Source: Phytoactinopolyspora mesophila
GTDB lineage: Bacteria > Actinomycetota > Actinomycetes > Jiangellales > Jiangellaceae
Direction: 5' to 3'
Assembly (NCBI RefSeq): GCF_010122465.1
Contig: NZ_WLZY01000005.1
Span: 1-64,000 of the forward strand
Length of the DNA: 64,000 nucleotides
Made by a program: the position numbers and the translations under genes. Below the pieces are notes generated by a model, which was not told the origin of the DNA, did not search any database, and worked only from the letters and a program-made list of their open reading frames with translations. Numbering within the stretch: the stretch's first letter is position 1; the number at the start of each line of letters is the position of its first letter. Below, piece by piece: positions 1 to 64,000 of this stretch.

Positions 1-6
1 TGCACT

Positions 7-78
7 GAAAGTGCCTTCCGACGCAGAGACGATTAGGGCCTAGACAATCCTCATTGTCCCTGCACAGAAGGCACTTTC
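7..78. terminator. Long inverted repeat with nested hairpin
   Basis: GAAAGTGCCTTC at 7-18 is perfectly complementary to GAAGGCACTTTC at 67-78. Inside the loop, GACAAT (43-48) pairs with ATTGTC (53-58). It lies downstream of the leftward LLM oxidoreductase gene, so a transcription terminator is the simplest reading. No T-tract follows, and the left neighbour is outside the window. Confidence 0.5.
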
Positions 79-156
79 TCTATTCACCACGCCGAACGAT
101 CAACCAACCGGTCCACGGATCCAGGCTAAGTGCCGAAGCTGATCGGCCCAGGCTTT

Positions 157-1101
157 CTAGGAGAGCTTCTCGATGACGGGCGCGAATTCACGCATGTAAG
201 GCTCATGAACCACGATGTAGGAGAAGCCGAACCGTTCACGATTCTCCCGTAGCTGCTCGGCGATCTGTTCAGCCGTGCCGATCAGGACGAACGGCGTCTC
301 GAGGGCTTCGTCCACGGTGAGGTACGGCGCCCGCTCCGCGACGAGGTTCTCGGCGAGGCCGCGGCGGTCATCGGTGATGGCGACGAACTGGACGAGCACG
401 TTGAATTCGACGCCATTCGCACGGTCGCCCGCCTGCTCCCGGATGAAGGTGACCCGCTCTTCGGCGATGGCTGCCGTGGTCATCCGGAACGTCCCGGGAG
501 GCTCACCCTTGACTTGGAACAAGCCGCCGATGCCGACGATGTCGGCGTGTTGCGCGGCGAGGGAGAGCACGCGATCGCCGGTCCCGCCGATCAGCAGCGG
601 CGGCCCCGATGCGTGGAGGCCGTCCTTCTGCACCGGTTTGAGCTCGCGGCGCCCGAACCGGTTGCGGACTTGCACCGCGGACTCGGGTTCTCCGGGGCCG
701 TCGGTGAACAGGCGTCTGAGTTCCTCCACCGTACGGCCGAGCCGTTCGATCCGTTCGCCGATAGGTCGCCACGGCAGGCCGGCCGCGTCGAATTCCCATT
801 TCATGTGCCCGGCGCCCAGGCCGAGCTCGAAGCGGCCGTCGGTCAGGTAATCGAGCGTGATCGCCTCACGGGCGAGCATGGCAGGGTTCCAGAACTCGTT
901 GTTGATGGTCAACGTGCCGACCCGCATCCGGGAGGTTGCATGCGCGGCGATGGCCAGCGGTGAGAACGGTGACCCGTTGGGCAGGTGGTCGGTGCCCAGG
1001 GCGATGTCGTAACCGAGTTCTTCGGCTGTTCGGCACAGGTCGGCCACTTCACTGGCCGGCCGGAGCCCGGAGAAGTTGAACCCGAACCTAAAATCTCGCA
1101 T
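157..1101 (-). CDS. LLM class F420-dependent oxidoreductase
   Basis: A 314-residue luciferase-like monooxygenase of the actinobacterial F420-dependent subgroup, predicted to use reduced F420 or flavin for hydride transfer on an unknown substrate in the cytoplasm. The N-terminal FGFNFSG strand, the TDHLP segment near residue 38 and the ELGLGAGHMKWEF segment near residue 93 fit the TIM-barrel LLM fold; a GG-T-G-DRVL phosphate-binding loop follows near residue 172. Length is normal for the family. The ATG start has only a weak GTGAG ribosome site. It is divergent from the quinone oxidoreductase gene, with about 100 bp between the starts. Substrate cannot be inferred from context. Confidence 0.85.
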   Translation of the reverse strand: MRDFRFGFNFSGLRPASEVADLCRTAEELGYDIALGTDHLPNGSPFSPLAIAAHATSRMRVGTLTINNEFWNPAMLAREAITLDYLTDGRFELGLGAGHMKWEFDAAGLPWRPIGERIERLGRTVEELRRLFTDGPGEPESAVQVRNRFGRRELKPVQKDGLHASGPPLLIGGTGDRVLSLAAQHADIVGIGGLFQVKGEPPGTFRMTTAAIAEERVTFIREQAGDRANGVEFNVLVQFVAITDDRRGLAENLVAERAPYLTVDEALETPFVLIGTAEQIAEQLRENRERFGFSYIVVHEPYMREFAPVIEKLS

Positions 1102-1204
1102 CAGCTCACGCTGCCCTATTGCCGTCGATCGCGGAAGGCATGATCGCTACCGGCGAAGAGGGTGCGATGGCGTCGGTGCGTACCATGTGCCACGAGGTGA
1201 TTGG

Positions 1205-2167
1205 ATGCGCGCGATTCAGGTACGCGAGGTCGGAGGACCAGACGTTCTCCAGCTGGCGGATGTCGAAACCCCGGAGCCTGGTCCCGGCGAGGTGCTGGTA
1301 GACATCGGTGCCGCCGGTGTGAACTACATCGACACCTATCAGCGCAGCGGGCTGTATCCGTTGCCGACGCCCTTCGTGCTGGGCATCGAGGGCGCGGGTA
1401 CTGTCGTCGCCGTTGGCGAGGGCGTCAGCGGCGTGGCGGCCGGTGATCGGGTCGCGTGGAAGGACGCGCTCGGCTCATACGCCGAGCAGGCCGTCGTTCC
1501 GGCATCCCAGGCCGTGCCGGTGACCGCTGAGGTTTCCGACGAGCTCGCCGCGGCATTGATGCTTCAGGGCATGACGGCGCATTACCTTGCCACATCGCTC
1601 TATCCAGTGCAGCCGGGCGACTGGGTGGTGGTGCACGCCGGAGCCGGAGGTGTCGGTCTCCTGCTGACGCAGATCGTGAAGCTCCGGGGCGGGCGGGTGC
1701 TGGCGACGGTTTCCACCGCGGAGAAGGCTGAGCTCGCTACCGCGGCAGGGGCCGATGTGATCGCGTCCTACGAAGACTTCTCCGAGCGCGCCCGTGACGT
1801 CACCGACGGTGCTGGCGTGGCATGTGTCTATGACGGCGTGGGGCAGGCCACGTTCGAAGGCAGCCTGGACGCGCTGCGAGTGCGCGGGACGATGGCCTTG
1901 TTCGGCGCCGCCAGTGGGCCGGTGCCGCCGTTCAACCCACAGCAGCTGAACGCGAAGGGGTCGCTCTTTCTGACCCGCCCCACCCTGGCGCACTACACCA
2001 GGGATCGCGCCGAGCTCACCGCGCGTGCGCAGGACCTCCTGGGCTGGGTTGGCGCCGAAAAGCTCGACGTCCGGATCGGAGGCCGGTACCCGCTGGTCGA
2101 GGCCGGGCGGGCACATGAAGACCTCGAGGCTCGCCGCACCACCGGCAAGCTTCTACTTCTTCCCTGA
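1205..2167 (+). CDS. Quinone oxidoreductase, zeta-crystallin/MDR type
   Basis: A 320-residue medium-chain NADPH:quinone reductase. It opens with MRAIQVREVGGPDVLQL, carries the YIDTYQRSGLYP quinone-reductase segment near residue 45, and has the AGAGGVG nucleotide-binding loop near residue 150. Structural zinc ligands are absent, as expected for this subgroup. The frame stays open upstream, but the ATG at 1205 is preceded by GAGGTGA at 1194-1200 and begins the conserved domain, so I start there. It converges on the DUF4097 gene with a strong hairpin between. Likely role is NADPH-dependent reduction of quinones or enones. Confidence 0.88.
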   Translation: MRAIQVREVGGPDVLQLADVETPEPGPGEVLVDIGAAGVNYIDTYQRSGLYPLPTPFVLGIEGAGTVVAVGEGVSGVAAGDRVAWKDALGSYAEQAVVPASQAVPVTAEVSDELAAALMLQGMTAHYLATSLYPVQPGDWVVVHAGAGGVGLLLTQIVKLRGGRVLATVSTAEKAELATAAGADVIASYEDFSERARDVTDGAGVACVYDGVGQATFEGSLDALRVRGTMALFGAASGPVPPFNPQQLNAKGSLFLTRPTLAHYTRDRAELTARAQDLLGWVGAEKLDVRIGGRYPLVEAGRAHEDLEARRTTGKLLLLP

Positions 2168-2174
2168 CAGCGCT

Positions 2175-2204
2175 CGGCCGGACCGCGGGGTCGCGGTCCG
2201 GCCG
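2175..2204. terminator. Bidirectional terminator hairpin
   Basis: A perfect 13-bp stem, CGGCCGGACCGCG (2175-2187) with CGCGGTCCGGCCG (2192-2204), closes a 4-nt loop. It lies 8 bp past the quinone oxidoreductase stop and between convergent genes, so it probably ends transcription from both sides. There is no U-tract, which is common in actinomycetes. Confidence 0.75.
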
Positions 2205-2238
2205 GTGCCTTCGCCGGTTTGGCCATGACGACTGCTGG

Positions 2239-2907
2239 TCAGAGGCTGCGGGCGGTAATGCTGCCGTAAGCGGTGGTTGCCTGGATGTTCAGCTCGGCGG
2301 CAGCGCCATCGGCGTTCTTCAGCGTGTTGTGGACGCGGCCATAAGTGATGCCGGCGTCCAGCGACGCGGAAACTCCGGTAGCGGCGCCGACCGATACGTC
2401 GCCGGCCTGGGTGCGGAGCACGACCGTGCCGCGGCTGGCCTCGGTGATCCGGATGTCACCCTTTTGGGTAGTGATCTCCGCGGGGCCGCCCAGGCGGCCG
2501 ACCGAGACGTCGCCGGCGGCGGTCGTGAGGTGGACACTGGCGGCCTCGTCGAGCTTGATCGGGCCGTGCGAACTCTCATAGATGACCTCGCCAAGCCGGC
2601 CCACGCCCCTGAGCTCTGCGCTGGCCGCTTTCGCCTCGATGCGGGAACCGGCCGGCAGCTGGACCGTTACCTCGATGGATCCTGGGTTGCTGAGGACATG
2701 CTTCTTCACAGAGGCCTCGATCCGCAGGATGCCGTCGGCGTATTCCACCGTGGTCTGCTCCGCCATCTTCACGTCACGGCCCTTCGAGGCATCGGCGGGC
2801 AGGACCTCAACGACGGCGTCGGCCCGGTCGGCGGCAATGAACCGCAGGTACCCCGCGGGGATGTCGAGGACGACGGAGATCGGGGAGGGGGTATCGAACT
2901 TCTGCAT
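2239..2907 (-). CDS. DUF4097 beta-strand repeat protein
   Basis: A 222-residue protein with repeating beta-strand units such as AAGDVSVGRLGGPAEITTQK and TQAGDVSVG, typical of the DUF4097 adhesin-like beta-helix family. No signal peptide or membrane segment is visible, so it looks cytoplasmic. I chose the ATG at 2907 because AGGAG lies 9 nt upstream; a TTG 9 bases earlier abuts that site. The divergent gene at 3134 encodes a two-HTH regulator, and the shared intergenic region holds repeated GTTGCA boxes. This pairing recurs in actinomycetes, but the molecular role is unknown. Confidence 0.8.
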   Translation of the reverse strand: MQKFDTPSPISVVLDIPAGYLRFIAADRADAVVEVLPADASKGRDVKMAEQTTVEYADGILRIEASVKKHVLSNPGSIEVTVQLPAGSRIEAKAASAELRGVGRLGEVIYESSHGPIKLDEAASVHLTTAAGDVSVGRLGGPAEITTQKGDIRITEASRGTVVLRTQAGDVSVGAATGVSASLDAGITYGRVHNTLKNADGAAAELNIQATTAYGSITARSL

Positions 2908-2953
2908 GGTGCTCAACTCCTGGGCTCGTTGTTTCTGATGATGGAAACGCTAC

Positions 2954-3079
2954 GTTGCATTCATTCTGCTTTCAATGGTCAAGTTGCGCCCGTTCTCTAA
3001 CCGCGCTGCTCAGAGCAATGCAATTGTTGCAATGACCTTGAGTGGTAATGCAACAATGCCGGTTTGATCGTTGCAATGA
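2954..3079. promoter_or_regulatory. Array of GTTGCA-type operator boxes
   Basis: Four related boxes occupy the divergent gap: GTTGCATTCA at 2954, GTTGCAATGA at 3026, its near-inverse AATGCAAC at 3048-3055, and GTTGCAATGA at 3070. The second box is part of the inverted repeat TGCAATTGTTGCA (3019-3031). TTGCAA at 3071-3076 followed after 18 bp by TATGTT could be the promoter of the rightward regulator, which would put one box over its -35. Likely operators for the adjacent regulator; inferred from sequence only. Confidence 0.55.
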
Positions 3080-3133
3080 AGTGAGGGTGAACGCTATGTT
3101 GGGAGGTGTCAAGGACACACGAAGGAGATCTAG

Positions 3134-3889
3134 ATGCCGGGAGGCAGGCTCACTCAGCAAGAACGTCAGCAGATCGCGCTGGGTCTGGCGGACGGCATTG
3201 CCTACGCGGAGATCGCCAGGCGTCTGGACCGCCCCACCTCAACCATCACGCGTGAGGTGATGCGCAACGGCGGTCCCGGTGCTTACCGCGCCGAGCTGGC
3301 TCACCGCGCCACCGAACGCCGGGCTCGCCGGCGCGGTCGGGCAGCGGCCCGAGGAGCGAAGGTGCCCCCACATGCGCATGGACGCGACGCCGACGCCGTA
3401 CGCGAGTATGAGGAGACGTTCACCACCATGCTCATGCAATCGGGCTTGCCCAAGATGATGTCGCGGGTGCTGACCTGTCTCTACACCACGGACGCAGGCA
3501 GCCTCACCGCGTCCGAACTCGTCCAGCGCCTCGGGGTCAGCCCGGCGTCGATCTCCAAAGCGATCGCGTTCCTCGAGGGCCAAGACCTCGTCCGCCGCGA
3601 ACGCGACGAAGGTCGCCGCGAGCGCTACGTCGTCGACGACGACGTCTGGTACCAGGCGATGGTCGCCAGCGCGCGATCCAGCACGCAGCTCGCCGAAACG
3701 GCACGGCAAGGCGTCAACATCCTCGGGCCGGACACCACGGCCGCCGCCCGCCTCGAGAACATCGCCCGGTTCATCGACTTCGTCGGTGAGAGCACAATGC
3801 GCGCCGCGGAGCAGGCCCGGGAGATCCTCCACACAAAAGCCGAAACGACCTCGGCGGCGTTGGCGACGCCACGTTCACGTCGTGGCTAG
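3134..3889 (+). CDS. Two-HTH regulator: IS30-like HTH plus MarR/GbsR
   Basis: A 251-residue DNA-binding protein with two predicted helix-turn-helix domains. Residues about 5-50 (LTQQERQQIALGLADGIAYA then EIARRLDRPTSTITREV) resemble the N-terminal HTH of IS30-type transposases. Residues about 90-190 form a MarR/GbsR winged helix (ELVQRLGVSPASISKAIAFL and the wing RERDEGRRERYV). A basic linker joins them. The start has an excellent ribosome site, GAAGGAGAT. It probably controls the divergent DUF4097 gene and itself through the box array between them. It converges on the SIS gene with only 4 bp between stops. Confidence 0.82.
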   Translation: MPGGRLTQQERQQIALGLADGIAYAEIARRLDRPTSTITREVMRNGGPGAYRAELAHRATERRARRRGRAAARGAKVPPHAHGRDADAVREYEETFTTMLMQSGLPKMMSRVLTCLYTTDAGSLTASELVQRLGVSPASISKAIAFLEGQDLVRRERDEGRRERYVVDDDVWYQAMVASARSSTQLAETARQGVNILGPDTTAAARLENIARFIDFVGESTMRAAEQAREILHTKAETTSAALATPRSRRG

Positions 3890-3893
3890 CCCG

Positions 3894-4697
3894 CTAATCC
3901 AGGTAGAAGATGTTCTCCCGGTGCTCGCGGAGCAATGCGTCGTTGCGCTCCGCCCCGCCGTCGATGTTCGCCGAGAGGAAGACCGGCGGTGTGAGCCCAC
4001 GGGCCAGCATGCCGTCGATCACCGCCGCCATCAAGGCGTGCAAGATGGCCGTGGCGGCCACGCCGGACGCCGGCCCGAACGGTTGCGGCACGCCGTCGTC
4101 GGTAAGCACCGCGTCGCCCACCGGCACTTTGGTGTCCAGCACGATGTCGCTGATGTCGATCAGCCGCTCACCAGAGGCATCCCGGGCGGGTAGGTCACCG
4201 TAGGCGGACGATGTCACCGCGACCACCGTCGCACCGAGTTCACGCGCGCTCTGTGCGGCCTGGACCGGCATCGCGTTACGTCCCGACAACGAGACGATGA
4301 TCAACACGTCGCCAGCTCTCAGCGGGCTGGTCTCGATCAGCGCGGGGGCGTAACCGGAGAGCCGCTCGAGCTTGGACGTCAGGGTTGCCGGGCGCACCGT
4401 CATGCTGTCCACGCCTGGTCCGAGCAGCGGATTGACGAGCATCAGCCCGCCGGCCCGGTACACGATCTCCTGCACGGCCAGCGCCGAATGGCCGCACCCG
4501 AACGCGAACAACCGCGCGCCTCCGGCGATCGACTCAGCGATCCGGCCGCCGACCTCGGCGACGTTCTCCGCTTCGTCGTCGGCGATCTGCTGGAGAATGC
4601 CGATGGCCGCGTCGAGATAGCGGCGGGCTGCGGGCATGGGGGTGGTGCTGGCGGGACCAGCCGATGGGCTTGCTGGCACTGGTGCGCTCCTCTGCAT
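3894..4697 (-). CDS. SIS-domain sugar phosphate isomerase (UPF0309-like)
   Basis: A 267-residue SIS-fold protein of the kind annotated as sugar isomerase domain or UPF0309, related to amino-sugar phosphate isomerases. Visible features are the FGCGHSALAVQE loop near residue 63, the IVSLSGRNAMPV phosphosugar-binding loop near residue 133 and the C-terminal NIDGG segment. UPF0309 genes often sit with N-acetylglucosamine genes. It lies 27 bp downstream of the gntR-type regulator in the same direction and is probably co-transcribed with it, opposite the PTS operon. Likely role is conversion of the phosphorylated sugar delivered by that PTS; the exact substrate is unknown. Confidence 0.78.
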   Translation of the reverse strand: MQRSAPVPASPSAGPASTTPMPAARRYLDAAIGILQQIADDEAENVAEVGGRIAESIAGGARLFAFGCGHSALAVQEIVYRAGGLMLVNPLLGPGVDSMTVRPATLTSKLERLSGYAPALIETSPLRAGDVLIIVSLSGRNAMPVQAAQSARELGATVVAVTSSAYGDLPARDASGERLIDISDIVLDTKVPVGDAVLTDDGVPQPFGPASGVAATAILHALMAAVIDGMLARGLTPPVFLSANIDGGAERNDALLREHRENIFYLD

Positions 4698-4724
4698 AGG
4701 TGCAGGGCGTGTCGGGTTACGCCC

Positions 4725-5513
4725 CTAGATCATTCGGCGGCGGGTGGGTGCCCCGCCGTCGGCCGGGACGTCGAGAGACGCCCGGAGTTGGTAACGGTCG
4801 CCGCGGTACCGGGAGACCACGTATTCGATGGGTTTGCCGCCAGAGGTGGTGACACGTTCGAGCAGTAGCATCGGACTGCCGCGCGGCACCCCGAGCAACT
4901 CTGCCTCGGCGGCACCGCTGGACACGGCCTCGATCGATTCTTCGCCCGCATCCAGGACGACTCCGAACTCTTGCTCCAGAGTCTCGTACAGCGACTGGTT
5001 CTCCAGGTCGCAGGCAAGCAAGTCCGGTGCTATCGCCGCGGGCACGTGTGTCCGCTCGATGGCCATCGGGATGTCGTCGGCCAGCCGCACCCTTTCGATC
5101 ACATGAATGTTGGCATCCGACGGAATCTCCAGGAGCTTGCCGATCACCCGGCCGGCCGTGGTCGTGCGTTGTTCGAGGACCCGAGCTCCCGCGCGTACGC
5201 CGCGGGCGTTCATGTCGCTGGTGAACGACGTGAGCCGAACCGGAAGCCGAACCTTGCCGGGTGCGACGAACGTCCCCCGGCCAGGGACGCGATAAAGACG
5301 GCCTTCGGTGACCAGCAGGTCGAGCGCTTGGCGCACGGTCATACGAGCCACGCCGTATTGCACGCCGAGGACCCGCTCGGACGGAACCGGAGCGTCCGGC
5401 TCGAGGTCGGAGATGGCATCGAGGATGAGCCCTCGCACCTGGGCATGTTTCGGTACCGGGCTGTGCGGATCCACGCTGCCGTGGGCCGGTGTCCGACCGT
5501 GCTCAGCCGCCAT
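4725..5513 (-). CDS. GntR/HutC-family (DasR-like) transcriptional regulator
   Basis: A 262-residue repressor with an N-terminal GntR winged helix (PVPSERVLGVQYGVARMTV, near residues 30-50, then GRLYRVPGRGTFVA) and a C-terminal UTRA effector domain (IERTHVPAAIAPDL to VVSRYRGDRYQLRA). The frame continues far upstream as antisense of the PTS gene; the ATG at 5513 is chosen because GGGAGG lies 8 nt before it and it precedes the HTH. UTRA domains of this group bind phosphorylated sugars. It is divergent from the PTS IIC gene with a dre-like operator between, so it most likely represses the PTS until sugar phosphate accumulates. Confidence 0.88.
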   Translation of the reverse strand: MAAEHGRTPAHGSVDPHSPVPKHAQVRGLILDAISDLEPDAPVPSERVLGVQYGVARMTVRQALDLLVTEGRLYRVPGRGTFVAPGKVRLPVRLTSFTSDMNARGVRAGARVLEQRTTTAGRVIGKLLEIPSDANIHVIERVRLADDIPMAIERTHVPAAIAPDLLACDLENQSLYETLEQEFGVVLDAGEESIEAVSSGAAEAELLGVPRGSPMLLLERVTTSGGKPIEYVVSRYRGDRYQLRASLDVPADGGAPTRRRMI

Positions 5514-5571
5514 TGGCGCCTCCCTGCCGTTCAGGAGTTCTTGTAATCTGCAGTCTAAAGCTATTGTCCAG

Positions 5572-5587
5572 GCCGGTCTAGGCCAGT
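5572..5587. promoter_or_regulatory. dre-like operator for the GntR regulator
   Basis: GCCGGTCTAGGCCAGT matches 13 of 16 positions of the Streptomyces DasR-responsive element (ASTGGTCTAGACCAST). It sits in the divergent gap between the GntR gene and the PTS IIC gene, where a repressor of both would bind. The consensus is established; its use here is inferred. Confidence 0.6.
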
Positions 5588-5654
5588 ACAGTCCTACTGA
5601 ACAAGTTCGGAACGGGAAGGCCCACATCAGTAAGCCCAGGGAGGGACAGCGGCC

Positions 5655-7094
5655 GTGGATGTCCTCGAGTTCATCGCCAATAACATATTCAACGAGGTAG
5701 CGATTCTGATCGGCCTGATCACCCTGGTCGGGCTGGTTCTGCAGCGCAAACCCGTTGACGACGTGGTCGGCGGCGCGGTCCGGGCCACCGTCGGCATCAT
5801 CATCTTGTTCATCGGCGTCGAAGTGTTCGTCGGCGGCCTCGCGTCGTTCCAGGCCATTGTCGCCAGCGCGGTGGGTCTCGATCCGCCGGCCGCGACCAAT
5901 ACCCTCGACGGCTTCCTCGGCTCGCACGGTGGCAACGTAGCGATGATCATCACGTGCGGATTCATCCTGCATCTTGCCTTGGTCCGGATCTTGAAGACGC
6001 GCTACGTGTACCTGACCGGACACCTGCTGTTCTGGATGTCGCTCGTCGTGACCGCCTGCATCGTCCAGGCATTCGGCGAGATCGATCAGTGGCGCCTGGT
6101 CCTGGTGGGCTCGATCATCGTCGGTTGCTACTGGACCGTCCAGCCGGTGTTCATCGCGCCGATGATGCGCAAGGTGATTTCCTCGGACGACTGGGGATAT
6201 GCCCACACCAGCTCATCCGTGGCCTGGATCGCCGGTAAGGTCGCGCCGCTCGCCGGTGACCCGAAGCAGCACGACATCGAGAAGATCCATGTGCCGAAGA
6301 AGTTCTCCTTCTTCAAGGATGTCACCGTCTCCACTGCCGTTGTCATCGGCGTGATCATGCTGGTCGGTCTCATCTTCGCCGACAGCGACGTCGCCGCGGA
6401 ACAGGCAGCCGCCTACGACCCGGAGATCAACAGCTGGGTGTGGGGATTCATCGCCGCGTTGCGTTTCGCGGCAGGCATCGCGATTCTGTTGTACGGCGTG
6501 CGGATGTTCCTGGCGGAGATCGTGCCCGCATTCACCGGCATCAGCCAGAAGGCCATTCCTGGCTCCCGGCCGGGCCTGGACGCGCCCACCATCTTCCCGG
6601 TGGCGCCCACGGCCGTCATGGTCGGTTTCCTCACGACAACCGTGACCTTCCTGATCTTGATGGGAGTCTTTGCCGCGGCCGGCTGGTTCGTCTTGGTGCC
6701 GCCGATGATCATGCTCTTCTTTGTCGGCGCCGGCGCCGCGGTCTACGGCAACGCATTCGGCGGCTGGCGGGGTGCGGCGCTGGCGGGTGTGATTACCGGC
6801 TTCGCGCTGGCCTTCGGCCAGTGGGCCGGCTGGCATCTGCTCTCCGACACCGCTCCGGAGCTCGCCACGCTGGCCGACCCCGACTGGTACCTGATGATCC
6901 TGGTGGTCCTCGGCCTCGGTGAACTCTTCTCGGGGCTTGGCGAGAATGCCGTGCTGCTCGTGGGTGTCGTCATCGCCGCGGTCTTCGGTGTCTGGTTGTG
7001 GATTCTCAAGCGCATCCAGCGGCGCGCCGGAGAGCCAGTCACCGGTTTGGAGAAAGAATCGGAGCTGACCGAACAGTCCTCCGGAGAACAGTGA
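5655..7094 (+). CDS. PTS transporter subunit IIC, Ula/SgaT type
   Basis: A 479-residue polytopic membrane protein of the ascorbate-type (Ula/SgaT) PTS IIC family. It starts IANNIFNEVAILIGLITLVG and keeps the family pattern of ten or more hydrophobic helices, with the VQPVFIAPMMRK loop near residue 160. The GTG start follows AGGGAGGGA. It heads an operon with IIB and IIA in separate genes, the usual Ula order of membrane subunit then IIB then IIA. Actinobacterial Ula-type systems may carry sugars other than ascorbate, so the substrate (acidic or amino sugar) is open. Probably repressed by the divergent GntR regulator. Confidence 0.88.
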   Translation: MDVLEFIANNIFNEVAILIGLITLVGLVLQRKPVDDVVGGAVRATVGIIILFIGVEVFVGGLASFQAIVASAVGLDPPAATNTLDGFLGSHGGNVAMIITCGFILHLALVRILKTRYVYLTGHLLFWMSLVVTACIVQAFGEIDQWRLVLVGSIIVGCYWTVQPVFIAPMMRKVISSDDWGYAHTSSSVAWIAGKVAPLAGDPKQHDIEKIHVPKKFSFFKDVTVSTAVVIGVIMLVGLIFADSDVAAEQAAAYDPEINSWVWGFIAALRFAAGIAILLYGVRMFLAEIVPAFTGISQKAIPGSRPGLDAPTIFPVAPTAVMVGFLTTTVTFLILMGVFAAAGWFVLVPPMIMLFFVGAGAAVYGNAFGGWRGAALAGVITGFALAFGQWAGWHLLSDTAPELATLADPDWYLMILVVLGLGELFSGLGENAVLLVGVVIAAVFGVWLWILKRIQRRAGEPVTGLEKESELTEQSSGEQ

Positions 7095-7101
7095 GAATGA
7101 G

Positions 7102-7404
7102 ATGAATCAAGCGAATCGTGAACTGAAGGTCCTCACCGTGTGTGGCGTGGGCATGGGCAGCAGTCTGATCCTGCGGATGAACGCGGAGAAGGCGCTCAGC
7201 ACCCTCGGGGTCAGCGCGAAGGTGGAGCACACCGACGTATCGTCGGCGCGCAGCATGAAAGCCGACGTGGTGATCGCGCAAGGCCTGCACACCGACGACC
7301 TCACAGGTGTGGCCCCGGTAGTCATCCCGATATCCAACTTCATGGACGTCGACGGACTGCGCCAGCAACTCGATGAGGCACTGCGCGGGCAGGGGTGGCT
7401 CTAG
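7102..7404 (+). CDS. PTS subunit IIB, Ula/SgaB type
   Basis: A 100-residue cytoplasmic phosphocarrier. The motif VCGVGMGSSLIL holds the phosphorylated cysteine at residue 14, followed by the short Rossmann-like IIB fold and the VVIPISNFMD C-terminal strand. The ATG lies 7 bases after the IIC stop, so the genes are co-translated. It takes phosphate from IIA and gives it to the sugar bound to IIC. Confidence 0.9.
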   Translation: MNQANRELKVLTVCGVGMGSSLILRMNAEKALSTLGVSAKVEHTDVSSARSMKADVVIAQGLHTDDLTGVAPVVIPISNFMDVDGLRQQLDEALRGQGWL

Positions 7405-7405
7405 C

Positions 7406-7864
7406 GTGGGTGGTGCCGACACTGACCAGCCAGTGATCAAGGCCGTGACGGAGGTGCGGGTCGCCGATTGGCGGGCAGCGGTACGGGCGGCATGCCAGCC
7501 GCTGGTCGACGCCGGCGCCGTCGAGGCCCGGTATGCCGACCGATGCGTCGACATGGTCGAGGAGCACGGACCGTACATGGTGCTGGCGCCGGGTCTGGCG
7601 CTGGCGCATGCCCGGCCCGAGGACGGCGTCAATCGGCTGTGCCTGGCTTCGGCCACACTGGCGGAGCCGGTCTCCTTCGGGCATCCGGACAACGACCCTG
7701 TCGACGTCGTGCTGGCCTTCGGCTCGCCGGACGACTCCAGTCATATCGGCCTGTTGCAGAAGCTCGCGGAGCATCTGCTGAGCGGGCTCGCGGACACCTT
7801 GCGCCAAGCGCCTGATCAGGCGACAGCAGTTCAGGCGCTCAGCAATGTGGTGGGGGACCTGTAG
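7406..7864 (+). CDS. PTS subunit IIA, mannitol/Ula type
   Basis: A 152-residue IIA phosphocarrier of the mannitol/fructose/Ula type. EEHGPYMVLAPGLALAHARP carries the active histidine (about residue 68, in the AHARP motif) that receives phosphate from HPr. I use the GTG at 7406, one base after the IIB stop, because it is tightly coupled; an ATG 33 bases upstream inside IIB is possible. Together with IIC and IIB it completes the transporter. Confidence 0.88.
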   Translation: MGGADTDQPVIKAVTEVRVADWRAAVRAACQPLVDAGAVEARYADRCVDMVEEHGPYMVLAPGLALAHARPEDGVNRLCLASATLAEPVSFGHPDNDPVDVVLAFGSPDDSSHIGLLQKLAEHLLSGLADTLRQAPDQATAVQALSNVVGDL

Positions 7865-7884
7865 TAGAGGAAAGGAAGGCCAAC

Positions 7885-9243
7885 GTGGCACGTAAGCGCG
7901 CGCTCGTAACTGGAGGAGCGGCGGTCGCCGTCTTGCTGGCGCCGGTGATCGCGGTAGCGGATGAGCCCGGCACAGACGAAGCCGCTGCCGGCCAGCCGTC
8001 ATCGGACTGGCGACTGGTCCAATCGGAGAACTTCGGCCGGATGATTCCGTCCGACGACACCGGCTGGTTCCGGGACAAGGACGGCCCGGGAAGCCCGTAC
8101 GACGTCGACCATTACGACAACGACGGAGACTATTTCCGCACGTTCGGCGGCGAGACGTTCGACGAGCATCTGGACGGAATCGACCTGTACCGGCGATCGT
8201 TCACCCTGGGCCGGGACGGCTGGCTGACCGCGGAACTGGCGGCCCGGGACACCGACGGCACCGGCGTCGAGAACGAGGCCCCGAGTTTCACCCGATCGAT
8301 GCTGCGCGGTGCCGGGCCGACGGGCAAGTTCGACGTGCCGACTCACCACGGCGGCGTGATCCTGCGTTCCACCGATCCGCTGCCGGAGGAGTACCGCATC
8401 GAGACCACCCTGCGCGCTATCGACTTCGGTGGTCAGCGTGGTGGCGAATGGGATTACGACGGCTTGGTCAATGGCTACGTGCCCACTGGATGCAAGACAT
8501 TCTTCCCGTGGGCCGGCGGCACGACATGGAACTACGACCAGGACGAGTGTGACTTCCACGACGTCACAACGGACTCGAACGGGTTCTACTACCTGTCGAT
8601 CATGGACTACGACCGGCCGGCGCCGCATAACAATGTCTTCATCCACACCCACCGCAAGGTGGTCATGGATGGGTACAACCGTTACCGCTACACCGGCAAC
8701 GGGCTGCGGTACTGCGACCCCAACACCGGGGAGCTGCAGCCATACGAGTGGGGCAGCGGCAATGGGGTCAACATGCTGTTCATGATCCCGGAGAAGCGGT
8801 ACGCCAACCAGCCGGGAACCGAGTACCTCATGCACAGCGAGTGCGGTACCGAGGTCGGCGGAGGCATTGTCAGTCAGGTGGACCTGATGCCTGAGCTGAT
8901 GCCGAGAGAGAGCTACACCTTCGCCATCGAACGCCGTGACGGCGCCTACGTGCTCGAGGTGACGGGCAACTTCCGGCACGTCGGGCACCGGACCGTCCGA
9001 TACGAGCAGCCGTTCGACGACGGCGAGAACCCGATCTGGCATTACAACCAGAGGGCTGACGAGTACGACGGCCGCTACAACCGGGACTGGACCTACACCT
9101 CGCCCGACGCGACGTTCGTCGACGAGGACGTCTGGCCGGCCGGTTCGGCGTACCCTGACTACTTCCTGATCGGGCAGCCGCACATGAACTACTACGAGGG
9201 CAGTGCGCACATCGACAACGTCCGTCTCTATGTGCCGCGCTGA
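7885..9243 (+). CDS. Large secreted protein, PTS-linked, function unknown
   Basis: A 452-residue protein with a clear Sec signal peptide (KR followed by about 17 hydrophobic residues to AVA, cleavage near residue 25). The mature part is rich in Tyr, Trp, Asp and Gly (for example WNYDQDECDFHDV and NRYRYTGNGLRYC), with several cysteines and a beta-rich look ending in SAHIDNVRLYVPR. That closing strand resembles concanavalin/LamG-like jelly rolls of carbohydrate-active proteins, but I recognise no named family. It starts with GTG after GAGGAAAGGAAGG, 20 bp past the IIA gene, so it is probably the last gene of the PTS operon. An extracellular glycan-binding or glycan-cutting role is inferred from context only. 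Confidence 0.8.
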   Translation: MARKRALVTGGAAVAVLLAPVIAVADEPGTDEAAAGQPSSDWRLVQSENFGRMIPSDDTGWFRDKDGPGSPYDVDHYDNDGDYFRTFGGETFDEHLDGIDLYRRSFTLGRDGWLTAELAARDTDGTGVENEAPSFTRSMLRGAGPTGKFDVPTHHGGVILRSTDPLPEEYRIETTLRAIDFGGQRGGEWDYDGLVNGYVPTGCKTFFPWAGGTTWNYDQDECDFHDVTTDSNGFYYLSIMDYDRPAPHNNVFIHTHRKVVMDGYNRYRYTGNGLRYCDPNTGELQPYEWGSGNGVNMLFMIPEKRYANQPGTEYLMHSECGTEVGGGIVSQVDLMPELMPRESYTFAIERRDGAYVLEVTGNFRHVGHRTVRYEQPFDDGENPIWHYNQRADEYDGRYNRDWTYTSPDATFVDEDVWPAGSAYPDYFLIGQPHMNYYEGSAHIDNVRLYVPR

Positions 9244-9277
9244 GGTCTGACCGCGAGTTCTTGAGCAGGATTCACAC

Positions 9278-9322
9278 ACTGAGTGACGCTCACGCCAACG
9301 GTTGGCGTGAGCGTCACTCAGT
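9278..9322. terminator. Perfect 22-bp inverted repeat, terminator
   Basis: Bases 9278-9299 and 9301-9322 are exact reverse complements around one base, an extremely strong hairpin built on GACGCTCACGCC. It lies 34 bp past the end of the PTS operon and before the next gene, as a terminator would. No T-run follows. Confidence 0.75.
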
Positions 9323-9454
9323 TGCAACCCCGAACGAACTCTGTCGGCCGGTGAGCCTGCCTTCCTGAAGGCTCGCGGCGTACGCGACAGCGAACATGCT
9401 TCGAGCTGGGGCTCGCCACTGTTGAGCCCTGTCGAGGGCCGGTAGCGTGGGTCC

Positions 9455-11239
9455 GTGGCTATTCGATCATCGGCATTCACGACGAGACCTGAACTCGCCG
9501 GCTCGTACGGCATGGTCGCCTCGACGCACTGGCTGGCGTCGCAGGCCGGCATGTCGGTCTTGGAGCGCGGCGGTAATGCTTTCGACGCGGCGGTAGCCGC
9601 CGGCTTCGTCCTCCAGGTGGTCGAGCCGGAGATGAACGGTCCCGGCGGCGAGGTGCCTATCCTCGGGCGGAGTGCGGGAGACGAGGAACCGTTTGTCGTG
9701 TGCGGCCAGGGCACTGCTCCCGCCGGGGCGGACATCGACACACTGCGCGGACTGGGCCTCGACCTCATCCCGGGCAATGGACAGCTGCCGGCGTGTGTTC
9801 CCGGGGCCTTCGGCGCGTGGATGACGCTGCTTCAGCGGCACGGCACAATGCGACCGGGTGATGTGCTGAGGTACGCCATCGAGTACGCGGGCGGCGGATT
9901 TCCCATCGGGCTTTCGGCCGTGAACACCATCGCCAGCGTCACACCGTGGTTCCAGGCGCACTGGCCGAGTTCGGCACGGTTGTGGTTACGGTCGGGGGCT
10001 CCGCCAGCACCTGGTTCCCGCTTCGTCAACGCCGAACTCGCCGCGACCTACCAACGCATCGTCGATGAGGCACACGCCGCCTCTCAAGACCGCGACCAGC
10101 AGATCGATCATGCGCTTCGCAGCTTCTACCAGGGCTTCGTGGCCGAGGCGATTGCCGATCAAGCCGGCGTGGAGGTCATGGACATCAGCGGCCGGGCACA
10201 TCGAGGCCTGCTGAGCTACGAAGATCTCGCCGGCTGGCAGGCTGGGATCGAGCGACCGGTCATGGTCGATTATCACGGATATTCCGTGTTCAAGCCGGGC
10301 CCGTGGAGCCAGGCGCCGGTTTTCTTGCAGCAGCTCAGGTTGCTTGAAGGGTATGACCTGGCGGCGATGGACCCGTGCGGCCCTGAGCTCATCCACACGG
10401 TTGTCGAGTCGGCGAAACTGGCCTTCGCCGATCGCGAGGCGTTTTACGGCGACCCGTCGTTCGCCGACGTGCCGCTCGACGAGCTTCTCTCCCGGGAGTA
10501 CGCCGCCGAGCGGCGCAAGCAGGTCACGGACGCCGCCGACGCCGGCGACCTGCGCCCTGGAAACCCAGGTGGACGAGCCGGGCGGTTGCCGGTGCTCCGC
10601 CCGGCGCCCCAACTGCCGGCTGGACGTGGCATCGGCGAGCCGACCCTGGGCCCCGTCGAGGGCGACACCTGCCACCTCGATGTGGTGGACCGGCACGGCA
10701 ACGCCGTCTCCGCGACGCCCAGCGGGGGCTGGCTGCACAGCTCACCGGCCATGCCCGGGCTCGGATTCTGCCTCGGCACTCGGGCGCAGATGTTCTGGCT
10801 GGAAGAAGGGCTGCCGAACTCACTCGCGCCGGGAAAACGGCCGCGGACCACGTTGACACCGTCGATGGCTATACGCGACGACGAGGTGATCGCCTTCGGC
10901 ACACCCGGCGGCGATCAGCAGGACCAGTGGTCGCTGCTCTGGTTCCTCCGGCACGTTCACCATGGGTTGAATCTGCAAGAAGCCATCGATGCGCCCGCGT
11001 GGCACACCACTCATTTCACGTCGTCGTTCTACCCTCGGGCCGCCTATCCAGGACGGCTTCATGTCGAGGCCCGGGTGGGTGGGGAGACCGCGCGTGCGCT
11101 GCAGGAACGCGGGCACGACGTCGTCGTCGAAGGCGACTGGAGCCTGGGCAGGATGTCAGCGGCGTCGTACAGGGCGGATGGCACCCTGCGGGCCGCGGCG
11201 AATCCTCGCGGCATGCAAGGGTACGCGGTCGGCCGCTGA
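9455..11239 (+). CDS. Gamma-glutamyltransferase family protein
   Basis: A 594-residue Ntn-hydrolase of the gamma-glutamyltranspeptidase family, which cleaves gamma-glutamyl bonds of glutathione-like compounds. The GG-NAFDAAVA helix near residue 39 and the NGPGGE segment near 61 belong to the large subunit. EGDTCHLDVVDRHGNAVS places the autocatalytic nucleophile threonine at about residue 405. No signal peptide is evident, so it may act in the cytoplasm, unlike classic secreted enzymes. The GTG start has a poor ribosome site. It stands alone between two intergenic regions. Confidence 0.88.
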   Translation: MAIRSSAFTTRPELAGSYGMVASTHWLASQAGMSVLERGGNAFDAAVAAGFVLQVVEPEMNGPGGEVPILGRSAGDEEPFVVCGQGTAPAGADIDTLRGLGLDLIPGNGQLPACVPGAFGAWMTLLQRHGTMRPGDVLRYAIEYAGGGFPIGLSAVNTIASVTPWFQAHWPSSARLWLRSGAPPAPGSRFVNAELAATYQRIVDEAHAASQDRDQQIDHALRSFYQGFVAEAIADQAGVEVMDISGRAHRGLLSYEDLAGWQAGIERPVMVDYHGYSVFKPGPWSQAPVFLQQLRLLEGYDLAAMDPCGPELIHTVVESAKLAFADREAFYGDPSFADVPLDELLSREYAAERRKQVTDAADAGDLRPGNPGGRAGRLPVLRPAPQLPAGRGIGEPTLGPVEGDTCHLDVVDRHGNAVSATPSGGWLHSSPAMPGLGFCLGTRAQMFWLEEGLPNSLAPGKRPRTTLTPSMAIRDDEVIAFGTPGGDQQDQWSLLWFLRHVHHGLNLQEAIDAPAWHTTHFTSSFYPRAAYPGRLHVEARVGGETARALQERGHDVVVEGDWSLGRMSAASYRADGTLRAAANPRGMQGYAVGR

Positions 11240-11734
11240 TCCGAAGGGCGCGGCCATACCCGCTGGTCATTAGGGCGGTTGTGTCGTGTCCGTGGGTGGA
11301 GGCGTCTTTGGCGCGCCGTGTCGATGGGCGGCGTGTCGTGGCATGACCGGGCTCCGCCCCCTTTGGGGTTGGACGGCGTGACTGCCGGCGGTAGCCGGGA
11401 CGGCGCCGGGGCCTACTCCGCCGCTCAGCGCGCCAGGGAGCCGGCGGTTCGTCGTGATTCACACGACAATCTTCACGACCGGTGTGTGCTCGCTCGTGTG
11501 AGTCCTGACGGCCGACAGCGGCGTCCCCTGGCACGACGATCTTCACGACCCCGAATACCGCCCCGGCGCCCGTCGTGGGTCACACGACAATCTTCACAAC
11601 CAGACACAACCCCACCCAGCGAACACGACACACCACAGCCGGACTCCACCAAAGCCCCGGTGAGTACCCGCCCGCAGCGACCTCTCTTGGATCCACCCAG
11701 GCATATGTCACAAGAGCCCCATCTAGGTGGGGCG
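11240..11734. other. Intergenic region without a convincing gene
   Basis: No reading frame here looks coding: the open frames are arginine-rich and match no family. It holds three copies of a CACGACRATCTTCACRACC element (11451-11601) and, at its right end, abuts the decayed ABC ATPase. It looks like a scar of gene loss. Confidence 0.6.
11451..11601. repeat. Three copies of a GTCGTG..CACGAC intergenic repeat
   Basis: The core CACGACAATCTTCACGACC occurs at 11462-11480, with one change at 11532-11550 and again at 11583-11601. The first and third copies extend left to 30 bp and begin with GTCGTG, so each also contains a GTCGTG/CACGAC inverted pair. No ORF explains the conservation. Confidence 0.75.
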
Positions 11735-11976
11735 CTAGGCGAGGCGGCGACGGAGGTCGGGCCGCCGCGAGCAGTCTGGGTGTATTCGTGCCGGGGTGCG
11801 TCGATCAACTCACGTGACTGCCCGCGCTCGACTACCTGCCCGTGGTACATGACCAGTGCCTCGTCGGAGTATGCCTATGCGCTGCCGAGATCGGGGGTGA
11901 TGTAGAGCACCGCCAACTGTGCCTCTCGGCGCAGTTGGTCGAGCAAGTACAGGTCGTGGCCGAGGTAGCGCGCGCC
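11735..11976 (-). pseudogene. 3' relic of a dipeptide ABC transporter ATPase
   Basis: Read leftward from 11976, the translation includes LLDQLRREAQLAVLYIT, a PDL in place of the expected HDL of the switch histidine, an in-frame TAG inside what was a GVARAYSDE-like segment, then LVMYHGQVVERGQSRELID and APRHEYTQ. That is the C-terminal quarter of a DppD/OppF-type ATPase. After EYTQ an extra base shifts the frame; the shifted frame reads LLAAARP and stops at 11735-11737. The Walker motifs are missing. It directly follows the GNAT stop codon, so the upstream part was lost, perhaps by deletion. Confidence 0.8.
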
Positions 11977-12963
11977 CTATCCGGTGCTTCTGTTCGCCGC
12001 AGCGCTCAACCCCGCCCGCATGACGTGGAACGTCCGTGTGATCGAGAAACCCGTGCTCAGGTATAGGCGCCCGGCCGGGTTCGTGGTGCCTGTCCAGAGA
12101 AACCAGGCGCTGTGTGCGCCCTCGGCACGCATCTGTTCGAGTGTGGTGTGCAGGAGGATCTTGCCGAGACCCAGTCCGCGGTAACCATCGGCGACGCCGA
12201 ACGGACCGAACCGGTCGGTGATCTCACGAAACGCCCCGTAGATGGCGAAGCCGACGACGACGCCGTCCGGTCGGCGAGACATGACCACCCGGCGGGGACG
12301 ACCGGAGCGGACAACGGCCTGGCGGATCACTTCGCCCCAGTCCGGCGCCAGCTCCCGGTTCGCGAAGGTGATGACCTCCGGGATGTCGTCGGCGGTTGCC
12401 GGTGCGAAGGTGTAGCCCTCGGCCTCGCGGTCGGCCCGCAGTTTGACGACGGCTTCCGGCTGGCGGTAGGCGCCCAGGCTCAGGTCCATGGCGACTGGTT
12501 GGGACACCGTCTCGAACCCGGCTCGCTGGAGCAGCCGGAGCCCGTCCGGGTAGGTCTCGGCATCCAGCCCAGGCAGGAAGTACGCCGGCGGATAGCCGGA
12601 GTAGACGACCCATTCAGAACCGCCGGCACGCAAGAACTCCTTGGCCCGTTCGGCAAGCCGGGTGCCGATGCCCTGGCGGCGGGCAGCCGGATCGACGACG
12701 CCGATGGTGATCCAGCCTCCGGTCGGGTCGACGGGAACCCCGGGGGTGTTCTGGCTGCGTACTGCGTAGACGAAGCCGAGTATCTTGGTGGTGCGGGCGT
12801 CTTCGGCGACGATCAATCCGTCCGGATCGAAGTTCGGCTCGAGCAGTACCCATTCGGCGAACCACTCGGCCGAGACTGCGTCGGTGGGCATTCCGCGCGC
12901 GATCAGATCCACGAGTTGTCCGGAATCGCCGGGCTGGAAGCTCCGGTAGTTGATCTGGTTCAT
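11977..12963 (-). CDS. Tandem GNAT N-acetyltransferase
   Basis: A 328-residue protein with two GNAT folds. The N-terminal one has the acetyl-CoA loop AARRQGIGTRLAERA near residue 92; the C-terminal one has DGYRGLGLGKILLHTTLEQM near residue 270 and the closing GRLYLSTGFSITRTFHVM strand. Both pyrophosphate-binding loops (RRQGIG and RGLGLG) are present, so both halves may bind acetyl-CoA. Substrate is unknown. It is 30 bp downstream of the PIG-L deacetylase gene in the same direction, which suggests co-transcription and perhaps an acetylation/deacetylation pair. Confidence 0.85.
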   Translation of the reverse strand: MNQINYRSFQPGDSGQLVDLIARGMPTDAVSAEWFAEWVLLEPNFDPDGLIVAEDARTTKILGFVYAVRSQNTPGVPVDPTGGWITIGVVDPAARRQGIGTRLAERAKEFLRAGGSEWVVYSGYPPAYFLPGLDAETYPDGLRLLQRAGFETVSQPVAMDLSLGAYRQPEAVVKLRADREAEGYTFAPATADDIPEVITFANRELAPDWGEVIRQAVVRSGRPRRVVMSRRPDGVVVGFAIYGAFREITDRFGPFGVADGYRGLGLGKILLHTTLEQMRAEGAHSAWFLWTGTTNPAGRLYLSTGFSITRTFHVMRAGLSAAANRSTG

Positions 12964-12993
12964 CGCCCTACTCGCCTCCGGTCCTATTCGGGT

Positions 12994-13692
12994 TCAGTCG
13001 ATGACGACGAAACGGCCGCCGTCGCCGCTGGACAACGCCACGGCCCGATCGGTCCGGGCGAGACAGCCCTGCATGATGAGCTGGGCGCTGTAGTAGTCGA
13101 TATAGCGGAAGCCGTACGTCTCACCTCGCGCGAATGCTTGACCTTGGATCGCTGTGCTCCACATCTCGAAAGCCTCTGTTGAGATGGGTGCGTAACTGTC
13201 CGCCTCGAACCCGCGTGCGTCCTCCCAGTTCTCGGCATAGAGCAGACGGGCGACGCCGTGCCGTTCGCCGTCCTCGGGTGCCCAGCCGGGAAGGCCGGCC
13301 AGGAAGCGGGCACGTTCGGTGATCTGGCACGCGTGTTCGTGATCGGTGTGGATGCTGTGCCGCCAATGCGCGATCAGCGTGTCCGGGCGGATGTCGCGAA
13401 TCAGCCGGGCGAGCCGCGCGGCGACGTCGTCGGTGGGCTGTAGGAAGCCGTCGGAGATGTCGTCGAACACATGGAACTCGGCCCCGATCGCGGCGGCGAA
13501 GGCATGGCCCTCGGTGAGTTTCTGCTTCCGGTATTCGTCGATGCCGAGTCGGGGATGGCCGCGCTCGCCCGGAGTCAGCGCGACGAGAGCGGCGCGGCCG
13601 CCGTCGAGGACGGCCTGTGCGAGGAGCGGTCCAACAGCCAGGTCCATGTCGCCGATGTGGCCGCCGACCGCCATGACCGTGCGCTGTTTCAC
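12994..13692 (-). CDS. PIG-L family deacetylase
   Basis: A 232-residue LmbE/PIG-L metal-dependent deacetylase. The usual AHPDD motif reads GGHIGDMD here: the zinc-binding His and the final Asp are kept while the middle is changed. The third zinc ligand lies in HTDHEHA near residue 117. These enzymes remove acetyl groups from N-acetylglucosamine conjugates, including mycothiol precursors. I start at the GTG at 13692, preceded by AGAGG and directly before the first strand; the upstream extension is not conserved-looking. It forms a leftward unit with the double GNAT gene. Confidence 0.8.
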   Translation of the reverse strand: MKQRTVMAVGGHIGDMDLAVGPLLAQAVLDGGRAALVALTPGERGHPRLGIDEYRKQKLTEGHAFAAAIGAEFHVFDDISDGFLQPTDDVAARLARLIRDIRPDTLIAHWRHSIHTDHEHACQITERARFLAGLPGWAPEDGERHGVARLLYAENWEDARGFEADSYAPISTEAFEMWSTAIQGQAFARGETYGFRYIDYYSAQLIMQGCLARTDRAVALSSGDGGRFVVID

Positions 13693-13916
13693 GATGCCTC
13701 TGCTCTCTCGGACTGGAGGTGGAAATACGATGAGCCGAACAGGTTGGAAATTTACCGATCGGCAGCAATTTGAGTCAACAGTTTGCTTCAATCCCTTCGG
13801 GTGTGATCTCGCCACGCCGATCGCCGCCTTGACCTCAATATTGGTTTAGGTAGGAGAGTGGTTTGAAGGGGAAGGGACCCCGCCCCGATCGCCTACGACG
13901 AGGAGAACGAGCAACG

Positions 13917-14885
13917 ATGCGAGCAGTCCATGCAGTCCGGTTCGGCGGACCCAAAGTCCTGACGGCTGTCGAGATCGACGAACCTGTAGCGCAACCGGGA
14001 CACGTGGTGATCGGCGTTTCCGTGGCCGAGATCCTGTTCCTCGACACCCAACTACGCAGCGGCTGGGGAAGTGACTACTTTCCGATCGAGCCGCCGTACG
14101 TTCCCGGCGCCGGAGTCGCCGGCACAGTGATGTCTGCCGGCGACGGCGTCGACCCGGCGTTGATCGGGCAACGAGTGGTCGCCGGCCTGGGATTCTCCGG
14201 CGGTTATGCAGAACAGGTCCAGGCGGTCGCCGACAAGGTTGTGTCGGTACCTGATGAGGTTGAGCTGACGACGGCTGTGGCCGCCTTGCACGACGGAACC
14301 ACGGCGTTGAGCAGGATCGAGAAGGCGAAGATCGAACCGGGGCATCGAGTGCTGGTCACGGCCGCCGGAGGAAGCCTTGGTGGTTGGCTCATCCCGCTCT
14401 CGCGGGCAGCGGGCGCCCAGGTGATCGCGACGGCCCGGGGTGAGCAGAAGCTGGAATCGGCACGTGACCTCGGTGCGGATGTCGCGATCGACTACACCGG
14501 AGCCGACTGGGCACAGCAGGTGCTGGAGGCGACGAAGGGGCATGGAGTCGACGTGGTATTTGACGGCGCGGGTGGCCGGACCGGCGGTGCGGCGTTCGAG
14601 ATCACCGCGGATGGCGGCCGGTTCTTCAGCTACGGAGCAGCCAGCGGCGATTTCGCGCCCATCGACGAGGGGCAGGCAGCCGCGAAGGGAATTTCCGTGA
14701 TCGGCATCGACGACCAGTTCGCGCCGGGGGAGCGAGAACTCTTGATCCGGCGCGGACTGGCTGAGATCGCCTCGGGCACCGTCACCCCGATCATCGGGCA
14801 GACGTTTCCGCTGGACGGCGCTGCGGACGCACATGCCGCGATCGAGGCACGCTCCGTCGTCGGGAAGACACTGCTGAAAATGTGA
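13917..14885 (+). CDS. Zinc-binding alcohol dehydrogenase family protein
   Basis: A 322-residue medium-chain NAD(P)H oxidoreductase of the quinone-reductase type, with FGGPKVL at the N-terminus, the GAGVAGTV segment near residue 63, the nucleotide loop TAAGGSLGGWL near residue 147 and the closing AIEARSVVGKTLLKM. Conventional zinc ligands are not evident. The ATG at 13917 follows AGGAGAACGAG; the open frame upstream lacks family features. It is divergent from the PIG-L gene and ends 7 bp from the convergent regulator. Substrate unknown. Confidence 0.83.
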   Translation: MRAVHAVRFGGPKVLTAVEIDEPVAQPGHVVIGVSVAEILFLDTQLRSGWGSDYFPIEPPYVPGAGVAGTVMSAGDGVDPALIGQRVVAGLGFSGGYAEQVQAVADKVVSVPDEVELTTAVAALHDGTTALSRIEKAKIEPGHRVLVTAAGGSLGGWLIPLSRAAGAQVIATARGEQKLESARDLGADVAIDYTGADWAQQVLEATKGHGVDVVFDGAGGRTGGAAFEITADGGRFFSYGAASGDFAPIDEGQAAAKGISVIGIDDQFAPGERELLIRRGLAEIASGTVTPIIGQTFPLDGAADAHAAIEARSVVGKTLLKM

Positions 14886-14892
14886 ATCCGGT

Positions 14893-15780
14893 TCACGCGT
14901 CCGGGTGGACCACCTGGTGGGTGGACGCGAGAGCGGCCACGGAGGCGTCGTACGTTCGCTGTGCGACGCCGAGGTAGATGCAGTCCACCACAGCCAGCTG
15001 CGCGATCCGGCTGGCCATCGCGCCGGAGCGGAACTTGGACTCTTGGGCGGCGGTGGTGAGCACCAGGTCGGCATGGGCCGCGAGCGCCGACTTCGCGTAG
15101 CTGGTGATGGCTACCGTAGTGACGGCATTCTGATGCGCGTGCCGCAGCCAGGCGACGATCTCGTCGGTATCGCCGCTGTGCGACAGCGCGATGGCGACGT
15201 CGTCGGTCGTCATGAGCGCTGCCGACGCAAGCGTGAGATGGGGGTCGGCGATAAATAGCGCCACCCGGTCGATCCGCAGCAGTTTCTGCTGCAAGTCCTG
15301 CGCTGCGAAGGTACTGGCGCCGAGGCCGAACAGACTGACTCGTCGAGCGTCGACGACGGCGTCGATCACCTGGCCGAGGACGTCGAGATCGAGTTCGTCG
15401 ACGGTGTCCTCGATGGCACGGGTGTCGGCGTAGGCCACCTTGCGAACGAGCTCTTCCAGCGTGTCTTCGCGGCCGATGTCGGTTCCCGGCGCGTAGTCGT
15501 CCGGCCGTCGGGCGTGATCCCGGCCGAGTTCAGTCGCCACCGCCAGCCGGAGTTCGGGGTAGCCGCGAAAGCCGGCGGTGCGGCAGAAACGGACCACCGT
15601 GGTCTCGGAGGTCTGACATGCCTGGGCGACCTCGGTGATCGTCTTCTCGACGACGAATGACGGGTCCGAGAGGATGGCCTCGGCGACCCGCCGCTCCGCG
15701 GGCGCGAGAGTGGGGGCAAGGGCGCGGACGTGTTGCCGCACGCCACCGGACCAGCCACGTGGTGTCGCATCCGTTGCCAT
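14893..15780 (-). CDS. MurR/RpiR-family regulator with SIS domain
   Basis: A 295-residue regulator with an N-terminal RpiR HTH (ITEVAQACQTSETTVVRFCR, about residues 46-65) and a C-terminal SIS phosphosugar-binding domain (SLFGLGASTFAAQDL and AIALSHSGDTDEIVAWLRHA). The ATG at 15780 follows GGGAGGAG. It lies 46 bp downstream of the NamZ-type gene in the same direction. The pairing suggests it senses MurNAc-6-phosphate or a related amino-sugar phosphate and controls cell-wall sugar recovery. Ligand is inferred. Confidence 0.85.
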   Translation of the reverse strand: MATDATPRGWSGGVRQHVRALAPTLAPAERRVAEAILSDPSFVVEKTITEVAQACQTSETTVVRFCRTAGFRGYPELRLAVATELGRDHARRPDDYAPGTDIGREDTLEELVRKVAYADTRAIEDTVDELDLDVLGQVIDAVVDARRVSLFGLGASTFAAQDLQQKLLRIDRVALFIADPHLTLASAALMTTDDVAIALSHSGDTDEIVAWLRHAHQNAVTTVAITSYAKSALAAHADLVLTTAAQESKFRSGAMASRIAQLAVVDCIYLGVAQRTYDASVAALASTHQVVHPDA

Positions 15781-15826
15781 TGCTTGCTCCTCCCGAGGGT
15801 GCCCGGCGCCCCATTCGCGCGGGTTC

Positions 15827-17020
15827 TTAGTAGAGCAGTGTCTCGTCAGCGGTCCAGTCGGCCGGCGCATAAGGTTCATCGGATCCAGCCGACGCGAGGA
15901 AGGACTCAGGTTCCTCGCCCGCATCGATGCTTTGCCGGAGGAGGTCGCTGCCCCAGAGCAGGTCGATGAAGTGGCGGTCGTTCGAGCCGGGGCCCGCGCG
16001 CCAGCCGAAATCGTCCGGATAGAGCTCCCGCAGCACGCTCAGCATGACGGTACCGGTGCGCACTGGCGCGAACGTCCGGCGGTCGGTGATGTATACCTGC
16101 ACGCCGCGCAGTGTTTCGCCCGCATGTTTGTGGAAGGTCGGAGAGAAGCGGACAGCACGGAATCGCGCTCCGGGCAGCTTCCGTTCGTTCAGTGCGGCGG
16201 CCCACCGGCCGTCCACGTACGGGGCGCCGATGAGTTCGAACGGCCGTGTGGTGCCGCGTCCTTCGGACAGGTTGGTGCCTTCGAAGAGGCCAGTTCCCGG
16301 GTACACAAGCGCGCTGTCCAGTGTGGGGATATTGACCGACGGCATCACCCACGGCAGGCCGGTTTCGTCGAAATATTGGGACCGAATCCACCCGGTCATG
16401 GTGATGACCTGAAGGTCCGCGGGGCGACCGGCGTCGGCTTCGACATCGGCGGCATTCAAGTGCCGGGCGAGCTCGCCCACGGTCAATCCGTGCCGGATGG
16501 GAATCGCGCGCCGGCCGACGAAGCTCGCATAGTGCGGTGTCAGCAGCGGGCCCTCAGCCAGTAGGCCGCTGACCGGATTCGGCCGGTCCAGCACTACGAA
16601 AGGGATCTCGAGCCGCGCCGCGCTGACCATGAGGTCGTACATCGTCCAGATGTAGGTGTAGAAGCGGGTGCCGATGTCCTGGAGGTCGAACACCAGCGTG
16701 TCGACGCCGGACGCCCGGACCAGCTCGTCGAGTGCCGCGCCGCTGTGCCGGTAGGTGTCGTATAGGGGGAGCCCGCTTTCCGGGTCGATGGCGGCGGACT
16801 CGCTCTCACCAGCCTGAGCAGTGCCCCCCAAGCCGTGTTCGGGCCCGAACAGTGCACTCAGCCCAACTTCCGCGGCAAGCAGCGCGGTCACATTCGGCTG
16901 GAGATCGGGCATGACGCCCGTGTAGTTGGTGACCAGGCCGATGCGCCGGCCGTCGATCAGGGTCGGGTCTTGGCAGAGGCGCTGGGCGCCCGTGCGGGTT
17001 GCCTGGTTCACGTTCGCCAT
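15827..17020 (-). CDS. namZ: Exo-beta-N-acetylmuramidase, NamZ/DUF1343 family
   Basis: A 397-residue member of the DUF1343 family, whose Bacillus subtilis member NamZ releases terminal MurNAc from peptidoglycan fragments. Family segments visible are GLVTNYTGV near residue 28, LFGPEHGLGG near 57, DLQDIGTRFYTYIWTMYD near 111, FVVLDRPNP near 140 and NLSEGRGTTRPFELIGAPY. B. subtilis NamZ is secreted; here I see no signal peptide, so a cytoplasmic role on imported muropeptides is possible. The murR-like gene follows in the same direction, supporting a MurNAc catabolic unit. Confidence 0.85.
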   Translation of the reverse strand: MANVNQATRTGAQRLCQDPTLIDGRRIGLVTNYTGVMPDLQPNVTALLAAEVGLSALFGPEHGLGGTAQAGESESAAIDPESGLPLYDTYRHSGAALDELVRASGVDTLVFDLQDIGTRFYTYIWTMYDLMVSAARLEIPFVVLDRPNPVSGLLAEGPLLTPHYASFVGRRAIPIRHGLTVGELARHLNAADVEADAGRPADLQVITMTGWIRSQYFDETGLPWVMPSVNIPTLDSALVYPGTGLFEGTNLSEGRGTTRPFELIGAPYVDGRWAAALNERKLPGARFRAVRFSPTFHKHAGETLRGVQVYITDRRTFAPVRTGTVMLSVLRELYPDDFGWRAGPGSNDRHFIDLLWGSDLLRQSIDAGEEPESFLASAGSDEPYAPADWTADETLLY

Positions 17021-17258
17021 CCTCCACGCCTAGATGTTGGCAAATTACCCATCGTCCGTGATCAGAGTCAATCAGTAACGAGTCCGCAAGTGCCGGGTGA
17101 AGCGGCAGCGAGTGAAGCTGCAACGGGGCGGGAGCAGCGCGCCGGGAGCGGTTCGGCGCAGAGGAGAGACGCTGCTGGCCGGCGCGTGGGGTGTCGTCCG
17201 CCTGGTACCGGGTAACCACATGGGGCAGAACCGGATTCCGGGGATCAAGGAGGCGAAG

Positions 17259-17603
17259 GTGAATCATCACGTGCACTTACCTATCGAGGACTATGATCAT
17301 CACACCGTCGGGACGCTGCAGCATGCGATCCGTTCGCTGTCTCATGAAGACCTGCGCACGCTGCTGGACTACGAGCGAGAACACGCGAACCGGCCACTGG
17401 TGAAAGAACTGCTGAGCAACCGCATGGACGAGCTGGCCCACGGCGCCGAGCCATCGGCGGGCGAGCCTCCGGCAGGTCCACCGTCGTCGGCGCAACCACG
17501 ACACGAGCAGCCGGTGGAACCCGGAGGGCAGGCCGAGCGGATCATCCAGCCGTCACACGGTGTCCCGAGAACCGGCCACAAGTCCCGCGAGGGTCCCAAA
17601 TGA
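17259..17603 (+). CDS. Small conserved actinobacterial protein, unknown role
   Basis: A 114-residue protein. An N-terminal helical module (LPIEDYDHHTVGTLQHAIRS, then LLDYEREHANRPLVKELLSN) resembles a short domain found in many actinobacterial proteins; the C-terminal half is a Pro/Gly/Glu-rich tail with no fold. I chose the GTG at 17259 because AAGGAGG lies 5 nt upstream; the frame is open further left but without similarity. It is divergent from namZ. No function can be given. Confidence 0.7.
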   Translation: MNHHVHLPIEDYDHHTVGTLQHAIRSLSHEDLRTLLDYEREHANRPLVKELLSNRMDELAHGAEPSAGEPPAGPPSSAQPRHEQPVEPGGQAERIIQPSHGVPRTGHKSREGPK

Positions 17604-17817
17604 TCATGTTTGGTACGTTTTCTCTTGCCGCACCATGCCCGCCGGGGTGGTGAGGCACCAGAAAACCTCTCGACGTGGGCTGGTCGCGCCCTTCGCCGAT
17701 ACGGTGAGCCGGTCCCGGCAGATCGGGGATGACCGGCATCCCGGAGTGTCGCGTGCCGCGAGGGCCAGGCGTCCTGGCAGACTCTGCCTCCGGCGACGAT
17801 CAGGAAGGTAACAAACG

Positions 17818-19416
17818 GTGCGGTTCCGGCTCGAGACAAACCCGGTGGTCTTCGGCACGTCCGTGGTGGTGATCGTGGCGTTCCTGATTGCTGGGATCAC
17901 CGCCACCGACACTCTCGGCCGGGTCTTCGACTCCATTCAGGGCGTCATCGCCGACGCACTCGGCTGGTACTACATCCTGGTCGTCGGTGCCTTCCTCGTG
18001 TTCGTGGTGTGGCTCGGCTCGACGCGCTTCGGCAAGATCCGGCTCGGACCCCAAGACAGCCGGCCGGAATACAGCTATGTCACCTGGTTCGCCATGCTCT
18101 TCACCGCCGGCATGGGGATCGGGTTGGTGTTCTGGGCCGTCGCCGAGCCGTTGTCGCACCTGGCGCAACCACCGATGGCGGACCCGAACACCGCGGCCGC
18201 CGAAGCCGAGGCGATGCGCTTCACCTTCTTCCACTGGGGCCTGCACGCATGGGCCATCTATATCGTGGTCGGGCTCGCGCTTGCCTACTTCGCCTATCGG
18301 CACGGGCTTCCGCTGTCCATCCGCAGTGCGCTGTACCCGATCCTCGGCCAGCGGATTCATGGTCGCTGGGGCGACGCCGCGGACATCTTCGCCGTATTCG
18401 GCACGATGTTCGGGGTCGCGACCTCGCTCGGGTTCGGCATTCTGCAGGTGAATGCTGGGCTGGATAGTCTCGGCATACTGGAACAATCCACGACCGTCCA
18501 GGTCTTGCTGATCGCCGGCATCACGCTGGCCGCCGTGGCGTCCTTGATGGCGGGCCTTGACAAGGGCATCCTGCGGCTGTCGGTGACGAACCTCTGTATC
18601 GGGTTAGCCCTGCTGATGTTCGTCCTGTTCGCCGGGCCGACGACGGACGTGTTGTCCAATGTCGTGCAGCAGGTCGGAACCTACGTTCAGACACTGCCCG
18701 AGACCACGCTCTGGACCGACGCGCAAGAGCAGACCGGGTGGCAGGTGGACTGGACCATCTTCTACTGGGGCTGGTGGATCAGTTGGGCGCCGTTCGTCGG
18801 GCTGTTCATCGCCAGGGTGTCGCGCGGGCGCACCATTCGCGAGTTCATCTTCGGCGTGCTACTCGTGCCTGTGGCCTTCACGTTCACTTGGATGGGTATC
18901 TTCGGGAACAACGCGTTCTCCGCTGACCGTGACACCGGCGGAATGTTGTCCGAACAGGTGGCCGAGGACCCCGCGGTTGCCCTGTTCGGTCTGCTCGACG
19001 AGCTACCGCTCAGCACGATCATGACGGTGCTGGCCATCCTGCTGGTGGCTACCTACTTCGTGACGTCGTCGGACTCGGCGTCGCTCGTCATCGACATGCT
19101 GACCTCGGGCGGCAACACGAACTCGCCGAAGATCCAGCGGATATTCTGGGCCGTCCTCGAAGGCGCGATCGCCGCCGTGCTCCTGGTGGCGGGCACCGGG
19201 GGGCTGGACGCCTTGCGAACAGCGGCGGTCACCACCGCGTTGCCGTTCAGCCTGGTGATGATCGTGATGTGTTACGGCATCGTGCGTGCCGTCTACGCCG
19301 ACGATCACCGGTGGCCGCTGGACAAAGTGGTGGTCGTCGACCCCGAACACGAGAAAGTCCCCGAATGCCCGGAGCGCCGGAGTCCGTTCCGCGACGGGGT
19401 GCAGGGTTCGCCGTAA
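17818..19416 (+). CDS. BCCT-family (betaine/choline/carnitine) transporter
   Basis: A 532-residue secondary transporter with twelve predicted membrane helices. Diagnostic segments are GMGIGLVFWAVAEPLSHL near residue 100 and the IFYWGWWISWAPFVGLFIAR helix near residue 315, which contains the conserved tryptophans of the substrate site, followed by SRGRTIREFIFGVLLVP. It imports glycine betaine or a similar quaternary amine with sodium or protons, usually for osmoprotection. The GTG start follows AGGAAGG. No short osmosensing C-terminal tail beyond about 30 residues is obvious. Confidence 0.9.
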   Translation: MRFRLETNPVVFGTSVVVIVAFLIAGITATDTLGRVFDSIQGVIADALGWYYILVVGAFLVFVVWLGSTRFGKIRLGPQDSRPEYSYVTWFAMLFTAGMGIGLVFWAVAEPLSHLAQPPMADPNTAAAEAEAMRFTFFHWGLHAWAIYIVVGLALAYFAYRHGLPLSIRSALYPILGQRIHGRWGDAADIFAVFGTMFGVATSLGFGILQVNAGLDSLGILEQSTTVQVLLIAGITLAAVASLMAGLDKGILRLSVTNLCIGLALLMFVLFAGPTTDVLSNVVQQVGTYVQTLPETTLWTDAQEQTGWQVDWTIFYWGWWISWAPFVGLFIARVSRGRTIREFIFGVLLVPVAFTFTWMGIFGNNAFSADRDTGGMLSEQVAEDPAVALFGLLDELPLSTIMTVLAILLVATYFVTSSDSASLVIDMLTSGGNTNSPKIQRIFWAVLEGAIAAVLLVAGTGGLDALRTAAVTTALPFSLVMIVMCYGIVRAVYADDHRWPLDKVVVVDPEHEKVPECPERRSPFRDGVQGSP

Positions 19417-19443
19417 GACTTGCCCCTCCCTCGTCACGCGACA

Positions 19444-20040
19444 CTAGCGGGTGTCGTGGCCGGGTGGGGTGAGTGTGGGCGAGGTGCACCAGCGGAACAT
19501 GCCTTGGTCGTTGAGCCGATAGTCGTAGACCTTGCCCGCGGCCTCCAGCTCGACCCAGTACCCGTCCACCAGAGCCTGCGTGTACATCTGCCCGGGTTCG
19601 GGGCAGCCCAGCGAGCCGTCGGGCCACTGGACGGCTTGGGCCCGGATGACGGTGAGGTCGCCAGTCGAGACTGATGCCCGATCAGCGGCGTCCGCGAGGA
19701 CGTCGTTCATGAACTGTTCGGGAACCTCTCCGGTGGCCGGTGGCGGCGCCTCGGTTGGTGCGGGGGTGATCCGTTCGCCCGGCGTGCGCTCCGGCTTGGT
19801 CGGCTCGGGTTCTGGAGTCGGCTCGGGCTCCGGGGTGGGCCCCCGGGTCTCCTCGTCTGGCACGGTCTCCTCCGGGGCGGGTGTGGGATCGGCCGGTGTC
19901 GCCGTCTCGTCCAGTTCGGTGGCGCCAGGTTCAGGGGTGCCGGTGACGGCGTCATCCTCCGTGCCGCAACCGGACACGGCAAGCGCGAGCACCGCGGCCG
20001 CCACCAACACGCCAGTTCTCATATTGGTTAGACCCCGCAC
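19444..20040 (-). CDS. Secreted lipoprotein with Pro/Glu/Thr-rich spacer
   Basis: A 198-residue lipoprotein. The signal peptide ends in LAVSGC, with the lipid-modified Cys at 25. Residues about 45-100 are a low-complexity spacer of repeated TPEPEP units that would extend through the cell wall. The C-terminal domain (DLTVIRAQAVQWPDGSLGCP and MYTQALVDGYWVELEAAG) is a recurrent actinobacterial module of unknown function. The GTG at 20040 has GAGGTG upstream; an ATG at 20022 is an alternative. It lies downstream of the subtilase, separated by a hairpin. Confidence 0.82.
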   Translation of the reverse strand: MRGLTNMRTGVLVAAAVLALAVSGCGTEDDAVTGTPEPGATELDETATPADPTPAPEETVPDEETRGPTPEPEPTPEPEPTKPERTPGERITPAPTEAPPPATGEVPEQFMNDVLADAADRASVSTGDLTVIRAQAVQWPDGSLGCPEPGQMYTQALVDGYWVELEAAGKVYDYRLNDQGMFRWCTSPTLTPPGHDTR

Positions 20041-20064
20041 GACGCACCTCGGTTCCGTCCCGCC

Positions 20065-20121
20065 CCGCTGATCATGAACATTTGTTGACCAATACGGTCA
20101 ACAAATGTTCATGATCAGCGG
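20065..20121. terminator. Perfect 26-bp inverted repeat, terminator
   Basis: Bases 20065-20090 and 20096-20121 are exact reverse complements around a 5-nt loop (AATAC). The stem includes TGATCATGAACATTTGTTG. It begins 7 bp past the leftward subtilase stop and precedes the lipoprotein start, so it probably separates the two transcripts. Confidence 0.75.
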
Positions 20122-20127
20122 AAGAGG

Positions 20128-23100
20128 CTAGTCGACGAGGTCGAGGGCGGTTGCCTCGCCGAGCCCAGGCGCTCCGTTGCGGTAGAGCAGGAGCAACCCG
20201 GTCTCTGTAGTGTTCGGCCCCTCGCCGGCGTCCACGACCTCGAGCGTCTCCCGGCCACGGCCCGGAACGGTCCCGGAGCCGACCGCCCCGTCGCCGAAGA
20301 CGCCGACGAACCGCTCGCCCATCGGCGCGAGCGTGATGCCGTCGATTTCGTCGCCCGGGCCGCCGAAGTAGAAGTCGGTGGCCAGCGCGGTGACGTCCAT
20401 GGGATCGCCTGCGTCTTCGGCGTTCATCCCGATCTGCTCGCCACAGAACGGCAGCACCGTGTTGGCGCTGTTGGTGTCGTGGTCGGTCAGGAACCATGCT
20501 TCGGCCGCCCCGGTGGACAAGTCGACGACGAACGTCGCGTTCCGGCCGTCGGCAAAACCACTGAAGGAGAGGTCGCGGTTCAGCACGACGTAGTCCGGGT
20601 CGCCGTCCTGGTTGGTGTCCAGCCAGAACTGGAACGACGCCGGCGCGTTGGCATGTGTTTGCCGCTCCCAGGTGTTCACGGCGAACGTCATGACGAAGGA
20701 CTCCTCCGCGGAGCAGAATCCCGCCGGCACCGGAGACGTCGCCACACCGATGTGCCGGAAGTCCGGCGTCGGCATGCCTTGGCCCGGTCCACCAGGCTCC
20801 TGCCGCTCGCTGCTGGCGATCAGCGAGTACGTCTCGACCGGAGCATCACCGACGCCGCTGTTCACCAGCCGGTACCCGTCGCGGATCGACGTCTCGCGCA
20901 CGTTCCCCGACTGTCGCGGCAGGATGTGCCACGGCACGTGGAGCGTGTTCTGTTCGTGGCCGGCCTCGGTGAACGTGAGGTAGCCGTCGTACTCCATGTC
21001 GGTGATGGCCTGGCCGTCGGCGCCGAGGGCTCCGGAGTTGAGCTCCCAGTCCCGCAGTTTGGAGCCGTCGATGTCGATCCGCACGCGCACATCGCGAGAG
21101 CGCCCGGCCGGTACCGTGACCTTGCTCGGCGCTCGTACGCTGACGGCGCCATTGGCTTCGTCGTTGTCGAATCGGAAGCTCGAGGTGACGTCGTAGGTGA
21201 TCCGGCGATCCGACAAGTTGGTGACCTGTACTGTCTCCGTCATCGACGTCCGGCGCTGGTGGATCTCGTGGAAGCCGAACGACAACGCCGCGCTGCGCTG
21301 CTCTGGTACCCAAGCCGCGGCTTCGGCCTCCAGGGCGCGGTCAACCCGGACCTCGCCGCCGCCGATCCGGGCGATGGGGGCCAGCCCACCTCCGAGCAGC
21401 TCATGGGCGTTGCGGATGTCTGTCTCCCCGGTGTTGATCAAGGTGGACTTGATCTGCATCGAGTCCCGTTCCGGGTAGGCGTGCATGAGAAGTGCGGCGG
21501 CCCCCGAGACCATCGGGGTGGCTCCCGATGTGCCGCCGAAGGGCCGCTCCTCGTCGCCGGTACCGGCAACGGCGGACACCGAAGCTCCGGGCGCGGCGAT
21601 TTCCGGCTTGATGACGCTGGTCAGCATCGTCGGGCCGCGTGACGACGATCCGACCACGTGGCCGACCAGCGGTGCTCCGTCGTCCGGGTCGAAACGCACC
21701 ACGACGCCGTCGTCGAGGTGGCTCTTCAGAGCGTTGTTCTCGTCCATGCCGATCATGAAGCCGGGAATGTCGATCGGGCGGTCGCCGCCGTCACCCGTGG
21801 TGAACGGCGCCTCTGGGGTCACCAGACCGATGATGCCGGCCATGCCACCGGCTTGGCTGATGTGGCTGATCTTGAGGCTGAAGTTGCACTCGCCTCGATC
21901 GACGAGCACGACGAGGCCTTCCAGGCTGCCCGGCTCGAACGGCTCACAACCGAGCAGATTGCCACCCGCCCCGTCGGCATACTGCAGCGGACCCTCGATG
22001 AGCTCCTCCAGCGGCTGCGACCAGGGCTGGAAGATGGCACCGTACTGTCCCGCTATGGCCTCCGGCGATACGACTTCGAGCACCGGCAGAATGTCCGACG
22101 GCACGTGGGTCTGCGCAACGGACAGCGCTGACGGAGCGGCGGCCGGCGTCGAGGTGATGAAAGGCCGATCGGAGCTGTTGCCGGATGCGGCCACCACGAG
22201 CACGTCCAGACCGGCAACGTTCTCGACTGCCTGCGAGAGCTGATTGTCGAAATGCTGACCGTACGATGCTCCGAGCGACATGTTGACGATGTGCACCGGG
22301 TCGCTCGTGTCGCCTGTGCCGTACGGGTCGAGCACCCAGTCCATCGCCTGCATCAGGGCGACACCGGAACAGGCCGAGTCGAGTGTGGCGCACACCTTGC
22401 CGGCATAGAGCTCGACGCCGGGGGCGACGCCGTTCTCGCCGCCGACGATGTCCGCGACGTTGGTGCCGTGGCCTTCGCCGTCGATGGGATCCGGGTTCGG
22501 GTTGAGATCCTCGGCGGGGGCGCCGCCCACCCAGAACTCTCCGACGAAGTCATAACCCTCGACCACCTTCTCGGTGGGGAACAGGCCGTTTCGCTGCGTG
22601 TTCCGCGGGTCGTCCGGACTTGTCCCGTAGGCGGCCTCGTATGCCTCGACGGTTCCTTCTCCGCCGAGGTTGGCGTGTGTGTAGTCGATGCCGGAGTCGA
22701 GCACGGCGACCCTGATGCCACTGCCGTCGAAGCCGGCGTCATGGACTTTGTCTCCGCCGATGTACGGCACGGTCTCGGTGAGTGCCTTCTCGTAGTCGAT
22801 CACTCGGGCGATGGAGAGCACACGCTCGTCCTCGGCGATGGCGGCCAGAATCTCGGCATCGACGTCCACCATCACCGCGTTCAGTGCACCGGAGACGGAG
22901 GCGACTTGAGTGGCGGCGTGATCCCGGCTTGCGATCACACCGAGCACGTCCTCCTGCTGGCGTTCTACGGCGGCCTTTTGCGCTCGCTGCTGGTTCCGCG
23001 ACCCGTTGGCAGCGGCGACGGATGCCACGGGATCCTCACTGAGCTGGATGCTCACCAGCTCGGTGCCGGTGGCATCGACCAGCGCGGGATCGAGTTTGCC

Positions 23101-23268
23101 TGCCACCTCGGCCTCAGAAGCGGTAACGGCTGCGTCGAGTTTGAGGTCCTCGAGATGTTCGGTGAGCGACCGGTCAAGCCGCTGGGTGTCTTCCTGAGCT
23201 ACCACCGACGTGGCACCGCTGGCGATCAAGCCTAACGACGCGAGGGCAACGACGAGCCTTCTTACCAT
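20128..23268 (-). CDS. Secreted S8 subtilisin-like serine protease
   Basis: A 1046-residue exported protease. A signal peptide ends near AVAQ (residue 25), followed by an I9-type propeptide to about residue 165. The catalytic triad is Asp191 (AVLDSGIDYTH), His267 (GEGHGTNVADI) and Ser581 (GGTSGATPMVSGAAA). A PA insert lies at about residues 400-530, as in cell-envelope subtilases; the last 430 residues are beta-rich, ending in a protein-specific domain. The usual GTSMATP motif has Gly for Met. The nearest upstream gene starts far off, so it is a single-gene unit closed by the hairpin at 20065. Confidence 0.9.
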   Translation of the reverse strand: MVRRLVVALASLGLIASGATSVVAQEDTQRLDRSLTEHLEDLKLDAAVTASEAEVAGKLDPALVDATGTELVSIQLSEDPVASVAAANGSRNQQRAQKAAVERQQEDVLGVIASRDHAATQVASVSGALNAVMVDVDAEILAAIAEDERVLSIARVIDYEKALTETVPYIGGDKVHDAGFDGSGIRVAVLDSGIDYTHANLGGEGTVEAYEAAYGTSPDDPRNTQRNGLFPTEKVVEGYDFVGEFWVGGAPAEDLNPNPDPIDGEGHGTNVADIVGGENGVAPGVELYAGKVCATLDSACSGVALMQAMDWVLDPYGTGDTSDPVHIVNMSLGASYGQHFDNQLSQAVENVAGLDVLVVAASGNSSDRPFITSTPAAAPSALSVAQTHVPSDILPVLEVVSPEAIAGQYGAIFQPWSQPLEELIEGPLQYADGAGGNLLGCEPFEPGSLEGLVVLVDRGECNFSLKISHISQAGGMAGIIGLVTPEAPFTTGDGGDRPIDIPGFMIGMDENNALKSHLDDGVVVRFDPDDGAPLVGHVVGSSSRGPTMLTSVIKPEIAAPGASVSAVAGTGDEERPFGGTSGATPMVSGAAALLMHAYPERDSMQIKSTLINTGETDIRNAHELLGGGLAPIARIGGGEVRVDRALEAEAAAWVPEQRSAALSFGFHEIHQRRTSMTETVQVTNLSDRRITYDVTSSFRFDNDEANGAVSVRAPSKVTVPAGRSRDVRVRIDIDGSKLRDWELNSGALGADGQAITDMEYDGYLTFTEAGHEQNTLHVPWHILPRQSGNVRETSIRDGYRLVNSGVGDAPVETYSLIASSERQEPGGPGQGMPTPDFRHIGVATSPVPAGFCSAEESFVMTFAVNTWERQTHANAPASFQFWLDTNQDGDPDYVVLNRDLSFSGFADGRNATFVVDLSTGAAEAWFLTDHDTNSANTVLPFCGEQIGMNAEDAGDPMDVTALATDFYFGGPGDEIDGITLAPMGERFVGVFGDGAVGSGTVPGRGRETLEVVDAGEGPNTTETGLLLLYRNGAPGLGEATALDLVD

Positions 23269-23455
23269 CTCGGGGAACCTCCCGGGCAGATTATGCTGTT
23301 TTCCCCCGCCTTTTCCGGATGTTCTGCGCTTTACGCGGAACCGGCGTGACGTGACGTTAGCACCGAGTCACACCCGTGCATAGGGGGCCGAACGACACAA
23401 ACGAGCGTCCGATGGGCGAGCGTAGGAATCATCCGAACGGGCAGTGGCAGTGGCA

Positions 23456-24265
23456 TTACCGCCGCTCGGACCGCCGCTGGCGGGCGGCTTCATACAGCAC
23501 GGCGGTGCCCGCGGCCGCTGCGTTCAGTGAGCTCGCGGCGCCGGCGATGGGAATCCGGATGGTCGCGTCGCATGCATCGTGCCATGTATTGCTCATGCCC
23601 GTGGTTTCGTTGCCGACGACGAGCACGGTAGGCCCGGTGAGGTCGTGACGATCGACATCGACCGTTGCCGACTCGTCCGTGCCGACCACCTGGGCAGAGC
23701 CGGAACGGATCCAGTCCAGCACGTCTCTTGGCCCTTCAGCGCGGACCGTAGGCACGGCGAACAGGGAGCCGGTGCTGGCCCGCACGGCCTTCGGATCGTA
23801 GATGTCGGCGGCGTGGCCGGTGACCACGAAACCGTGCGCGCCGAACGCGTCAGCAGAGCGGACGAGCGTGCCGATGTTGCCCGGGCTGGTTGGTCGATCG
23901 AAGACCACGACGAGCTGCTGTGCTGCCGCGGGAATCCGGTCCAGGTGGTCCGGCGCTATCTCGACGACGGCGAGCAGTTCCGGGACACCCTCGGTCTTCT
24001 CGGAGAGCTCACGGAGCAGTTCCGGTGCCATCGCCACGCGTTCGGCTTGGATCTCGTCCAATAGCTGCGAGGCCCAACGCGACCGGATTCCGGTTGTCGG
24101 GTGAATGAGCGCGCGAAGCACCCAGCCGTGTTCGACTGCCAGGGTGATGGGCCGGACGCCTTGCACCAGGAACTCACCGGAACGTTGCCGTTTCGAGCGG
24201 TTCCCCAGCAGGGCCTGCCATTGCTGGAATCGTGCATTGCGTGAAGTGATCGTGACCTGACGCAC
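23456..24265 (-). CDS. TrmH/SpoU-family RNA 2'-O-methyltransferase
   Basis: A 269-residue SPOUT enzyme that methylates rRNA or tRNA ribose. A substrate-binding N-terminal domain (RSKRQRSGEFLVQGVRPI) precedes the knotted domain with motif 1 VFDRPTSPGNIGTLVRSADA near residue 123, motif 2 LVVGNETTGMS near residue 210 and motif 3 IPIAGAASSLNAAAAG near residue 234. Motif 3 has GAASSLN, close to the family MxGxxxSLNV. GTG start with a weak ribosome site. The target nucleotide cannot be read from sequence. Confidence 0.86.
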   Translation of the reverse strand: MRQVTITSRNARFQQWQALLGNRSKRQRSGEFLVQGVRPITLAVEHGWVLRALIHPTTGIRSRWASQLLDEIQAERVAMAPELLRELSEKTEGVPELLAVVEIAPDHLDRIPAAAQQLVVVFDRPTSPGNIGTLVRSADAFGAHGFVVTGHAADIYDPKAVRASTGSLFAVPTVRAEGPRDVLDWIRSGSAQVVGTDESATVDVDRHDLTGPTVLVVGNETTGMSNTWHDACDATIRIPIAGAASSLNAAAAGTAVLYEAARQRRSERR

Positions 24266-24323
24266 GCAACGACGTTACCGGAGGGTGCCGTCTGCGCTCG
24301 TGGCGGACGTGCTGTCGAGCTTG

Positions 24324-25949
24324 TCACCGGCTGGTCGAGCTGGCCAGTAGCGCGACATGCAGAGAGGTCACGGACTCTGGGTCCGACAGGTCCACGCCCA
24401 GGATTTGCTCGATCCGGGCCAGGCGTTCGTAGAACGCCGGCCGGGACAGGTGGACCGATTCGGCGGCACGGGACTTGCGGCCCCCGTGTTCGACGTAGGC
24501 GCGCAGAACATCGACCAGAGCGGTGCCGTGCTGTTCGTCGTGGGAGATCAACGGCGCAAGCTCCCGCTCGGCGAATGCGGCCAGCCGGTCGTCGTCGCGG
24601 AGGAGCTGGATCAGCCCGCGCAGACGCACGTTCTCCAGCCGATGACAGATGACATTCGCGCCGCTCGATGTCCGCAGCGCGGCCGACGCGACATGCCGGG
24701 CCTCGTTCAGGGTGCGCTGCGCAGACGGCACATGGCTGACCGGGGTGCCGGCAGCCACCAGCACGGACATGGGCCTCGGTGCCGCCTTGGCGGCACGATG
24801 GATGAGTTCGGCCAAGTGGTCGACGGCGCCGGGTAAGGCTGTAGTAGTCGGCAGCGAAAGCAGAACCAGGACGGCTTCATCGTCAACCACGCCGACCAGG
24901 GCCGCGACGCCGGCCGGACGCAGCGTGCTGGCCGTGATTTCGGCGAGGTCGCGGAGACGTTCCTGGGTGGCGAGGATCGGAGCGTTGAGAAGTCCGTCGC
25001 CGACAGGCATGGCGACGAGCCCGATGAGCAGCCGGCCGGCGAGCGGCACTCCTGCCGCGGCGGATCGGGTCAGCGTTTCCTGTGCTGGGGGGCCGCCTGC
25101 GGCCAGCGCCGTCAGCAGCGTCCGGTGAGTCTGACGTTCGAGGCTCTCCCGGTCCCGCGCGGCGAGGCGTTGCAGCGCGAGCGTCGACGCGCCTCGTTCG
25201 GCGAGGACGACGAGCCGATGTGGAGGGGGTTCCGGTGATATGAGGATCAGCCGTCCCCAATCGTCACCTCGGGCGCCGACCACGGTGACCAGCCATCCAG
25301 CCGCGTCGTCGTAGGCCGTGCGCTCGGACGGCGTCACGGCCCGAGACCGCTCTTCCCAGTTCGCGAGCAGTTCGGTGACGTCGTCGCCGGTGGCGTCGAA
25401 GGCGAGGATGTGATGCCGGGTGGACTCGAGTACGACGGCCAAACCAGAGATGCGCCGGATCTCGGCCAGGATCTCCGCGGGCTCGGCTCCGGCGACACTC
25501 AGGCTGGTGAAAGTCCGGTGAACCTGCTCGACAGCTCTGAGCTCAGTGAGCTGCGCGTCGACGACGAGCTCGCCGACCGCCTCCGTCACCTGAGCGAAGC
25601 GGACCTCTCGTGCCCAGGCGATCAGGGGTAGGCCAGCCTGATCGCATGCCTCGACCATCGCGGCGGGAAGTTGCTCGGTCCATCGCCTGCCCAGCTCGAC
25701 GATCAATCCCGAGGCATCGGCGGTGACCAGATCCGCGACGTACCTGGTGAGCCCGGTGTCGTCGGAAGGTAATGCGATGCCGGTGGTCAGAACGAGGTCC
25801 CCACCGCGTAGCAGCCGGGCGATGTCGGATACCTCGGCCGAATGTACCCAGCGGACGCGGCGATCGAGCCCCGAGGCGCCGGCCACGACCCGTGGGCCGC
25901 CCTGCCTTACCGCCGGCATCGCCAGCACATCCGAGACTGTAGGCAGCAT
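24324..25949 (-). CDS. PucR/CdaR-family regulator, probable ald activator
   Basis: A 541-residue regulator. An N-terminal PucR domain (PTVSDVLAMPAVRQGGPRVV then VRWVHSAEVSDIARLLRGGD) is followed by a GGDEF-like middle region and a C-terminal HTH_30 (AYVEHGGRKSRAAESVHLSR then PAFYERLARIEQILGVDLSD). The ATG at 25949 is preceded by AGGAGGT; the much longer open frame upstream is antisense to ald. It is divergent from alanine dehydrogenase, the arrangement of adeR/ald in Bacillus, where the PucR-type AdeR activates ald. Two palindromic boxes lie in the gap. Confidence 0.88.
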   Translation of the reverse strand: MLPTVSDVLAMPAVRQGGPRVVAGASGLDRRVRWVHSAEVSDIARLLRGGDLVLTTGIALPSDDTGLTRYVADLVTADASGLIVELGRRWTEQLPAAMVEACDQAGLPLIAWAREVRFAQVTEAVGELVVDAQLTELRAVEQVHRTFTSLSVAGAEPAEILAEIRRISGLAVVLESTRHHILAFDATGDDVTELLANWEERSRAVTPSERTAYDDAAGWLVTVVGARGDDWGRLILISPEPPPHRLVVLAERGASTLALQRLAARDRESLERQTHRTLLTALAAGGPPAQETLTRSAAAGVPLAGRLLIGLVAMPVGDGLLNAPILATQERLRDLAEITASTLRPAGVAALVGVVDDEAVLVLLSLPTTTALPGAVDHLAELIHRAAKAAPRPMSVLVAAGTPVSHVPSAQRTLNEARHVASAALRTSSGANVICHRLENVRLRGLIQLLRDDDRLAAFAERELAPLISHDEQHGTALVDVLRAYVEHGGRKSRAAESVHLSRPAFYERLARIEQILGVDLSDPESVTSLHVALLASSTSR

Positions 25950-25958
25950 GGGCACCTC

Positions 25959-26004
25959 CTGACAGAACGTCGGCGAAGCCGAGCAACTTCTGACAGGATG
26001 TCGG
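25959..26004. promoter_or_regulatory. Two direct-repeat operator boxes, PucR/ald gap
   Basis: CTGACAGAACGTCGG (25959-25973) and CTGACAGGATGTCGG (25990-26004) differ at two positions and lie 31 bp apart, three helical turns. Each contains an imperfect palindrome TGACAnnnTGTCR. Their place between the regulator and ald makes them likely binding sites for the PucR protein. Confidence 0.6.
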
Positions 26005-26078
26005 TTGTTAGCCCGGCGGTGCAAGGTTTGGATGGCGGTAGCGCACCAAACCATCCGAGCCAACGCGAAGGGCACGTC

Positions 26079-27197
26079 GTGAAGATCGGTATCCCGCGTG
26101 AGCTGAAGAACCACGAGTATCGAGTCGCTGTCACCCCAGCTGGGGTCCGCGAACTCGCACGCCACGGTCATGAGGTCTATATCGAACGCGAGGCCGGTGC
26201 CGGTTCGTCCATCAACGACGACGACTACGTGGCTGCCGGCGCGAAGGTGCTCGACTCTGCAGATGACGTGTGGGCCGAAGGCGAACTGATTCTCAAGGTG
26301 AAAGAGCCGATCGCCGCGGAGTATCACCGCATGCGTGCCGGGCAGATCCTGTTCACTTACCTTCATCTTGCGGCGTCGCGAGATTGCACGGACGCACTGC
26401 TCGGCCGGAGAGTCACCGGCATCGCCTACGAGACCGTACAGCGTGCCGACGGAGCGCTGCCGTTGCTTGCGCCGATGAGCGAGGTCGCCGGCCGGCTTGC
26501 ACCGCAGGTGGGTGCGTACCACCTGATGCAGTCCGCTGGTGGCCGGGGTGTGCTGCCTGGCGGTGTGCCGGGTACGCGTGCTGCCGACGTCGTGGTGATC
26601 GGCGCGGGTGTGGCCGGGATGAATGCGACGGCCGTCGCCGTCGGCATGGGCGCCGAGGTGACGCTCCTGGACCTCGACGTCGACCGGTTGCGTGCCGCGG
26701 ATGCGTTGTACCGCGGGCGAGTGCGCACCGTGGTGTCGAATGCGTTCGAGATCGAGCGGGCCGCACTGACAGCCGACCTCGTCATCGGTGCCGTACTCAT
26801 TCCGGGCGCGCAGGCGCCGCGGCTGATCTCCAAGGAACTGGTGTCCCGGATGAAGCCCGGCGCCGTTCTGGTGGACATAGCCGTAGACCAGGGTGGCTGC
26901 TTCGAAGGCACGCGTCCCACCACACATGACGAACCTACGTTTTCGGTGCACGACGCCGTCTACTATTGCGTGGCCAACATGCCCGGCGCGGTGCCCGTCA
27001 CCTCGACATCCGCTCTGACAAACGCGACGTTGCCGTATGCGGTGCGCATTGCCGACCTGGGCTGGCGTGAAGCGCTCCGGGGTGATGCCAGCTTGGCGGG
27101 TGGGCTGAACACACACGACGGGCGCCTCACCAATCAGTACGTGGCCGCCGCCTTCGAACTCGACTACGACGACGTCGCTGCAACTCTCGCCCGCTGA
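26079..27197 (+). CDS. ald: Alanine dehydrogenase
   Basis: A 372-residue NAD-dependent L-alanine dehydrogenase, which interconverts alanine with pyruvate and ammonia. The N-terminus [19 protein letters not shown], catalytic Lys75 (LKVKEP) and His96 (TYLHLA), the nucleotide loop [11 protein letters not shown] near residue 171 and the [20 protein letters not shown] segment are all intact. Length is typical. The GTG at 26079 begins the conserved sequence. It is probably activated by the divergent PucR regulator. The last codons and stop belong to a 13-bp tandem repeat that continues downstream. Confidence 0.95.
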
Positions 27198-27250
27198 CCT
27201 CGCCCGCTGGCCTCGCCCGCTGGCCTCACCCGCTGGCCTCACCCGCTGGC
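27186..27250. repeat. Five tandem 13-bp repeats spanning the ald stop
   Basis: Five consecutive copies of CTCRCCCGCTGRC. The first copy encodes the last residues of ald and supplies its TGA; in the other four that triplet is TGG. The array therefore looks like a duplication of the ald 3' end. Confidence 0.85.
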
Positions 27251-27255
27251 CTCGG

Positions 27256-27296
27256 CCCCACCCCCCAACCCCACCCCCCCAACCCCACCCCCCCAA
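27256..27296. repeat. C-rich tandem repeat
   Basis: Three copies of CCCCACCCCCC(C)AA follow the 13-bp array. Extreme strand asymmetry, C on the top strand. No coding meaning is apparent. Confidence 0.8.
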
Positions 27297-27297
27297 C

Positions 27298-27400
27298 CCT
27301 TGCCGGTGATCGTCAGTACGTTGTGGTCGCACCTGGGTGATCGTCAGTGCGTTGTGGCTGTCAAGCAGCGACCACAACGTACTGACGATCACCGGCAAGG
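27298..27400. terminator. Perfect 33-bp inverted repeat between ald and ABC genes
   Basis: Bases 27298-27330 and 27368-27400 are exact reverse complements. The 37-nt loop holds a third, partial copy of the arm core (GTGATCGTCAGTGCGTTGTG versus GTGATCGTCAGTACGTTGTG). It lies between convergent genes, so termination is a likely effect, but arm length and the extra copy suggest a mobile or repeat-derived element. Confidence 0.7.
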
Positions 27401-27433
27401 GGGTGGGGTGTTCGTTGGGTGGGGTGTCCGTTG
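27401..27433. repeat. Two G-rich 17-bp direct repeats
   Basis: GGGTGGGGTGTTCGTTG and GGGTGGGGTGTCCGTTG stand next to each other, overlapping by one base, just before the ABC permease stop codon. They are G-rich on the same strand on which the upstream array is C-rich. Confidence 0.7.
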
Positions 27434-27457
27434 GATGGAGATTCGTCGCGGGATGGG

Positions 27458-28174
27458 CTATTCGTCTCCGGCGAGCGTGTGCACGCGCAGCCGCTGCCCG
27501 GCGTACCAGGTCGCGGCGGCGAACGCGGCTGCCAGCAGCACGATGGCCATCCCTAGGCCGACATTGCTGTCCACAGTCCCGGGGCCGGTGATCGCGGCTG
27601 TCACCGACACCGCCCATTGGTGAACGCTGAGCACCTGGGCGCCCGGAACGAAGCTGCCCACCAGGCTCTCCCAGATCAGCGCATAGACCAGGCCGAGTAC
27701 GACGGCATGGCGCATAGCGGTGGCCAGTAGCAGGAAGATCGCGCTGTAGACCGCTCCGGCGGCGAACGCGCCGACGCCGAAGCCAACCGCGACGTCGCCC
27801 GAGCCGCCGGCCATGATCAGGCCGGCGAGGAAGGTAGGCAGCGCCGCGAAGACCAGCATCGCGGTGACTGCCACCGCGAGCTTGCTGTGGATGATCGTGG
27901 ACCTCGGCACTGGTTTGGACAACAGGTAGACGATCGAGCCGTCGTCGATCTCCGGTCCGATCGCGCCGGTGCCGACGATCAGCCCGAAGAGCGGCAGCAG
28001 TGTGCCGAGCGAGACGCCCCGGAGCAGGTCCGCGGCCTCGGCCTCGTTGACATCGACGACCAGCCGCAGGAACACAGCGAGTGCCAGGAGCAGGGCAGCC
28101 AGGGCTGCCAGCAGGATGATCCGCCGCCCGCCCAGCATCGCCCGAGCGGTGAGGCGGACAATCGTGGGGTTCAC
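27458..28174 (-). CDS. ABC-2 type transporter permease
   Basis: A 238-residue membrane protein with about six hydrophobic helices and the cytoplasmic segment EIDDGSIVYLLSKPVPRSTI near residue 75, typical of ABC-2 permeases such as NosY. It is the last gene of the leftward cluster, 14 bp after the ATPase gene at 28189. With that ATPase and the permease at 29106 it probably forms an export or membrane-maintenance complex. Substrate unknown. Confidence 0.85.
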   Translation of the reverse strand: MNPTIVRLTARAMLGGRRIILLAALAALLLALAVFLRLVVDVNEAEAADLLRGVSLGTLLPLFGLIVGTGAIGPEIDDGSIVYLLSKPVPRSTIIHSKLAVAVTAMLVFAALPTFLAGLIMAGGSGDVAVGFGVGAFAAGAVYSAIFLLLATAMRHAVVLGLVYALIWESLVGSFVPGAQVLSVHQWAVSVTAAITGPGTVDSNVGLGMAIVLLAAAFAAATWYAGQRLRVHTLAGDE

Positions 28175-28188
28175 TTCAGCGCCACCTC

Positions 28189-29106
28189 TTAGTTCCGGAC
28201 CAGGTATGCGAAGACGCTTTCGAGCGACTCGTCGGACGGGGTGACCTCGAAGAGCCGCACACCGGCATCGCGAGCGACCCGCGGCAGCAGTTCGGCGAAG
28301 CGGAGGAACTCGGTCGCTTGCACGTTCAGCACTTTTTCCGTGGTGTCGAGAGACACGCCTTCGGTGCTGCCGTCGGCGATGAGCGCCGAAGCGAGCGCGC
28401 GGTCGTCGCTGGAACGGATCAGGTACTGGTGCGGCCGGTCGGTCATCAGCCGGCGGATCTCCCGGTAGTCGCCCGACGCGGCGTGCCGCCCGGCCACGAC
28501 CACCTCGATGTGGTGCGCCAGCTGTTCCACCTCTTCGAGGATGTGTGAGCTGAACAGGACCGTCCGGCCGTCGGCCCCCATGGCCCGCAGCAGGTCCATC
28601 AGGTGCAGGCGTTGCCGCGGATCCATCCCGTTGAACGGTTCGTCCAGCAACAGCACCGAAGGGTCGTGCACCAGGGCGGATGCCATCTTGACCCGTTGTT
28701 TCATGCCTTTGGAGTACTCACCGATCTTGCGTTCCTGTGCGTACTCCATCGCGACCGTGCCGAGCGCTTTGCGGGTCGCTTCGGCTGGGTGCTCGAGGCC
28801 GTGCAACTCGGCGTTGGCGAGCACGAAGTCCCAACCGGTCAGGAAGTCGTAGACCGTCTCCCGCTCGGGCACGAGGCCGATCGTGCGGTAGATGCCCGGG
28901 TTCTTCCAGGTGGGTTCGTCGTCGAGAGTGACGGTGCCGGTGGACGGTGGCAGGAACCCGCCGAGCATGTTGATCAGCGTCGATTTGCCGGCACCGTTCG
29001 GACCTAGCAGTCCGGTGATGCCCGGCCCGATGGTCATGGTGATGTCGTTGACGGCAACGACGTTGCCGAACCAGCGCGAGACCCCGTTGATCATCAGCGT
29101 GGCCAT
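28189..29106 (-). CDS. ABC transporter ATP-binding protein
   Basis: A 305-residue ABC-2 exporter ATPase: Walker A GPNGAGKSTLINML, signature YSKGMKQRVKMA, Walker B VLLLDEPFNGMDP and switch FSSHILEEVEQLAHH are all intact, with a C-terminal regulatory extension of about 90 residues. The ATG shares its A with the TGA of the upstream permease (TGATG), so translation is coupled. Open frame upstream is part of that permease. Confidence 0.9.
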   Translation of the reverse strand: MATLMINGVSRWFGNVVAVNDITMTIGPGITGLLGPNGAGKSTLINMLGGFLPPSTGTVTLDDEPTWKNPGIYRTIGLVPERETVYDFLTGWDFVLANAELHGLEHPAEATRKALGTVAMEYAQERKIGEYSKGMKQRVKMASALVHDPSVLLLDEPFNGMDPRQRLHLMDLLRAMGADGRTVLFSSHILEEVEQLAHHIEVVVAGRHAASGDYREIRRLMTDRPHQYLIRSSDDRALASALIADGSTEGVSLDTTEKVLNVQATEFLRFAELLPRVARDAGVRLFEVTPSDESLESVFAYLVRN

Positions 29107-30011
29107 CAGAGCTTCACCTTTCGGTAGCGGAAGACCAGTAAGCGGAAGCAACCGGCGATCACTGCGAGCGCTACCAGGCAGAAGACGATCCCCGCGACGT
29201 CGTTGGGTGGGCCGGCGATGGTCGACGGATCAGCGCCGAGGGCCCATGCCTGGACTCCATCAACCAGTGTCATGGGGGAGAACAGGCCGAGCCAGCCGGC
29301 AGTGGCCATGTCGTTCTGGCCGTGCCCGACAATGCCCTGCAGCACGGTGACGACGGTGTAGCTCAGGGCCAGTACCGTGATGATCGCGGCGACCCCGAAG
29401 CCGCGTCGCGACGTCGTCGACGCGATCAGCAGGCACAAGCCGGACAACACGAGCGAGTACAGGACAGCACCGCCGAGTGCGACGGCAACGTCCGAGGTCT
29501 CGCCGCCGAACGAGAACTCCGCCAGCAGCGCCCCGGCGTACATGACAATGATCGGCACGGCCAGCAGGATGAACACGCCGGCCGCCAGCGCCGCGTACTT
29601 GGCGGTGACGTAGTCGATCCTCTCCAAGGGGCGGGAGAAGTAGAGCGGTACGGTGTTGAAGCGCAGGTCGAGCGAGACAGCCTGCGGCGCTTGGGTAGCG
29701 AGGAAGATGGCGATCGCGGCCTGCATCACCATCGCGTAGCTGCTGTATGCCAGCGGAGGCTGGGTGACCACCCCTTGGCCGGCGCCGACCACGGTCACGG
29801 TGGCCAGGACCACGGCGGGCAGGCACATCAGGACGAACATCCCGATCGGCAACACCTTTGACCGCCCCGAGCGGCCGAGCCCGAAGACACCGCGCAGGCT
29901 GTGCACGAACAGAGCCCGCGCGACGGCACGCCGGCCCAGCCGTGGGCCCTCGTAGCCGCGATAGCCGATGTCGTGGATGACGCCGGTAGGCGACTCAGAC
30001 GGTGGATTCAT
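29106..30011 (-). CDS. ABC-2 type transporter permease
   Basis: A 301-residue permease with a cytoplasmic N-terminus (IHDIGYRGYEGPRLGRR), about six helices and the STTSRRGFGVAAIITVLALS segment. It overlaps the upstream ATPase gene by 17 bp and the downstream ATPase by one base, so the three are co-translated. The IGYRGYEG opening recurs in actinobacterial ABC-2 permeases of this type. Confidence 0.85.
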   Translation of the reverse strand: MNPPSESPTGVIHDIGYRGYEGPRLGRRAVARALFVHSLRGVFGLGRSGRSKVLPIGMFVLMCLPAVVLATVTVVGAGQGVVTQPPLAYSSYAMVMQAAIAIFLATQAPQAVSLDLRFNTVPLYFSRPLERIDYVTAKYAALAAGVFILLAVPIIVMYAGALLAEFSFGGETSDVAVALGGAVLYSLVLSGLCLLIASTTSRRGFGVAAIITVLALSYTVVTVLQGIVGHGQNDMATAGWLGLFSPMTLVDGVQAWALGADPSTIAGPPNDVAGIVFCLVALAVIAGCFRLLVFRYRKVKL

Positions 30012-30921
30012 CAGCGGCGTTCCCTTCGAAGACCTCGGCGATCTTGTGCCGCCGGGGTTGCAGCCGGACCAGACCGGCGCCGAGCCGCGCTACCGTGTCG
30101 CGGACGACGTCGTAGGTGTCCTCACTGGTCAGCCCGACGACGAGGAGCTGGCCATCGCGCTCGACCTCCAGGCCGACGCGGGCGAGGGTATCGGCCACGG
30201 CCGCCGCGTGGTCGGTTACCTCGAGCGCGAGCTTCTGGCTGGCCTGAGTGAACTCGGCGGTCGATGACGAGCGCAACAAGACCCCGGCATCGATGATGAC
30301 CACGTGGTCGCAGATGCGTTCGAGTTCGCCGAGCAGGTGGGACGTGACGAGGACCGAGATGCCGAAGTCGGTACGGATCCGGCGGATGAGTGCGAGCATC
30401 TCATCGCGTCCCACCGGATCCAGGCCATTCGTGGGCTCGTCGAGCAGCACCAGGTCGGGGTCGTGGACCAGCGTTTGAGCGAGCTTGACCCGCTGCTTCA
30501 TGCCGGTCGAATAGCCGCCGATCGGACGGTAGCGCTCCTCGTACAGGCCGACGTGGCGCAGCGTGTCGGCCGCGCGCTCCCGGGCGGCGTTGGCCGGAAG
30601 ACCGGACATACGCGCCATGTGAACCACGAACTCGGTGGCGGAGACGTCGCCGGGCAGGCAATCATGCTCGGGCATGTAGCCCACTCGCTCGCGGATCTTC
30701 CATCCGTCGGTGGCGACATCGAGACCGAGCATGCTGCCCCGCCCCGACGTCGCGTCGGTCAAGCCGAGCAAGATCTTGATGAGTGTGGACTTTCCGGCGC
30801 CGTTGGCGCCGACCAGTCCGACAACTCCTGGTTCGATCTCCACGGTGAGCCGGTCCAGGGCGGTTGTCCCTGGGTACCGCTTGGTGAGTTGATCTGTGGT
30901 GATCATAGGCACGGTGGTCAC
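29995..30921 (-). CDS. ABC transporter ATP-binding protein
   Basis: A 308-residue exporter ATPase with Walker A GANGAGKSTLIKILLGL, signature YSTGMKQRVKLAQ, Walker B LVLLDEPTNGLDP and switch LVTSHLLGELERICDH. GTG at 30921 is used; ATG at 30906 (ITTDQLTKRY) is nearly as likely, since neither has a strong ribosome site. It begins the four-gene part of the cluster and is 22 bp downstream of the next permease gene. Two ATPases and two permeases in one unit suggest a heteromeric exporter. Confidence 0.88.
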   Translation of the reverse strand: MTTVPMITTDQLTKRYPGTTALDRLTVEIEPGVVGLVGANGAGKSTLIKILLGLTDATSGRGSMLGLDVATDGWKIRERVGYMPEHDCLPGDVSATEFVVHMARMSGLPANAARERAADTLRHVGLYEERYRPIGGYSTGMKQRVKLAQTLVHDPDLVLLDEPTNGLDPVGRDEMLALIRRIRTDFGISVLVTSHLLGELERICDHVVIIDAGVLLRSSSTAEFTQASQKLALEVTDHAAAVADTLARVGLEVERDGQLLVVGLTSEDTYDVVRDTVARLGAGLVRLQPRRHKIAEVFEGNAADESTV

Positions 30922-30943
30922 GCTATCGCGGTTGTGGTGGCGC

Positions 30944-31789
30944 TCAGGCGTCGCGCCGGGAGAAGAGCAACGCGGCTACGGCCAGCAGGAGGCCCGTCTC
31001 GCCGCAGAACACAGCGAACCCCACCCAGGGGTCCAGCAGGTTCGGGTCGAACATCTCGACGTTGGCGACGGAAGACCCGGCATTGCCGGGCATGAGTTTG
31101 TTCAGCCACTCACCGATGGCACCGGGAATCAACCCCACCAGACCGCCGACGACGAAGATCAGCGCGATGCCGACGGTGACGGCGCCTGCCGTGTGCCGCA
31201 TCACGATTCCGAGCGCCACGCCGAAGATGCCGAGTACGGCGAAGTACAGGCCGCCGCCGACGATGGCACGCAGCACCCCGGGATCGTCGAACGCCAGCCC
31301 GATGCCTTCACGGCTGAAGAAGAAATTGCCGGCCACGAAACTGGTCAGGGCGGTGATGAAGCCGACCACAAGCAGGATGGAGCCGAGGACGACAGACTTG
31401 GCTGCCAGTACCGATCCCCGCCGCGGGACGGCCGCGAGCGTGGTTCGGATCATGCCGCTCGAATACTCGGAGGTGGCGGCCAGGATGCCCAGGACCAGCG
31501 CCGCGATCTGGCCGAACAGCAGGCCCCACAGGACGTATGGGCCGACCGGTTCCCGTGAACCCTCAGCGGCGATCTCGCCGGCGGCTAGCATGCACGCCAG
31601 GGCGGTCAGGCCGACGCTCACCACGACCAGTCCGGCCAGTGTCCATGCGGTGGAACGCACCGTGCGGATTTTGATCCACTCGGCGCTCAGGATCTGTCTG
31701 AAAGGAAGGTGTGCGCGTTCCGGCGCGGCGGCGGTGGGGTGCTGATCCGGCGCCGGCGTTTCGAGAAGTGTCGTGGTCATGTGGCTCAC
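30944..31789 (-). CDS. ABC-2 type permease, BcrB-like
   Basis: A 281-residue permease of the bacitracin/antibiotic-exporter style: a cytoplasmic lead ending in ILSAEWIKIRTVRSTAWTLA, then about six helices, including ATSEYSSGMIRTTLAAVPRR, a segment shared by such permeases. Its start overlaps the stop of the ATPase gene at 31786 (ATGA), so the pair is coupled. Likely exports a hydrophobic compound or maintains the membrane; substrate unknown. Confidence 0.87.
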   Translation of the reverse strand: MSHMTTTLLETPAPDQHPTAAAPERAHLPFRQILSAEWIKIRTVRSTAWTLAGLVVVSVGLTALACMLAAGEIAAEGSREPVGPYVLWGLLFGQIAALVLGILAATSEYSSGMIRTTLAAVPRRGSVLAAKSVVLGSILLVVGFITALTSFVAGNFFFSREGIGLAFDDPGVLRAIVGGGLYFAVLGIFGVALGIVMRHTAGAVTVGIALIFVVGGLVGLIPGAIGEWLNKLMPGNAGSSVANVEMFDPNLLDPWVGFAVFCGETGLLLAVAALLFSRRDA

Positions 31790-32757
31790 ACTCCGGCCGT
31801 AGTCAGGTTTGCGGGGGAACCGGCTGTGGCCGGGGCCGGCGCGGGTTCGGCGGGCCTACCCGCGTGGAACTCGACGCTGTCCGCGGTGAGACGCATGAAG
31901 GCCTCTTCGAGAGACGCCTGGACCTGGCGCAGCTCGTACAGGAAAAGGCCATGGGAGCCGGCCACGTCCCCGATCTGCTCCATGCTTGCCCCGTAGACGG
32001 TCAGAGCGTTGTCGTCGGCGGCTTCGACCTGCCAGCCCTTGGCTCGAAGCTCGGCGGTGAGCCTCGCCGCATGCGGCGAGCGCACGAGCACATGCTCGGT
32101 CGAGTTTCGCGCGATGAAATCCGCCATGTTGGTGTCCGCCAGAATCTTCCCCCGGCCGATCACGAGCAGGTGGTCCGCGGTGAGCGCCATCTCCGACATG
32201 AGGTGGCTGGAGACGAAGACGGTCCGGCCGTCGGCGGCCAGGTTGCGGATCAAGGTGCGGATCCAGCGGATACCTTCCGGGTCGAGACCGTTGACCGGTT
32301 CGTCGAAGAGCAGGACGCCCGGATCGCCCAGCAGAGCGGCGGCGATACCGAGACGCTGGCCCATTCCGAGCGAGAACGCGCCGGCGCGCTTGTGTGCGAC
32401 ATCTTCCAAACCGACCAGCCCGATCACCTCGTCTACCCGGCCCCTGGAGATCCCGTTGCTCTTCGCCAGCCAGAGCAGATGGTTGTAGGCGCTGCGGCCG
32501 CCGTGGATCGCTTTCGCTTCGAGGAGGCAGCCCACTTCGTGAAGCGGCGCGGGATGGTCGCGGTAGCTGCGTCCGTTCACCGTCACGGTGCCGCTGGTGG
32601 GATGGTCGAGGCCCGTCACCATGCGCATGGTGGTTGACTTTCCGGCTCCGTTCGGGCCCAGGAAGCCGGTCACCGAGCCTGGCTTGACGGTGAAATCGAT
32701 GGCGTCGACGGCGGTGGTGTCTCCGTAGCGTTTGGTGAGGCCGCGTGCAGTGATCAT
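31786..32757 (-). CDS. ABC ATPase, BcrA-like
   Basis: A 323-residue ATPase with Walker A LGPNGAGKSTTMRMVTGL, signature FSLGMGQRLGIAAALL, Walker B VLLFDEPVNGLDPEG and switch VSSHLMSEMALTADH. The GCLLEAKAIHGGRSAYNHL segment is typical of BcrA/NatA exporters. It is the first gene of the six-gene leftward ABC run and is coupled to the following permease. AGGACAGGG lies before the ATG. Confidence 0.9.
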   Translation of the reverse strand: MITARGLTKRYGDTTAVDAIDFTVKPGSVTGFLGPNGAGKSTTMRMVTGLDHPTSGTVTVNGRSYRDHPAPLHEVGCLLEAKAIHGGRSAYNHLLWLAKSNGISRGRVDEVIGLVGLEDVAHKRAGAFSLGMGQRLGIAAALLGDPGVLLFDEPVNGLDPEGIRWIRTLIRNLAADGRTVFVSSHLMSEMALTADHLLVIGRGKILADTNMADFIARNSTEHVLVRSPHAARLTAELRAKGWQVEAADDNALTVYGASMEQIGDVAGSHGLFLYELRQVQASLEEAFMRLTADSVEFHAGRPAEPAPAPATAGSPANLTTAGV

Positions 32758-32919
32758 GAGCCCTGTCCTCGGGTGTCGAACGGATGCGGAATGGCTTCGT
32801 CATCCGTCACGTTAGGGCTCCGCTGACTTGCGTATAACCCTTTCAAGGGGCACTCCAGGGCCAGTTTCAGGGTCATCTCGGGGTCTGCCCGGAGTGACGA
32901 CCTACCGGCCGGAGACCAG

Positions 32920-33921
32920 CTAGTCGGTGGCAGCGCGCCGGCGGCGTTCGCGGGCCTCGTCCGCTGCGCGGCGGGCCTGGTTCAGCTCTGCCTCACGAGC
33001 CTGGAGCTCGTGCTCGGCTGCCCGTGCCTCGCTTCCGGCGCGCTCGGACTCTGCCTCGGCCTGCTCCAGCTCGGTCTGCGCGGCTTCGAACACACGCTGA
33101 GCCTCCTCGAACTCGAGCCGGATCCGCTCGAGTTCGTCGCGGGCCTCGTCGGCCGTGCGCCGTGCGGTTTCCGCGTCGTCCCGCGCATCTTCCCGCGCTT
33201 GCTGTGCCTCGTCGAGACGGCGGGCGGCTTCCAGACGTTCGGCAGTGCGTTGATCGACGACGGCCTCGGCGGCCGCGACATCCGCCGAGGCCTGGACCAG
33301 CCCTGGACTCTGATCGGTGGTGCCGACGGCAGTCTCGACCCCATCCGTGCCCTGGACGTCCGCTGACGGTGGGGCTGACGGGTCCGGTTCGGGCCGGGCG
33401 GGAGACATCGTGTCCACCGGGTCGCCCGCGACGTCCGCGGCTCCGAACCCCGCATGTCCGAGAGGACGGGCCAGGCGGCCGGTCAGCACTACTTGAGCAG
33501 CGCCTGGATCAGCCATAGCCGCGTGCAGCGTGGTCTCCAGAGCTTCGGCCGCATCGCCGCTGACCGCCTGGCCAGTCTCGTCGGCGATACGGCGGGCATG
33601 CTGAACCAGCGTGCCGACGATCTGCCGGCCTTCGGCGCTCAGTTCGCGCAGCCGGCGGCCGTCGCGGTTGGCCGTGGCCGCGCGCATCTCGTCGCCGGTC
33701 CGAACGAGCGTCTCCATGTCATCGGGATGTCTCCGGGCGAGCTGGTTGGCCAGCCATGCCGGCACCGTCGGCTTGCGCAGGCCGCGAATCCGTTTCGCCG
33801 CCGCTTTGTCGGTGACCTCTTTAGCCAGCGCATCGCGGGTGGCGACGAACTCGGGCAACGGAGCGCTGTATAGCCGGGCCGAGGCCTCGGCGATGTCCAA
33901 GGCCGCATCTTCGCTCCGCAT
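32920..33921 (-). CDS. Coiled-coil protein of unknown function
   Basis: A 333-residue protein. The N-terminal module (ARLYSAPLPEFVATRDALAK and RGLRKPTVPAWLANQLARR) is a recurrent uncharacterised domain in actinobacteria. A Pro/Asp-rich linker follows, and residues about 215-330 form a long charged coiled coil of Ala, Glu and Arg heptads (EAARRLDEAQQAREDARDDA). The ATG at 33921 begins the conserved part; the open frame further right is antisense to the DUF2231 gene. No membrane segment. Function unknown. Confidence 0.75.
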   Translation of the reverse strand: MRSEDAALDIAEASARLYSAPLPEFVATRDALAKEVTDKAAAKRIRGLRKPTVPAWLANQLARRHPDDMETLVRTGDEMRAATANRDGRRLRELSAEGRQIVGTLVQHARRIADETGQAVSGDAAEALETTLHAAMADPGAAQVVLTGRLARPLGHAGFGAADVAGDPVDTMSPARPEPDPSAPPSADVQGTDGVETAVGTTDQSPGLVQASADVAAAEAVVDQRTAERLEAARRLDEAQQAREDARDDAETARRTADEARDELERIRLEFEEAQRVFEAAQTELEQAEAESERAGSEARAAEHELQAREAELNQARRAADEARERRRRAATD

Positions 33922-33994
33922 GGCCGCACGCTCGCTTTCGTTCCAACATGGTGACTTCCAGCATGGACTGTCCGGCCGCGGGTATCGACCAGAC

Positions 33995-34585
33995 ATGACC
34001 GAGCAGATGAGCAATGATGCCGGAGCGGATACAGAGTTGCCTCTACCGGTGCGACTGGCCCTGCGGGCCGAACATGCGCAGGTCCTGGACAAGATCCACG
34101 AGCCTGCCCATTCACTAGCGCGCGCTCTGGTCGCGGACCAGCGCCGGCACGATGTGCTGACCGGAAAATGGCTCGGGCACGCCGCGCATCCCGTGCTGAC
34201 CGATCTGCCGCTGGGCGCCTGGATGTCCAGCATGCTGCTCGACCTGCTCGGCGGCCGCAAGGCGCGGGTGGCCAGCCGGCGGCTGGTTGCGGTGGGTGTG
34301 GTCGGTGCGGTGCCGACGGCTTTGACCGGCGTGGCGGAGTGGGCGCGAACTGATGCGGAGGAAAAGCGCGTCGGATTCCTGCATGCCGCCGGCAACACTG
34401 TCGCCCTCGGTCTCTATGGCGCATCATGGATCGCGCGCCGGCGGGGCCGGCACGCCGGGGGCGTGTCTCTCGGCTTGGCCGGTGGTCTCGTGTCGGCGGG
34501 CGCCGGATATCTCGGCGCACATTTGACGCTGGCCAGGAAGGTCGGTGCCCGTCACCCGGTCTTCGAGGGAGATGAGACGCCATGA
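33995..34585 (+). CDS. DUF2231 membrane protein
   Basis: A 196-residue protein with the DUF2231 core: HPVLTDLPLGAWMSSMLLDL near residue 68, TALTGVAEW near 108, then GFLHAAGNTVALGLYGASW. The conserved HP and LP-G sites may bind heme or metal in related proteins, but this is not established. Four membrane helices are predicted. ATG at 33995, divergent from the coiled-coil gene; its stop overlaps the next start by 4 bp. Confidence 0.82.
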   Translation: MTEQMSNDAGADTELPLPVRLALRAEHAQVLDKIHEPAHSLARALVADQRRHDVLTGKWLGHAAHPVLTDLPLGAWMSSMLLDLLGGRKARVASRRLVAVGVVGAVPTALTGVAEWARTDAEEKRVGFLHAAGNTVALGLYGASWIARRRGRHAGGVSLGLAGGLVSAGAGYLGAHLTLARKVGARHPVFEGDETP

Positions 34586-35049
34586 CTCCCGCGCCCGAGG
34601 TTCCGAATGGCCCGGGGCCGGTCAGCAGCCCGGTGCGGATCGCCGCCTACGTCATGGCCGTGGCCTTGCTCATCGTGGGTGTCCTGGGATTCGTTCCGGG
34701 CGCCACGAGCGGGTTCGGGGATCTGGAGTTCACCGGACCGGACTCCGGGGCCACGCTGTTCGGCACGTTCGCGGTTTCCGGCCTGCTCAATCTCGTCCAC
34801 CTGATCGTCGGTGGCGCGGGGCTGATCATGGCTCGTTTCAGGCGCGCGGCGCGGGTGTACTTGTTCGCCGGGGGATTGGTCTACCTGGCGATGTTCGCAT
34901 TCGGGGTGGCCATCGACCACACGGCTGAGGAGAACGTGTTGTCGGTGAACGAGGCGTCCAACTGGCTGCATCTGGGAATCGGCGTCCTCATGGTGCTGCT
35001 CGGATTCCTACCCGCACAGCGGATCCGGAAGAGCGAGCCTGCCGACTAG
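34582..35049 (+). CDS. DUF4383 membrane protein
   Basis: A 155-residue protein with four predicted helices. The NLVHLIVGGAGLIMAR segment near residue 72 and NWLHLGIGVLMVLLGFLP near residue 121 are the paired motifs of DUF4383. The ATGA overlap with the DUF2231 gene shows the two are translated together. Function unknown. Confidence 0.85.
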   Translation: MTPAPEVPNGPGPVSSPVRIAAYVMAVALLIVGVLGFVPGATSGFGDLEFTGPDSGATLFGTFAVSGLLNLVHLIVGGAGLIMARFRRAARVYLFAGGLVYLAMFAFGVAIDHTAEENVLSVNEASNWLHLGIGVLMVLLGFLPAQRIRKSEPAD

Positions 35050-35067
35050 GCGCCTGTCAACTAATAC

Positions 35068-35097
35068 TTGACGACTTGTCCAGTGTTGCCATACCGT
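35068..35097 (+). promoter_or_regulatory. Candidate promoter for a leaderless mRNA
   Basis: TTGACG (35068-35073) and TACCGT (35092-35097) are 18 bp apart, matching the actinobacterial TTGACN/TANNNT pattern. The ATG at 35104 lies 6 bp past the -10, and no ribosome site precedes it, so transcription may begin at or near the start codon. Confidence 0.45.
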
Positions 35098-35103
35098 CCC
35101 GAT

Positions 35104-36153
35104 ATGACTTCCACGAGCGCCGCACCACCTGTTGCTGAGGACTACCCGGCCGATGGCCCGGTGATCGATGTCGTGCACGTAGGGCTCGGGCCCATCGGCC
35201 GGCAGGTGCTGGATTTCATGGCCGGCCGTAGCCGATACCGCACGGCCGGTGCCGTCGACATCAACCCGGACCTGACGGGGCGGACCGTCAACGACGTGCT
35301 GGGGGCCGAGGTCGCCTCGAACTCGGTGCGCGTTGTCGAGACGATCACCGAGGTCGGGCCGGTGTCGTCCGGCGCGGTTGCCATCCACTGTGCCGGGTCG
35401 TCGCTCGAGCGCGTGGCTCCGGTGCTGACATCGTTGATGCAGGCTGGCTTCCATGTCGTCTCGACGTGTGAGGAGCTGGCCAACCCGTGGGCCATCCAGC
35501 CGGAGCTAGCGGCTTCTTTGGACCGAACCGCGCAGCTCAACAACGTCGTGTTACTCGGCACCGGGGTCAACCCTGGGTACTCGATGGATTATCTGCCCGT
35601 CGTGCTCGCCGCGTCGCAGCGGTCGGTCCGGGCCGTCAGCGTGCACCGGGTGCAAGACGCCGGCCAGCGGCGGCTGCCGTTGCAGCGGAAGGTGGGTGCG
35701 GGGTTGAGCGAGGCTGAGTTCGCCGAGCGGGTCCGTGAGGGCGCGATTCGCCATGTCGGGTTGCCCGAATCGGCATGGATCATCGACCGCGCACTGAACT
35801 TGGGATGCACTGCCGTCACTGAGACATTGGACCCGATCGTGGCCCGAGCCCCGGTGCCGTTGGGGTCGGGAGTCATAGAAGAAGGGCGGGTGCTAGGCAT
35901 TGACCAGCTGGTACTCGGCCAGCGGGACGGCGTCACCCTGGTCCGCCTCCATCTGCAGATGGCAGTCGGACTCGATGACCCGAGGGACACGGTGACGCTC
36001 GACGGCGAACCTGGGCTCGAGTCGGTCATTCGCGGTCTGCATGGTGACTCCGCCACCGCGGCCGTGGTCGTCAACTCGCTCGGGCGGGTCCGGATCGCGC
36101 CACCCGGTCTGCGCACCGTGGACGAGATCCCAGCCGCGCCGGTCAACATGTGA
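35104..36153 (+). CDS. DapB-like NAD(P)H-dependent amine dehydrogenase
   Basis: A 349-residue oxidoreductase related to dihydrodipicolinate reductase N-terminal domains and to 2,4-diaminopentanoate dehydrogenase. VIDVVHVGLGPIGRQVLDFM near residue 24 is the Rossmann nucleotide loop; the GTGVNPGYSMDYLPVVL segment near residue 152 is characteristic of this group. It probably reduces an imine or keto acid to an amino compound. It is followed by two XRE-cupin regulator genes, which suggests local control by an amine or amino acid. ATG at 35104 may be leaderless. Confidence 0.78.
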   Translation: MTSTSAAPPVAEDYPADGPVIDVVHVGLGPIGRQVLDFMAGRSRYRTAGAVDINPDLTGRTVNDVLGAEVASNSVRVVETITEVGPVSSGAVAIHCAGSSLERVAPVLTSLMQAGFHVVSTCEELANPWAIQPELAASLDRTAQLNNVVLLGTGVNPGYSMDYLPVVLAASQRSVRAVSVHRVQDAGQRRLPLQRKVGAGLSEAEFAERVREGAIRHVGLPESAWIIDRALNLGCTAVTETLDPIVARAPVPLGSGVIEEGRVLGIDQLVLGQRDGVTLVRLHLQMAVGLDDPRDTVTLDGEPGLESVIRGLHGDSATAAVVVNSLGRVRIAPPGLRTVDEIPAAPVNM

Positions 36154-36236
36154 GCCGGGCGAACAGCTGCTGTTGCGATCGGTGAGAACTGTAGAATCAC
36201 CTGCTTCGTGACCTGAATGCTGGGGGAGGTGCGCCG

Positions 36237-36917
36237 ATGCCGGACGACGACGCTTCGGAGGCTGGTCGCGACCGCCCGCCGGCCCGGATGCCGGATTCAC
36301 TCCAGGATCACGACCGGGAGACGGTCGGGGCCCGGGTGCGGGCCCGGCGCACCGAGCTGGGCCTCACGTTGCAGAACGTCGCCGACCGAACGGGCCTGTC
36401 CAAGAGTTTTCTCAGCCAGGTCGAGATCGGCAAGGCCGCGCCTTCCGTCGGCACGTTGGAACAGATCAGCTCGGTACTCTCCACGTCGGCCCGGCTGCTT
36501 GTCGATGAAGAACAAGACCGCTCCGTCCGCCCGGCTGCCGCCACGGACGTACCTGCCGATTCGCATGGCCTGGATCGCAGCGTTCATGTCGTGCGCAAAT
36601 CCGGCAGAAAGTCGCTCGCTTATCCCGGAGGCCGCCAGCCGATGGAGCTGCTCACCCCTGATCTGCAGAGAGCCTTCGAGGCGACGTTGAGCGTCGACGC
36701 GCCAGGCAGTTGGCACGAGGTCCGCCGCCCGAAGGCAGCGCACGAGGAGTTCGCGCTGATCCTCGAGGGATCGTGTGAGATCGAGGTGGGTGAGGTGACT
36801 CATCTTCTGGAGCCTGGTGACAGCATCTATTTCACCGCTGACGGCGCCTACCGGGTCCGGGCGATCGGACCGCATCCGGTCCGGGCCGTATGGATCGCGA
36901 CCCCGCCGGCGTTCTGA
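36237..36917 (+). CDS. XRE regulator with cupin domain, copy 1
   Basis: A 226-residue regulator: Cro/cI HTH at residues about 28-80 (TLQNVADRTGLSKSFLSQVE) and a C-terminal cupin ligand-sensing domain (EFALILEGSCEIEVGEVTHL then LEPGDSIYFTADGAYRV). GGGGAGGT precedes the ATG. Its stop overlaps the start of a second, paralogous regulator. Relatives such as PuuR bind amines or amino acids through the cupin; with the amine-dehydrogenase gene upstream this fits amine metabolism. Confidence 0.88.
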   Translation: MPDDDASEAGRDRPPARMPDSLQDHDRETVGARVRARRTELGLTLQNVADRTGLSKSFLSQVEIGKAAPSVGTLEQISSVLSTSARLLVDEEQDRSVRPAAATDVPADSHGLDRSVHVVRKSGRKSLAYPGGRQPMELLTPDLQRAFEATLSVDAPGSWHEVRRPKAAHEEFALILEGSCEIEVGEVTHLLEPGDSIYFTADGAYRVRAIGPHPVRAVWIATPPAF

Positions 36918-37540
36918 TGTCGGCGAACAGGAGCGGGGTTTCCGGAGATCAGGACGGCCGGCGCCGTCTCGAGCTCGGCCGGCGGCTACGCGCGGCCCGG
37001 ACGGAGCGACGGTTCAGCCTGCAGTACATCGGTGAGCGCGCGGGGTTGTCCAGAAGCTTCATCAGTCAGCTCGAGCTGGGGCAGTCCGCGGCCTCCCTGG
37101 GGACGCTGAAGCGAATCTGCGCTGTACTAGACATTCCGGTCTGGGCACTGCTCGACGACGATCCGCTTCCGGTACAGCCTGGAAACTCGAAGCCGGTGCC
37201 GGGCGAGGCGGCGATCGTCCGTCGAGATCAGCGCAAGGTCCGCCGGTATCCCGGCTCCACCACGGACATCTCCCTGCTGACGCCAGACCTCAACCGCAGG
37301 ATCGAGGTGACATTGAGCGTCCTCCAACCCGGCGAAGGGTACGGCCACGAGACGTATACACATCGTGGAGAGGAGTTCGGCCTGGTGCTCGCGGGCACCT
37401 ACGAGGTCACGGTGGACGACGTCCCGTACGTGCTCGAGGAAGGGGACAGCATCTATTTCTCGAGCCGTCTGCCACACCGCACGAGAGCGCTCGGCGATCG
37501 GCCGGTGACGACCTTCTGGGTTGTCACTCCCCCGTCGTGA
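36917..37540 (+). CDS. XRE regulator with cupin domain, copy 2
   Basis: A 207-residue paralogue of the preceding protein, with HTH RFSLQYIGERAGLSRSFISQ and cupin EFGLVLAGTYEVTVDDVPYV followed by EEGDSIYFSSRLPHRTRA. I start at the ATG that shares a base with the upstream TGA (TGATG), so the two are made together. Unlike copy 1, the cupin keeps a His (YTHRGEEFG and RLPHR) suited to metal binding. The two may form a heterodimer or be a recent duplication with divided roles. Confidence 0.88.
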   Translation: MSANRSGVSGDQDGRRRLELGRRLRAARTERRFSLQYIGERAGLSRSFISQLELGQSAASLGTLKRICAVLDIPVWALLDDDPLPVQPGNSKPVPGEAAIVRRDQRKVRRYPGSTTDISLLTPDLNRRIEVTLSVLQPGEGYGHETYTHRGEEFGLVLAGTYEVTVDDVPYVLEEGDSIYFSSRLPHRTRALGDRPVTTFWVVTPPS

Positions 37541-37571
37541 CAGCCCGGGCACACCCCGCACCGGAAGCTAC

Positions 37572-38249
37572 TCACGCGTCGGCGTGTCCTCGCCCCGAGA
37601 TGATCTCTTCGGCTGCGTCGCTCACGTCGATCCGCCGGCGCCTGGCGTAGGCGGTCAGCACGGTGAACGCCTTCTCGGTATCGATGCCGTGGCGTTCCTG
37701 CAAAATGCCCTGTGCCTGACCGACGACCGTGCGGTCGTCCACGGCGCGCCTCAGGGCCGAGATCCGCTGGGTTGACGCCACGGCCACCGACGCGAGCCGG
37801 GCACACAGCCTTGCCGAGTCGATCTGGTCATGCTGGACCCAGTCCGTGTGAGACGAATACAAACTCAACGCACCGAGGCTGGAGCGATGCGTGCCCAGCC
37901 GCAGCGATACCGCACCTTGGAGTCCGAGCTGCGCCGCCTCCGTCGTCCACCGGCTCCAGCGAGTCTCGCCGGGAATGTCCGCCACGACCACCGGCAACCG
38001 CGCCGTCATCGCCGTGACGCTGGGGCCTTCGCCGATCTCGAGTTGAAACCTATCGGCCCGTTCGGCCTGCCGATCAGTGGCCGACGTGACCTCGTAGGGC
38101 TGCCCATCTCCGAGGATCACGCTGGCGTGGTCGCAGCCGGTGATGGTCGGAGCATGCTGAAGGATGGCCTGGAGCGTCTGTGTGACGTCTAGGTCGGAAT
38201 GGAGTTCCCTGGCGAGCGCTGCGAGTTCGACCGACAGCGAATGGTGCAC
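37572..38249 (-). CDS. GAF and ANTAR domain antiterminator
   Basis: A 225-residue signalling protein. GAF domain at about residues 20-150 (CDHASVILGDGQPYEVTSAT) senses a small molecule; ANTAR domain at about 160-220 (RTVVGQAQGILQERHGIDTE then AFTVLTAYARRRRIDVSDAA) binds RNA hairpins to prevent termination. GTG start. It is divergent from the TetR gene, and the operator pair in the gap may regulate both. Target RNA unknown. Confidence 0.9.
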   Translation of the reverse strand: MHHSLSVELAALARELHSDLDVTQTLQAILQHAPTITGCDHASVILGDGQPYEVTSATDRQAERADRFQLEIGEGPSVTAMTARLPVVVADIPGETRWSRWTTEAAQLGLQGAVSLRLGTHRSSLGALSLYSSHTDWVQHDQIDSARLCARLASVAVASTQRISALRRAVDDRTVVGQAQGILQERHGIDTEKAFTVLTAYARRRRIDVSDAAEEIISGRGHADA

Positions 38250-38270
38250 GGGGACACCTCGATCGTATCT

Positions 38271-38314
38271 AGACAGACGGTTCTGTCTGTTTAGCGTGGA
38301 CAGCGATGTCTGTC
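38271..38314. promoter_or_regulatory. Two TetR-type operators
   Basis: AGACAGACGGTTCTGTCT (38271-38288) is a perfect 7-bp inverted repeat with a 4-bp gap. A second, GACAG then CTGTC (38299-38303 with 38310-38314), lies 28 bp downstream and repeats the GACAG core. Both stand between the TetR gene and the divergent GAF-ANTAR gene. Confidence 0.6.
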
Positions 38315-38329
38315 AACCCGTAGATTTGA

Positions 38330-38920
38330 ATGGATATGGTCAACAGGGTAGGTGGCGACGCGGTGGTCGGCGCTCGGGAGCGGATCTTGGCCGCGGCATA
38401 TGATCTCTTCTCCAGGCGCGGGCTACGAGACGTCGGTGTGGACGAGGTCATCGGTACTGCGGGCGTGGCCAAGGCCACGTTCTACCGGCATTTCCCGAGC
38501 AAAGACCATCTCGCTCTGGCCTTTCTCGAGCGGCGCGAGCGGGACTGGACCATCGCGTTGGTCAAACAGGGCTCGGAAGAGCGTGGAAGCAACCCGCTTG
38601 AGCGCTTGCTCGCGATCTTCGACGTCTTTCACGACTGGTTCAACCACAAAGACTTCGACGGGTGTTCGTTCGTGAACGTGCTGCTCGAAATGGGGCCCGA
38701 CCACCCGGCCGGCCGGGCCAGCATTGGGTACCTCGACAACATTCGCTCTATTGTCCGGGAGCGTGCCCAGCAGGCCGGGCTAAGCCAGCCGGACGAGTTC
38801 GCCCGGTCGTGGCACATCCTGATGAAAGGGTCCATCATTTCGGCGATGGAAGGCGATACCCAGGCCGCTCATCGCGCGCGTTCGATGGCTCGATCCCTGA
38901 TCGACCAGTACCGCCAGTGA
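38330..38920 (+). CDS. TetR-family transcriptional regulator
   Basis: A 196-residue repressor with HTH VDEVIGTAGVAKATFYRHFP at about residues 37-56 and the C-terminal domain of the type containing DGCSFVNVLLEMG (TetR_C_16/YcdC-like). ATG GAT ATG gives two possible starts, 38330 and 38336; no strong ribosome site. Palindromic operators lie just upstream, so autoregulation is likely, and control of the divergent GAF-ANTAR gene is possible. Confidence 0.87.
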   Translation: MDMVNRVGGDAVVGARERILAAAYDLFSRRGLRDVGVDEVIGTAGVAKATFYRHFPSKDHLALAFLERRERDWTIALVKQGSEERGSNPLERLLAIFDVFHDWFNHKDFDGCSFVNVLLEMGPDHPAGRASIGYLDNIRSIVRERAQQAGLSQPDEFARSWHILMKGSIISAMEGDTQAAHRARSMARSLIDQYRQ

Positions 38921-39051
38921 CGTGGACGCGGGATCCCGGCCCGCGACACCTACGCTCGCGGTCCCCGGCATGAGCGTTATGACACTAGGTGTTGCGGGAC
39001 AGGACGTTGACGACGTCGGATGCGGGTCGATGGCCGGGTCTGTCGGCCTGC

Positions 39052-39459
39052 TCAGGCGGGGTTTGGCTCCTGCGCAGTCGCACCGAAGGGGCCATAGGTC
39101 TCGCCGCCGATTCGTGCGGCTTCGTCGATGTAGTGGGCCAACGCCTCTCGGGAGCGGGTCAGCGTGTCTACCTGGTCGTCCAAGCGGCGCAGCCGGGTTC
39201 GCATGGCTGTCAGCAGCTCTGGGCAGCCGACGAGTTCGGGGGCTTCGCCGGTTGCACACGGCAACAGGTAGGCGATGTCCTCGGTCGACAGTCCGGCGTT
39301 GAGGAGGTGCCGGATCTGCTTCACCTTGACGACGTCCGCCTGGTCGTACACCCGGTATCCGGCCCCGGTGCGGTCCGGCGCTAACAGGCCTTGTGCTTCG
39401 TAGTATCTCAACTGATGGGCGTTGACCTCAGTCCGGCGGCTCAATTCTCCGATATGCAC
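39052..39459 (-). CDS. MerR-family transcriptional regulator
   Basis: A 135-residue activator with HTH at residues 1-40 (IGELSRRTEVNAHQLRYYEA), the GYRVYDQADVVKVKQIRHLL second helix pair and a C-terminal dimerisation helix near 85-110. One Cys pair (CATGEAPELVGC, residues about 68-79) could bind a thiol or metal. GTG start with AAGGAGG. It is divergent from the imine reductase gene, 26 bp apart, so it probably controls it through the short shared promoter. Confidence 0.88.
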   Translation of the reverse strand: MHIGELSRRTEVNAHQLRYYEAQGLLAPDRTGAGYRVYDQADVVKVKQIRHLLNAGLSTEDIAYLLPCATGEAPELVGCPELLTAMRTRLRRLDDQVDTLTRSREALAHYIDEAARIGGETYGPFGATAQEPNPA

Positions 39460-39485
39460 CGTTCCTCCTTGACCTTCACACCGGT

Positions 39486-40394
39486 ATGAACGTTCACCAT
39501 GCTGCTATGTCTTCCCAAACGGATTCTGACGTGACACTCATCGGCCTAGGTCTCATGGGCAGGGCGCTAGCGGGCGCGTTGCTCAAAGTGGGACACCAGA
39601 TCACCGTGTGGAACCGCACGTCCGCCAAAGCAGAGGACCTGGTGGCTCAGGGGGCACGGCTTGCCGACTCAGTCAACATTGCGGTCAATGCCAGCCCGGT
39701 GACCATCACTTGTGTCTCTGACTACAAGTCACTCCAGCAAGCGTTCGCCCCAGTCGCCGACGAGCTCGACGGTCGACTCCTGGTCAACCTGACGTCGGGC
39801 GACTCGGCGCAGGCCCGCGAGATGGCCCGATGGACCGAGCAACGAGGTGCCTACTATCTCGACGGTGCGATCATGGCCGTCCCGCCGACCATCGGCACCG
39901 ACGAGGCAGTGATCCTGCTGAGTGGCTCGAAGACCGCCTTCAAGACGCACCAGTCCACCCTCGCCGCGCTCGGAACCGCCACCTATCTCGGTGAGGACCA
40001 CGGCTTGTCTGCTCTGTACGACGTCGCCGGCCTGAGCATGATGTGGGGCGTCCTGAACGCCTGGCTCCATGGCGTGGCCCTGCTCGGCACCGCCGGCGTC
40101 GACGCGTCCACCTACACGCCGTTCGCGGTGCAGATGGCGCAGGGAACGGTCGGGTGGCTGGCCGGTTATGCCGACCAGGTCGACAGTGGCACCTACCCAC
40201 CCGACGACGCGACGCTCGCCACCCATGCGGGCGGAATGGCCCACCTAATCGAGGAGAGCGAGAGATTGGCCGTCAACGCGGACCTCCCGAGGCTGTTCAA
40301 GGCGCTGGTGGATCAGGCGATCACCGCCGGCCAGGCAGGACACAGCTACCCCGTTCTGATCGAGCAGTTCACCCAGGAGTCGAGGACCTCATGA
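39486..40394 (+). CDS. Imine reductase/beta-hydroxyacid dehydrogenase family
   Basis: A 302-residue NADPH-dependent reductase. VTLIGLGLMGRALAGALLK is the nucleotide loop (residues about 16-34), VWNRTS binds NADPH, and LYDVAGLSMMWG near residue 178 carries the Asp at 179 used in imine reductases. It probably reduces a cyclic imine or related compound. ATG at 39486 gives the full family length; an ATG at 39507 is possible. It is coupled by ATGA to the NTF2-like gene downstream and is divergent from a MerR regulator. Confidence 0.82.
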   Translation: MNVHHAAMSSQTDSDVTLIGLGLMGRALAGALLKVGHQITVWNRTSAKAEDLVAQGARLADSVNIAVNASPVTITCVSDYKSLQQAFAPVADELDGRLLVNLTSGDSAQAREMARWTEQRGAYYLDGAIMAVPPTIGTDEAVILLSGSKTAFKTHQSTLAALGTATYLGEDHGLSALYDVAGLSMMWGVLNAWLHGVALLGTAGVDASTYTPFAVQMAQGTVGWLAGYADQVDSGTYPPDDATLATHAGGMAHLIEESERLAVNADLPRLFKALVDQAITAGQAGHSYPVLIEQFTQESRTS

Positions 40395-40750
40395 CGGGCG
40401 AGAAAGGCGACACCGTCACCGACCTGTTGGGGGCGTACATCTCGGTGTGGAACGAGCGGAACCCGCAAACCAGACAGACGATCAGTGACGAGGTCTTCAC
40501 CCCCGACGCGTACTACGTCGACCCCAACACCTCGGCCCAGGGCAGGTCAGCGATCGACACCTATGTCGCAGGCTGGCAGGAACAGTTCCCCGACTTCGTC
40601 TTCGTTCTCGGTGAGGTGCGCAGCCACCACGATGTCGCGCACTTCGGCTGGAGCTTCGGCCCGACCGGCGGCCCACCGGCAGCCTCGGGCGGGGACGTCG
40701 TGGTGATCGAGCGGGGCCGAATCAGCAAGATCTACGGCTTCTTCGACTAG
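40391..40750 (+). CDS. SnoaL/NTF2-like protein
   Basis: A 119-residue cone-shaped SnoaL-type fold (LLGAYISVWNERNPQTRQTI then TPDAYYVDPNTSAQGRSAID and PDFVFVLGEVRSHHD). Such proteins are polyketide cyclases, ketosteroid isomerase-like enzymes or accessory binding proteins. The ATG overlaps the imine reductase stop, so the pair acts in one pathway. Just after its stop lies the IS481 relic. Confidence 0.82.
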   Translation: MTGEKGDTVTDLLGAYISVWNERNPQTRQTISDEVFTPDAYYVDPNTSAQGRSAIDTYVAGWQEQFPDFVFVLGEVRSHHDVAHFGWSFGPTGGPPAASGGDVVVIERGRISKIYGFFD

Positions 40751-40768
40751 ATGATGAGGGACAAGGTC

Positions 40769-41453
40769 TTGAGTCATCCGAATGCTCCGCTCAGCTGGAA
40801 GGACGCCGACGGCTCATCGAGCGTTGCAAGACGCGCCCCATTGCTCACGTGGCCACGGAGATGGGCATCTCGCGTGCCTGCGCGTCGAAGTGGGGCAACC
40901 GGTGGCGCCGCTACGGTGACGCTGGACTCCACGACCACTCGTCAGCGCCGCACGCCAGCCCGACGGCGACTTCTTCGTGGGTCATCGAGCAGATCGAGAC
41001 CTGGAGACGCGAGCACAAGTGGTCCGCTCGGCGGATCACCGACGAACTCGCCGATGTCGGGATCAGCATCAACCGTCGCACCGTCACCAGGCACCTGACC
41101 CGGATTCCCGACGGTGGTGGCTGGCGCGTCCACGGCCGCGGCAGCGAGCAGGCGACAACGGTGCCTGTTACCGATCAGGAGACTTCGCCCGCATCGTCGG
41201 CGGGCGAACCCGGCACAAGAGGACCAGGCCGTACACGCCCCGACACAACGGGAAGGTGGAGCGCTACCAGCGGATATTGGCCGAGGAGGTCCTCTACGCC
41301 CGCGAGTTCACCAGCGAGGATGAACGCGCCGCTTCGCTCAGCGTTTGGAACATCCACTACAACTACCACCGGCCGCACAGCGGAGCGGGTGGTCAACCGC
41401 CAGCCTCACGACTCCCGAAAGGTGTCACCAACGTCCAGCCCTCATATAACTAG
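40769..41453 (+). pseudogene. Decayed IS481-family transposase
   Basis: Two pieces of an IS481 transposase lie in different frames. The N-terminal piece has HVATEMGISRACASKWGNRW and WSARRITDELADVGISI; a missing base near 40795 separates it from its own start. The C-terminal piece has DNGACYRSGDF, RTRPYTPRHNGKVERYQRI and WNIHYNYHRPHSGAGGQPPA. About 130 residues of the catalytic core with the first Asp are gone; DNG and E of VERY remain. ATGAGGG near 40754 and its inverse at 41439-41445 may be remains of the ends. The final stop overlaps the stop of the convergent aminotransferase. Confidence 0.85.
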
Positions 41454-42706
41454 GACTCCAGAACGTCTTCGAGGACGTACTCGAGTCGCCGGAGATGTTC
41501 CCGGATCCAGGGGAGTTCGGTGGGTTCCGGCGACGTCAGCGCCGCCATCCGTTCCGGCTCGCTCTGGCCGTAGAGGAGGCTGGTGGCCAGACGTAGCCGC
41601 AGAGCTTTGTCTCCACCCTCGAACTCTGCCGCGGGCACCGTGCCCATCCCGTATCGCTCCAGGAGCAACTGGGTGAGGTCCGGCCCGGTCAGAACATGAT
41701 GCCGGGCTAGCCGCTCGGAGACCGGTTCGAAGTCGGGATACAGATAGAAGCCCGCTTGCGGCCGAGGAACCGTGACTCCGGCCGAGTGCAGCCGGTCGGC
41801 GACCGCACGTGCGACCGCGCCGTGCAGGCGGCGGCTCTGGTCGATGCGTTCGGTCAGCTCTTCCGGTTCGTCGAACGCGTAGGCGGCGGCGTGCTGGATC
41901 GGCGCGGCGGGGCTGGACCAGATCTCGCTGGCGACGCCTACCACCGCGGCGTAAAGCCGGTGCCCGATGAGGCTGTCGGGAAACCGGGCCAGCCCGAGGC
42001 GCCAACCACCCAGCGCGAGATTCTTGCTCAGCCCAGTGGTGACGATGGTGCGTTCCGGGGCGAACTCCGCGGCGCTGTGCACCGTGGTGTGCGAATCGTG
42101 GACGAGATCGCGGTAGATCTCATCGGAAATGATCGTCAGATCGAGGTCCCGGGCGACCTCTGCCACGCGTGCGACGGCGGCCCGCGACGGCACGGTGCCC
42201 GTGGGGTTGTCGGGCGTGGTGACGACGACGGCTCGCACGTCGCGACCCAGCTTGCGGGCTTGGATCACGGTCGTCTCAAGTAACTCCGGCTGTGGAACAC
42301 CGCCCTGGCCGGGTGCCACGGGCACATGAATGGGGGTGTGGCCGGTCAGGTGAGCCTGAGTCGCGTAGCTGACCCAACTCGGCGCCGCAACGGCTACGTC
42401 GCCGCCGAGACTGTGCAGGAGGCTGTAAAGCAGCGGTTTGCTTCCGGGGCCGGCGACCACGAGGCCAGGATCCGTCGGCAGGCCGCGGCGCATCCAGTAT
42501 CCGGCGGCGGCCGTGCGCAGGCTCGCGAGGCCGGCTACCGGACCGTATCCGTTGCGGTGTCCTTCGGCTGACAGAGCTGCTCGCAAGGCCGGATGAACCG
42601 GCAAACCTGCTTCACCGAATCCGAGCGGGAGAACCGGTAGGCCCGCACGTTGCCGTTCCGCCAGAGCTTCGTTGATGGCTAGTGTCGCTGACACTGGGAC
42701 GGACAT
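41450..42706 (-). CDS. Aminotransferase class I/II, PLP-dependent
   Basis: A 418-residue fold-type I aminotransferase. The NGYGPVAGLASLRTAAAGYW segment near residue 52, VVTTPDNPTGTVPS near 161, DEIYRDL near 195 and TTGLSKNLALGGWRLG (PLP lysine at about 228) are all present. GGAGAG precedes the ATG at 42706. It is divergent from a LysR regulator, which likely controls it. The C-terminus ends in the IS481 relic's right border, so the last residues may be altered. Substrate unknown; aspartate-family or valine-pyruvate-like enzymes are closest in style. Confidence 0.88.
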   Translation of the reverse strand: MSVPVSATLAINEALAERQRAGLPVLPLGFGEAGLPVHPALRAALSAEGHRNGYGPVAGLASLRTAAAGYWMRRGLPTDPGLVVAGPGSKPLLYSLLHSLGGDVAVAAPSWVSYATQAHLTGHTPIHVPVAPGQGGVPQPELLETTVIQARKLGRDVRAVVVTTPDNPTGTVPSRAAVARVAEVARDLDLTIISDEIYRDLVHDSHTTVHSAAEFAPERTIVTTGLSKNLALGGWRLGLARFPDSLIGHRLYAAVVGVASEIWSSPAAPIQHAAAYAFDEPEELTERIDQSRRLHGAVARAVADRLHSAGVTVPRPQAGFYLYPDFEPVSERLARHHVLTGPDLTQLLLERYGMGTVPAAEFEGGDKALRLRLATSLLYGQSEPERMAALTSPEPTELPWIREHLRRLEYVLEDVLES

Positions 42707-42812
42707 ACGGTGCTCTCCAAGATCGTTGCGGGTCCGGTTGTGACCAAACTGTGGTCTACAGCAACCAGCCTGCATGGATCTGAGCATCGATACAAGCGAA
42801 TCTTTTTTGCGT

Positions 42813-42826
42813 ATAGATTAAGCTAT
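42813..42826. promoter_or_regulatory. Inverted repeat before LysR gene
   Basis: ATAGATTAAGCTAT is a short inverted repeat (ATAG/CTAT) in an AT-rich patch just before the LysR start. It fits the size of a LysR recognition site. Low specificity. Confidence 0.35.
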
Positions 42827-42830
42827 TCTT

Positions 42831-43790
42831 ATGCTCGATGTGCAGCGCCTGCTGGTCTTGAGAGAATTCGCCCGCCACGGGACCATTGCCGCTACGGCAC
42901 AGTCCCTCGGATACACGGCCTCCGCTGTCTCACAGCAGCTGTCCACGCTCGAACGCGAGGTCGGCGCGCCGCTCCTTGATCGCAGCGCACGAAGTGCCGA
43001 GCTCACCGACGCCGGCCGGCTCCTCGTCGAACATGCTGATCAAATTCTCTCCAGCGTCGAAGCCGCGGAGTCGGCCCTGGCCGCGGTGGCTGGAGATGTC
43101 TCCGGCCAGGTCAGCGTCACCGCCTTTCCCACAGCCGCAGTGGCGTTCGCTCCCAAACTAGCCGCCGGCACCCGGCCGCACCGTCAGCTGCAGCTGGTGC
43201 TGCGGCAGGCGGCAGGGGCTGTGGGCCTCGGAAGGGTCAGCGCCGGGGACGCCGACATCGCTTTGGTGGAGCGTTGGTCCGGAGGTGCGCCGGACGTGCA
43301 CGGTGGTCGGCTCAAGCACTATCACCTGCTTCGCGACCCGCTCGTTCTCGCCGTACCGAGGCGCCATCAGATCGCCGCACCCGAACAGTCGGTTTACCTG
43401 CCGACGTTGCTGGACGACGCCTGGATCGTAGCGCCGCACGGCGAACCCTCCCGCGAAGGCGTCGAGCGGCTTCTGGCGCCACACGGCGGGCCACCGGCGA
43501 CGGCTTGGGAGTTCGAAGGCCAAGGCACCATCTTGAGCCTTGTGGCCCGCGGGATGGGAATCGCGGCAGTTCCGTCACTGACGCTGACGCTTGGTACGGC
43601 CGACATCCGGTTCCGGCGCATTCCGGAAGGCGGGCCGGTGCGGGAGATCTATGCGGTCGCGCGCTCAGCCAGCCTGCGCCGACCTTCCGTGGCGTTCGTC
43701 CTGCAGGTTCTGACCAAGGCCGCCGAGAAAGTTCAGCACGAGATCTCGTCGCTGCTGGGCAGCGACGACACCCGAGAACTCCGGAAATAG
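42831..43790 (+). CDS. LysR-family transcriptional regulator
   Basis: A 319-residue regulator with N-terminal HTH (HGTIAATAQSLGYTASAVSQ, residues about 15-34) and a periplasmic-binding-like effector domain. Its position divergent from the aminotransferase, 125 bp between starts, points to that gene as target. The inverted repeat upstream may be its site. No strong ribosome site is visible before the ATG. Confidence 0.88.
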   Translation: MLDVQRLLVLREFARHGTIAATAQSLGYTASAVSQQLSTLEREVGAPLLDRSARSAELTDAGRLLVEHADQILSSVEAAESALAAVAGDVSGQVSVTAFPTAAVAFAPKLAAGTRPHRQLQLVLRQAAGAVGLGRVSAGDADIALVERWSGGAPDVHGGRLKHYHLLRDPLVLAVPRRHQIAAPEQSVYLPTLLDDAWIVAPHGEPSREGVERLLAPHGGPPATAWEFEGQGTILSLVARGMGIAAVPSLTLTLGTADIRFRRIPEGGPVREIYAVARSASLRRPSVAFVLQVLTKAAEKVQHEISSLLGSDDTRELRK

Positions 43791-43823
43791 GGGGCGCGGG
43801 CTTGAACTGCCAACGACCGGAGA

Positions 43824-44168
43824 TTACCGCTGGTCGTCCGCACGCAACGGATCGTGGCCGACGTTCATCAAGCGGTGGCGTCTGCGCTCATCATTCGCCT
43901 GAGCCCGCCGAGGTGCCGCGGCGGCTTCTTCCTCGACGACGTCGACCACCCTCTGCATGACGGCCAGGTCTTCGACAGTGAGATCGACGCGTCGCTTGGC
44001 CAGAATGTCGGCGACCGCGAGCCCGAGCGGCGAGCGTTCGTGCGTCGGTTGCGGTGCGATGTCCGGCTGGACGCCAAGCCACTCGCGCAGCTCTCGAGAC
44101 GTCATGTTCACTACGCGGTGGAAGGTCTTCCAAAGATCGTCAACCTCTGCCGATCTGTGTGTGGTCAT
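43824..44168 (-). CDS. DUF3140 family protein
   Basis: A 114-residue protein with the DUF3140 core: DDLWKTFHRVVNMTSRELRE near residue 9 and DILAKRRVDLTVEDLAVMQR near residue 53. A basic tail follows. It is divergent from the sigma factor gene. The WL segment with the KRR helix suggests a nucleic-acid partner, but the role is unknown. Confidence 0.75.
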   Translation of the reverse strand: MTTHRSAEVDDLWKTFHRVVNMTSRELREWLGVQPDIAPQPTHERSPLGLAVADILAKRRVDLTVEDLAVMQRVVDVVEEEAAAAPRRAQANDERRRHRLMNVGHDPLRADDQR

Positions 44169-44301
44169 GTGGCGTCACCAACTTCACCTGATCGAGATCT
44201 TCGCTCCTACGGTGGAATACCCGCACGCTCACATGTCATGCGGCGGTAACGGGTAGTAGAAATGAAGCAAGAGTTCATGTTCTCTGAGGGGAATCGAACT
44301 T

Positions 44302-45285
44302 ATGGCCATGGTGAACGGGCACGGAAACGGCGCCGCGGCGCGCCGCGCCGAGCCGCGGCACACCGACGAGGACTACGACCTCGTCGGTCAGTATCTGAAG
44401 CAGATCGCGGCCACTTCGCTGCTGACAGCCGCCGAAGAGGTCGATCTCGCCAAGCGGATCGAGGCCGGTCTTTATGCCCAGGAATTGCTCAACCAGGCAG
44501 ATGCCGGTGGAAGCACTCCGCACCCGCGTCCGGAACTCGAGGCGATTGTCCGCGATGGCGAGGCAGCCAAGGACCACATGATCCGCGCGAACCTGCGCTT
44601 GGTGGTCTCGGCCGCACGGAAGTACTACCGCAATACCGGACTGTCGTTCCTGGATGTGGTCCAGGACGGAAACCTCGGGTTGATCCGCGCGGTCGAGAAG
44701 TTCGACTATGCGAAGGGTTACAAATTCTCCACCTATGCGATGTGGTGGATCCGGCAGGCGATCGAGCGAGGCCGGACTGAGAAGGCCCGTAGTATCCGGC
44801 TCCCCGCCTATCAGGTGGAGAGCCTGTCGAAGCTGGGGCGCTCGGAGCGCAAGCTGGCCGTTGACCTAGGCCGGCAGCCCACTGCCGCGGAGGTCGCCGC
44901 AGCCGCCGAGATGTCGCTCGAGCGGGTAGAGGAACTACGCAAGCTCTCCCGCGACGTGATCAGCCTGGACATGCCGATCGGCGACGACGGCCAGGCCAGT
45001 GTCGGCGACCTGATCGAGGACACCGAGGTCCTGCAGGCCACCGATGTGGTGGAGTTCCGCGCGCTGGGCGAGGAACTACGCGCACTCGTAGACACGCTCG
45101 CGCCGCGAGAAGCAATGATCATCACGTTGCGTTTCGGGCTGCACGACGGCAGACAGCATTCCCTGCAGGAAGTCGGTGAGCGGGTCGGCTTGACCAAGGA
45201 GCGCATCCGCCAGCTCGAGAAGCAGGCGATCGCCGAGTTACGGGACCCTGCCCGGCACGAACCATTGCTGGAGTGGGCTGGTTGA
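44302..45285 (+). CDS. Group 2 sigma-70 factor, HrdA/SigB-like
   Basis: A 327-residue sigma factor of the RpoD family but short, so group 2. Region 1.2 (DYDLVGQYLKQIAATSLLTA), region 2 (DGNLGLIRAVEKFDYAKGYK then FSTYAMWWIRQAIERG), region 3 and region 4.2 (HSLQEVGERVGLTKERIRQL) are complete. No long acidic region 1.1. It directs RNA polymerase to a subset of promoters, often under stress or stationary phase. Convergent with the YjbQ gene. GAGGGGAA precedes the ATG. Confidence 0.9.
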   Translation: MAMVNGHGNGAAARRAEPRHTDEDYDLVGQYLKQIAATSLLTAAEEVDLAKRIEAGLYAQELLNQADAGGSTPHPRPELEAIVRDGEAAKDHMIRANLRLVVSAARKYYRNTGLSFLDVVQDGNLGLIRAVEKFDYAKGYKFSTYAMWWIRQAIERGRTEKARSIRLPAYQVESLSKLGRSERKLAVDLGRQPTAAEVAAAAEMSLERVEELRKLSRDVISLDMPIGDDGQASVGDLIEDTEVLQATDVVEFRALGEELRALVDTLAPREAMIITLRFGLHDGRQHSLQEVGERVGLTKERIRQLEKQAIAELRDPARHEPLLEWAG

Positions 45286-45317
45286 CCAGTTGGCCCCCAG
45301 CGGCGCCGCCGGCATAG

Positions 45318-45731
45318 TCACGGGACAGGCACGAAAGACAGGCGCAACGTACGGTGCTGGTTGTCGACGTTGGAGTCGACGAACACCACACTCTGCCACG
45401 TTCCCAGCGCCGGGTTACCGTCGAGGATCGGGACTGACAACGACGGCGAGATGAACGCCGGGAGTACATGATCGCGGCCGTGGGCATGACTTCCGTGCTG
45501 ATGCCGATAGATGTCCTCACGGGGGAGCAACCGGTCGATGGCGTCGGAGAGGTCTGGTTCGCTGCCGGCGCCGGTTTCGATGATCGCAAGCCCTGCCGTG
45601 GCATGCGGCACGAAGACGTGGCACAGGCCGTCGCCGCGTCCGGCGCAGAAGCGCCGTACTTCGTCGGTGACATCTGTGAACAGTTCGGTTCCAGTGTGCA
45701 GGTCGATGACTGTGCTTTGCATACCCACCAT
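45318..45731 (-). CDS. YjbQ/UPF0047 secondary thiamine-phosphate synthase family
   Basis: A 137-residue protein of the YjbQ family. CHVFVPHATAGLAIIETG near residue 41 and HQHGSHAHGRDHVLPAFISP near 80 hold the conserved histidines, and LGTWQSVVFVDSNVDNQHRT the closing strand. YjbQ can make thiamine phosphate, but its main role is unsettled. ATG at 45731 or 45722 is plausible; the upstream frame is not conserved. Overlaps no neighbour. Confidence 0.87.
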   Translation of the reverse strand: MVGMQSTVIDLHTGTELFTDVTDEVRRFCAGRGDGLCHVFVPHATAGLAIIETGAGSEPDLSDAIDRLLPREDIYRHQHGSHAHGRDHVLPAFISPSLSVPILDGNPALGTWQSVVFVDSNVDNQHRTLRLSFVPVP

Positions 45732-45915
45732 TGTGGCGCGCTCGTCGAGGCCGGTCCTCCACCCTCGCGGCGTGGGCGGGACTGCCGACCCCCTGCCTGC
45801 ACAACTCGGTTTCTCGGGGCAGAGATCAGGGCGGTCCCCGAGGCGGAAGGGCGTCGTCGTGAGCGATAGTTGAGTCAGAGAGGGGCCGCTGGCCCTGGAC
45901 AAGGAAGGTCAAGCG

Positions 45916-46089
45916 ATGTCTACAGGTACGAAGGTCCTCATCGGCGCCGGCGGCGTCCTGGTGGCGTGGTGGCTCCTGCCGACGTGGTTCATTCTGCTCG
46001 TCTTGGTCGGGGTTCCGGTGGCAGGCTATCTGATGCTCGACGATTCTCAGCGCAGACGGTTGACCGGCCGCCGCTCGCTCGGCTCTTGA
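45916..46089 (+). CDS. Small membrane protein, 57 residues
   Basis: A short protein with one or two hydrophobic helices (VLVAWWLLPTWFILLVLVGV) and a basic C-terminal tail (QRRRLTGRR), so it would sit in the membrane with the tail inside. AAGGAAGG lies 5 bp before the ATG, and codon use is GC-rich at third positions. It precedes the DUF368 gene by 113 bp in the same direction. Function unknown. Confidence 0.72.
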   Translation: MSTGTKVLIGAGGVLVAWWLLPTWFILLVLVGVPVAGYLMLDDSQRRRLTGRRSLGS

Positions 46090-46202
46090 CGGTGTTGCTG
46101 GCGCCTTGATACCTGCGCACATGATGACCAAACCCGGTGCCGGCGGCTGTATAGGGTGAGGGTCGTCTCCTTTGAACATGGTTTGCCAGGTAAGGTGCCT
46201 CG

Positions 46203-47246
46203 GTGCCCAATGATGTGAGATCGCCCGGCTCGAGTCCCCGGCATCGACGCACGTCCAACGTGCCGGAATGGCGTTCGCGCGGCGTGAATGTGATCCGCGG
46301 TGCGCTCATCGGCACGGTCGAGACGGTTCCGGGGGTCAGCGGCGGAACGGTGGCCCTGGTGGTCGGGGTATACGAGACGATCATCACCTCGGCCGGGCAC
46401 TTCCTGTCCGGGCTGCGGCTGGCCGTCGCTGACATTCCGCGGGGTCGTGGTCGCTCCCGGGCCGCCGTGGAGTTCGGCCGGGTGAACTGGAGTGTCCTGG
46501 CTCCGCTGTTGATCGGGATGTTCGCGGCACTGGTGATCATGGCCCGGCTGATCGAAGGCTGGGTGGAGGACAACCCGGTACAGAGCCGTGCTCTCTTCTT
46601 CGGCCTCGTGCTCGCGTCGTTGTGGGTGCCTTTCTCCAGGGCGGTTCATGCGTCCCGGGTGACCTCGGCGGCCGCATCCCCGGACGCCGGCGGAGCGCCG
46701 GACGAGGCCGCCGAGATCCGGTCTGGCGCACAACCGGGTTGGAGGTGGCGCGACACCGGACTCGCGGTGGCCGCCGCGGCGCTGGCCTTCGTAGTGGTCA
46801 GCCTGCCGCCAGGACATGTGGACCCGGCGCCGTTGGTCATCCTGGCCGCGGCCGCTCTGGCGGTATCCGCGCTGGTGTTACCCGGCTTGTCGGGGTCGTT
46901 CATCCTGCTGACATTCGGGCTCTACGAGGAGACACTCTCCGCGGTCAATGATCGCGATTTCGGCTACCTTGGACTGTTCATGCTCGGCGCCGCGATCGGC
47001 CTGGCATCATTTGTCAAACTGCTGCAATGGCTGCTGGAGCAGCGGAGAAAGCTCACTTTGGTGCTGTTGACCGGTGTGATGGCCGGCTGCTTGCGCGCAC
47101 TGTGGCCTTGGCAGGAGGCAGACCGGGCGCTGCAAGCGCCGGGTGATCATCTGGGCGCGGCCGTGGGTTTCGCTGTGCTGGGCTTCGGTGTCGTCCTCGT
47201 GTTCCTGATCGCCGAGCATCGCTGGACCGCCTCGCGCACCGAATGA
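46203..47246 (+). CDS. DUF368 membrane protein, PopT-like
   Basis: A 347-residue polytopic protein. Two copies of the diagnostic reentrant motif occur: ETVPGVSGGTVALVVG near residue 40 and LVLPGLSGSFILLTFG near residue 222, in the inverted-repeat layout of DUF368. Members recycle undecaprenyl phosphate across the membrane for cell-wall synthesis (established for PopT proteins). GTG start. Convergent with rpsR2, 16 bp apart. Confidence 0.85.
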   Translation: MPNDVRSPGSSPRHRRTSNVPEWRSRGVNVIRGALIGTVETVPGVSGGTVALVVGVYETIITSAGHFLSGLRLAVADIPRGRGRSRAAVEFGRVNWSVLAPLLIGMFAALVIMARLIEGWVEDNPVQSRALFFGLVLASLWVPFSRAVHASRVTSAAASPDAGGAPDEAAEIRSGAQPGWRWRDTGLAVAAAALAFVVVSLPPGHVDPAPLVILAAAALAVSALVLPGLSGSFILLTFGLYEETLSAVNDRDFGYLGLFMLGAAIGLASFVKLLQWLLEQRRKLTLVLLTGVMAGCLRALWPWQEADRALQAPGDHLGAAVGFAVLGFGVVLVFLIAEHRWTASRTE

Positions 47247-47262
47247 GCCTGCGCGAGCTTGC

Positions 47263-47523
47263 TCAGCGCGGGCCGCGGGACCCCTCGGTGTAGGGCAGCA
47301 GAGCCATTTCACGGGCGTTCTTGATGGCGCGGGCGACCTCGCGCTGCTGCTGAGGAGTCAGCCCCGTGACCCGGCGCGAACGGATCTTGCCGCGGTCGGA
47401 GATGAACGTACGCAGTAGGTTCACGTCTTTGTAGTCGACGTACGTGATGCCGGCGACATCCAGTGGATTCTTGCGCTTACGGGCGGATCGCTTGTCCGGC
47501 TTGACTTGTTTGCGGTTGGCCAT
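47263..47523 (-). CDS. rpsR2: 30S ribosomal protein S18, zinc-free paralogue
   Basis: An 86-residue S18 with [20 protein letters not shown] and [20 protein letters not shown]. It has no cysteine, so it is the C- form that does not bind zinc; the main S18 usually does. Such paralogues replace the zinc form when zinc is scarce and are repressed by Zur. The promoter carries a Zur-like box. It stands alone, without the L33/L28/S14 paralogues often found nearby. Confidence 0.92.
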
Positions 47524-47574
47524 GGTCTTCCGTTTCTGTTCTGCTCTGGGTCGGGTGCTCCCGCGTCGCGCAGG

Positions 47575-47603
47575 AGTCTACGGTAAATGAGAATACCTCT
47601 CAA
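47575..47603 (-). promoter_or_regulatory. Promoter with Zur-like box upstream of rpsR2
   Basis: Leftward TTGAGA (47598-47603) and TAGACT (47575-47580) are 17 bp apart. The 15-bp palindrome TGAGAATACCTCTCA (47588-47602) covers the -35 and matches the TGAnAATnnnTnTCA form of actinobacterial Zur sites. Zinc-bound Zur would block the promoter. Confidence 0.65.
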
Positions 47604-47740
47604 CAACGGGAATAGCGTTGCGGATTATCCGCAGATTGTCCCACTGATATCGGCCGGCAGTCACGTGTTTCCGGCGGATAGTTCGTCGGATGGATCGACA
47701 GGTAGCGTGAATCGCTCGGTCCGGGGTACTAGCTGGAGGC

Positions 47741-47998
47741 ATGAACGCCCATGAACGCGATCATCGCGAGAACGAACCACCGCCCGGCGAAGACCGTGTG
47801 GGATCGCCCGGCTCGCCCGCTGAAGAAGACCTCGCCGGAGAAGACGACCTGCTCGATGACGACGACCTCGGAGACGAAGGTGACTTCGCCGAAGAACATT
47901 CCCGGCCCACCTTCGCCGACGATCAAGACGGCGGGCCGGAGGGAATCAGAGAGCCTGAGTCGCCCCGGGGCACCGGCGGCGACGGCGGGATGGACTAA
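47741..47998 (+). CDS. Small acidic protein, uncertain
   Basis: An 85-residue highly acidic frame (EDDLLDDDDLGDEGDFAEEH) without cysteine or membrane segment, probably disordered. GGAGG is only one base from the ATG; an ATG ten bases on, in another frame, has better spacing and higher GC at third positions but gives a Lys/Thr/Pro-rich product. The frame ends at a short hairpin (AGCCTGG 47998-48004 with CCAGGCT 48015-48021) next to the IS1380 element. Either frame or neither may be real. Confidence 0.35.
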   Translation: MNAHERDHRENEPPPGEDRVGSPGSPAEEDLAGEDDLLDDDDLGDEGDFAEEHSRPTFADDQDGGPEGIREPESPRGTGGDGGMD

Positions 47999-48024
47999 GC
48001 CTGGATCCGTGGAACCAGGCTAAG

Positions 48025-49750
48025 CCTCGATCCACCGATCGGCTGGCAAGAGCTGAGGTGGTTGTTCCCGTCGGGGTGTGAGGTTGCCAGGACGTGAGGA
48101 TCCGCCGGACCTCGTTGTCCGGTTGTTCCATTTTGTGGTCCTCGTATCGCGCAGCGGTGGCTGCTGGGTGGTCAGGTCGTGAGGGCTGAGGGCGGGTCGT
48201 TGACTCGGTTGAACAGTGCCGTCCAGGCGGTTTTCCAGGGCCAGGCGTGTGGGAGGTGCAGGGTGATGCGTCGGGCTGAGGACGCGACCCTCGCGGGCAC
48301 GGTGATCAGTGTGCGACGGATGGTCGCGGTGGTCGCCTTGGCCAGGTCGGGCTTGGTGAGGCTGGCGGCGGCGCGGGTGAGGTTGAACGCGATGACCGCG
48401 AGCACCAGCCAGGCCGCGTTCGCGGTGAACACCCCGGACGGCAGGTGTGCAAGCGCGGAGTTCTTCAGGTCGGCGTGGACCTGCTCGATGACCGCGTGGC
48501 CGCGGTGGGTCTTGTCGGCTGCGACGGTGTCGAGGACCTGGGGATCGGCGGTGGTGAAGAACGCGTGGAACCGCCATAGGTCGAACAGGGTGTCCTGGCC
48601 GGCTGCCTTGTGCTTGTCGGCGTTGAAATCCGGGATCCGGCGGATGACGAGCCGCCCAGCAACGTGGTCGGCCTTCTTCTGCGCGGCGAACGCGGTGAAG
48701 TCGATCTCGGTGACCTCGGCGACCGAGATCCAGCGGCCGGTGGCTTCGTCGAAGACGGCGTCGGTGTACTCGATCGTCGTCCACGCGTCGTCGGGAATCG
48801 CGGCGATGGCCTTCTTAACTGCGGTGTCCATCCGCACGGTGACCGACACGTCGGCGCCACCGGCCAGGGCGGCGTGTACTGCTCGGCGGCCGTAGTACGC
48901 CGAGTCCATCCGCACCAGGATCAGCTGCTGCTTGCCGAGCAGTCGCCGGGTGGTCTTCACCGCGTCGCCGACCAGGCGCTTTGCGCCGCGGGGCGATCCA
49001 GCCGCGCCCTTGCGCAGCCTCTGCGCCACGATCACCGGCGCCGTCGCCGCGGCAGCCACAGGGATGGTGAGGGTGGCCAGCAGCGCGTTCAAGCCACGCA
49101 CCCCGGAGTAGCCGAACCCCGCGCCCTGTTTGGCATGACCGTGGACCTCAATGATGGTGTCGTCAACATCGACCAACGCGTACCCGGCCTCGCCTTCGGT
49201 GTCATCGGCCTCGTCCACGGCAAGGTCGGTCCTCGCGCCGAGGAGTCGGGTGAGTCCGGCCAGCGCGATCAACAACCGGGATGCGATCGCATCGAGCTGG
49301 CGGACGTGGCCGAACGTGAAGGCCCGCAGGAACGTGCCCAACGTCGAGGGGGCGTAGGCCCGGGCGAACAGCCGCCCCATCCCGCCATGTCGCAACAGGG
49401 CCATGTCGTCGATCGAATCGGCACCCGCGACCATCCCGCCGACCAGCGAGCTCACCTTCAGCCCAGCGTTCGCGCCCTTGTCCGTCGGCACACTCAAATG
49501 CTCCTCGGCCAGATCCCGAAGCCCCGCGGACTCCGCCAGAGCAAGCACCGGAACCAGACCGCCAGCCGACACGAGATTCGGATCATCGAAGGCTACCGAG
49601 GTCCGACCAAGGGTGTGAGAGAGTCGCATCCCAGAGGTGCCCTTCCGGGTTGAGGTCTTTGGAACCGTCGCAAGTCCCAATCTCCCAGCCCGTAAGGGCA
49701 TCCTCGCGTTACGGCACGCTCACCCCACCACTCTCATCGGTGGATCGAGG
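48025..49750 (-). mobile_element. IS1380-family insertion sequence, intact
   Basis: A 1726-bp element bounded by perfect 15-bp inverted repeats, CCTCGATCCACCGAT at 48025-48039 and its complement at 49736-49750. Both sides carry the 5-bp target duplication CTAAG (48020-48024 and 49751-49755). One intact transposase fills it. The element separates the small acidic frame from the epimerase gene and looks recent, since ends and ORF are undamaged. Confidence 0.92.
48172..49629 (-). CDS. IS1380-family transposase
   Basis: A 485-residue DDE transposase of the IS1380 family. ALVDVDDTIIEVHGHAKQGA carries the first catalytic Asp region, ILVRMDSAYYGRRAVHAALA the second, and AVIEQVHADLKNSALAHLPS the Glu region. 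I start at the ATG at 49629 (RLSHTLGRTSVAF), since the upstream extension reads into the terminal repeat side. No frameshift; probably active. Confidence 0.92.
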   Translation of the reverse strand: MRLSHTLGRTSVAFDDPNLVSAGGLVPVLALAESAGLRDLAEEHLSVPTDKGANAGLKVSSLVGGMVAGADSIDDMALLRHGGMGRLFARAYAPSTLGTFLRAFTFGHVRQLDAIASRLLIALAGLTRLLGARTDLAVDEADDTEGEAGYALVDVDDTIIEVHGHAKQGAGFGYSGVRGLNALLATLTIPVAAAATAPVIVAQRLRKGAAGSPRGAKRLVGDAVKTTRRLLGKQQLILVRMDSAYYGRRAVHAALAGGADVSVTVRMDTAVKKAIAAIPDDAWTTIEYTDAVFDEATGRWISVAEVTEIDFTAFAAQKKADHVAGRLVIRRIPDFNADKHKAAGQDTLFDLWRFHAFFTTADPQVLDTVAADKTHRGHAVIEQVHADLKNSALAHLPSGVFTANAAWLVLAVIAFNLTRAAASLTKPDLAKATTATIRRTLITVPARVASSARRITLHLPHAWPWKTAWTALFNRVNDPPSALTT

Positions 49751-49823
49751 CTAAGGCCCCGTAAGGGCACTGGTGCCCGCGTTCGCGACGTTTGGCTCGG
49801 ATGCCATTGGGTAGCCGAAGGGC

Positions 49824-50822
49824 ATGAAGGTCGTGGTCACCGGCGCAACCGGGAATGTGGGAACGGGCGTCGTCGAGGCGTTGGGTGAGGAGCCGGGTGT
49901 CGAACAGATTCTTGGGCTGGCACGGCGGCTACCGGCCTGGAAGCCACCAAAAGCCACGTTCGCCGAGGCTGACTTTCGTTCTGCCGATCTCGACGGGCAT
50001 GTGCGCGGCGCCGGCGCCGTCGTCCACCTTGCCTGGGCTTTTCAGCCCACCCATGCTCCGGTCACCACGTGGGAAGTCAACGTGCTGGGCAGCATCCGCG
50101 TCTTCGAAGCGGCGGCGCGAGCGGGCGTCTCCACGCTCGTCTATGCGTCATCCGTGGGTGCCTATTCACCCGGGCCCGGTAAGCACGTGGACGAGACCTG
50201 GCCGACACACAGCCTCCCCACAGCGGCCTACGGGCGTGAGAAGGCCTACGTCGAGCGATATCTGGACGCCTTCGAACTGCGCCACCCCGATATCCGGGTG
50301 GTCAGGCTCCGGCCGAGTTTCATCTTCAAACGTGCGTCCGGCTTGGAGCAGCACCGGATCTTCGCCGGGCCGTTCGTGCCACGTGCCTTGTTCCGTTCCC
50401 AGCGACTCCCCGTGGTGCCCATGCCCTCCGGCCTGAGGTTCCAGGCGGTTCATACCGACGACGCCGCACAGGCTTACCGGCTCGCACTGATGAACAACGA
50501 GGCGCGCGGGGCGTACAACGTGGCCGCGGACCCCGTCGTAGACGCCGCGATGATCGCTGATCTGTTCCACGCCCGCCGGGTGACCATTCCCGCGGTGGTT
50601 GCCCGGGCCTCGCTCGGCGTTGCCTGGAGGCTGAGGCTGGCTCGTGCCGACGAGGCGCTGCTGAATCTCGTGTTGAACCTTCCCACACTCGATGTCACGC
50701 GGATCAAGCGAGAGCTTGGATGGCGGCCGAGATGGACCGGACTGGAGGCTCTTGAGGAGATGTTCGGCGGAATGGTCGCCGGCGCTGGAGCGCCGACCCC
50801 GCCCCTGCAGCCCGCCGGCTGA
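49824..50822 (+). CDS. NAD-dependent epimerase/dehydratase (extended SDR)
   Basis: A 332-residue extended SDR. VVVTGATGNVGTGVVEAL is the nucleotide loop, VYASSVGAYSPG holds the catalytic Ser, and AAYGREKAYVERYL gives the YxxxK motif. The C-terminal part ends in ELGWRPRWTGLEALEEM, typical of sugar-nucleotide epimerases. The substrate is not evident. It lies just right of the IS1380 element, so any former upstream operon partner has been separated. Confidence 0.86.
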   Translation: MKVVVTGATGNVGTGVVEALGEEPGVEQILGLARRLPAWKPPKATFAEADFRSADLDGHVRGAGAVVHLAWAFQPTHAPVTTWEVNVLGSIRVFEAAARAGVSTLVYASSVGAYSPGPGKHVDETWPTHSLPTAAYGREKAYVERYLDAFELRHPDIRVVRLRPSFIFKRASGLEQHRIFAGPFVPRALFRSQRLPVVPMPSGLRFQAVHTDDAAQAYRLALMNNEARGAYNVAADPVVDAAMIADLFHARRVTIPAVVARASLGVAWRLRLARADEALLNLVLNLPTLDVTRIKRELGWRPRWTGLEALEEMFGGMVAGAGAPTPPLQPAG

Positions 50823-50860
50823 TGTGCGACGGGTCGTCGCGCATCAGCACCAGCAAAGAC

Positions 50861-50921
50861 GTTGATCATGGGCCCGTGCGGCCGTTCAGAGGTTACGGGG
50901 GTGCGTGGGCCCATGATCAAC
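50861..50921. terminator. Inverted repeat between convergent genes
   Basis: GTTGATCATGGGCCC (50861-50875) is the exact complement of 50907-50921, with a 31-nt loop. It lies between the epimerase and the leftward exporter permease, as a shared terminator would. It shares TGATCATG with the hairpin at 20065. Confidence 0.65.
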
Positions 50922-50941
50922 ACACGGTGACGCCGGTCTGC

Positions 50942-51715
50942 TCAGGCTCGTCGCTGATACGCCCGGAATGCTCGAGTGGCTAGCCAGCTCAAGATCACTG
51001 TCAGGCCGATGAGCAGCGCACCCCGGCCGAGGACCACGCTCCAGTCGGGATCGGTGGCCAGCGCTTCGCGGCCCGCGACCACGCCCCAGTCCACCGGGTT
51101 GAACAACGCGACGTTGGCCAGCCAGCCGGGCATGAGGTCGCGGGAGATCAGCACGGTCGACAGGAACAGCAGCGGCATCGCCACGAACTGGAAGATTCCG
51201 ATCAACGACTCCTGCGTTCCGAGCAGCAACGCCATGGTGCACGAGAACGCCGCGAAGATCAGGCACACGAGGATCGCGGAGACCAGGAGGACGAGCAACC
51301 CAGGCGCGTTCTCCGGGCGTGCCCCCATCAGGAACGCGACGCCGAGGATGACCGCGGACTGGACGATCGTGATGAGCACGTTATAGCCCAGATTCCCCAC
51401 GATCAGCGCGGTCCGGCTCAACGGGGAGGTCAGGTTCCGGTCCATGACCCCCCGGCTCATGTCGTCGATGAAGGAGGTTCCGGCCCAGCCGGCGTTCATC
51501 ATCGCCGTCATGATGACGATGCCCGGGGTGATGTAGTCGATGTACGCGATGTCGCCGAACCCGGGAACGTCGACCACCCGCTGGAACAGCTGAGTGAACA
51601 GCAGCAACCAGACCAGCGGTGAGGCCAGGGTGAAGGCGGCGTAGATCGGCTCACGGCGCAGCATCCGCACCGAACGGCCGGTCAGGTACGTCGAATGTTT
51701 GACGATGGTGCTCAT
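50942..51715 (-). CDS. ABC-2 exporter permease, DrrB-like
   Basis: A 257-residue ABC-2 permease of the daunorubicin-resistance DrrB type: six helices, SPLVWLLLFTQLFQRVVDVP near residue 32, a DMSRGVMDRNLTSPLSRTAL loop near 83 and FNPVDWGVVAGREAL near 209. It overlaps the ATPase stop/start by ATGA. Likely exports a hydrophobic drug or lipid. Confidence 0.9.
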   Translation of the reverse strand: MSTIVKHSTYLTGRSVRMLRREPIYAAFTLASPLVWLLLFTQLFQRVVDVPGFGDIAYIDYITPGIVIMTAMMNAGWAGTSFIDDMSRGVMDRNLTSPLSRTALIVGNLGYNVLITIVQSAVILGVAFLMGARPENAPGLLVLLVSAILVCLIFAAFSCTMALLLGTQESLIGIFQFVAMPLLFLSTVLISRDLMPGWLANVALFNPVDWGVVAGREALATDPDWSVVLGRGALLIGLTVILSWLATRAFRAYQRRA

Positions 51716-52749
51716 TTGGTTTCCTCCTCGGTGCCGGCGCGGTCGGCCGCGCGGAACGAGCGGCCGGCGAACTGGAGATAGACGTCATCCAACGACGGCC
51801 GCGCGGCCGTGATCGACGACAGCCGGACGCCAGCGGACGCCAGCGCGGTCAGCACCTTGGGAAGCGCCGAAGCGCCGTCGGCGACGTGGGCGTGCAGCGT
51901 CGAGGCGTCGAGTTCGACGCTTCGGACGCCGTCTACCGCGACGATGACCTTTTGCGCGTGTTCGCGGGTGTCCACGTCGGCCAGGTGAACCTGTATGGTG
52001 TCGCCGTCCAGCAGAGCCTTGAGTTCCTCGGGCGTGCCGGCCGCGACGGCTGTTCCCCGGTCGACGATCAAGAGCTGATCGGCGAGCTGATCTGCCTCTT
52101 CGAGGTAGTGCGTAGTGAGTAGCACCGTCAGCCCGTCAGCCTTGGCCAGGCCGGAGATCTCCGCCCACATGTCCGCTCTGGCTTCGGGGTCCAGGCCCGT
52201 GGTGGGTTCGTCGAGGAACAGGACTTGTGGGCGGTGGATCAGACCGAGTGCGACATCTAGTTTTCGTTGCATCCCACCCGACCACGTCTTGGTGATCCGA
52301 TCGGCCGCTTCGGCCAGGCCGAATCGTTCGAGAAGTTCGTCGGTTCGTTGTCGTGTCTGCGTGATGGGGACGCCGTATATCCGTCCCTGCAGGACGAGGT
52401 TCTCCCGGCCGGTGGCGGTGGGGTCGAAGCACTGCTTCTGCGGAACGTATCCGATCGCGTGCCGTACCTGGGCGGCTTCGCGGTTGACGTCGAACCCGGC
52501 CACCTTGGCCGCCCCCGAGTCGGCGGCGGTGAGTGTCGTCAGGATCTTCACGGTGGTCGATTTGCCGGCGCCGTTCGGGCCGAGCAGGCCGAAGACGGAG
52601 CCGCTGGGCACGGTGAAGCTGACGCCGTCGAGCGCTCGCACGGCCTTGTCGCCACCGCCGTACGTCTTGACCAGATTCGTGGCTTCGATGGCCGGTTCGC
52701 GGCCCGCTGTTCGGGTTTGCCCGTCGAGGGCATGCGTGTGCCTGGACAT
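51712..52749 (-). CDS. ABC exporter ATPase, DrrA-like
   Basis: A 345-residue ATPase with Walker A LGPNGAGKSTTVKILTTL, signature WSGGMQRKLDVALGL, Walker B VLFLDEPTTGLDPEAR and switch LTTHYLEEADQL, plus the DrrA-type C-terminal domain. AAGGAG precedes the ATG. A PadR regulator gene lies upstream in the same direction. The start region holds an inverted repeat, CTTACAC/GTGTGAG, that may be an operator. Confidence 0.92.
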   Translation of the reverse strand: MSRHTHALDGQTRTAGREPAIEATNLVKTYGGGDKAVRALDGVSFTVPSGSVFGLLGPNGAGKSTTVKILTTLTAADSGAAKVAGFDVNREAAQVRHAIGYVPQKQCFDPTATGRENLVLQGRIYGVPITQTRQRTDELLERFGLAEAADRITKTWSGGMQRKLDVALGLIHRPQVLFLDEPTTGLDPEARADMWAEISGLAKADGLTVLLTTHYLEEADQLADQLLIVDRGTAVAAGTPEELKALLDGDTIQVHLADVDTREHAQKVIVAVDGVRSVELDASTLHAHVADGASALPKVLTALASAGVRLSSITAARPSLDDVYLQFAGRSFRAADRAGTEEETK

Positions 52750-52756
52750 GGAGCTC

Positions 52757-52773
52757 CTTACACATGGTGTGAG
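52757..52773. promoter_or_regulatory. Inverted repeat over exporter ribosome site
   Basis: CTTACAC (52757-52763) and GTGTGAG (52767-52773) form an imperfect 7-bp inverted repeat that includes the AAGGAG ribosome site of the ATPase on the other strand. It could be an operator or a translational block. The sequence differs from the PadR site upstream. Confidence 0.4.
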
Positions 52774-52948
52774 GAACCGGGTCCGCGGCAGGTGACATCG
52801 AGGTCGCGGAAGACCTCGTATCCTTGGGGTTGCAGGGCCTTGGGAAGGTCCCCTAACGCGGGTCCGGCTCCAGGGTTTTCAGTGGTGGCCCCTGGCCTCG
52901 GTGTTGGCGCACCGATGGCTGGGGGTCATCTTTCCCGGTGTCGTGGTT

Positions 52949-53638
52949 TCACCGGAGTTCGTCTAAATGCTCTAGCCAGGCGAAATCCTCCTTGAATTCA
53001 TCGCTGATGACGGCTTCGATCTCCTCCATCGGCATGCCCGCTGAGCGGAGCTCGGCCATCCGGCGCCAGCCCTTCAGACCGCTCAACGTCCCGGACCGCA
53101 TGTCGTCGATCAGTTGGCGGAGGAACTCGATCTCGGCGTTCAGCAGTGCCAGTTCGTATTCGTGCTCGATACTGAACACGCGTGGCATGCCCAGCGCCTT
53201 GCCCTTGTCCAGCAGCGTCTTGTTGGCCTGGTATGTCTCTTGCTGCTGGGCCAACCGGCGTTCCAGTAAGGAGATGACGTCGTCCGGCGGTAGGGCCGGC
53301 ATCAACGACAGGGCAGCTTCGAACTGCGGGAACTCCTTCACCGGAGTGCTGAGCAGATCACTGAGCCACTCGACCATCATGGTCTTGCCGGCCCCGCTGA
53401 TCCGGTAGACAGTGCGCTCGGGCCGGTTTCCCTCGCGGATTGTCTCGGTGGCCTCGATCAGTTCGCGCTTCTCCAATGAAACCACGACGGAGTAGAGCGA
53501 GCCGAAGTTCAGCTTGATGCTCTCCTCCTTCTGCCGCTCACGCAGAGTGCTCGACATCTCGTACGGATGCATCGGCTTCTCACTCAGGAGCGTCAGCACG
53601 GCAAGGGCCAGTGGATTGCTCGGCCGCTTCGACGCCAT
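52949..53638 (-). CDS. PadR-family transcriptional regulator
   Basis: A 229-residue PadR regulator: winged helix at about residues 10-80 (LALAVLTLLSEKPMHPYEMS then GSLYSVVVSLEKRELIEATE) and a long C-terminal coiled coil for dimerisation. It is upstream of the drrA-like gene in the same direction, 199 bp apart, so it probably represses the exporter until the compound binds. A palindrome overlaps its own promoter. Confidence 0.9.
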   Translation of the reverse strand: MASKRPSNPLALAVLTLLSEKPMHPYEMSSTLRERQKEESIKLNFGSLYSVVVSLEKRELIEATETIREGNRPERTVYRISGAGKTMMVEWLSDLLSTPVKEFPQFEAALSLMPALPPDDVISLLERRLAQQQETYQANKTLLDKGKALGMPRVFSIEHEYELALLNAEIEFLRQLIDDMRSGTLSGLKGWRRMAELRSAGMPMEEIEAVISDEFKEDFAWLEHLDELR

Positions 53639-53665
53639 GCACGCTCCCTAATATACTGAACCGGT

Positions 53666-53706
53666 TACTTGAGTTCGAGTATTAGGGGTCGGGTGTCCGA
53701 TGTCAA
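53666..53706 (-). promoter_or_regulatory. padR promoter with palindromic operator
   Basis: Leftward TTGACA (53701-53706) and TAATAC (53679-53684) are 16 bp apart. TACTTGAGTTCGAGTA (53666-53681) is a palindrome with one mismatch that covers the -10 end and beyond. A PadR dimer bound there would repress its own gene. Confidence 0.55.
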
Positions 53707-53744
53707 GTGGCCGTGGCGAACGACGGAACGTGCTGAGGTAGGGC

Positions 53745-54464
53745 TCAGGCCCGCCCATTCGTGGTCAGCGATTTGAGCAGGTTGAGGTCCTTGCTGGTGA
53801 CCCCGGTGACACCGAGCTCTCGGGCCTGCCCAAGCTCTTCCGGAGTATCCACTGGCCAGGTGACGACGTGATCGATCCGGCGTCGGACCTCGGAGACGAT
53901 GTCCGGCGTCAGCAGAGTGCGATGAATCGAGCACGCGAACACCGGCTGGGCAGTGGGCCACGTGCTCGGGTCCTTGCGGATCAGCTCTCGCAGGCGTTCG
54001 ACCATGGGCCAGCTGCCGGCAGACAGCATCGGCCGGATGTGTGGAAGGTCGTGGAACGCTTTGAACATCCACCAATGCGGTGTAGAGATGGCGAGGGGTA
54101 CGCCGGGCGCATGCTCCTGAAGCACCTTGGCCACCGCCGGCGCCAGGCCGGGACGCAGCCCTTTGAGATCGAGCATGAGGCGCTGACTGTCGTCTCCGAG
54201 GGACACGAGGAGGTCAGCCAGCGTGGGCACCACAGTATCGCGGCGACGAACCAGCTCACCCGGCTCCCACAGGAGCCGTGGGCCGAGGGTCTTTGTGTGG
54301 CGTATCTCCGGTACCCCTTTGAAGAAGCGGACATCCGCCTCGACGAGATCGATCCCGGAGTCGATTGCCTCGCGGAGGATGTTCGCGTCATTGGCCGCGC
54401 GGTGAGCGATGGTCAGCAATGCGGGAGCGCCCTCGCTGTGCCGTGGATCGCCGCTGGTGGTCAT
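53745..54464 (-). CDS. Glycerophosphodiester phosphodiesterase
   Basis: A 239-residue GDPD-family TIM barrel that releases glycerol-3-phosphate from glycerophosphodiesters. AHRAANDANILREAIDSGID near residue 20 and LVEADVRFFKGVPEIRHT near 40 hold the catalytic His and Glu/Asp. No signal peptide, so a cytoplasmic enzyme. It is on the same strand as the sigma/anti-sigma pair, 233 bp downstream, with a weak GCCC/GGGC hairpin between. Confidence 0.84.
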   Translation of the reverse strand: MTTSGDPRHSEGAPALLTIAHRAANDANILREAIDSGIDLVEADVRFFKGVPEIRHTKTLGPRLLWEPGELVRRRDTVVPTLADLLVSLGDDSQRLMLDLKGLRPGLAPAVAKVLQEHAPGVPLAISTPHWWMFKAFHDLPHIRPMLSAGSWPMVERLRELIRKDPSTWPTAQPVFACSIHRTLLTPDIVSEVRRRIDHVVTWPVDTPEELGQARELGVTGVTSKDLNLLKSLTTNGRA

Positions 54465-54697
54465 GGGGTGTCCCTGACTCCCTTCTGTGCCTTCCTCACT
54501 CCATTATCGAGGCTCGATACGCCCCTCTCAAGGGCGGTGCGGCGGCACACTTCCTACGTACCCACGCTGACAGCCTTCACCCGGACTTGGTCGAAGAGGG
54601 CCCATCGTCACGTCCGGCCCGTCTGATCGTCAGGCGTGGCGGTAGCTTTCGAGCATCGTTGCACATCCGTCCGGCTCGAAGGGGTTTCGAACGACGG

Positions 54698-55363
54698 TCA
54701 CAACGTAGCAGTGGACCAGATCGCACCCTGCTCGTCAACCAGTTCGATGCTGACCACCGGTGCGGACGGCACCGGCATCACCCAGGTGGCGCCGGCCTCG
54801 GGGACGTGCCATTCACCCAGTGTCGTCGCGTTGCCGTCGGCGAGGCGGAGCCGGCATTCGTAGTGTCCATCTCCGCCGCCGGCGACCGTGACCACCACAA
54901 CTCGCTGGTTGTCGAGGTAGCTGAATGCCGCGGTGCCTACGGTGTCGCCGTCCTCGGTCTGCAGGGGAGCCCCGGGGGCCGCGGCAACCGAGTCCGCCGG
55001 CGCGTCATCGCCGGCCGTGGTGGCGGCCACCGTGCCTCCGACGCCGAGCGCCACGCCCGCCAGGCAAGCGGCAAGGAGTGTGGCAGGCCGGTTCCAGCGG
55101 ATCCGCCGCGGCGGTGGGGTTGCCTGATGGTGGGCTTCGCCCACACCCATCGCTTGGAGCACGGCGTGATCGAAACCAGGGCGCGGCTGGACATGTGGCG
55201 CGGCGGCCAGGGTGTCGTCGAGGGTGCGTGCGACGCCGTCGTAAGCCCGGCGGCAGTCGGAACAGGACGCCAGGTGGTGGATCAGTGACTGCTGGGCCGG
55301 TTCGGAGACGTCACCGAGGGCGAGATCCAGGAGCGAATCCTCGGTGGGATGTGGTTCAGTCAT
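54698..55363 (-). CDS. Anti-sigma factor, RskA-like
   Basis: A 221-residue membrane anti-sigma. A zinc-binding HX3CX2C motif (HLASCSDC, His30, Cys34, Cys37) lies in the N-terminal ASD domain; a single helix (LLAACLAGVALGVGGTVAAT) at about residues 92-115 leads to an external sensor domain with GEWHVPEAGATWVMPVP. It overlaps the sigma gene by 8 bp. It would hold the sigma factor at the membrane until a signal triggers cleavage. Confidence 0.9.
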   Translation of the reverse strand: MTEPHPTEDSLLDLALGDVSEPAQQSLIHHLASCSDCRRAYDGVARTLDDTLAAAPHVQPRPGFDHAVLQAMGVGEAHHQATPPPRRIRWNRPATLLAACLAGVALGVGGTVAATTAGDDAPADSVAAAPGAPLQTEDGDTVGTAAFSYLDNQRVVVVTVAGGGDGHYECRLRLADGNATTLGEWHVPEAGATWVMPVPSAPVVSIELVDEQGAIWSTATL

Positions 55364-55937
55364 GACGCTCCTCCGTCTCCATCAGGGCACGCAACCGCCG
55401 TAGACCGGAGCGGATACGTGTCTTTGCGGTGCCGAGTGGGATGCCCTCGTGCTGGCCGACCTCGGCGGCCGTGCATCCTCCGAGCACCGCCAGCACGACG
55501 GCGCGGGCCTGTTCCGGTGCCAGGGCCCGGAGCCTGCGGATCGCCCGCTCCGCCTCGAGGCGATGCAGGATCGGCACCGCCGGGTCCGGCTCCCTGTGCG
55601 CATCGTGAACGAGCCGTTCTAGCGCCTCGTCGTCGATGGGGGTGCCACGTCGTATTCGGACGGCATCGATGGCGGCATTACGGGTGATGGTCAGCAGCCA
55701 GGTGAGTGCGGATGCCCGCCGGGGATCGAAAGTATGCGCCGCACGCCACGCGCGCAAGAAGACTTCCTGGCTCACATCCTCCGCCAGCGCGGAATCTCGC
55801 GTGATGGATATCGACAAGCCGAATACCGCACCCTGAAATCGGCGCACGAAGGCCGCCGCTGCCGGATGGTCTCCGAGTGCGAGACCTTCGACCAGAGCGG
55901 CATCCGAGGCTCGATCCGCATGGGTGAACATGTGCAC
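55356..55937 (-). CDS. ECF RNA polymerase sigma factor, SigK-like
   Basis: A 193-residue ECF sigma factor: region 2 (SALAEDVSQEVFLRAWRAAH) and region 4 (CTAAEVGQHEGIPLGTAKTR). The GTG at 55937 or ATG at 55931 may be the start; no strong ribosome site. The overlapping downstream anti-sigma gene shows the pair is one unit, as in SigK/RskA. Regulon unknown. Confidence 0.9.
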   Translation of the reverse strand: MHMFTHADRASDAALVEGLALGDHPAAAAFVRRFQGAVFGLSISITRDSALAEDVSQEVFLRAWRAAHTFDPRRASALTWLLTITRNAAIDAVRIRRGTPIDDEALERLVHDAHREPDPAVPILHRLEAERAIRRLRALAPEQARAVVLAVLGGCTAAEVGQHEGIPLGTAKTRIRSGLRRLRALMETEERHD

Positions 55938-56432
55938 GTCTGAGGATACGGACCGAACTGCTCACAGAGATTGCGTGAACGCCATTCTCTTCGGCCACAC
56001 CCGCACACGTTCTTCTGCCAGAGCGGAATCGTGATCGTTGAAAGGCGCGCTGCGTACTGAAGTGACCACGTATTGATCATGCTCTCTGTGGTTTATTCGG
56101 AGAGCGCCTATCGTCGACAAGGATGCTTGATTTCAGACGGCAGATCGCCGGAAACATTCGTGCGAGAGGATCAGTGGCGGGCGACACGTTTGCCGTTTTG
56201 CCCGATTGAACTCGATTACATAACAAATTAGTATCGTTTGCGAAACGGATCCTACAAGTGCATTTCTCGTTAAGGAACTCGCAAGGAGAGGTAAGCCTTT
56301 CTAAAGCAGAGGAACGCCCCCTTGGCGACCTATGTGCAAGGGGGCGTTCCACTACTGGAGTGCTGTGGCGAGCAGTTGGTAAGCGGTCGGCAGTAGCGTT
56401 CGATACCTACCGTCGCCACGGAGAACGTCGGC
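55938..56432. other. Intergenic region upstream of the ECF sigma gene
   Basis: This 495-bp gap has no convincing gene. It includes an AT-rich stretch at about 56160-56300, a small hairpin GCTCTC/GAGAGC at 56081-56105, and the csp terminator at its right. The open leftward frame at 56077-56352 is Cys/Arg/Ser-rich and matches nothing. It likely holds the sigma factor promoter. Confidence 0.55.
56311..56350. terminator. Terminator downstream of csp
   Basis: GGAACGCCCCCTTG (56311-56324) pairs perfectly with CAAGGGGGCGTTCC (56337-56350) over a 12-nt loop. It lies 82 bp past the leftward csp stop. Confidence 0.8.
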
Positions 56433-56636
56433 TCAGATCGGGCGAACCTGATCGGCCTGCGGGCCCTTGGGGCCTTGGGTGATCTCGAACTCGACGCGCT
56501 GGTTCTCATCCAGAGTGCGGTAGCCCTCAACCTGGATGGCCGAGTAGTGCACAAAGACATCGGCTTCGCCGTTGTCTTGCGCGATGAAGCCGAAACCCTT
56601 CTCGGCGTTGAACCACTTGACGGTTCCCTGTGCCAT
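56433..56636 (-). CDS. Cold-shock protein CspA family
   Basis: A 67-residue OB-fold RNA-binding protein. [12 protein letters not shown] (RNP1) and [10 protein letters not shown] (RNP2) are intact. It melts RNA structure during cold or growth transitions. AGGAGGA precedes the ATG. Its leader of about 190 nt contains a terminator-like hairpin, suggesting attenuation. Confidence 0.95.
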
Positions 56637-56733
56637 GTGCTGTGTCCTCCTAGGGGACGGTGTTTTGGCGCCGCGCGGTGCGACTCCGGTTGCTGCTGCC
56701 GTCTCCCGCTACCGTGCTGGGCACAGAGAAGCG

Positions 56734-56763
56734 AAAAACGCCCGCTATAACAATCCACGGGCG
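56734..56763 (-). terminator. Terminator-like hairpin in csp leader
   Basis: Read leftward, CGCCCG (56763-56758) and CGGGCG (56744-56739) pair over a 13-nt loop and are followed by TTTTT (56738-56734): a classic intrinsic terminator. It lies between ung and csp. A good promoter upstream of it suggests it is inside the csp leader and works as an attenuator; it could instead end ung transcription. Confidence 0.75.
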
Positions 56764-56830
56764 GTCAAGGACGTGCGAGGAACTGTTACTGCAACCGCGG
56801 AAACAGTACCACCTTGAGCCCGCGACCCGC

Positions 56831-56858
56831 AGCATACGATGTTCGCTCTTTTTGTCAA
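56831..56858 (-). promoter_or_regulatory. Candidate csp promoter
   Basis: Leftward TTGACA (56853-56858) and TATGCT (56831-56836) are 16 bp apart, the best vegetative promoter match in the gap. Transcription would start near 56824, about 60 bp before the terminator-like hairpin and 190 bp before the csp start codon. Confidence 0.6.
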
Positions 56859-56898
56859 AGGGTCCTTCCGAACCGTGAACAATGTGGGATCGTATCTG

Positions 56899-57588
56899 TT
56901 AAGAAAGTTTCCAGTCTATCTGTTCCACACCCAGGGTACTGAGGAGACTGTTGGCTCGGCTAAAGGGCCGTGATCCAAAGAAACCATTGTGGGCCGACAT
57001 CGGGCTTGGATGCGCGGACTCGATACATGGTGTGTCGCCTAGCAGTGGGCGAAGGTTGCGAGCGTCGCGTCCCCAGAGGATGGCCACGAATGGTGTGTTC
57101 CTCATCACCAGAGCGCGGATTGCTTGATCGGTGATCACTTCCCAGCCCTTGCCTCGATGTGCTGCCGGTTGTCGTGGCGCCACGGTCAGCGCGCGGTTGA
57201 GCAATAGGACGCCGTGCTCGGTCCACGGAGTGAGATCGCCGTTGCTGGGCTCCGGGTAGCCGAGGTCGTCGGAGTACTCCCGGAAGATGTTGACCAGACT
57301 CGGTGGCAGCGGCCGGACGTGTGGTGCCACGGAAAAGCTGAGACCGACCGCGTGTCCAGGCGTGGGGTAAGGATCCTGGCCCACGATGAGCACCCGGACG
57401 TCTTCGAACGGCTGGGTGAAGGCCCGCAGGATGTTCTTCCCTTCGGGCAGGTACGAGCGCCCGGCGTTGATCTCGGAGCGCAGGAAAGCGCCCATCGCGG
57501 TGATCTGCTCAGCCACCGGCTCCAGTGCGCGTGCCCAGCCCGGCTCTACTAGTTCGTGCAAGGGTTTAGCCTCCGCCATGGTGTCCAA
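56899..57588 (-). CDS. ung: Uracil-DNA glycosylase
   Basis: A 229-residue family 1 UDG that removes uracil from [23 protein letters not shown] has the catalytic Asp72; LLLNRALTV the second motif; [20 protein letters not shown] the catalytic His193 and DNA-intercalation loop. Length is normal. ATG at 57588, or 57579. Confidence 0.96.
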
Positions 57589-57636
57589 CTCTAGGGGAGA
57601 CCGGCGTTGGCGGTGCGTGGTGCCGGACGGCGCACA

Positions 57637-58995
57637 TCACAGCCGTGAACGCACGGCAGGTGCGGGAGGGCGTACGAGTAATGCCGCGATGGCGATCAGG
57701 ACCGGGATCGGCGCGGTGGCCAGCAGTACCGTGGTGTACGAGCCGGCGACCTGATAAGCGTAGGCGTAGATCAGCGGACCGAAAGCCGTGGATCCGACGG
57801 AGATGGCAGTGACCAGCCCGCGGATCGAGCCCAGGTGCGCGGTACCGAAGTACCGCGGAAACGTGGCGGCCTCCAGGACGCGCATCCCGCCACCTGCTCC
57901 GCCTAGCAGTGCGCCGAAGATCACGGCTGACATCCCAGGGGTGATCTGGGTGCCCCAGACGAGCCCGGCCGACAAACTGAGCATGGCGCCGACGATCAGC
58001 CATCGAGGCCGGACTCGATCCGTGAGCGCGCCCACCGCGAGGGTGGCCAGCAGCATGGCGATCGTTTGCCACAGGAAGTTGCCGGCAGCCGCGGTGGTTG
58101 AGAGGCCGCGTTCGGACAGCAGGCTGATCTGGTGGAAGTTGACCGCGGTCGACAACAACCCGCAGGCGGCCACCCCTCCCGTGACCACCCAGAAGTAGGG
58201 CGCCCGGACGGCCTGTGCGACGGTTGCTCCCCAGGCGGCGTTTCGATCGGCGTTGCTGTCGCTGGACGGAGTATCGCCGTCGGGGAGCTGACCGAGATCC
58301 GCCGGCCGGTCACGCATGCCGAGCAGCGCGATGGGAATGACGACCAGCCAGATCGCCACGCCTTCGACCGCCCAGGCGAGCCGCCATCCGTGGCTTGCGA
58401 TGAACCCCTCCATGACCAGGGGTGTCATCGATATTCCGACCGCTCCCAGCGCCGAGACGATGCCCATCGCGGTCCCTCGCCGGCGGGTGAACCACAGGGC
58501 GGTCGCCGTTGTGGCGGTCAGCGACAGAGCCCCTTGTCCGGCCATCCGGATTCCGGCGAACCCTGCCGTCAGGCCGACGATCTCGCTGACGGCCGCGAGC
58601 GAGACCAGGACCCCGCCGAACGCCGCGCCGATGGTAGCCATGGTGCGCCGGACACCGTAGCGGTCCAGCGCCCGGCCGATCCACGGCATGATCAGCGCAC
58701 CGACCAGCGTGCCGATCAGATAGGCCGTGGATATGGCCGAGCGAGAGATACCGAGGTCGGCCATCATCGGATCGATGAAAACCGACACGGCCGCGGTCTG
58801 CCCGGGTCCGGAGGCGGCCAGAGCGATCGTCGAGTACGCGACGATGTGCCAGCCGTAGAAGCTGTTCGCCTTGCGGTATGACGACGGTCGGTATGAGGAC
58901 GGACGCGAGAGGGGGATGAGCGCAGGCAAAAGGAAGAGTTCCTTGGTCGAGCTGGTTGGTGCGGACGGTTCGAGCTGTACCGCGCTGAACAGCAC
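57637..58995 (-). CDS. MFS transporter, OFA-like
   Basis: A 452-residue major facilitator with twelve helices. FYGWHIVAYSTIALAASGPG begins helix 1; GRALDRYGVRRTMATIGAAF is the loop 2/3 motif; ATALWFTRRRGTAMGIVSAL the helix 4/5 region. It resembles the oxalate/formate antiporter branch, often monocarboxylate carriers. The N-terminus has a duplicated PSSYR, from a 15-bp repeat, and the GTG start is uncertain. Substrate unknown. Confidence 0.85.
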   Translation of the reverse strand: MLFSAVQLEPSAPTSSTKELFLLPALIPLSRPSSYRPSSYRKANSFYGWHIVAYSTIALAASGPGQTAAVSVFIDPMMADLGISRSAISTAYLIGTLVGALIMPWIGRALDRYGVRRTMATIGAAFGGVLVSLAAVSEIVGLTAGFAGIRMAGQGALSLTATTATALWFTRRRGTAMGIVSALGAVGISMTPLVMEGFIASHGWRLAWAVEGVAIWLVVIPIALLGMRDRPADLGQLPDGDTPSSDSNADRNAAWGATVAQAVRAPYFWVVTGGVAACGLLSTAVNFHQISLLSERGLSTTAAAGNFLWQTIAMLLATLAVGALTDRVRPRWLIVGAMLSLSAGLVWGTQITPGMSAVIFGALLGGAGGGMRVLEAATFPRYFGTAHLGSIRGLVTAISVGSTAFGPLIYAYAYQVAGSYTTVLLATAPIPVLIAIAALLVRPPAPAVRSRL

Positions 58996-59171
58996 CGAAC
59001 GGATCGGACCATGTTACGGCATCGTTATGTACCGAGACGGGCTCCGTGCTCGGTGAGCGCGTTGTCTACCGGGCAGCGCCCCATTGCCTACCTGGGCGCA
59101 AACCTTACGAAGTGGGAAAACATCGCCCGCGGGGGCGACATCTCGGGTGCCGATGGGCGATTGTTGAGTCC

Positions 59172-59867
59172 ATGAGTACTGACGCGGCCTCGCGGGTGCT
59201 TGTGGTGGACGACGATCCGGCGCTGGCAGACGTAGTCGGCCGGTACCTGATCCGGGACGGCTTCGAGGTGGACTACGCCACCGATGGTGTGGCAGGGCTG
59301 AAACAGGCTCTTGCCACGCTGCCGGACATCGTCGTGCTCGACCTGATGCTTCCGGGCATGGACGGCCTCGAGGTATGTCGGCGGCTGCGTCAGGTAGCGC
59401 CGATACCGGTGGTGATGCTGACCGCGCTCGGTGAAGAGAGCGATCGGATCACCGGGCTGGACATCGGTGCGGACGATTACGTCACCAAGCCGTTCTCGCC
59501 ACGTGAACTCGCCGCGCGGGTGCGAGCGGTACTGCGCCGTTCGACAGGCGGCGTGGCGCACAGTTCGGTCGAGACACTGTCCGGAGGCGGCATCGAGATC
59601 GACGTCGTCGGTCACGAAGCCGTGCTCGGGGGCGAACAGATCGCGTTGACCGCCAAGGAATTCGACCTCCTGGTTCATTTTCTTGCCAATCCAGGACGGG
59701 CATTCCGGCGTGAGGAACTGCTCGAGACCGTGTGGGGGTGGCGTTTCGGAGACACGTCCACCGTGACCGTCCACGTGCGGCGGCTGCGCGAGAAGATCGA
59801 ACGCGATCCATCCGCGCCACGGCACCTCCAGACGGTCCGCGGAGTCGGGTATCGGTTCCAGCCATGA
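59172..59867 (+). CDS. OmpR/PhoB-type response regulator
   Basis: A 231-residue regulator: receiver domain with VLVVDDDPALADV, phospho-acceptor Asp57 (IVVLDLMLPGMDG) and Lys106 (DDYVTKPFSP), then a winged-helix DNA-binding domain (TAKEFDLLVHFLANPGRAFR then TVTVHVRRLREKIERDPSAP). ATG at 59172. ATGA overlap with the sensor kinase gene. The nearby phosphate/polyphosphate genes make PhoB-like control possible, but the target is unproven. Confidence 0.93.
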   Translation: MSTDAASRVLVVDDDPALADVVGRYLIRDGFEVDYATDGVAGLKQALATLPDIVVLDLMLPGMDGLEVCRRLRQVAPIPVVMLTALGEESDRITGLDIGADDYVTKPFSPRELAARVRAVLRRSTGGVAHSSVETLSGGGIEIDVVGHEAVLGGEQIALTAKEFDLLVHFLANPGRAFRREELLETVWGWRFGDTSTVTVHVRRLREKIERDPSAPRHLQTVRGVGYRFQP

Positions 59868-61114
59868 TCAGGCGGTGGCTTCTCACAGGGACCATCCTGG
59901 TGGTGGCTCTGATCGTGGCCGGAGTCATCGCCGTGATCTGCGGTGTGCCGGTCGACGAGGCGGTGATCCTGCTAGGGATCACCTTGGTCGCCTCCGCCGG
60001 GGCAGGAGTGATCGGCGCGACGGTGCTGCGCCGCTCCAGAGGGCATCCGGTGCGGGCGCAGGCGCTGATCGTGGCCCTCTCGTCAGTGCTGGTCACCGTG
60101 GCCGGCGTCGTGGCGGCCGCGTTCGCCATGTTCATCTCCACCCATGACCTCGTCGCGTTGACCATCGTCCTGGTCGTCGCGGCGGCCGTGGCCGTGGGCG
60201 CGGCATTTCAGATGGGCGACGACATCGGCGTCGGCACCCGGCAAGTGGGGGCGTACGCCCGGACCATGGTCGGTGGTGACGGCGTCATCACGGGCGTGCC
60301 GGAGGTCACCGGGCCGGGGGAGCTGGGATCGCTCGCGACCGAGCTGGCAGAGGTGTACCGGCAACTCGACGAGTCGCGGAAGCGGGAGCGCGCGCTGGAA
60401 GGTTCACACCGAGAGCTGATCGCCTGGGTGTCACATGACCTGCGCGCGCCGCTGGCGACCATCCGGGCCATGGCCGAAGCACTCGACGACGATGTCGCCG
60501 ACGACGCCACGACCATCTCGAGATATCACCGGCAGATCCGGTCCGATGCCGAGCGTCTCACCGGCCTGGTGGAGGATCTGTTCGAGTTGTCCAGGATCAA
60601 CAGCGGGGCACTGCGGCTGGCCAAGGAGAGGGTCTGGCTGGGAGACGTGGTCGCGGACGCCATGGCCAACGCCTACGCCGCGGCCGAGGTGAAGGGTGTG
60701 CAGATCACCGAACGGATCGGCCGGCTTCCAGCCGTCGAGGTATCGGCCCGCGAGTTCTGCCGGGCGCTGGACAATCTGCTCGACAACGCGATCCGGCACA
60801 CGCCTGCCGGTGGGACGGTCGCGGTCGAGACCGAGATTCACGAGGGAGCGGTGTCGCTGAGCGTCGTCGACGAGTGCGGTGGCATCCCAGAGGCGGACTT
60901 GCCGAGGGTGTTCGACATCGCCTTCCGTGGTGACGACTCCCGGATACGCGACGAGCGTGGCGGCGGACTCGGCCTGGCGATTGCCCAAGGTCTCATCGAG
61001 GCGCACTCGGGGTCGGTTTCGGTTACCAATCACCACCACGGCTGTCGCTTCACGGTCCACTTAAGGGATGATGTGAGCAAGATGACTGACTTCGAGCGCG
61101 GTCCGTTGCGCTAG
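59864..61114 (+). CDS. Sensor histidine kinase
   Basis: A 416-residue kinase with four hydrophobic stretches in the first 120 residues (two helical pairs), a HAMP-like region, the H-box AWVSHDLRAPLATIRAMAEA (His191), and ATPase boxes LDNLLDNAIRHTPAGG, RGGGLGLAIAQGLIEAHSG. Almost no periplasmic loop, so it probably senses within the membrane or cytoplasm. Co-translated with the response regulator. Confidence 0.93.
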   Translation: MIRRWLLTGTILVVALIVAGVIAVICGVPVDEAVILLGITLVASAGAGVIGATVLRRSRGHPVRAQALIVALSSVLVTVAGVVAAAFAMFISTHDLVALTIVLVVAAAVAVGAAFQMGDDIGVGTRQVGAYARTMVGGDGVITGVPEVTGPGELGSLATELAEVYRQLDESRKRERALEGSHRELIAWVSHDLRAPLATIRAMAEALDDDVADDATTISRYHRQIRSDAERLTGLVEDLFELSRINSGALRLAKERVWLGDVVADAMANAYAAAEVKGVQITERIGRLPAVEVSAREFCRALDNLLDNAIRHTPAGGTVAVETEIHEGAVSLSVVDECGGIPEADLPRVFDIAFRGDDSRIRDERGGGLGLAIAQGLIEAHSGSVSVTNHHHGCRFTVHLRDDVSKMTDFERGPLR

Positions 61115-61198
61115 GGTTCATCTCGACGCTTTAGCGTGTCTACCGTCCGGCCATGCGAGGCACCGCCTCCAGACCCATCCCTCGTCAGGAAGTTACTC

Positions 61199-61822
61199 GT
61201 GCGCCTACGGATGCGACTTTCACCAGGTGACCCCATCTTCTACGATCTGTTCACGGCTTCGGCGCAGAACCTCCGGGCCGGGGTTCGGGTGTTGTCCGAG
61301 GCGCTCGCCCCGGATGCCGACCGAGCCGCCCTGGTGGCGACGCTCAAGGACATCGAACACACCGGTGACGAGCACACCCACGACATCATGAAGCGGGTCA
61401 ACTCCGGGACCAAACCACCATTTCACCGGGACGACATCTACCGGCTCGCAGGCGGGCTCGACGACATCCTCGACGACGTCGAGGCCGCACTCGACTTCAT
61501 GGTGTTGTACCGGGTCAAGGACCTGCCGACCGGCGTCGCCGCGATGGTGGATGTGCTGGACCGCGCCGCTGAGCTCACGGCCGAGGCCATGCCGCGGCTA
61601 CGGACCGCCGCCCAGCTCACGAAGTACTGGATCGAGATCAACCGCTTGGAGAACGAGGCCGACCAGACCTATCGCCGGTTACTGGCCCGTATCTTCTCCG
61701 GAGAGTACGACGCTTTGACGGTGCACAAACTCAAAGACGTGATCGAGATCCTGGAATCGGCCGTGGACGGGTTCGAGACGGTGGCCAACATCGTCGAACA
61801 GATCGCCCTGAAAGAGTCGTGA
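61199..61822 (+). CDS. DUF47 PhoU-like phosphate regulator
   Basis: A 207-residue helical-bundle protein of the DUF47/PhoU family. FYDLFTASAQNLRAGVRVLS near residue 15, DIEHTGDEHTHDIMKRVNSG near 55, INRLENEADQTYRRLLARIF near 147 and LKDVIEILESAVDGFETVAN near 175 fit the tandem metal-binding E-x-x-x-D motifs. GTG at 61199 follows AGGAAG. Such proteins usually pair with PiT phosphate transporters, none of which is present here. It follows the two-component pair by 85 bp. Confidence 0.88.
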   Translation: MRLRMRLSPGDPIFYDLFTASAQNLRAGVRVLSEALAPDADRAALVATLKDIEHTGDEHTHDIMKRVNSGTKPPFHRDDIYRLAGGLDDILDDVEAALDFMVLYRVKDLPTGVAAMVDVLDRAAELTAEAMPRLRTAAQLTKYWIEINRLENEADQTYRRLLARIFSGEYDALTVHKLKDVIEILESAVDGFETVANIVEQIALKES

Positions 61823-61842
61823 CCGGCTCAAGCACAGGCCAT

Positions 61843-63396
61843 TTAGAGCGCGGTGAACCAGCCACGCCATCGTGGGTGGCTGGCTTGCAGCCAGATCGAA
61901 GCGAACCGCTGCCGGGCCTCCCGTGCGTAACCACGCTCGATAGTGGCGAGCGCGCCGAGCCCGAAGGCCGTCTCGGTGTCGTGCGACTGTTGAGCGAGGC
62001 GCTCTAGCAGCTCGCCCGCTTGGGCGGCGTCCTGGTGTTCGCCGAGCAGTTCGGTCAAACGCTCCATTTGCCTGGCGAACGCCCTGGCATCGTCGCCCAG
62101 TGCGAGGGCGACGCATTCAGCAGCATAGCGAGTGCGCTTGGCCAAGAGCCGTACGTCATGCCACTGCTGCGGGTCCGACTCACCGTTGAGATCACTGGCG
62201 GCGGACCACAGCCGCTCCCACGCCCCGCGCACCAACTGTGGGAGAACGTCGCGGGCAAGCCCCGGGTCTTGGCCGGTCAGTGGCGGACGGCCCCCGGTAC
62301 GGGCGAACTCCTCATGAAGCGCCACGTAGCGGCCGGCGCCGAGCAACTCCGATGCGGCGGCCCGGGCGCGTTGGACCGAGGTCTCCAGCTCGGCGTCCAG
62401 ATATTGACGGGCCCGCTCAGCGGGTACTTCAGCCGGGAGTTCTGTGACGTGGGCGCGCAGCCGTGCCCGCAGTACCTCGTACTCTCGTAGCTCACCCAGG
62501 CCTCGGGCGAACCATGCGAGCTCGCCGCGCATGTGGCCGGCCCACCCTGGGTCCAGCAGCGGCCGGAAGGTACGGATGGCCGACCTCAGCCGGCGTGCCG
62601 CAACCCGCATCTTGTGTACGGCGTCTTCCGATTGCTCCGGATGGCGGCGAAAGGCGATGTCGGCGTCGCGCAGGGCCCGCGCCTGCTTGACGACGTAGGC
62701 GGTTGCGGCGCTGCCCGCGGGGCTGTCCGGCTGTGGAGGCTCGGCCGGTGGTATCTCAGCTGCCGAGGCAGCGGCAGGGCCGAGCGCGCGCACGACCTTC
62801 GCCACGAACTCGCCGCTGACCGCGCCTGCTGAGGCCAAGGCTTCGGCGACGTGATCGAGGACCTTACCGGCCTGGCGCTGCTCGAGTTCCAGCTCCCGGA
62901 ATCGTGCGGTGACAGTGCCATCCGGCGAGATCACATGGACGGTGTCGTCGACGAGTTCGGCGACAGGCCTGCCCTTGCCGTTCCGAATCTCCAATTTCGA
63001 GCGGTCCGTCCGAAGGACCGAGACGAGCTGCACGGGCGCCGTCCGGACGATGACCCGGATGATGTCGAGCAGCGCCACCGGCGGAGCGGCGGCGGATGCT
63101 TCTAGTGGCAACCGGATCTCATCGCGCACCTCGGAGGAGGTGCGATCAGCCGGGATCTTCAGGTGCCACCCTTGATCGTCGCCCGTACGGCGCCGCAGCG
63201 TGATGCCTTCCCGGGCGAGCCGGAGGTCCGGCGTGTCGAAGTAGGACGACACGAGCTCGACCGTGCCGAGGTCGTCAACGGCGTCCACGCCTTCGACACC
63301 ATGCAGATCCGGGACGTTGAACAGCCCATGAACGCGGAACTTGTGCTCGACCTCACGCTCGGTGTGAGGGTGAGACATCTGTCCCGGTTCTGTCAC
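61843..63396 (-). CDS. CYTH and CHAD domain protein
   Basis: A 517-residue protein. The CYTH tunnel domain (EREVEHKF: ExExK at about residues 15-19; GITLRRRTGDDQGWHLKIPA) binds triphosphates. The CHAD domain (about 220-510; DAVHKMRVAARRLRSAIRTF and RLLAKRTRYAAECVALALGD) is a helical, basic domain that binds polyphosphate. GTGA overlap with ppk stop shows co-translation with polyphosphate kinase. It may degrade or sense polyphosphate; DUF47 lies just beyond, convergent. Confidence 0.93.
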   Translation of the reverse strand: MTEPGQMSHPHTEREVEHKFRVHGLFNVPDLHGVEGVDAVDDLGTVELVSSYFDTPDLRLAREGITLRRRTGDDQGWHLKIPADRTSSEVRDEIRLPLEASAAAPPVALLDIIRVIVRTAPVQLVSVLRTDRSKLEIRNGKGRPVAELVDDTVHVISPDGTVTARFRELELEQRQAGKVLDHVAEALASAGAVSGEFVAKVVRALGPAAASAAEIPPAEPPQPDSPAGSAATAYVVKQARALRDADIAFRRHPEQSEDAVHKMRVAARRLRSAIRTFRPLLDPGWAGHMRGELAWFARGLGELREYEVLRARLRAHVTELPAEVPAERARQYLDAELETSVQRARAAASELLGAGRYVALHEEFARTGGRPPLTGQDPGLARDVLPQLVRGAWERLWSAASDLNGESDPQQWHDVRLLAKRTRYAAECVALALGDDARAFARQMERLTELLGEHQDAAQAGELLERLAQQSHDTETAFGLGALATIERGYAREARQRFASIWLQASHPRWRGWFTAL

Positions 63397-64000
63397 GTGG
63401 CAGTCCTCCGGCGTCGCTTGCGATCGATCAGTTCTTGCTGCAGATCGGCGAGCGGTTCGCCGTCGGGCCCGGTGTGAACGCGTTTCCAGACGCCGTCCGG
63501 CTGCAGATGCCAGGCGGAGGTACCAGGTTCGAAGGCGAGATCGAACATGGCGTTCAGGTCCTCTAGATGTTGGGTGCTGTTGAGCTTGACGAGGACCTCG
63601 ACGCGGCGGTCGAGATTGCGGTGCATCAGGTCGGCCGAACCGATCCAGTACTCAGGCTGACCGCCGTTCTCGAACGCCATGATGCGCGAGTGCTCGAGAA
63701 AGCGACCGAGGATGCTGACCGCGCGGATGTTGTCCGAGAGGCCGGGAACCCCCGCACGCAGGCTGCAGATGCCACGGATCCAGATGTCGACGGGGACACC
63801 GGCCTGGGATGCGGCGTACAAGGCATCGATCGTCTCTTCGTCCACCAACGAATTCAGCTTGAACCGGATCCGTGCCGGCCGGCCGGCTTCATGATGCTCG
63901 ATCTCCCGGTGGATCCGGTTCAGGATGCCTGGACGCAGCGAATGCGGTGCCACCAGCAGACGGCGGTACTCCGACTCGATCGAGTAACCCGACAAGGTGT
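63393..64000 (-). CDS. ppk1: Polyphosphate kinase Ppk1, C-terminal part
   Basis: The 3' end of a polyphosphate kinase, cut by the window edge. The C-terminal domain has VDIWIRGICSLRAGVPGLSD, the phosphohistidine-region FLEHSRIMAFENGG, and SADLMHRNLDRRVEVLVKL. At least 200 residues are seen; the whole should be about 700. It makes polyphosphate from ATP. Its stop overlaps the CYTH-CHAD start, so the two are one unit. Confidence 0.92.
   Translation of the reverse strand, partial: TLSGYSIESEYRRLLVAPHSLRPGILNRIHREIEHHEAGRPARIRFKLNSLVDEETIDALYAASQAGVPVDIWIRGICSLRAGVPGLSDNIRAVSILGRFLEHSRIMAFENGGQPEYWIGSADLMHRNLDRRVEVLVKLNSTQHLEDLNAMFDLAFEPGTSAWHLQPDGVWKRVHTGPDGEPLADLQQELIDRKRRRRTAT

Follow-up and report, generated by a model that had tools for sequence, protein, structure and literature searches.

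Why would an operon for a sugar PTS end in the gene of a large exported protein? The question is raised by four genes on the + strand of the window (the whole 64,000-nucleotide stretch of Phytoactinopolyspora mesophila DNA that was analysed), which in the order IIC–IIB–IIA–SEC form a tight operon spanning 5655–9243, with intergenic gaps of 7, 1 and 20 nt (IIC/IIB, IIB/IIA and IIA/SEC, respectively); SEC is used here for the last gene and its product. Our answer is that SEC, exported alongside a PTS importer in certain soil bacteria, probably releases or captures a sugar for uptake by that importer, since the two are seemingly switched on jointly.

The coordinates, the gaps and a signal-like N-terminus agree with the original prediction, made from the sequence alone, that the operon closes with a putatively exported product of 452 residues. 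The N-terminus (MARKRALVTGG...APVIAVA/DE) reads by eye as a Sec-type signal, and a ribosome-binding site, GAGGAAAGGAAGG, lies immediately 5′ of SEC. The richness in aromatic and acidic residues that had been remarked on was borne out, whole SEC containing 13.3% F+W+Y and 15.9% D+E, both the top values among 20 window proteins compared, SEC included. The probable terminator hairpin begins 34 nt 3′ of the SEC stop codon (z −7.4, 200 shuffles) and was absent from the output of a consensus scan for T-tailed terminators; the promoter/terminator scan gave no useful output. Two neighbours, the divergent gntR and the NagS-like SIS gene, had gone unmentioned in the prediction and are included in Table 1.

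Table 1. Features of the SEC–PTS locus, in window coordinates.
Feature	Position	Strand	Basis
SIS-domain phosphosugar protein, NagS (SCO4393)-like	3894..4697	-	PF13580 6.5e-39; NCBIfam PRK02947 above cut-off; 9eol_A; 52% identity
GntR/UTRA regulator gene gntR, divergent from operon	4725..5474	-	Pfam; YvoA and DasR closest among solved proteins
CGGTCTAGGCCA, candidate operator, dre-like, in the gntR–IIC interval	5574..5585	.	10/12 matches to TGGTCTAGACCA
PTS EIIC, Ula/SgaT type	5655..7094	+	EIIC-GAT, PRK09410, solved relatives
PTS EIIB	7102..7404	+	Pfam; CGVGMGSS phosphocysteine loop by sequence reading
PTS EIIA	7406..7864	+	Pfam; GTG 7406 likelier start than listed ORF start 7373
SEC, putatively exported, predicted concanavalin fold, no recognised family, 452 aa	7885..9243	+	fold model; family searches without significant match
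Probable Sec signal peptide of SEC, residues 1-25	7885..7959	+	sequence reading
Probable terminator of the operon: perfect 21-bp stem, loop of 3 nt	9278..9322	+	hairpin scan and shuffles

SEC had been placed in no known family, and the sequence searches found none: window SEC gave no significant match in Pfam, NCBIfam, PHROG or PDB sequences, and Pfam searches of 14 SEC members returned two one-member matches alone (E 0.04–0.06). A PDB profile search of the SEC family returned eight weak matches to rubisco small chains (best E 0.045), which were taken as chance. SEC relatives were found neither in plasmid sequences nor in viral contigs, and no family or system of this kind was described in the titles and abstracts searched, a set with most subscription journals outside its scope.

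The structure prediction and fold search of the mature protein, proposed earlier as a check, were carried out. An AlphaFold model built from 56 sequences reached a pLDDT of 94.5 (an earlier run with 17 sequences, at pLDDT 51.6, was discarded), and the 413 residues of mature SEC are confidently predicted to form one concanavalin-A-like beta-sandwich unit with ~200 extra residues, the model having the two-sheet topology of the concanavalin superfamily. The beta-sandwich suspected earlier was thus recovered in the model, but not its confinement to one end, as the whole mature protein models as a single unit. The top five VIA rows, lectin domains of ERGIC-53 type, gave Z 14.3 and rmsd 3.5–3.8 over 206–212 aligned residues; lectins, GH16 and PL7 were all present among the 50 VIA rows listed, the GH16 and PL7 enzymes at Z 13–14. 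Legume lectins also ranked high in Foldseek, where alginate lyases of PL7 and one ulvan lyase were further neighbours, and matches in a viral structure library were mainly unnamed or concanavalin-like. No single catalytic relative stood out, since at VIA Z 13–14 the accessory domains found in GH43 entries tied with lectins, GH16 and PL7. GH16 enzymes carry the catalytic strand motif E-x-D-x-(x)-E, and PL7 alginate lyases carry R[ST]E[VL]R, Q[IV]H and YFKxGxY; searched as regular expressions in whole sequences, each of these was found in 0/56 SEC members, and none of the 14 members scanned gave a GH16 Pfam match. An assignment of catalytic residues was not possible from these sequence and fold comparisons.

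For co-occurrence with the PTS, 345 genomes of the order containing Actinomadura and Nocardiopsis were surveyed, and the association that had been put forward was seen across several genera. Among the matches listed, a close IIC of the Ula-type PTS was present in 57/58 genomes with a close SEC vs 10/287 others, where “close SEC” takes in groups a (>660 bits) and b (530–620 bits) only, rows of groups c–f were not entered, and the p value of the Fisher test, run on related genomes, overstates independence. SEC lay ≤10 kb from IIC at 47 of the 67 IIC loci, in divergent, same-strand and convergent layouts. Partial SEC matches of G755, G759 and G767 were entered in the distance count only (one further G755 fragment was left out); the 47 near pairs include G755 and G767, both via partial genes, and G755 counts as close SEC via a full-length group-b gene.

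SEC genes without the PTS and PTS units without SEC both occur. SEC was absent from eight of the 67 IIC genomes among the matches listed, some weak matches (e.g. G817) being unplaced. G010 and G012, from another genus of the same family, have an IIC unit at 78–79% with no adjoining SEC, G129 has a second IIC unit (64%) with none adjoining, and G453 has a close SEC yet a divergent IIC only. Within the genus of the window, SEC was present in three of five genomes, the window's own counted; G001 has no SEC, and G004 has no IIC and one weak SEC match (E 5e-4), to a protein unlike SEC by eye.

The window regulator combines PF00392 and PF07702 (GntR + UTRA), and its best matches among solved proteins were YvoA (NagR; 5.8e-48) and DasR (1.4e-45), so that in architecture and nearest characterised relatives it belongs with DasR/NagR. 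In G455 (7.9 Mb) and G765 (9.0 Mb), where the SEC and PTS units are unlinked (separated by 488 kb or lying on separate contigs), TGGTCAATACCA occurs in exactly two copies per genome, one 5′ of SEC and one 5′ of the PTS unit. Over 12 genomes, 15 of 18 copies stood at SEC or PTS promoters, with 0 for the reversed control; the remaining three lay elsewhere (two in G456, one in G728). Operator-like sites common to unlinked SEC and PTS loci argue for co-regulation, and the rarity of TGGTCAATACCA, with two exact copies in a genome of either size, makes the regulon hypothesis directly testable. The block around the candidate operator CGGTCTAGGCCA of the window recurs in L014 and L022. Exact TGGTCAATACCA was absent from Nocardiopsis SEC promoters, L026, L104, L105 and unlinked group-b genes. 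A dre-like CGGTATAGACCG stands 5′ of the PTS in Nocardiopsis L015–L017, and an operator search in Nocardiopsis found nothing convincing common to PTS and SEC promoters; a scan for GTnTAnAC and perfect palindromes was uninformative. In the window genome, YGGTCTAGRCCA gave five rows (four distinct sites) vs eight for the reversed control, and so no enrichment. Apart from the PTS, its targets were a Golvesin_C/M23 protein and, with two sites, a NAGPA-family protein; judged by eye, both proteins are exported, an observation that is suggestive only.

The sugar that is handled was judged from the genes of the unit and its neighbours. Window IIC scored 415 bits against PRK09410 (NCBIfam; cut-off 380) and matched EIIC-GAT at 9.5e-90 (Pfam), IIB and IIA are PTS_IIB and PTS_EIIA_2 (Pfam), and the UlaB and UlaC models matched them below cut-off (NCBIfam); an ascorbate-family EIIC with separate IIB and IIA makes this a PTS of Ula/SgaT type. 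“Ula-type” stands here as a family name; for the neighbouring genes, an amino sugar is a better fit than ascorbate. The window SIS protein matched the PDB chain of SCO4393 (9eol_A) at E 8.1e-71, is 52% identical to NagS, a GlcNAc-6P dehydratase, and like the L014 and L049 proteins has 9/9 of the NagS side chains H53, S54, R64, S91, E94, S119, S121, D179 and N228; the other six PTS-linked SIS proteins compared have S91T. In PMC12680351, NagS relatives at 26–36% identity show no or negligible GlcNAc-6P dehydratase activity, one of four relatives assayed (65.5%) was alone clearly active, and the reaction is said to be restricted to Streptomycetaceae. In G129, a SEC relative closes a run of genes for an AgaS/GlmD-like protein, IIA, IIB, IIC, NagA, SIS, a kinase and an aldolase, the kinase and AgaS/GlmD-like matches being below curated cut-offs; the close-SEC units inspected by eye outside G129 had no adjoining nagA. 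From such neighbours we lean towards an amino sugar as the sugar handled. In the sister clade of SEC, 12 of 18 members adjoin a ribose-type ABC importer and an aldehyde dehydrogenase, partner labels depending on the DNA available per locus (3.4–20 kb); L058, L049 and L018 form long branches of unsure placement in the tree, and L122, a broken SEC gene, was excluded from alignment A4.

That SEC acts on a carbohydrate is highly probable from its fold, its transporter partners and a relative (L112) fused to a carbohydrate-binding domain, F5/8 type C (Pfam). A non-catalytic lectin or adhesin, secreted and binding glycan to concentrate substrate or cells for the PTS, would match the ERGIC-53-like domains at the top of the VIA list, the high Foldseek rank of legume lectins and the lack of GH16 and PL7 motifs, but 11 positions, each with a charged residue, His or Tyr, do not vary in 56/56 members (H254, R257, K258, D262, E173, D241, E349, E358, Y423, D425 and E438), apparently in excess of a simple sugar site; moreover, the fused relative already has a separate F5/8-C domain, and no surface anchor is visible by eye in window SEC. 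We consider such a lectin unlikely and judge it reasonably probable that SEC is an enzyme.

The unit could also be real and its sugar of another kind, the PTS importing ascorbate, uronate or some other small sugar and SEC being a lyase or hydrolase of the matching polymer. This would suit the name and the solved relatives of IIC, which are those of the ascorbate (UlaA) family, the alginate and ulvan lyases among the fold neighbours and the partners of the sister clade; we find it doubtful in view of the absence, itself indirect evidence, of ascorbate catabolic families from nine window proteins (NCBIfam scan), the amino-sugar type of the regulator and SIS neighbours, and NagA within the G129 run. 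Very improbable is an unrelated secreted protein caught in the operon by chance: each partner does occur without the other, but their linkage recurs in differing layouts and several genera, and operator-like sites are common to them in trans. From this co-occurrence and these sites, SEC and the PTS almost certainly work as one functional unit. “Function from position only”, as the original prediction had it, is now too weak. Of the two outcomes that it named as refuting, a match to a known unrelated family and a lack of co-occurrence with the PTS in other genomes, neither was obtained; its scavenging reading is favoured in part by a predicted carbohydrate-type fold and an F5/8-C fusion that fit glycan capture or cutting, as well as by the sites.

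Our preferred reading, a nutrient-scavenging regulon in which a secreted glycan-active SEC feeds an amino-sugar PTS, is as a whole evenly balanced between right and wrong. The NagR/DasR-like GntR/UTRA regulator would sense a phosphorylated sugar and control both the Ula-type PTS and SEC; SEC, with its concanavalin fold and invariant polar and charged residues, would attack a glycan extracellularly, freeing a small sugar, most likely an N-acetylhexosamine, which the PTS would take up and phosphorylate; and the resulting phosphosugar would be processed by other enzymes together with the NagS-like SIS protein. More tentatively, SEC may found a new carbohydrate-active enzyme family that frees N-acetylhexosamine from glycan, with the Ula-type PTS carrying amino sugar and not ascorbate, NagS-type chemistry in the cell and a sister clade that serves a ribose-type ABC importer. 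If true, this would bring a further, new family of secreted glycan-active proteins, assign a class of substrate other than ascorbate to a PTS family labelled “ascorbate” in databases and give a NagS-like protein from outside Streptomycetaceae its place in a defined catabolic unit.

Among known systems, the UlaA/UlaB/UlaC ascorbate PTS has IIC, IIB and IIA of the same families, and the window unit differs from it in having no ascorbate catabolic family among the nine proteins scanned. SEC has the predicted fold of the concanavalin A-like lectin/glucanase superfamily (GH16, PL7, legume lectins and ERGIC-53; VIA Z ~13–14 over ~180–210 residues) and departs from it in its 7–15% identity in the listed rows, its ~200 extra residues, its four invariant Cys and the absence of GH16 and PL7 motifs from its 56 members. 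The G129 run resembles aga (GalNAc) operons in its NagA, AgaS/GlmD-like protein, SIS, kinase, class II aldolase and PTS; E. coli aga has a mannose-family PTS and is not known to have a secreted protein of the SEC kind. The SIS protein of the window appears close to NagS (SCO4393) in identity and side chains, whereas its gene adjoins a PTS operon and lies outside Streptomycetaceae, the range given in PMC12680351. The DasR and NagR/YvoA regulons have a related GntR/UTRA regulator, and TGGTCAATACCA has 10/12 core bases of the DasR dre, for which PMC4398421 gives the consensus A(G/C)TGGTCTAGACCA(G/C)T; here, by difference, the regulator is local, the PTS is of Ula type and the secreted protein belongs to no recognised family.

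In the 6.5-Mb window genome, to which Phytoactinopolyspora species are the closest named relatives at this locus, the gene for the exported 452-residue protein (SEC) was found to follow those for the IIC, IIB and IIA subunits of an Ula-type PTS. Gene order, a single strand and short gaps bear out its place in the operon, and its export signal was recognised by eye.

Features of the window and of related loci, by position
Sequence	Position	Feature
Window	3134-3889	Regulator, HTH_38 domain then MarR domain
Window	3894-4697	SIS-domain gene (NagS-like phosphosugar protein), divergent to operon
Window		GntR/UTRA regulator gene (gntR), divergent to operon
Window	5574	Candidate dre-like site
Window	5655-9243	IIC, IIB, IIA, SEC; one strand, short gaps, plausible ribosome-binding sites
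Window		21-bp perfect hairpin downstream of operon
Window	9455-11239	Gamma-glutamyltransferase family protein; next gene after SEC, beginning past hairpin
Window	14893-17020	RpiR/MurR-type regulator adjoining NamZ exo-beta-N-acetylmuramidase; further amino-sugar unit ~6 kb downstream of operon
Window	48172-49701	DDE transposase gene
L049 (genome G129)	11813-19899	Same-strand run ending in SEC relative: AgaS/GlmD-like deaminase-like SIS protein (below cut-off, clipped by stretch end), IIA, IIB, divergent IIC; NagA (272 bits, cut-off 226), NagS-like SIS; hexose-kinase-type protein (below cut-off), class II aldolase
L096	2654-9545	SEC neighbourhood: PIG-L deacetylase with CBM9 domain; ABC sugar importer by eye
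L132 (window genome)	~4051-4076	Two dre-like sites before NAGPA phosphodiester glycosidase; pattern not enriched over control
L133 (window genome)	~3880	Dre-like site before Golvesin_C/M23 protein; pattern not enriched over control

A scan of genome contigs returned 13 SEC loci, from Phytoactinopolyspora, Nocardiopsis, Allonocardiopsis, Actinomadura and one Georgenia MAG. The PTS adjoins SEC, the final operon gene, in Phytoactinopolyspora; SEC lies directly upstream of IIC in the Georgenia MAG, divergent from GntR-IIC-IIB-IIA-SIS or within the operon in Actinomadura and its kin, and ~3.4 kb from IIC in three Nocardiopsis loci. No PTS was found in this first scan within the fetched stretches of L019, L020, L021, L023 and L026; of their genomes (G452-G455 and G458), all but G453 carry a close IIC elsewhere, and G458 has a second SEC inside a PTS operon. 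By profile, SEC was detected in 2/396 genomes sampled across the phylum (the window's own counted), 1/66 in the class of G129, 1/213 in the Georgenia MAG's family, and 91/345 in the order of Actinomadura and Nocardiopsis (Streptosporangiales), often as 2-3 paralogues. Seven of 60 near relatives, own genome included, gave matches, four of them only distant or weak homologues.

Within the Actinomadura/Nocardiopsis order, 67 of the 345 genomes have a close IIC (E up to 1e-100). SEC lies within 10 kb of it in 47 (40 divergent, 4 same strand, 3 convergent), farther away or on another contig in 12, and is absent among the matches listed in 8. The co-occurrence anticipated by the original prediction was evident: close IIC was present in 57/58 genomes with close SEC (over 660 or 530-620 bits) but in only 10/287 others (Fisher p 1.7e-53, kinship of genomes uncorrected). 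SEC genes near the PTS unit appear broken in L122 (G767) and G755, which have intact copies elsewhere.

A match to a known unrelated family would have spoken against the predicted role; no significant sequence match was obtained in Pfam, NCBIfam, PHROGs or the PDB. An AlphaFold2 model from 56 members was confident (pLDDT 94.5, pTM 0.94), and the fold search by Foldseek and VIA-align assigned it a concanavalin-like fold. The top matches were PL7 alginate lyase AlyA5 (Foldseek, E 4.7e-5, query TM 0.32) and ERGIC-53 lectin domains (VIA, Z 14.3); because only 206-212 of 413 residues align in the latter, about half of SEC is extra to the fold. Conservation reaches at least 96% at 42 polar, aromatic or Cys positions, four Cys among them, with H254, R257, K258, D262, E173, D241, E349, E358, Y423, D425 and E438 (full-length numbering) invariant. 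GH16 and PL7 motifs occurred in 0/56 members. SEC may be catalytic.

The tree of these 56 members resolved two clades (support 100/100). In the larger (38 members), 21 have PTS neighbours and none has a ribose-type ABC importer; in the smaller (18 members), 13 have the importer, 12 of them with an aldehyde dehydrogenase as well, and none has PTS neighbours. An RbsA-type importer and aldehyde dehydrogenase are conserved within ~8 kb of 12 paralogues (L058, L108-L111, L113, L114, L117-L120 and L123), some of them beside an apparent IclR-type regulator recognised by eye. Pfam recognises an F5/8 type C domain at the C terminus of the L112 relative, and L113, L114, L120 and L123 have a similar extension by eye. 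One exported fold with two kinds of importer would fit a secreted protein that acts on glycans and yields a different product in each clade.

Candidate regulatory sites were also shared. The 12-mer TGGTCAATACCAC lies between SEC and gntR in all nine divergent Actinomadura-type loci aligned and upstream of SEC in 14/57 loci, including L023 and L092, which lack a nearby PTS; among these 57 it was not found in the Nocardiopsis loci, L026, L104, L105, unlinked group-b (530-620 bits) genes or ABC-linked loci. Genome-wide counts for G455 and G765 are exactly two copies apiece: one precedes SEC and the other the unlinked PTS unit, where in G455 it stands immediately ahead of gntR. Across 12 genomes, all chosen for having SEC, 15/18 copies stand at SEC or PTS promoters, against ~1.3 expected by chance in 103 Mb (G+C assumed 72%) and none for the reversed 12-mer. 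The site matches 10/12 core bases of the DasR operator (dre), and the GntR/UTRA regulator probably binds it. A separate dre-like candidate, CGGTCTAGGCCA, belongs to the window operon and lies in a block also found in L014 and L022; the window genome shows no enrichment of its pattern.

As for the sugar, the nearest solved structures to the window regulator are YvoA (NagR) and DasR. The run in G129, a genome of another class whose SEC relative is 47% identical by BLAST, looks from its gene content like an Aga-like N-acetylhexosamine pathway, perhaps of GalNAc type. Regulator, SIS protein and G129 run agree, indirectly, on amino sugars. The best reading remains the scavenging system originally proposed, now with co-occurrence, shared rare sites and a fold model behind it and with candidate regulation and substrate class added: SEC would act on a glycan and the Ula-type PTS would import the product, probably an amino sugar.

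The window SIS protein shares 52% identity with NagS and keeps 9/9 tested side chains, whereas six other PTS-linked SIS proteins share 29-36% and carry S91T. In PMC12680351, NagS relatives at 26-36% identity are described as having little or no activity, and NagS is said to be limited to Streptomycetaceae; the NagS-like window protein occurs outside that family.
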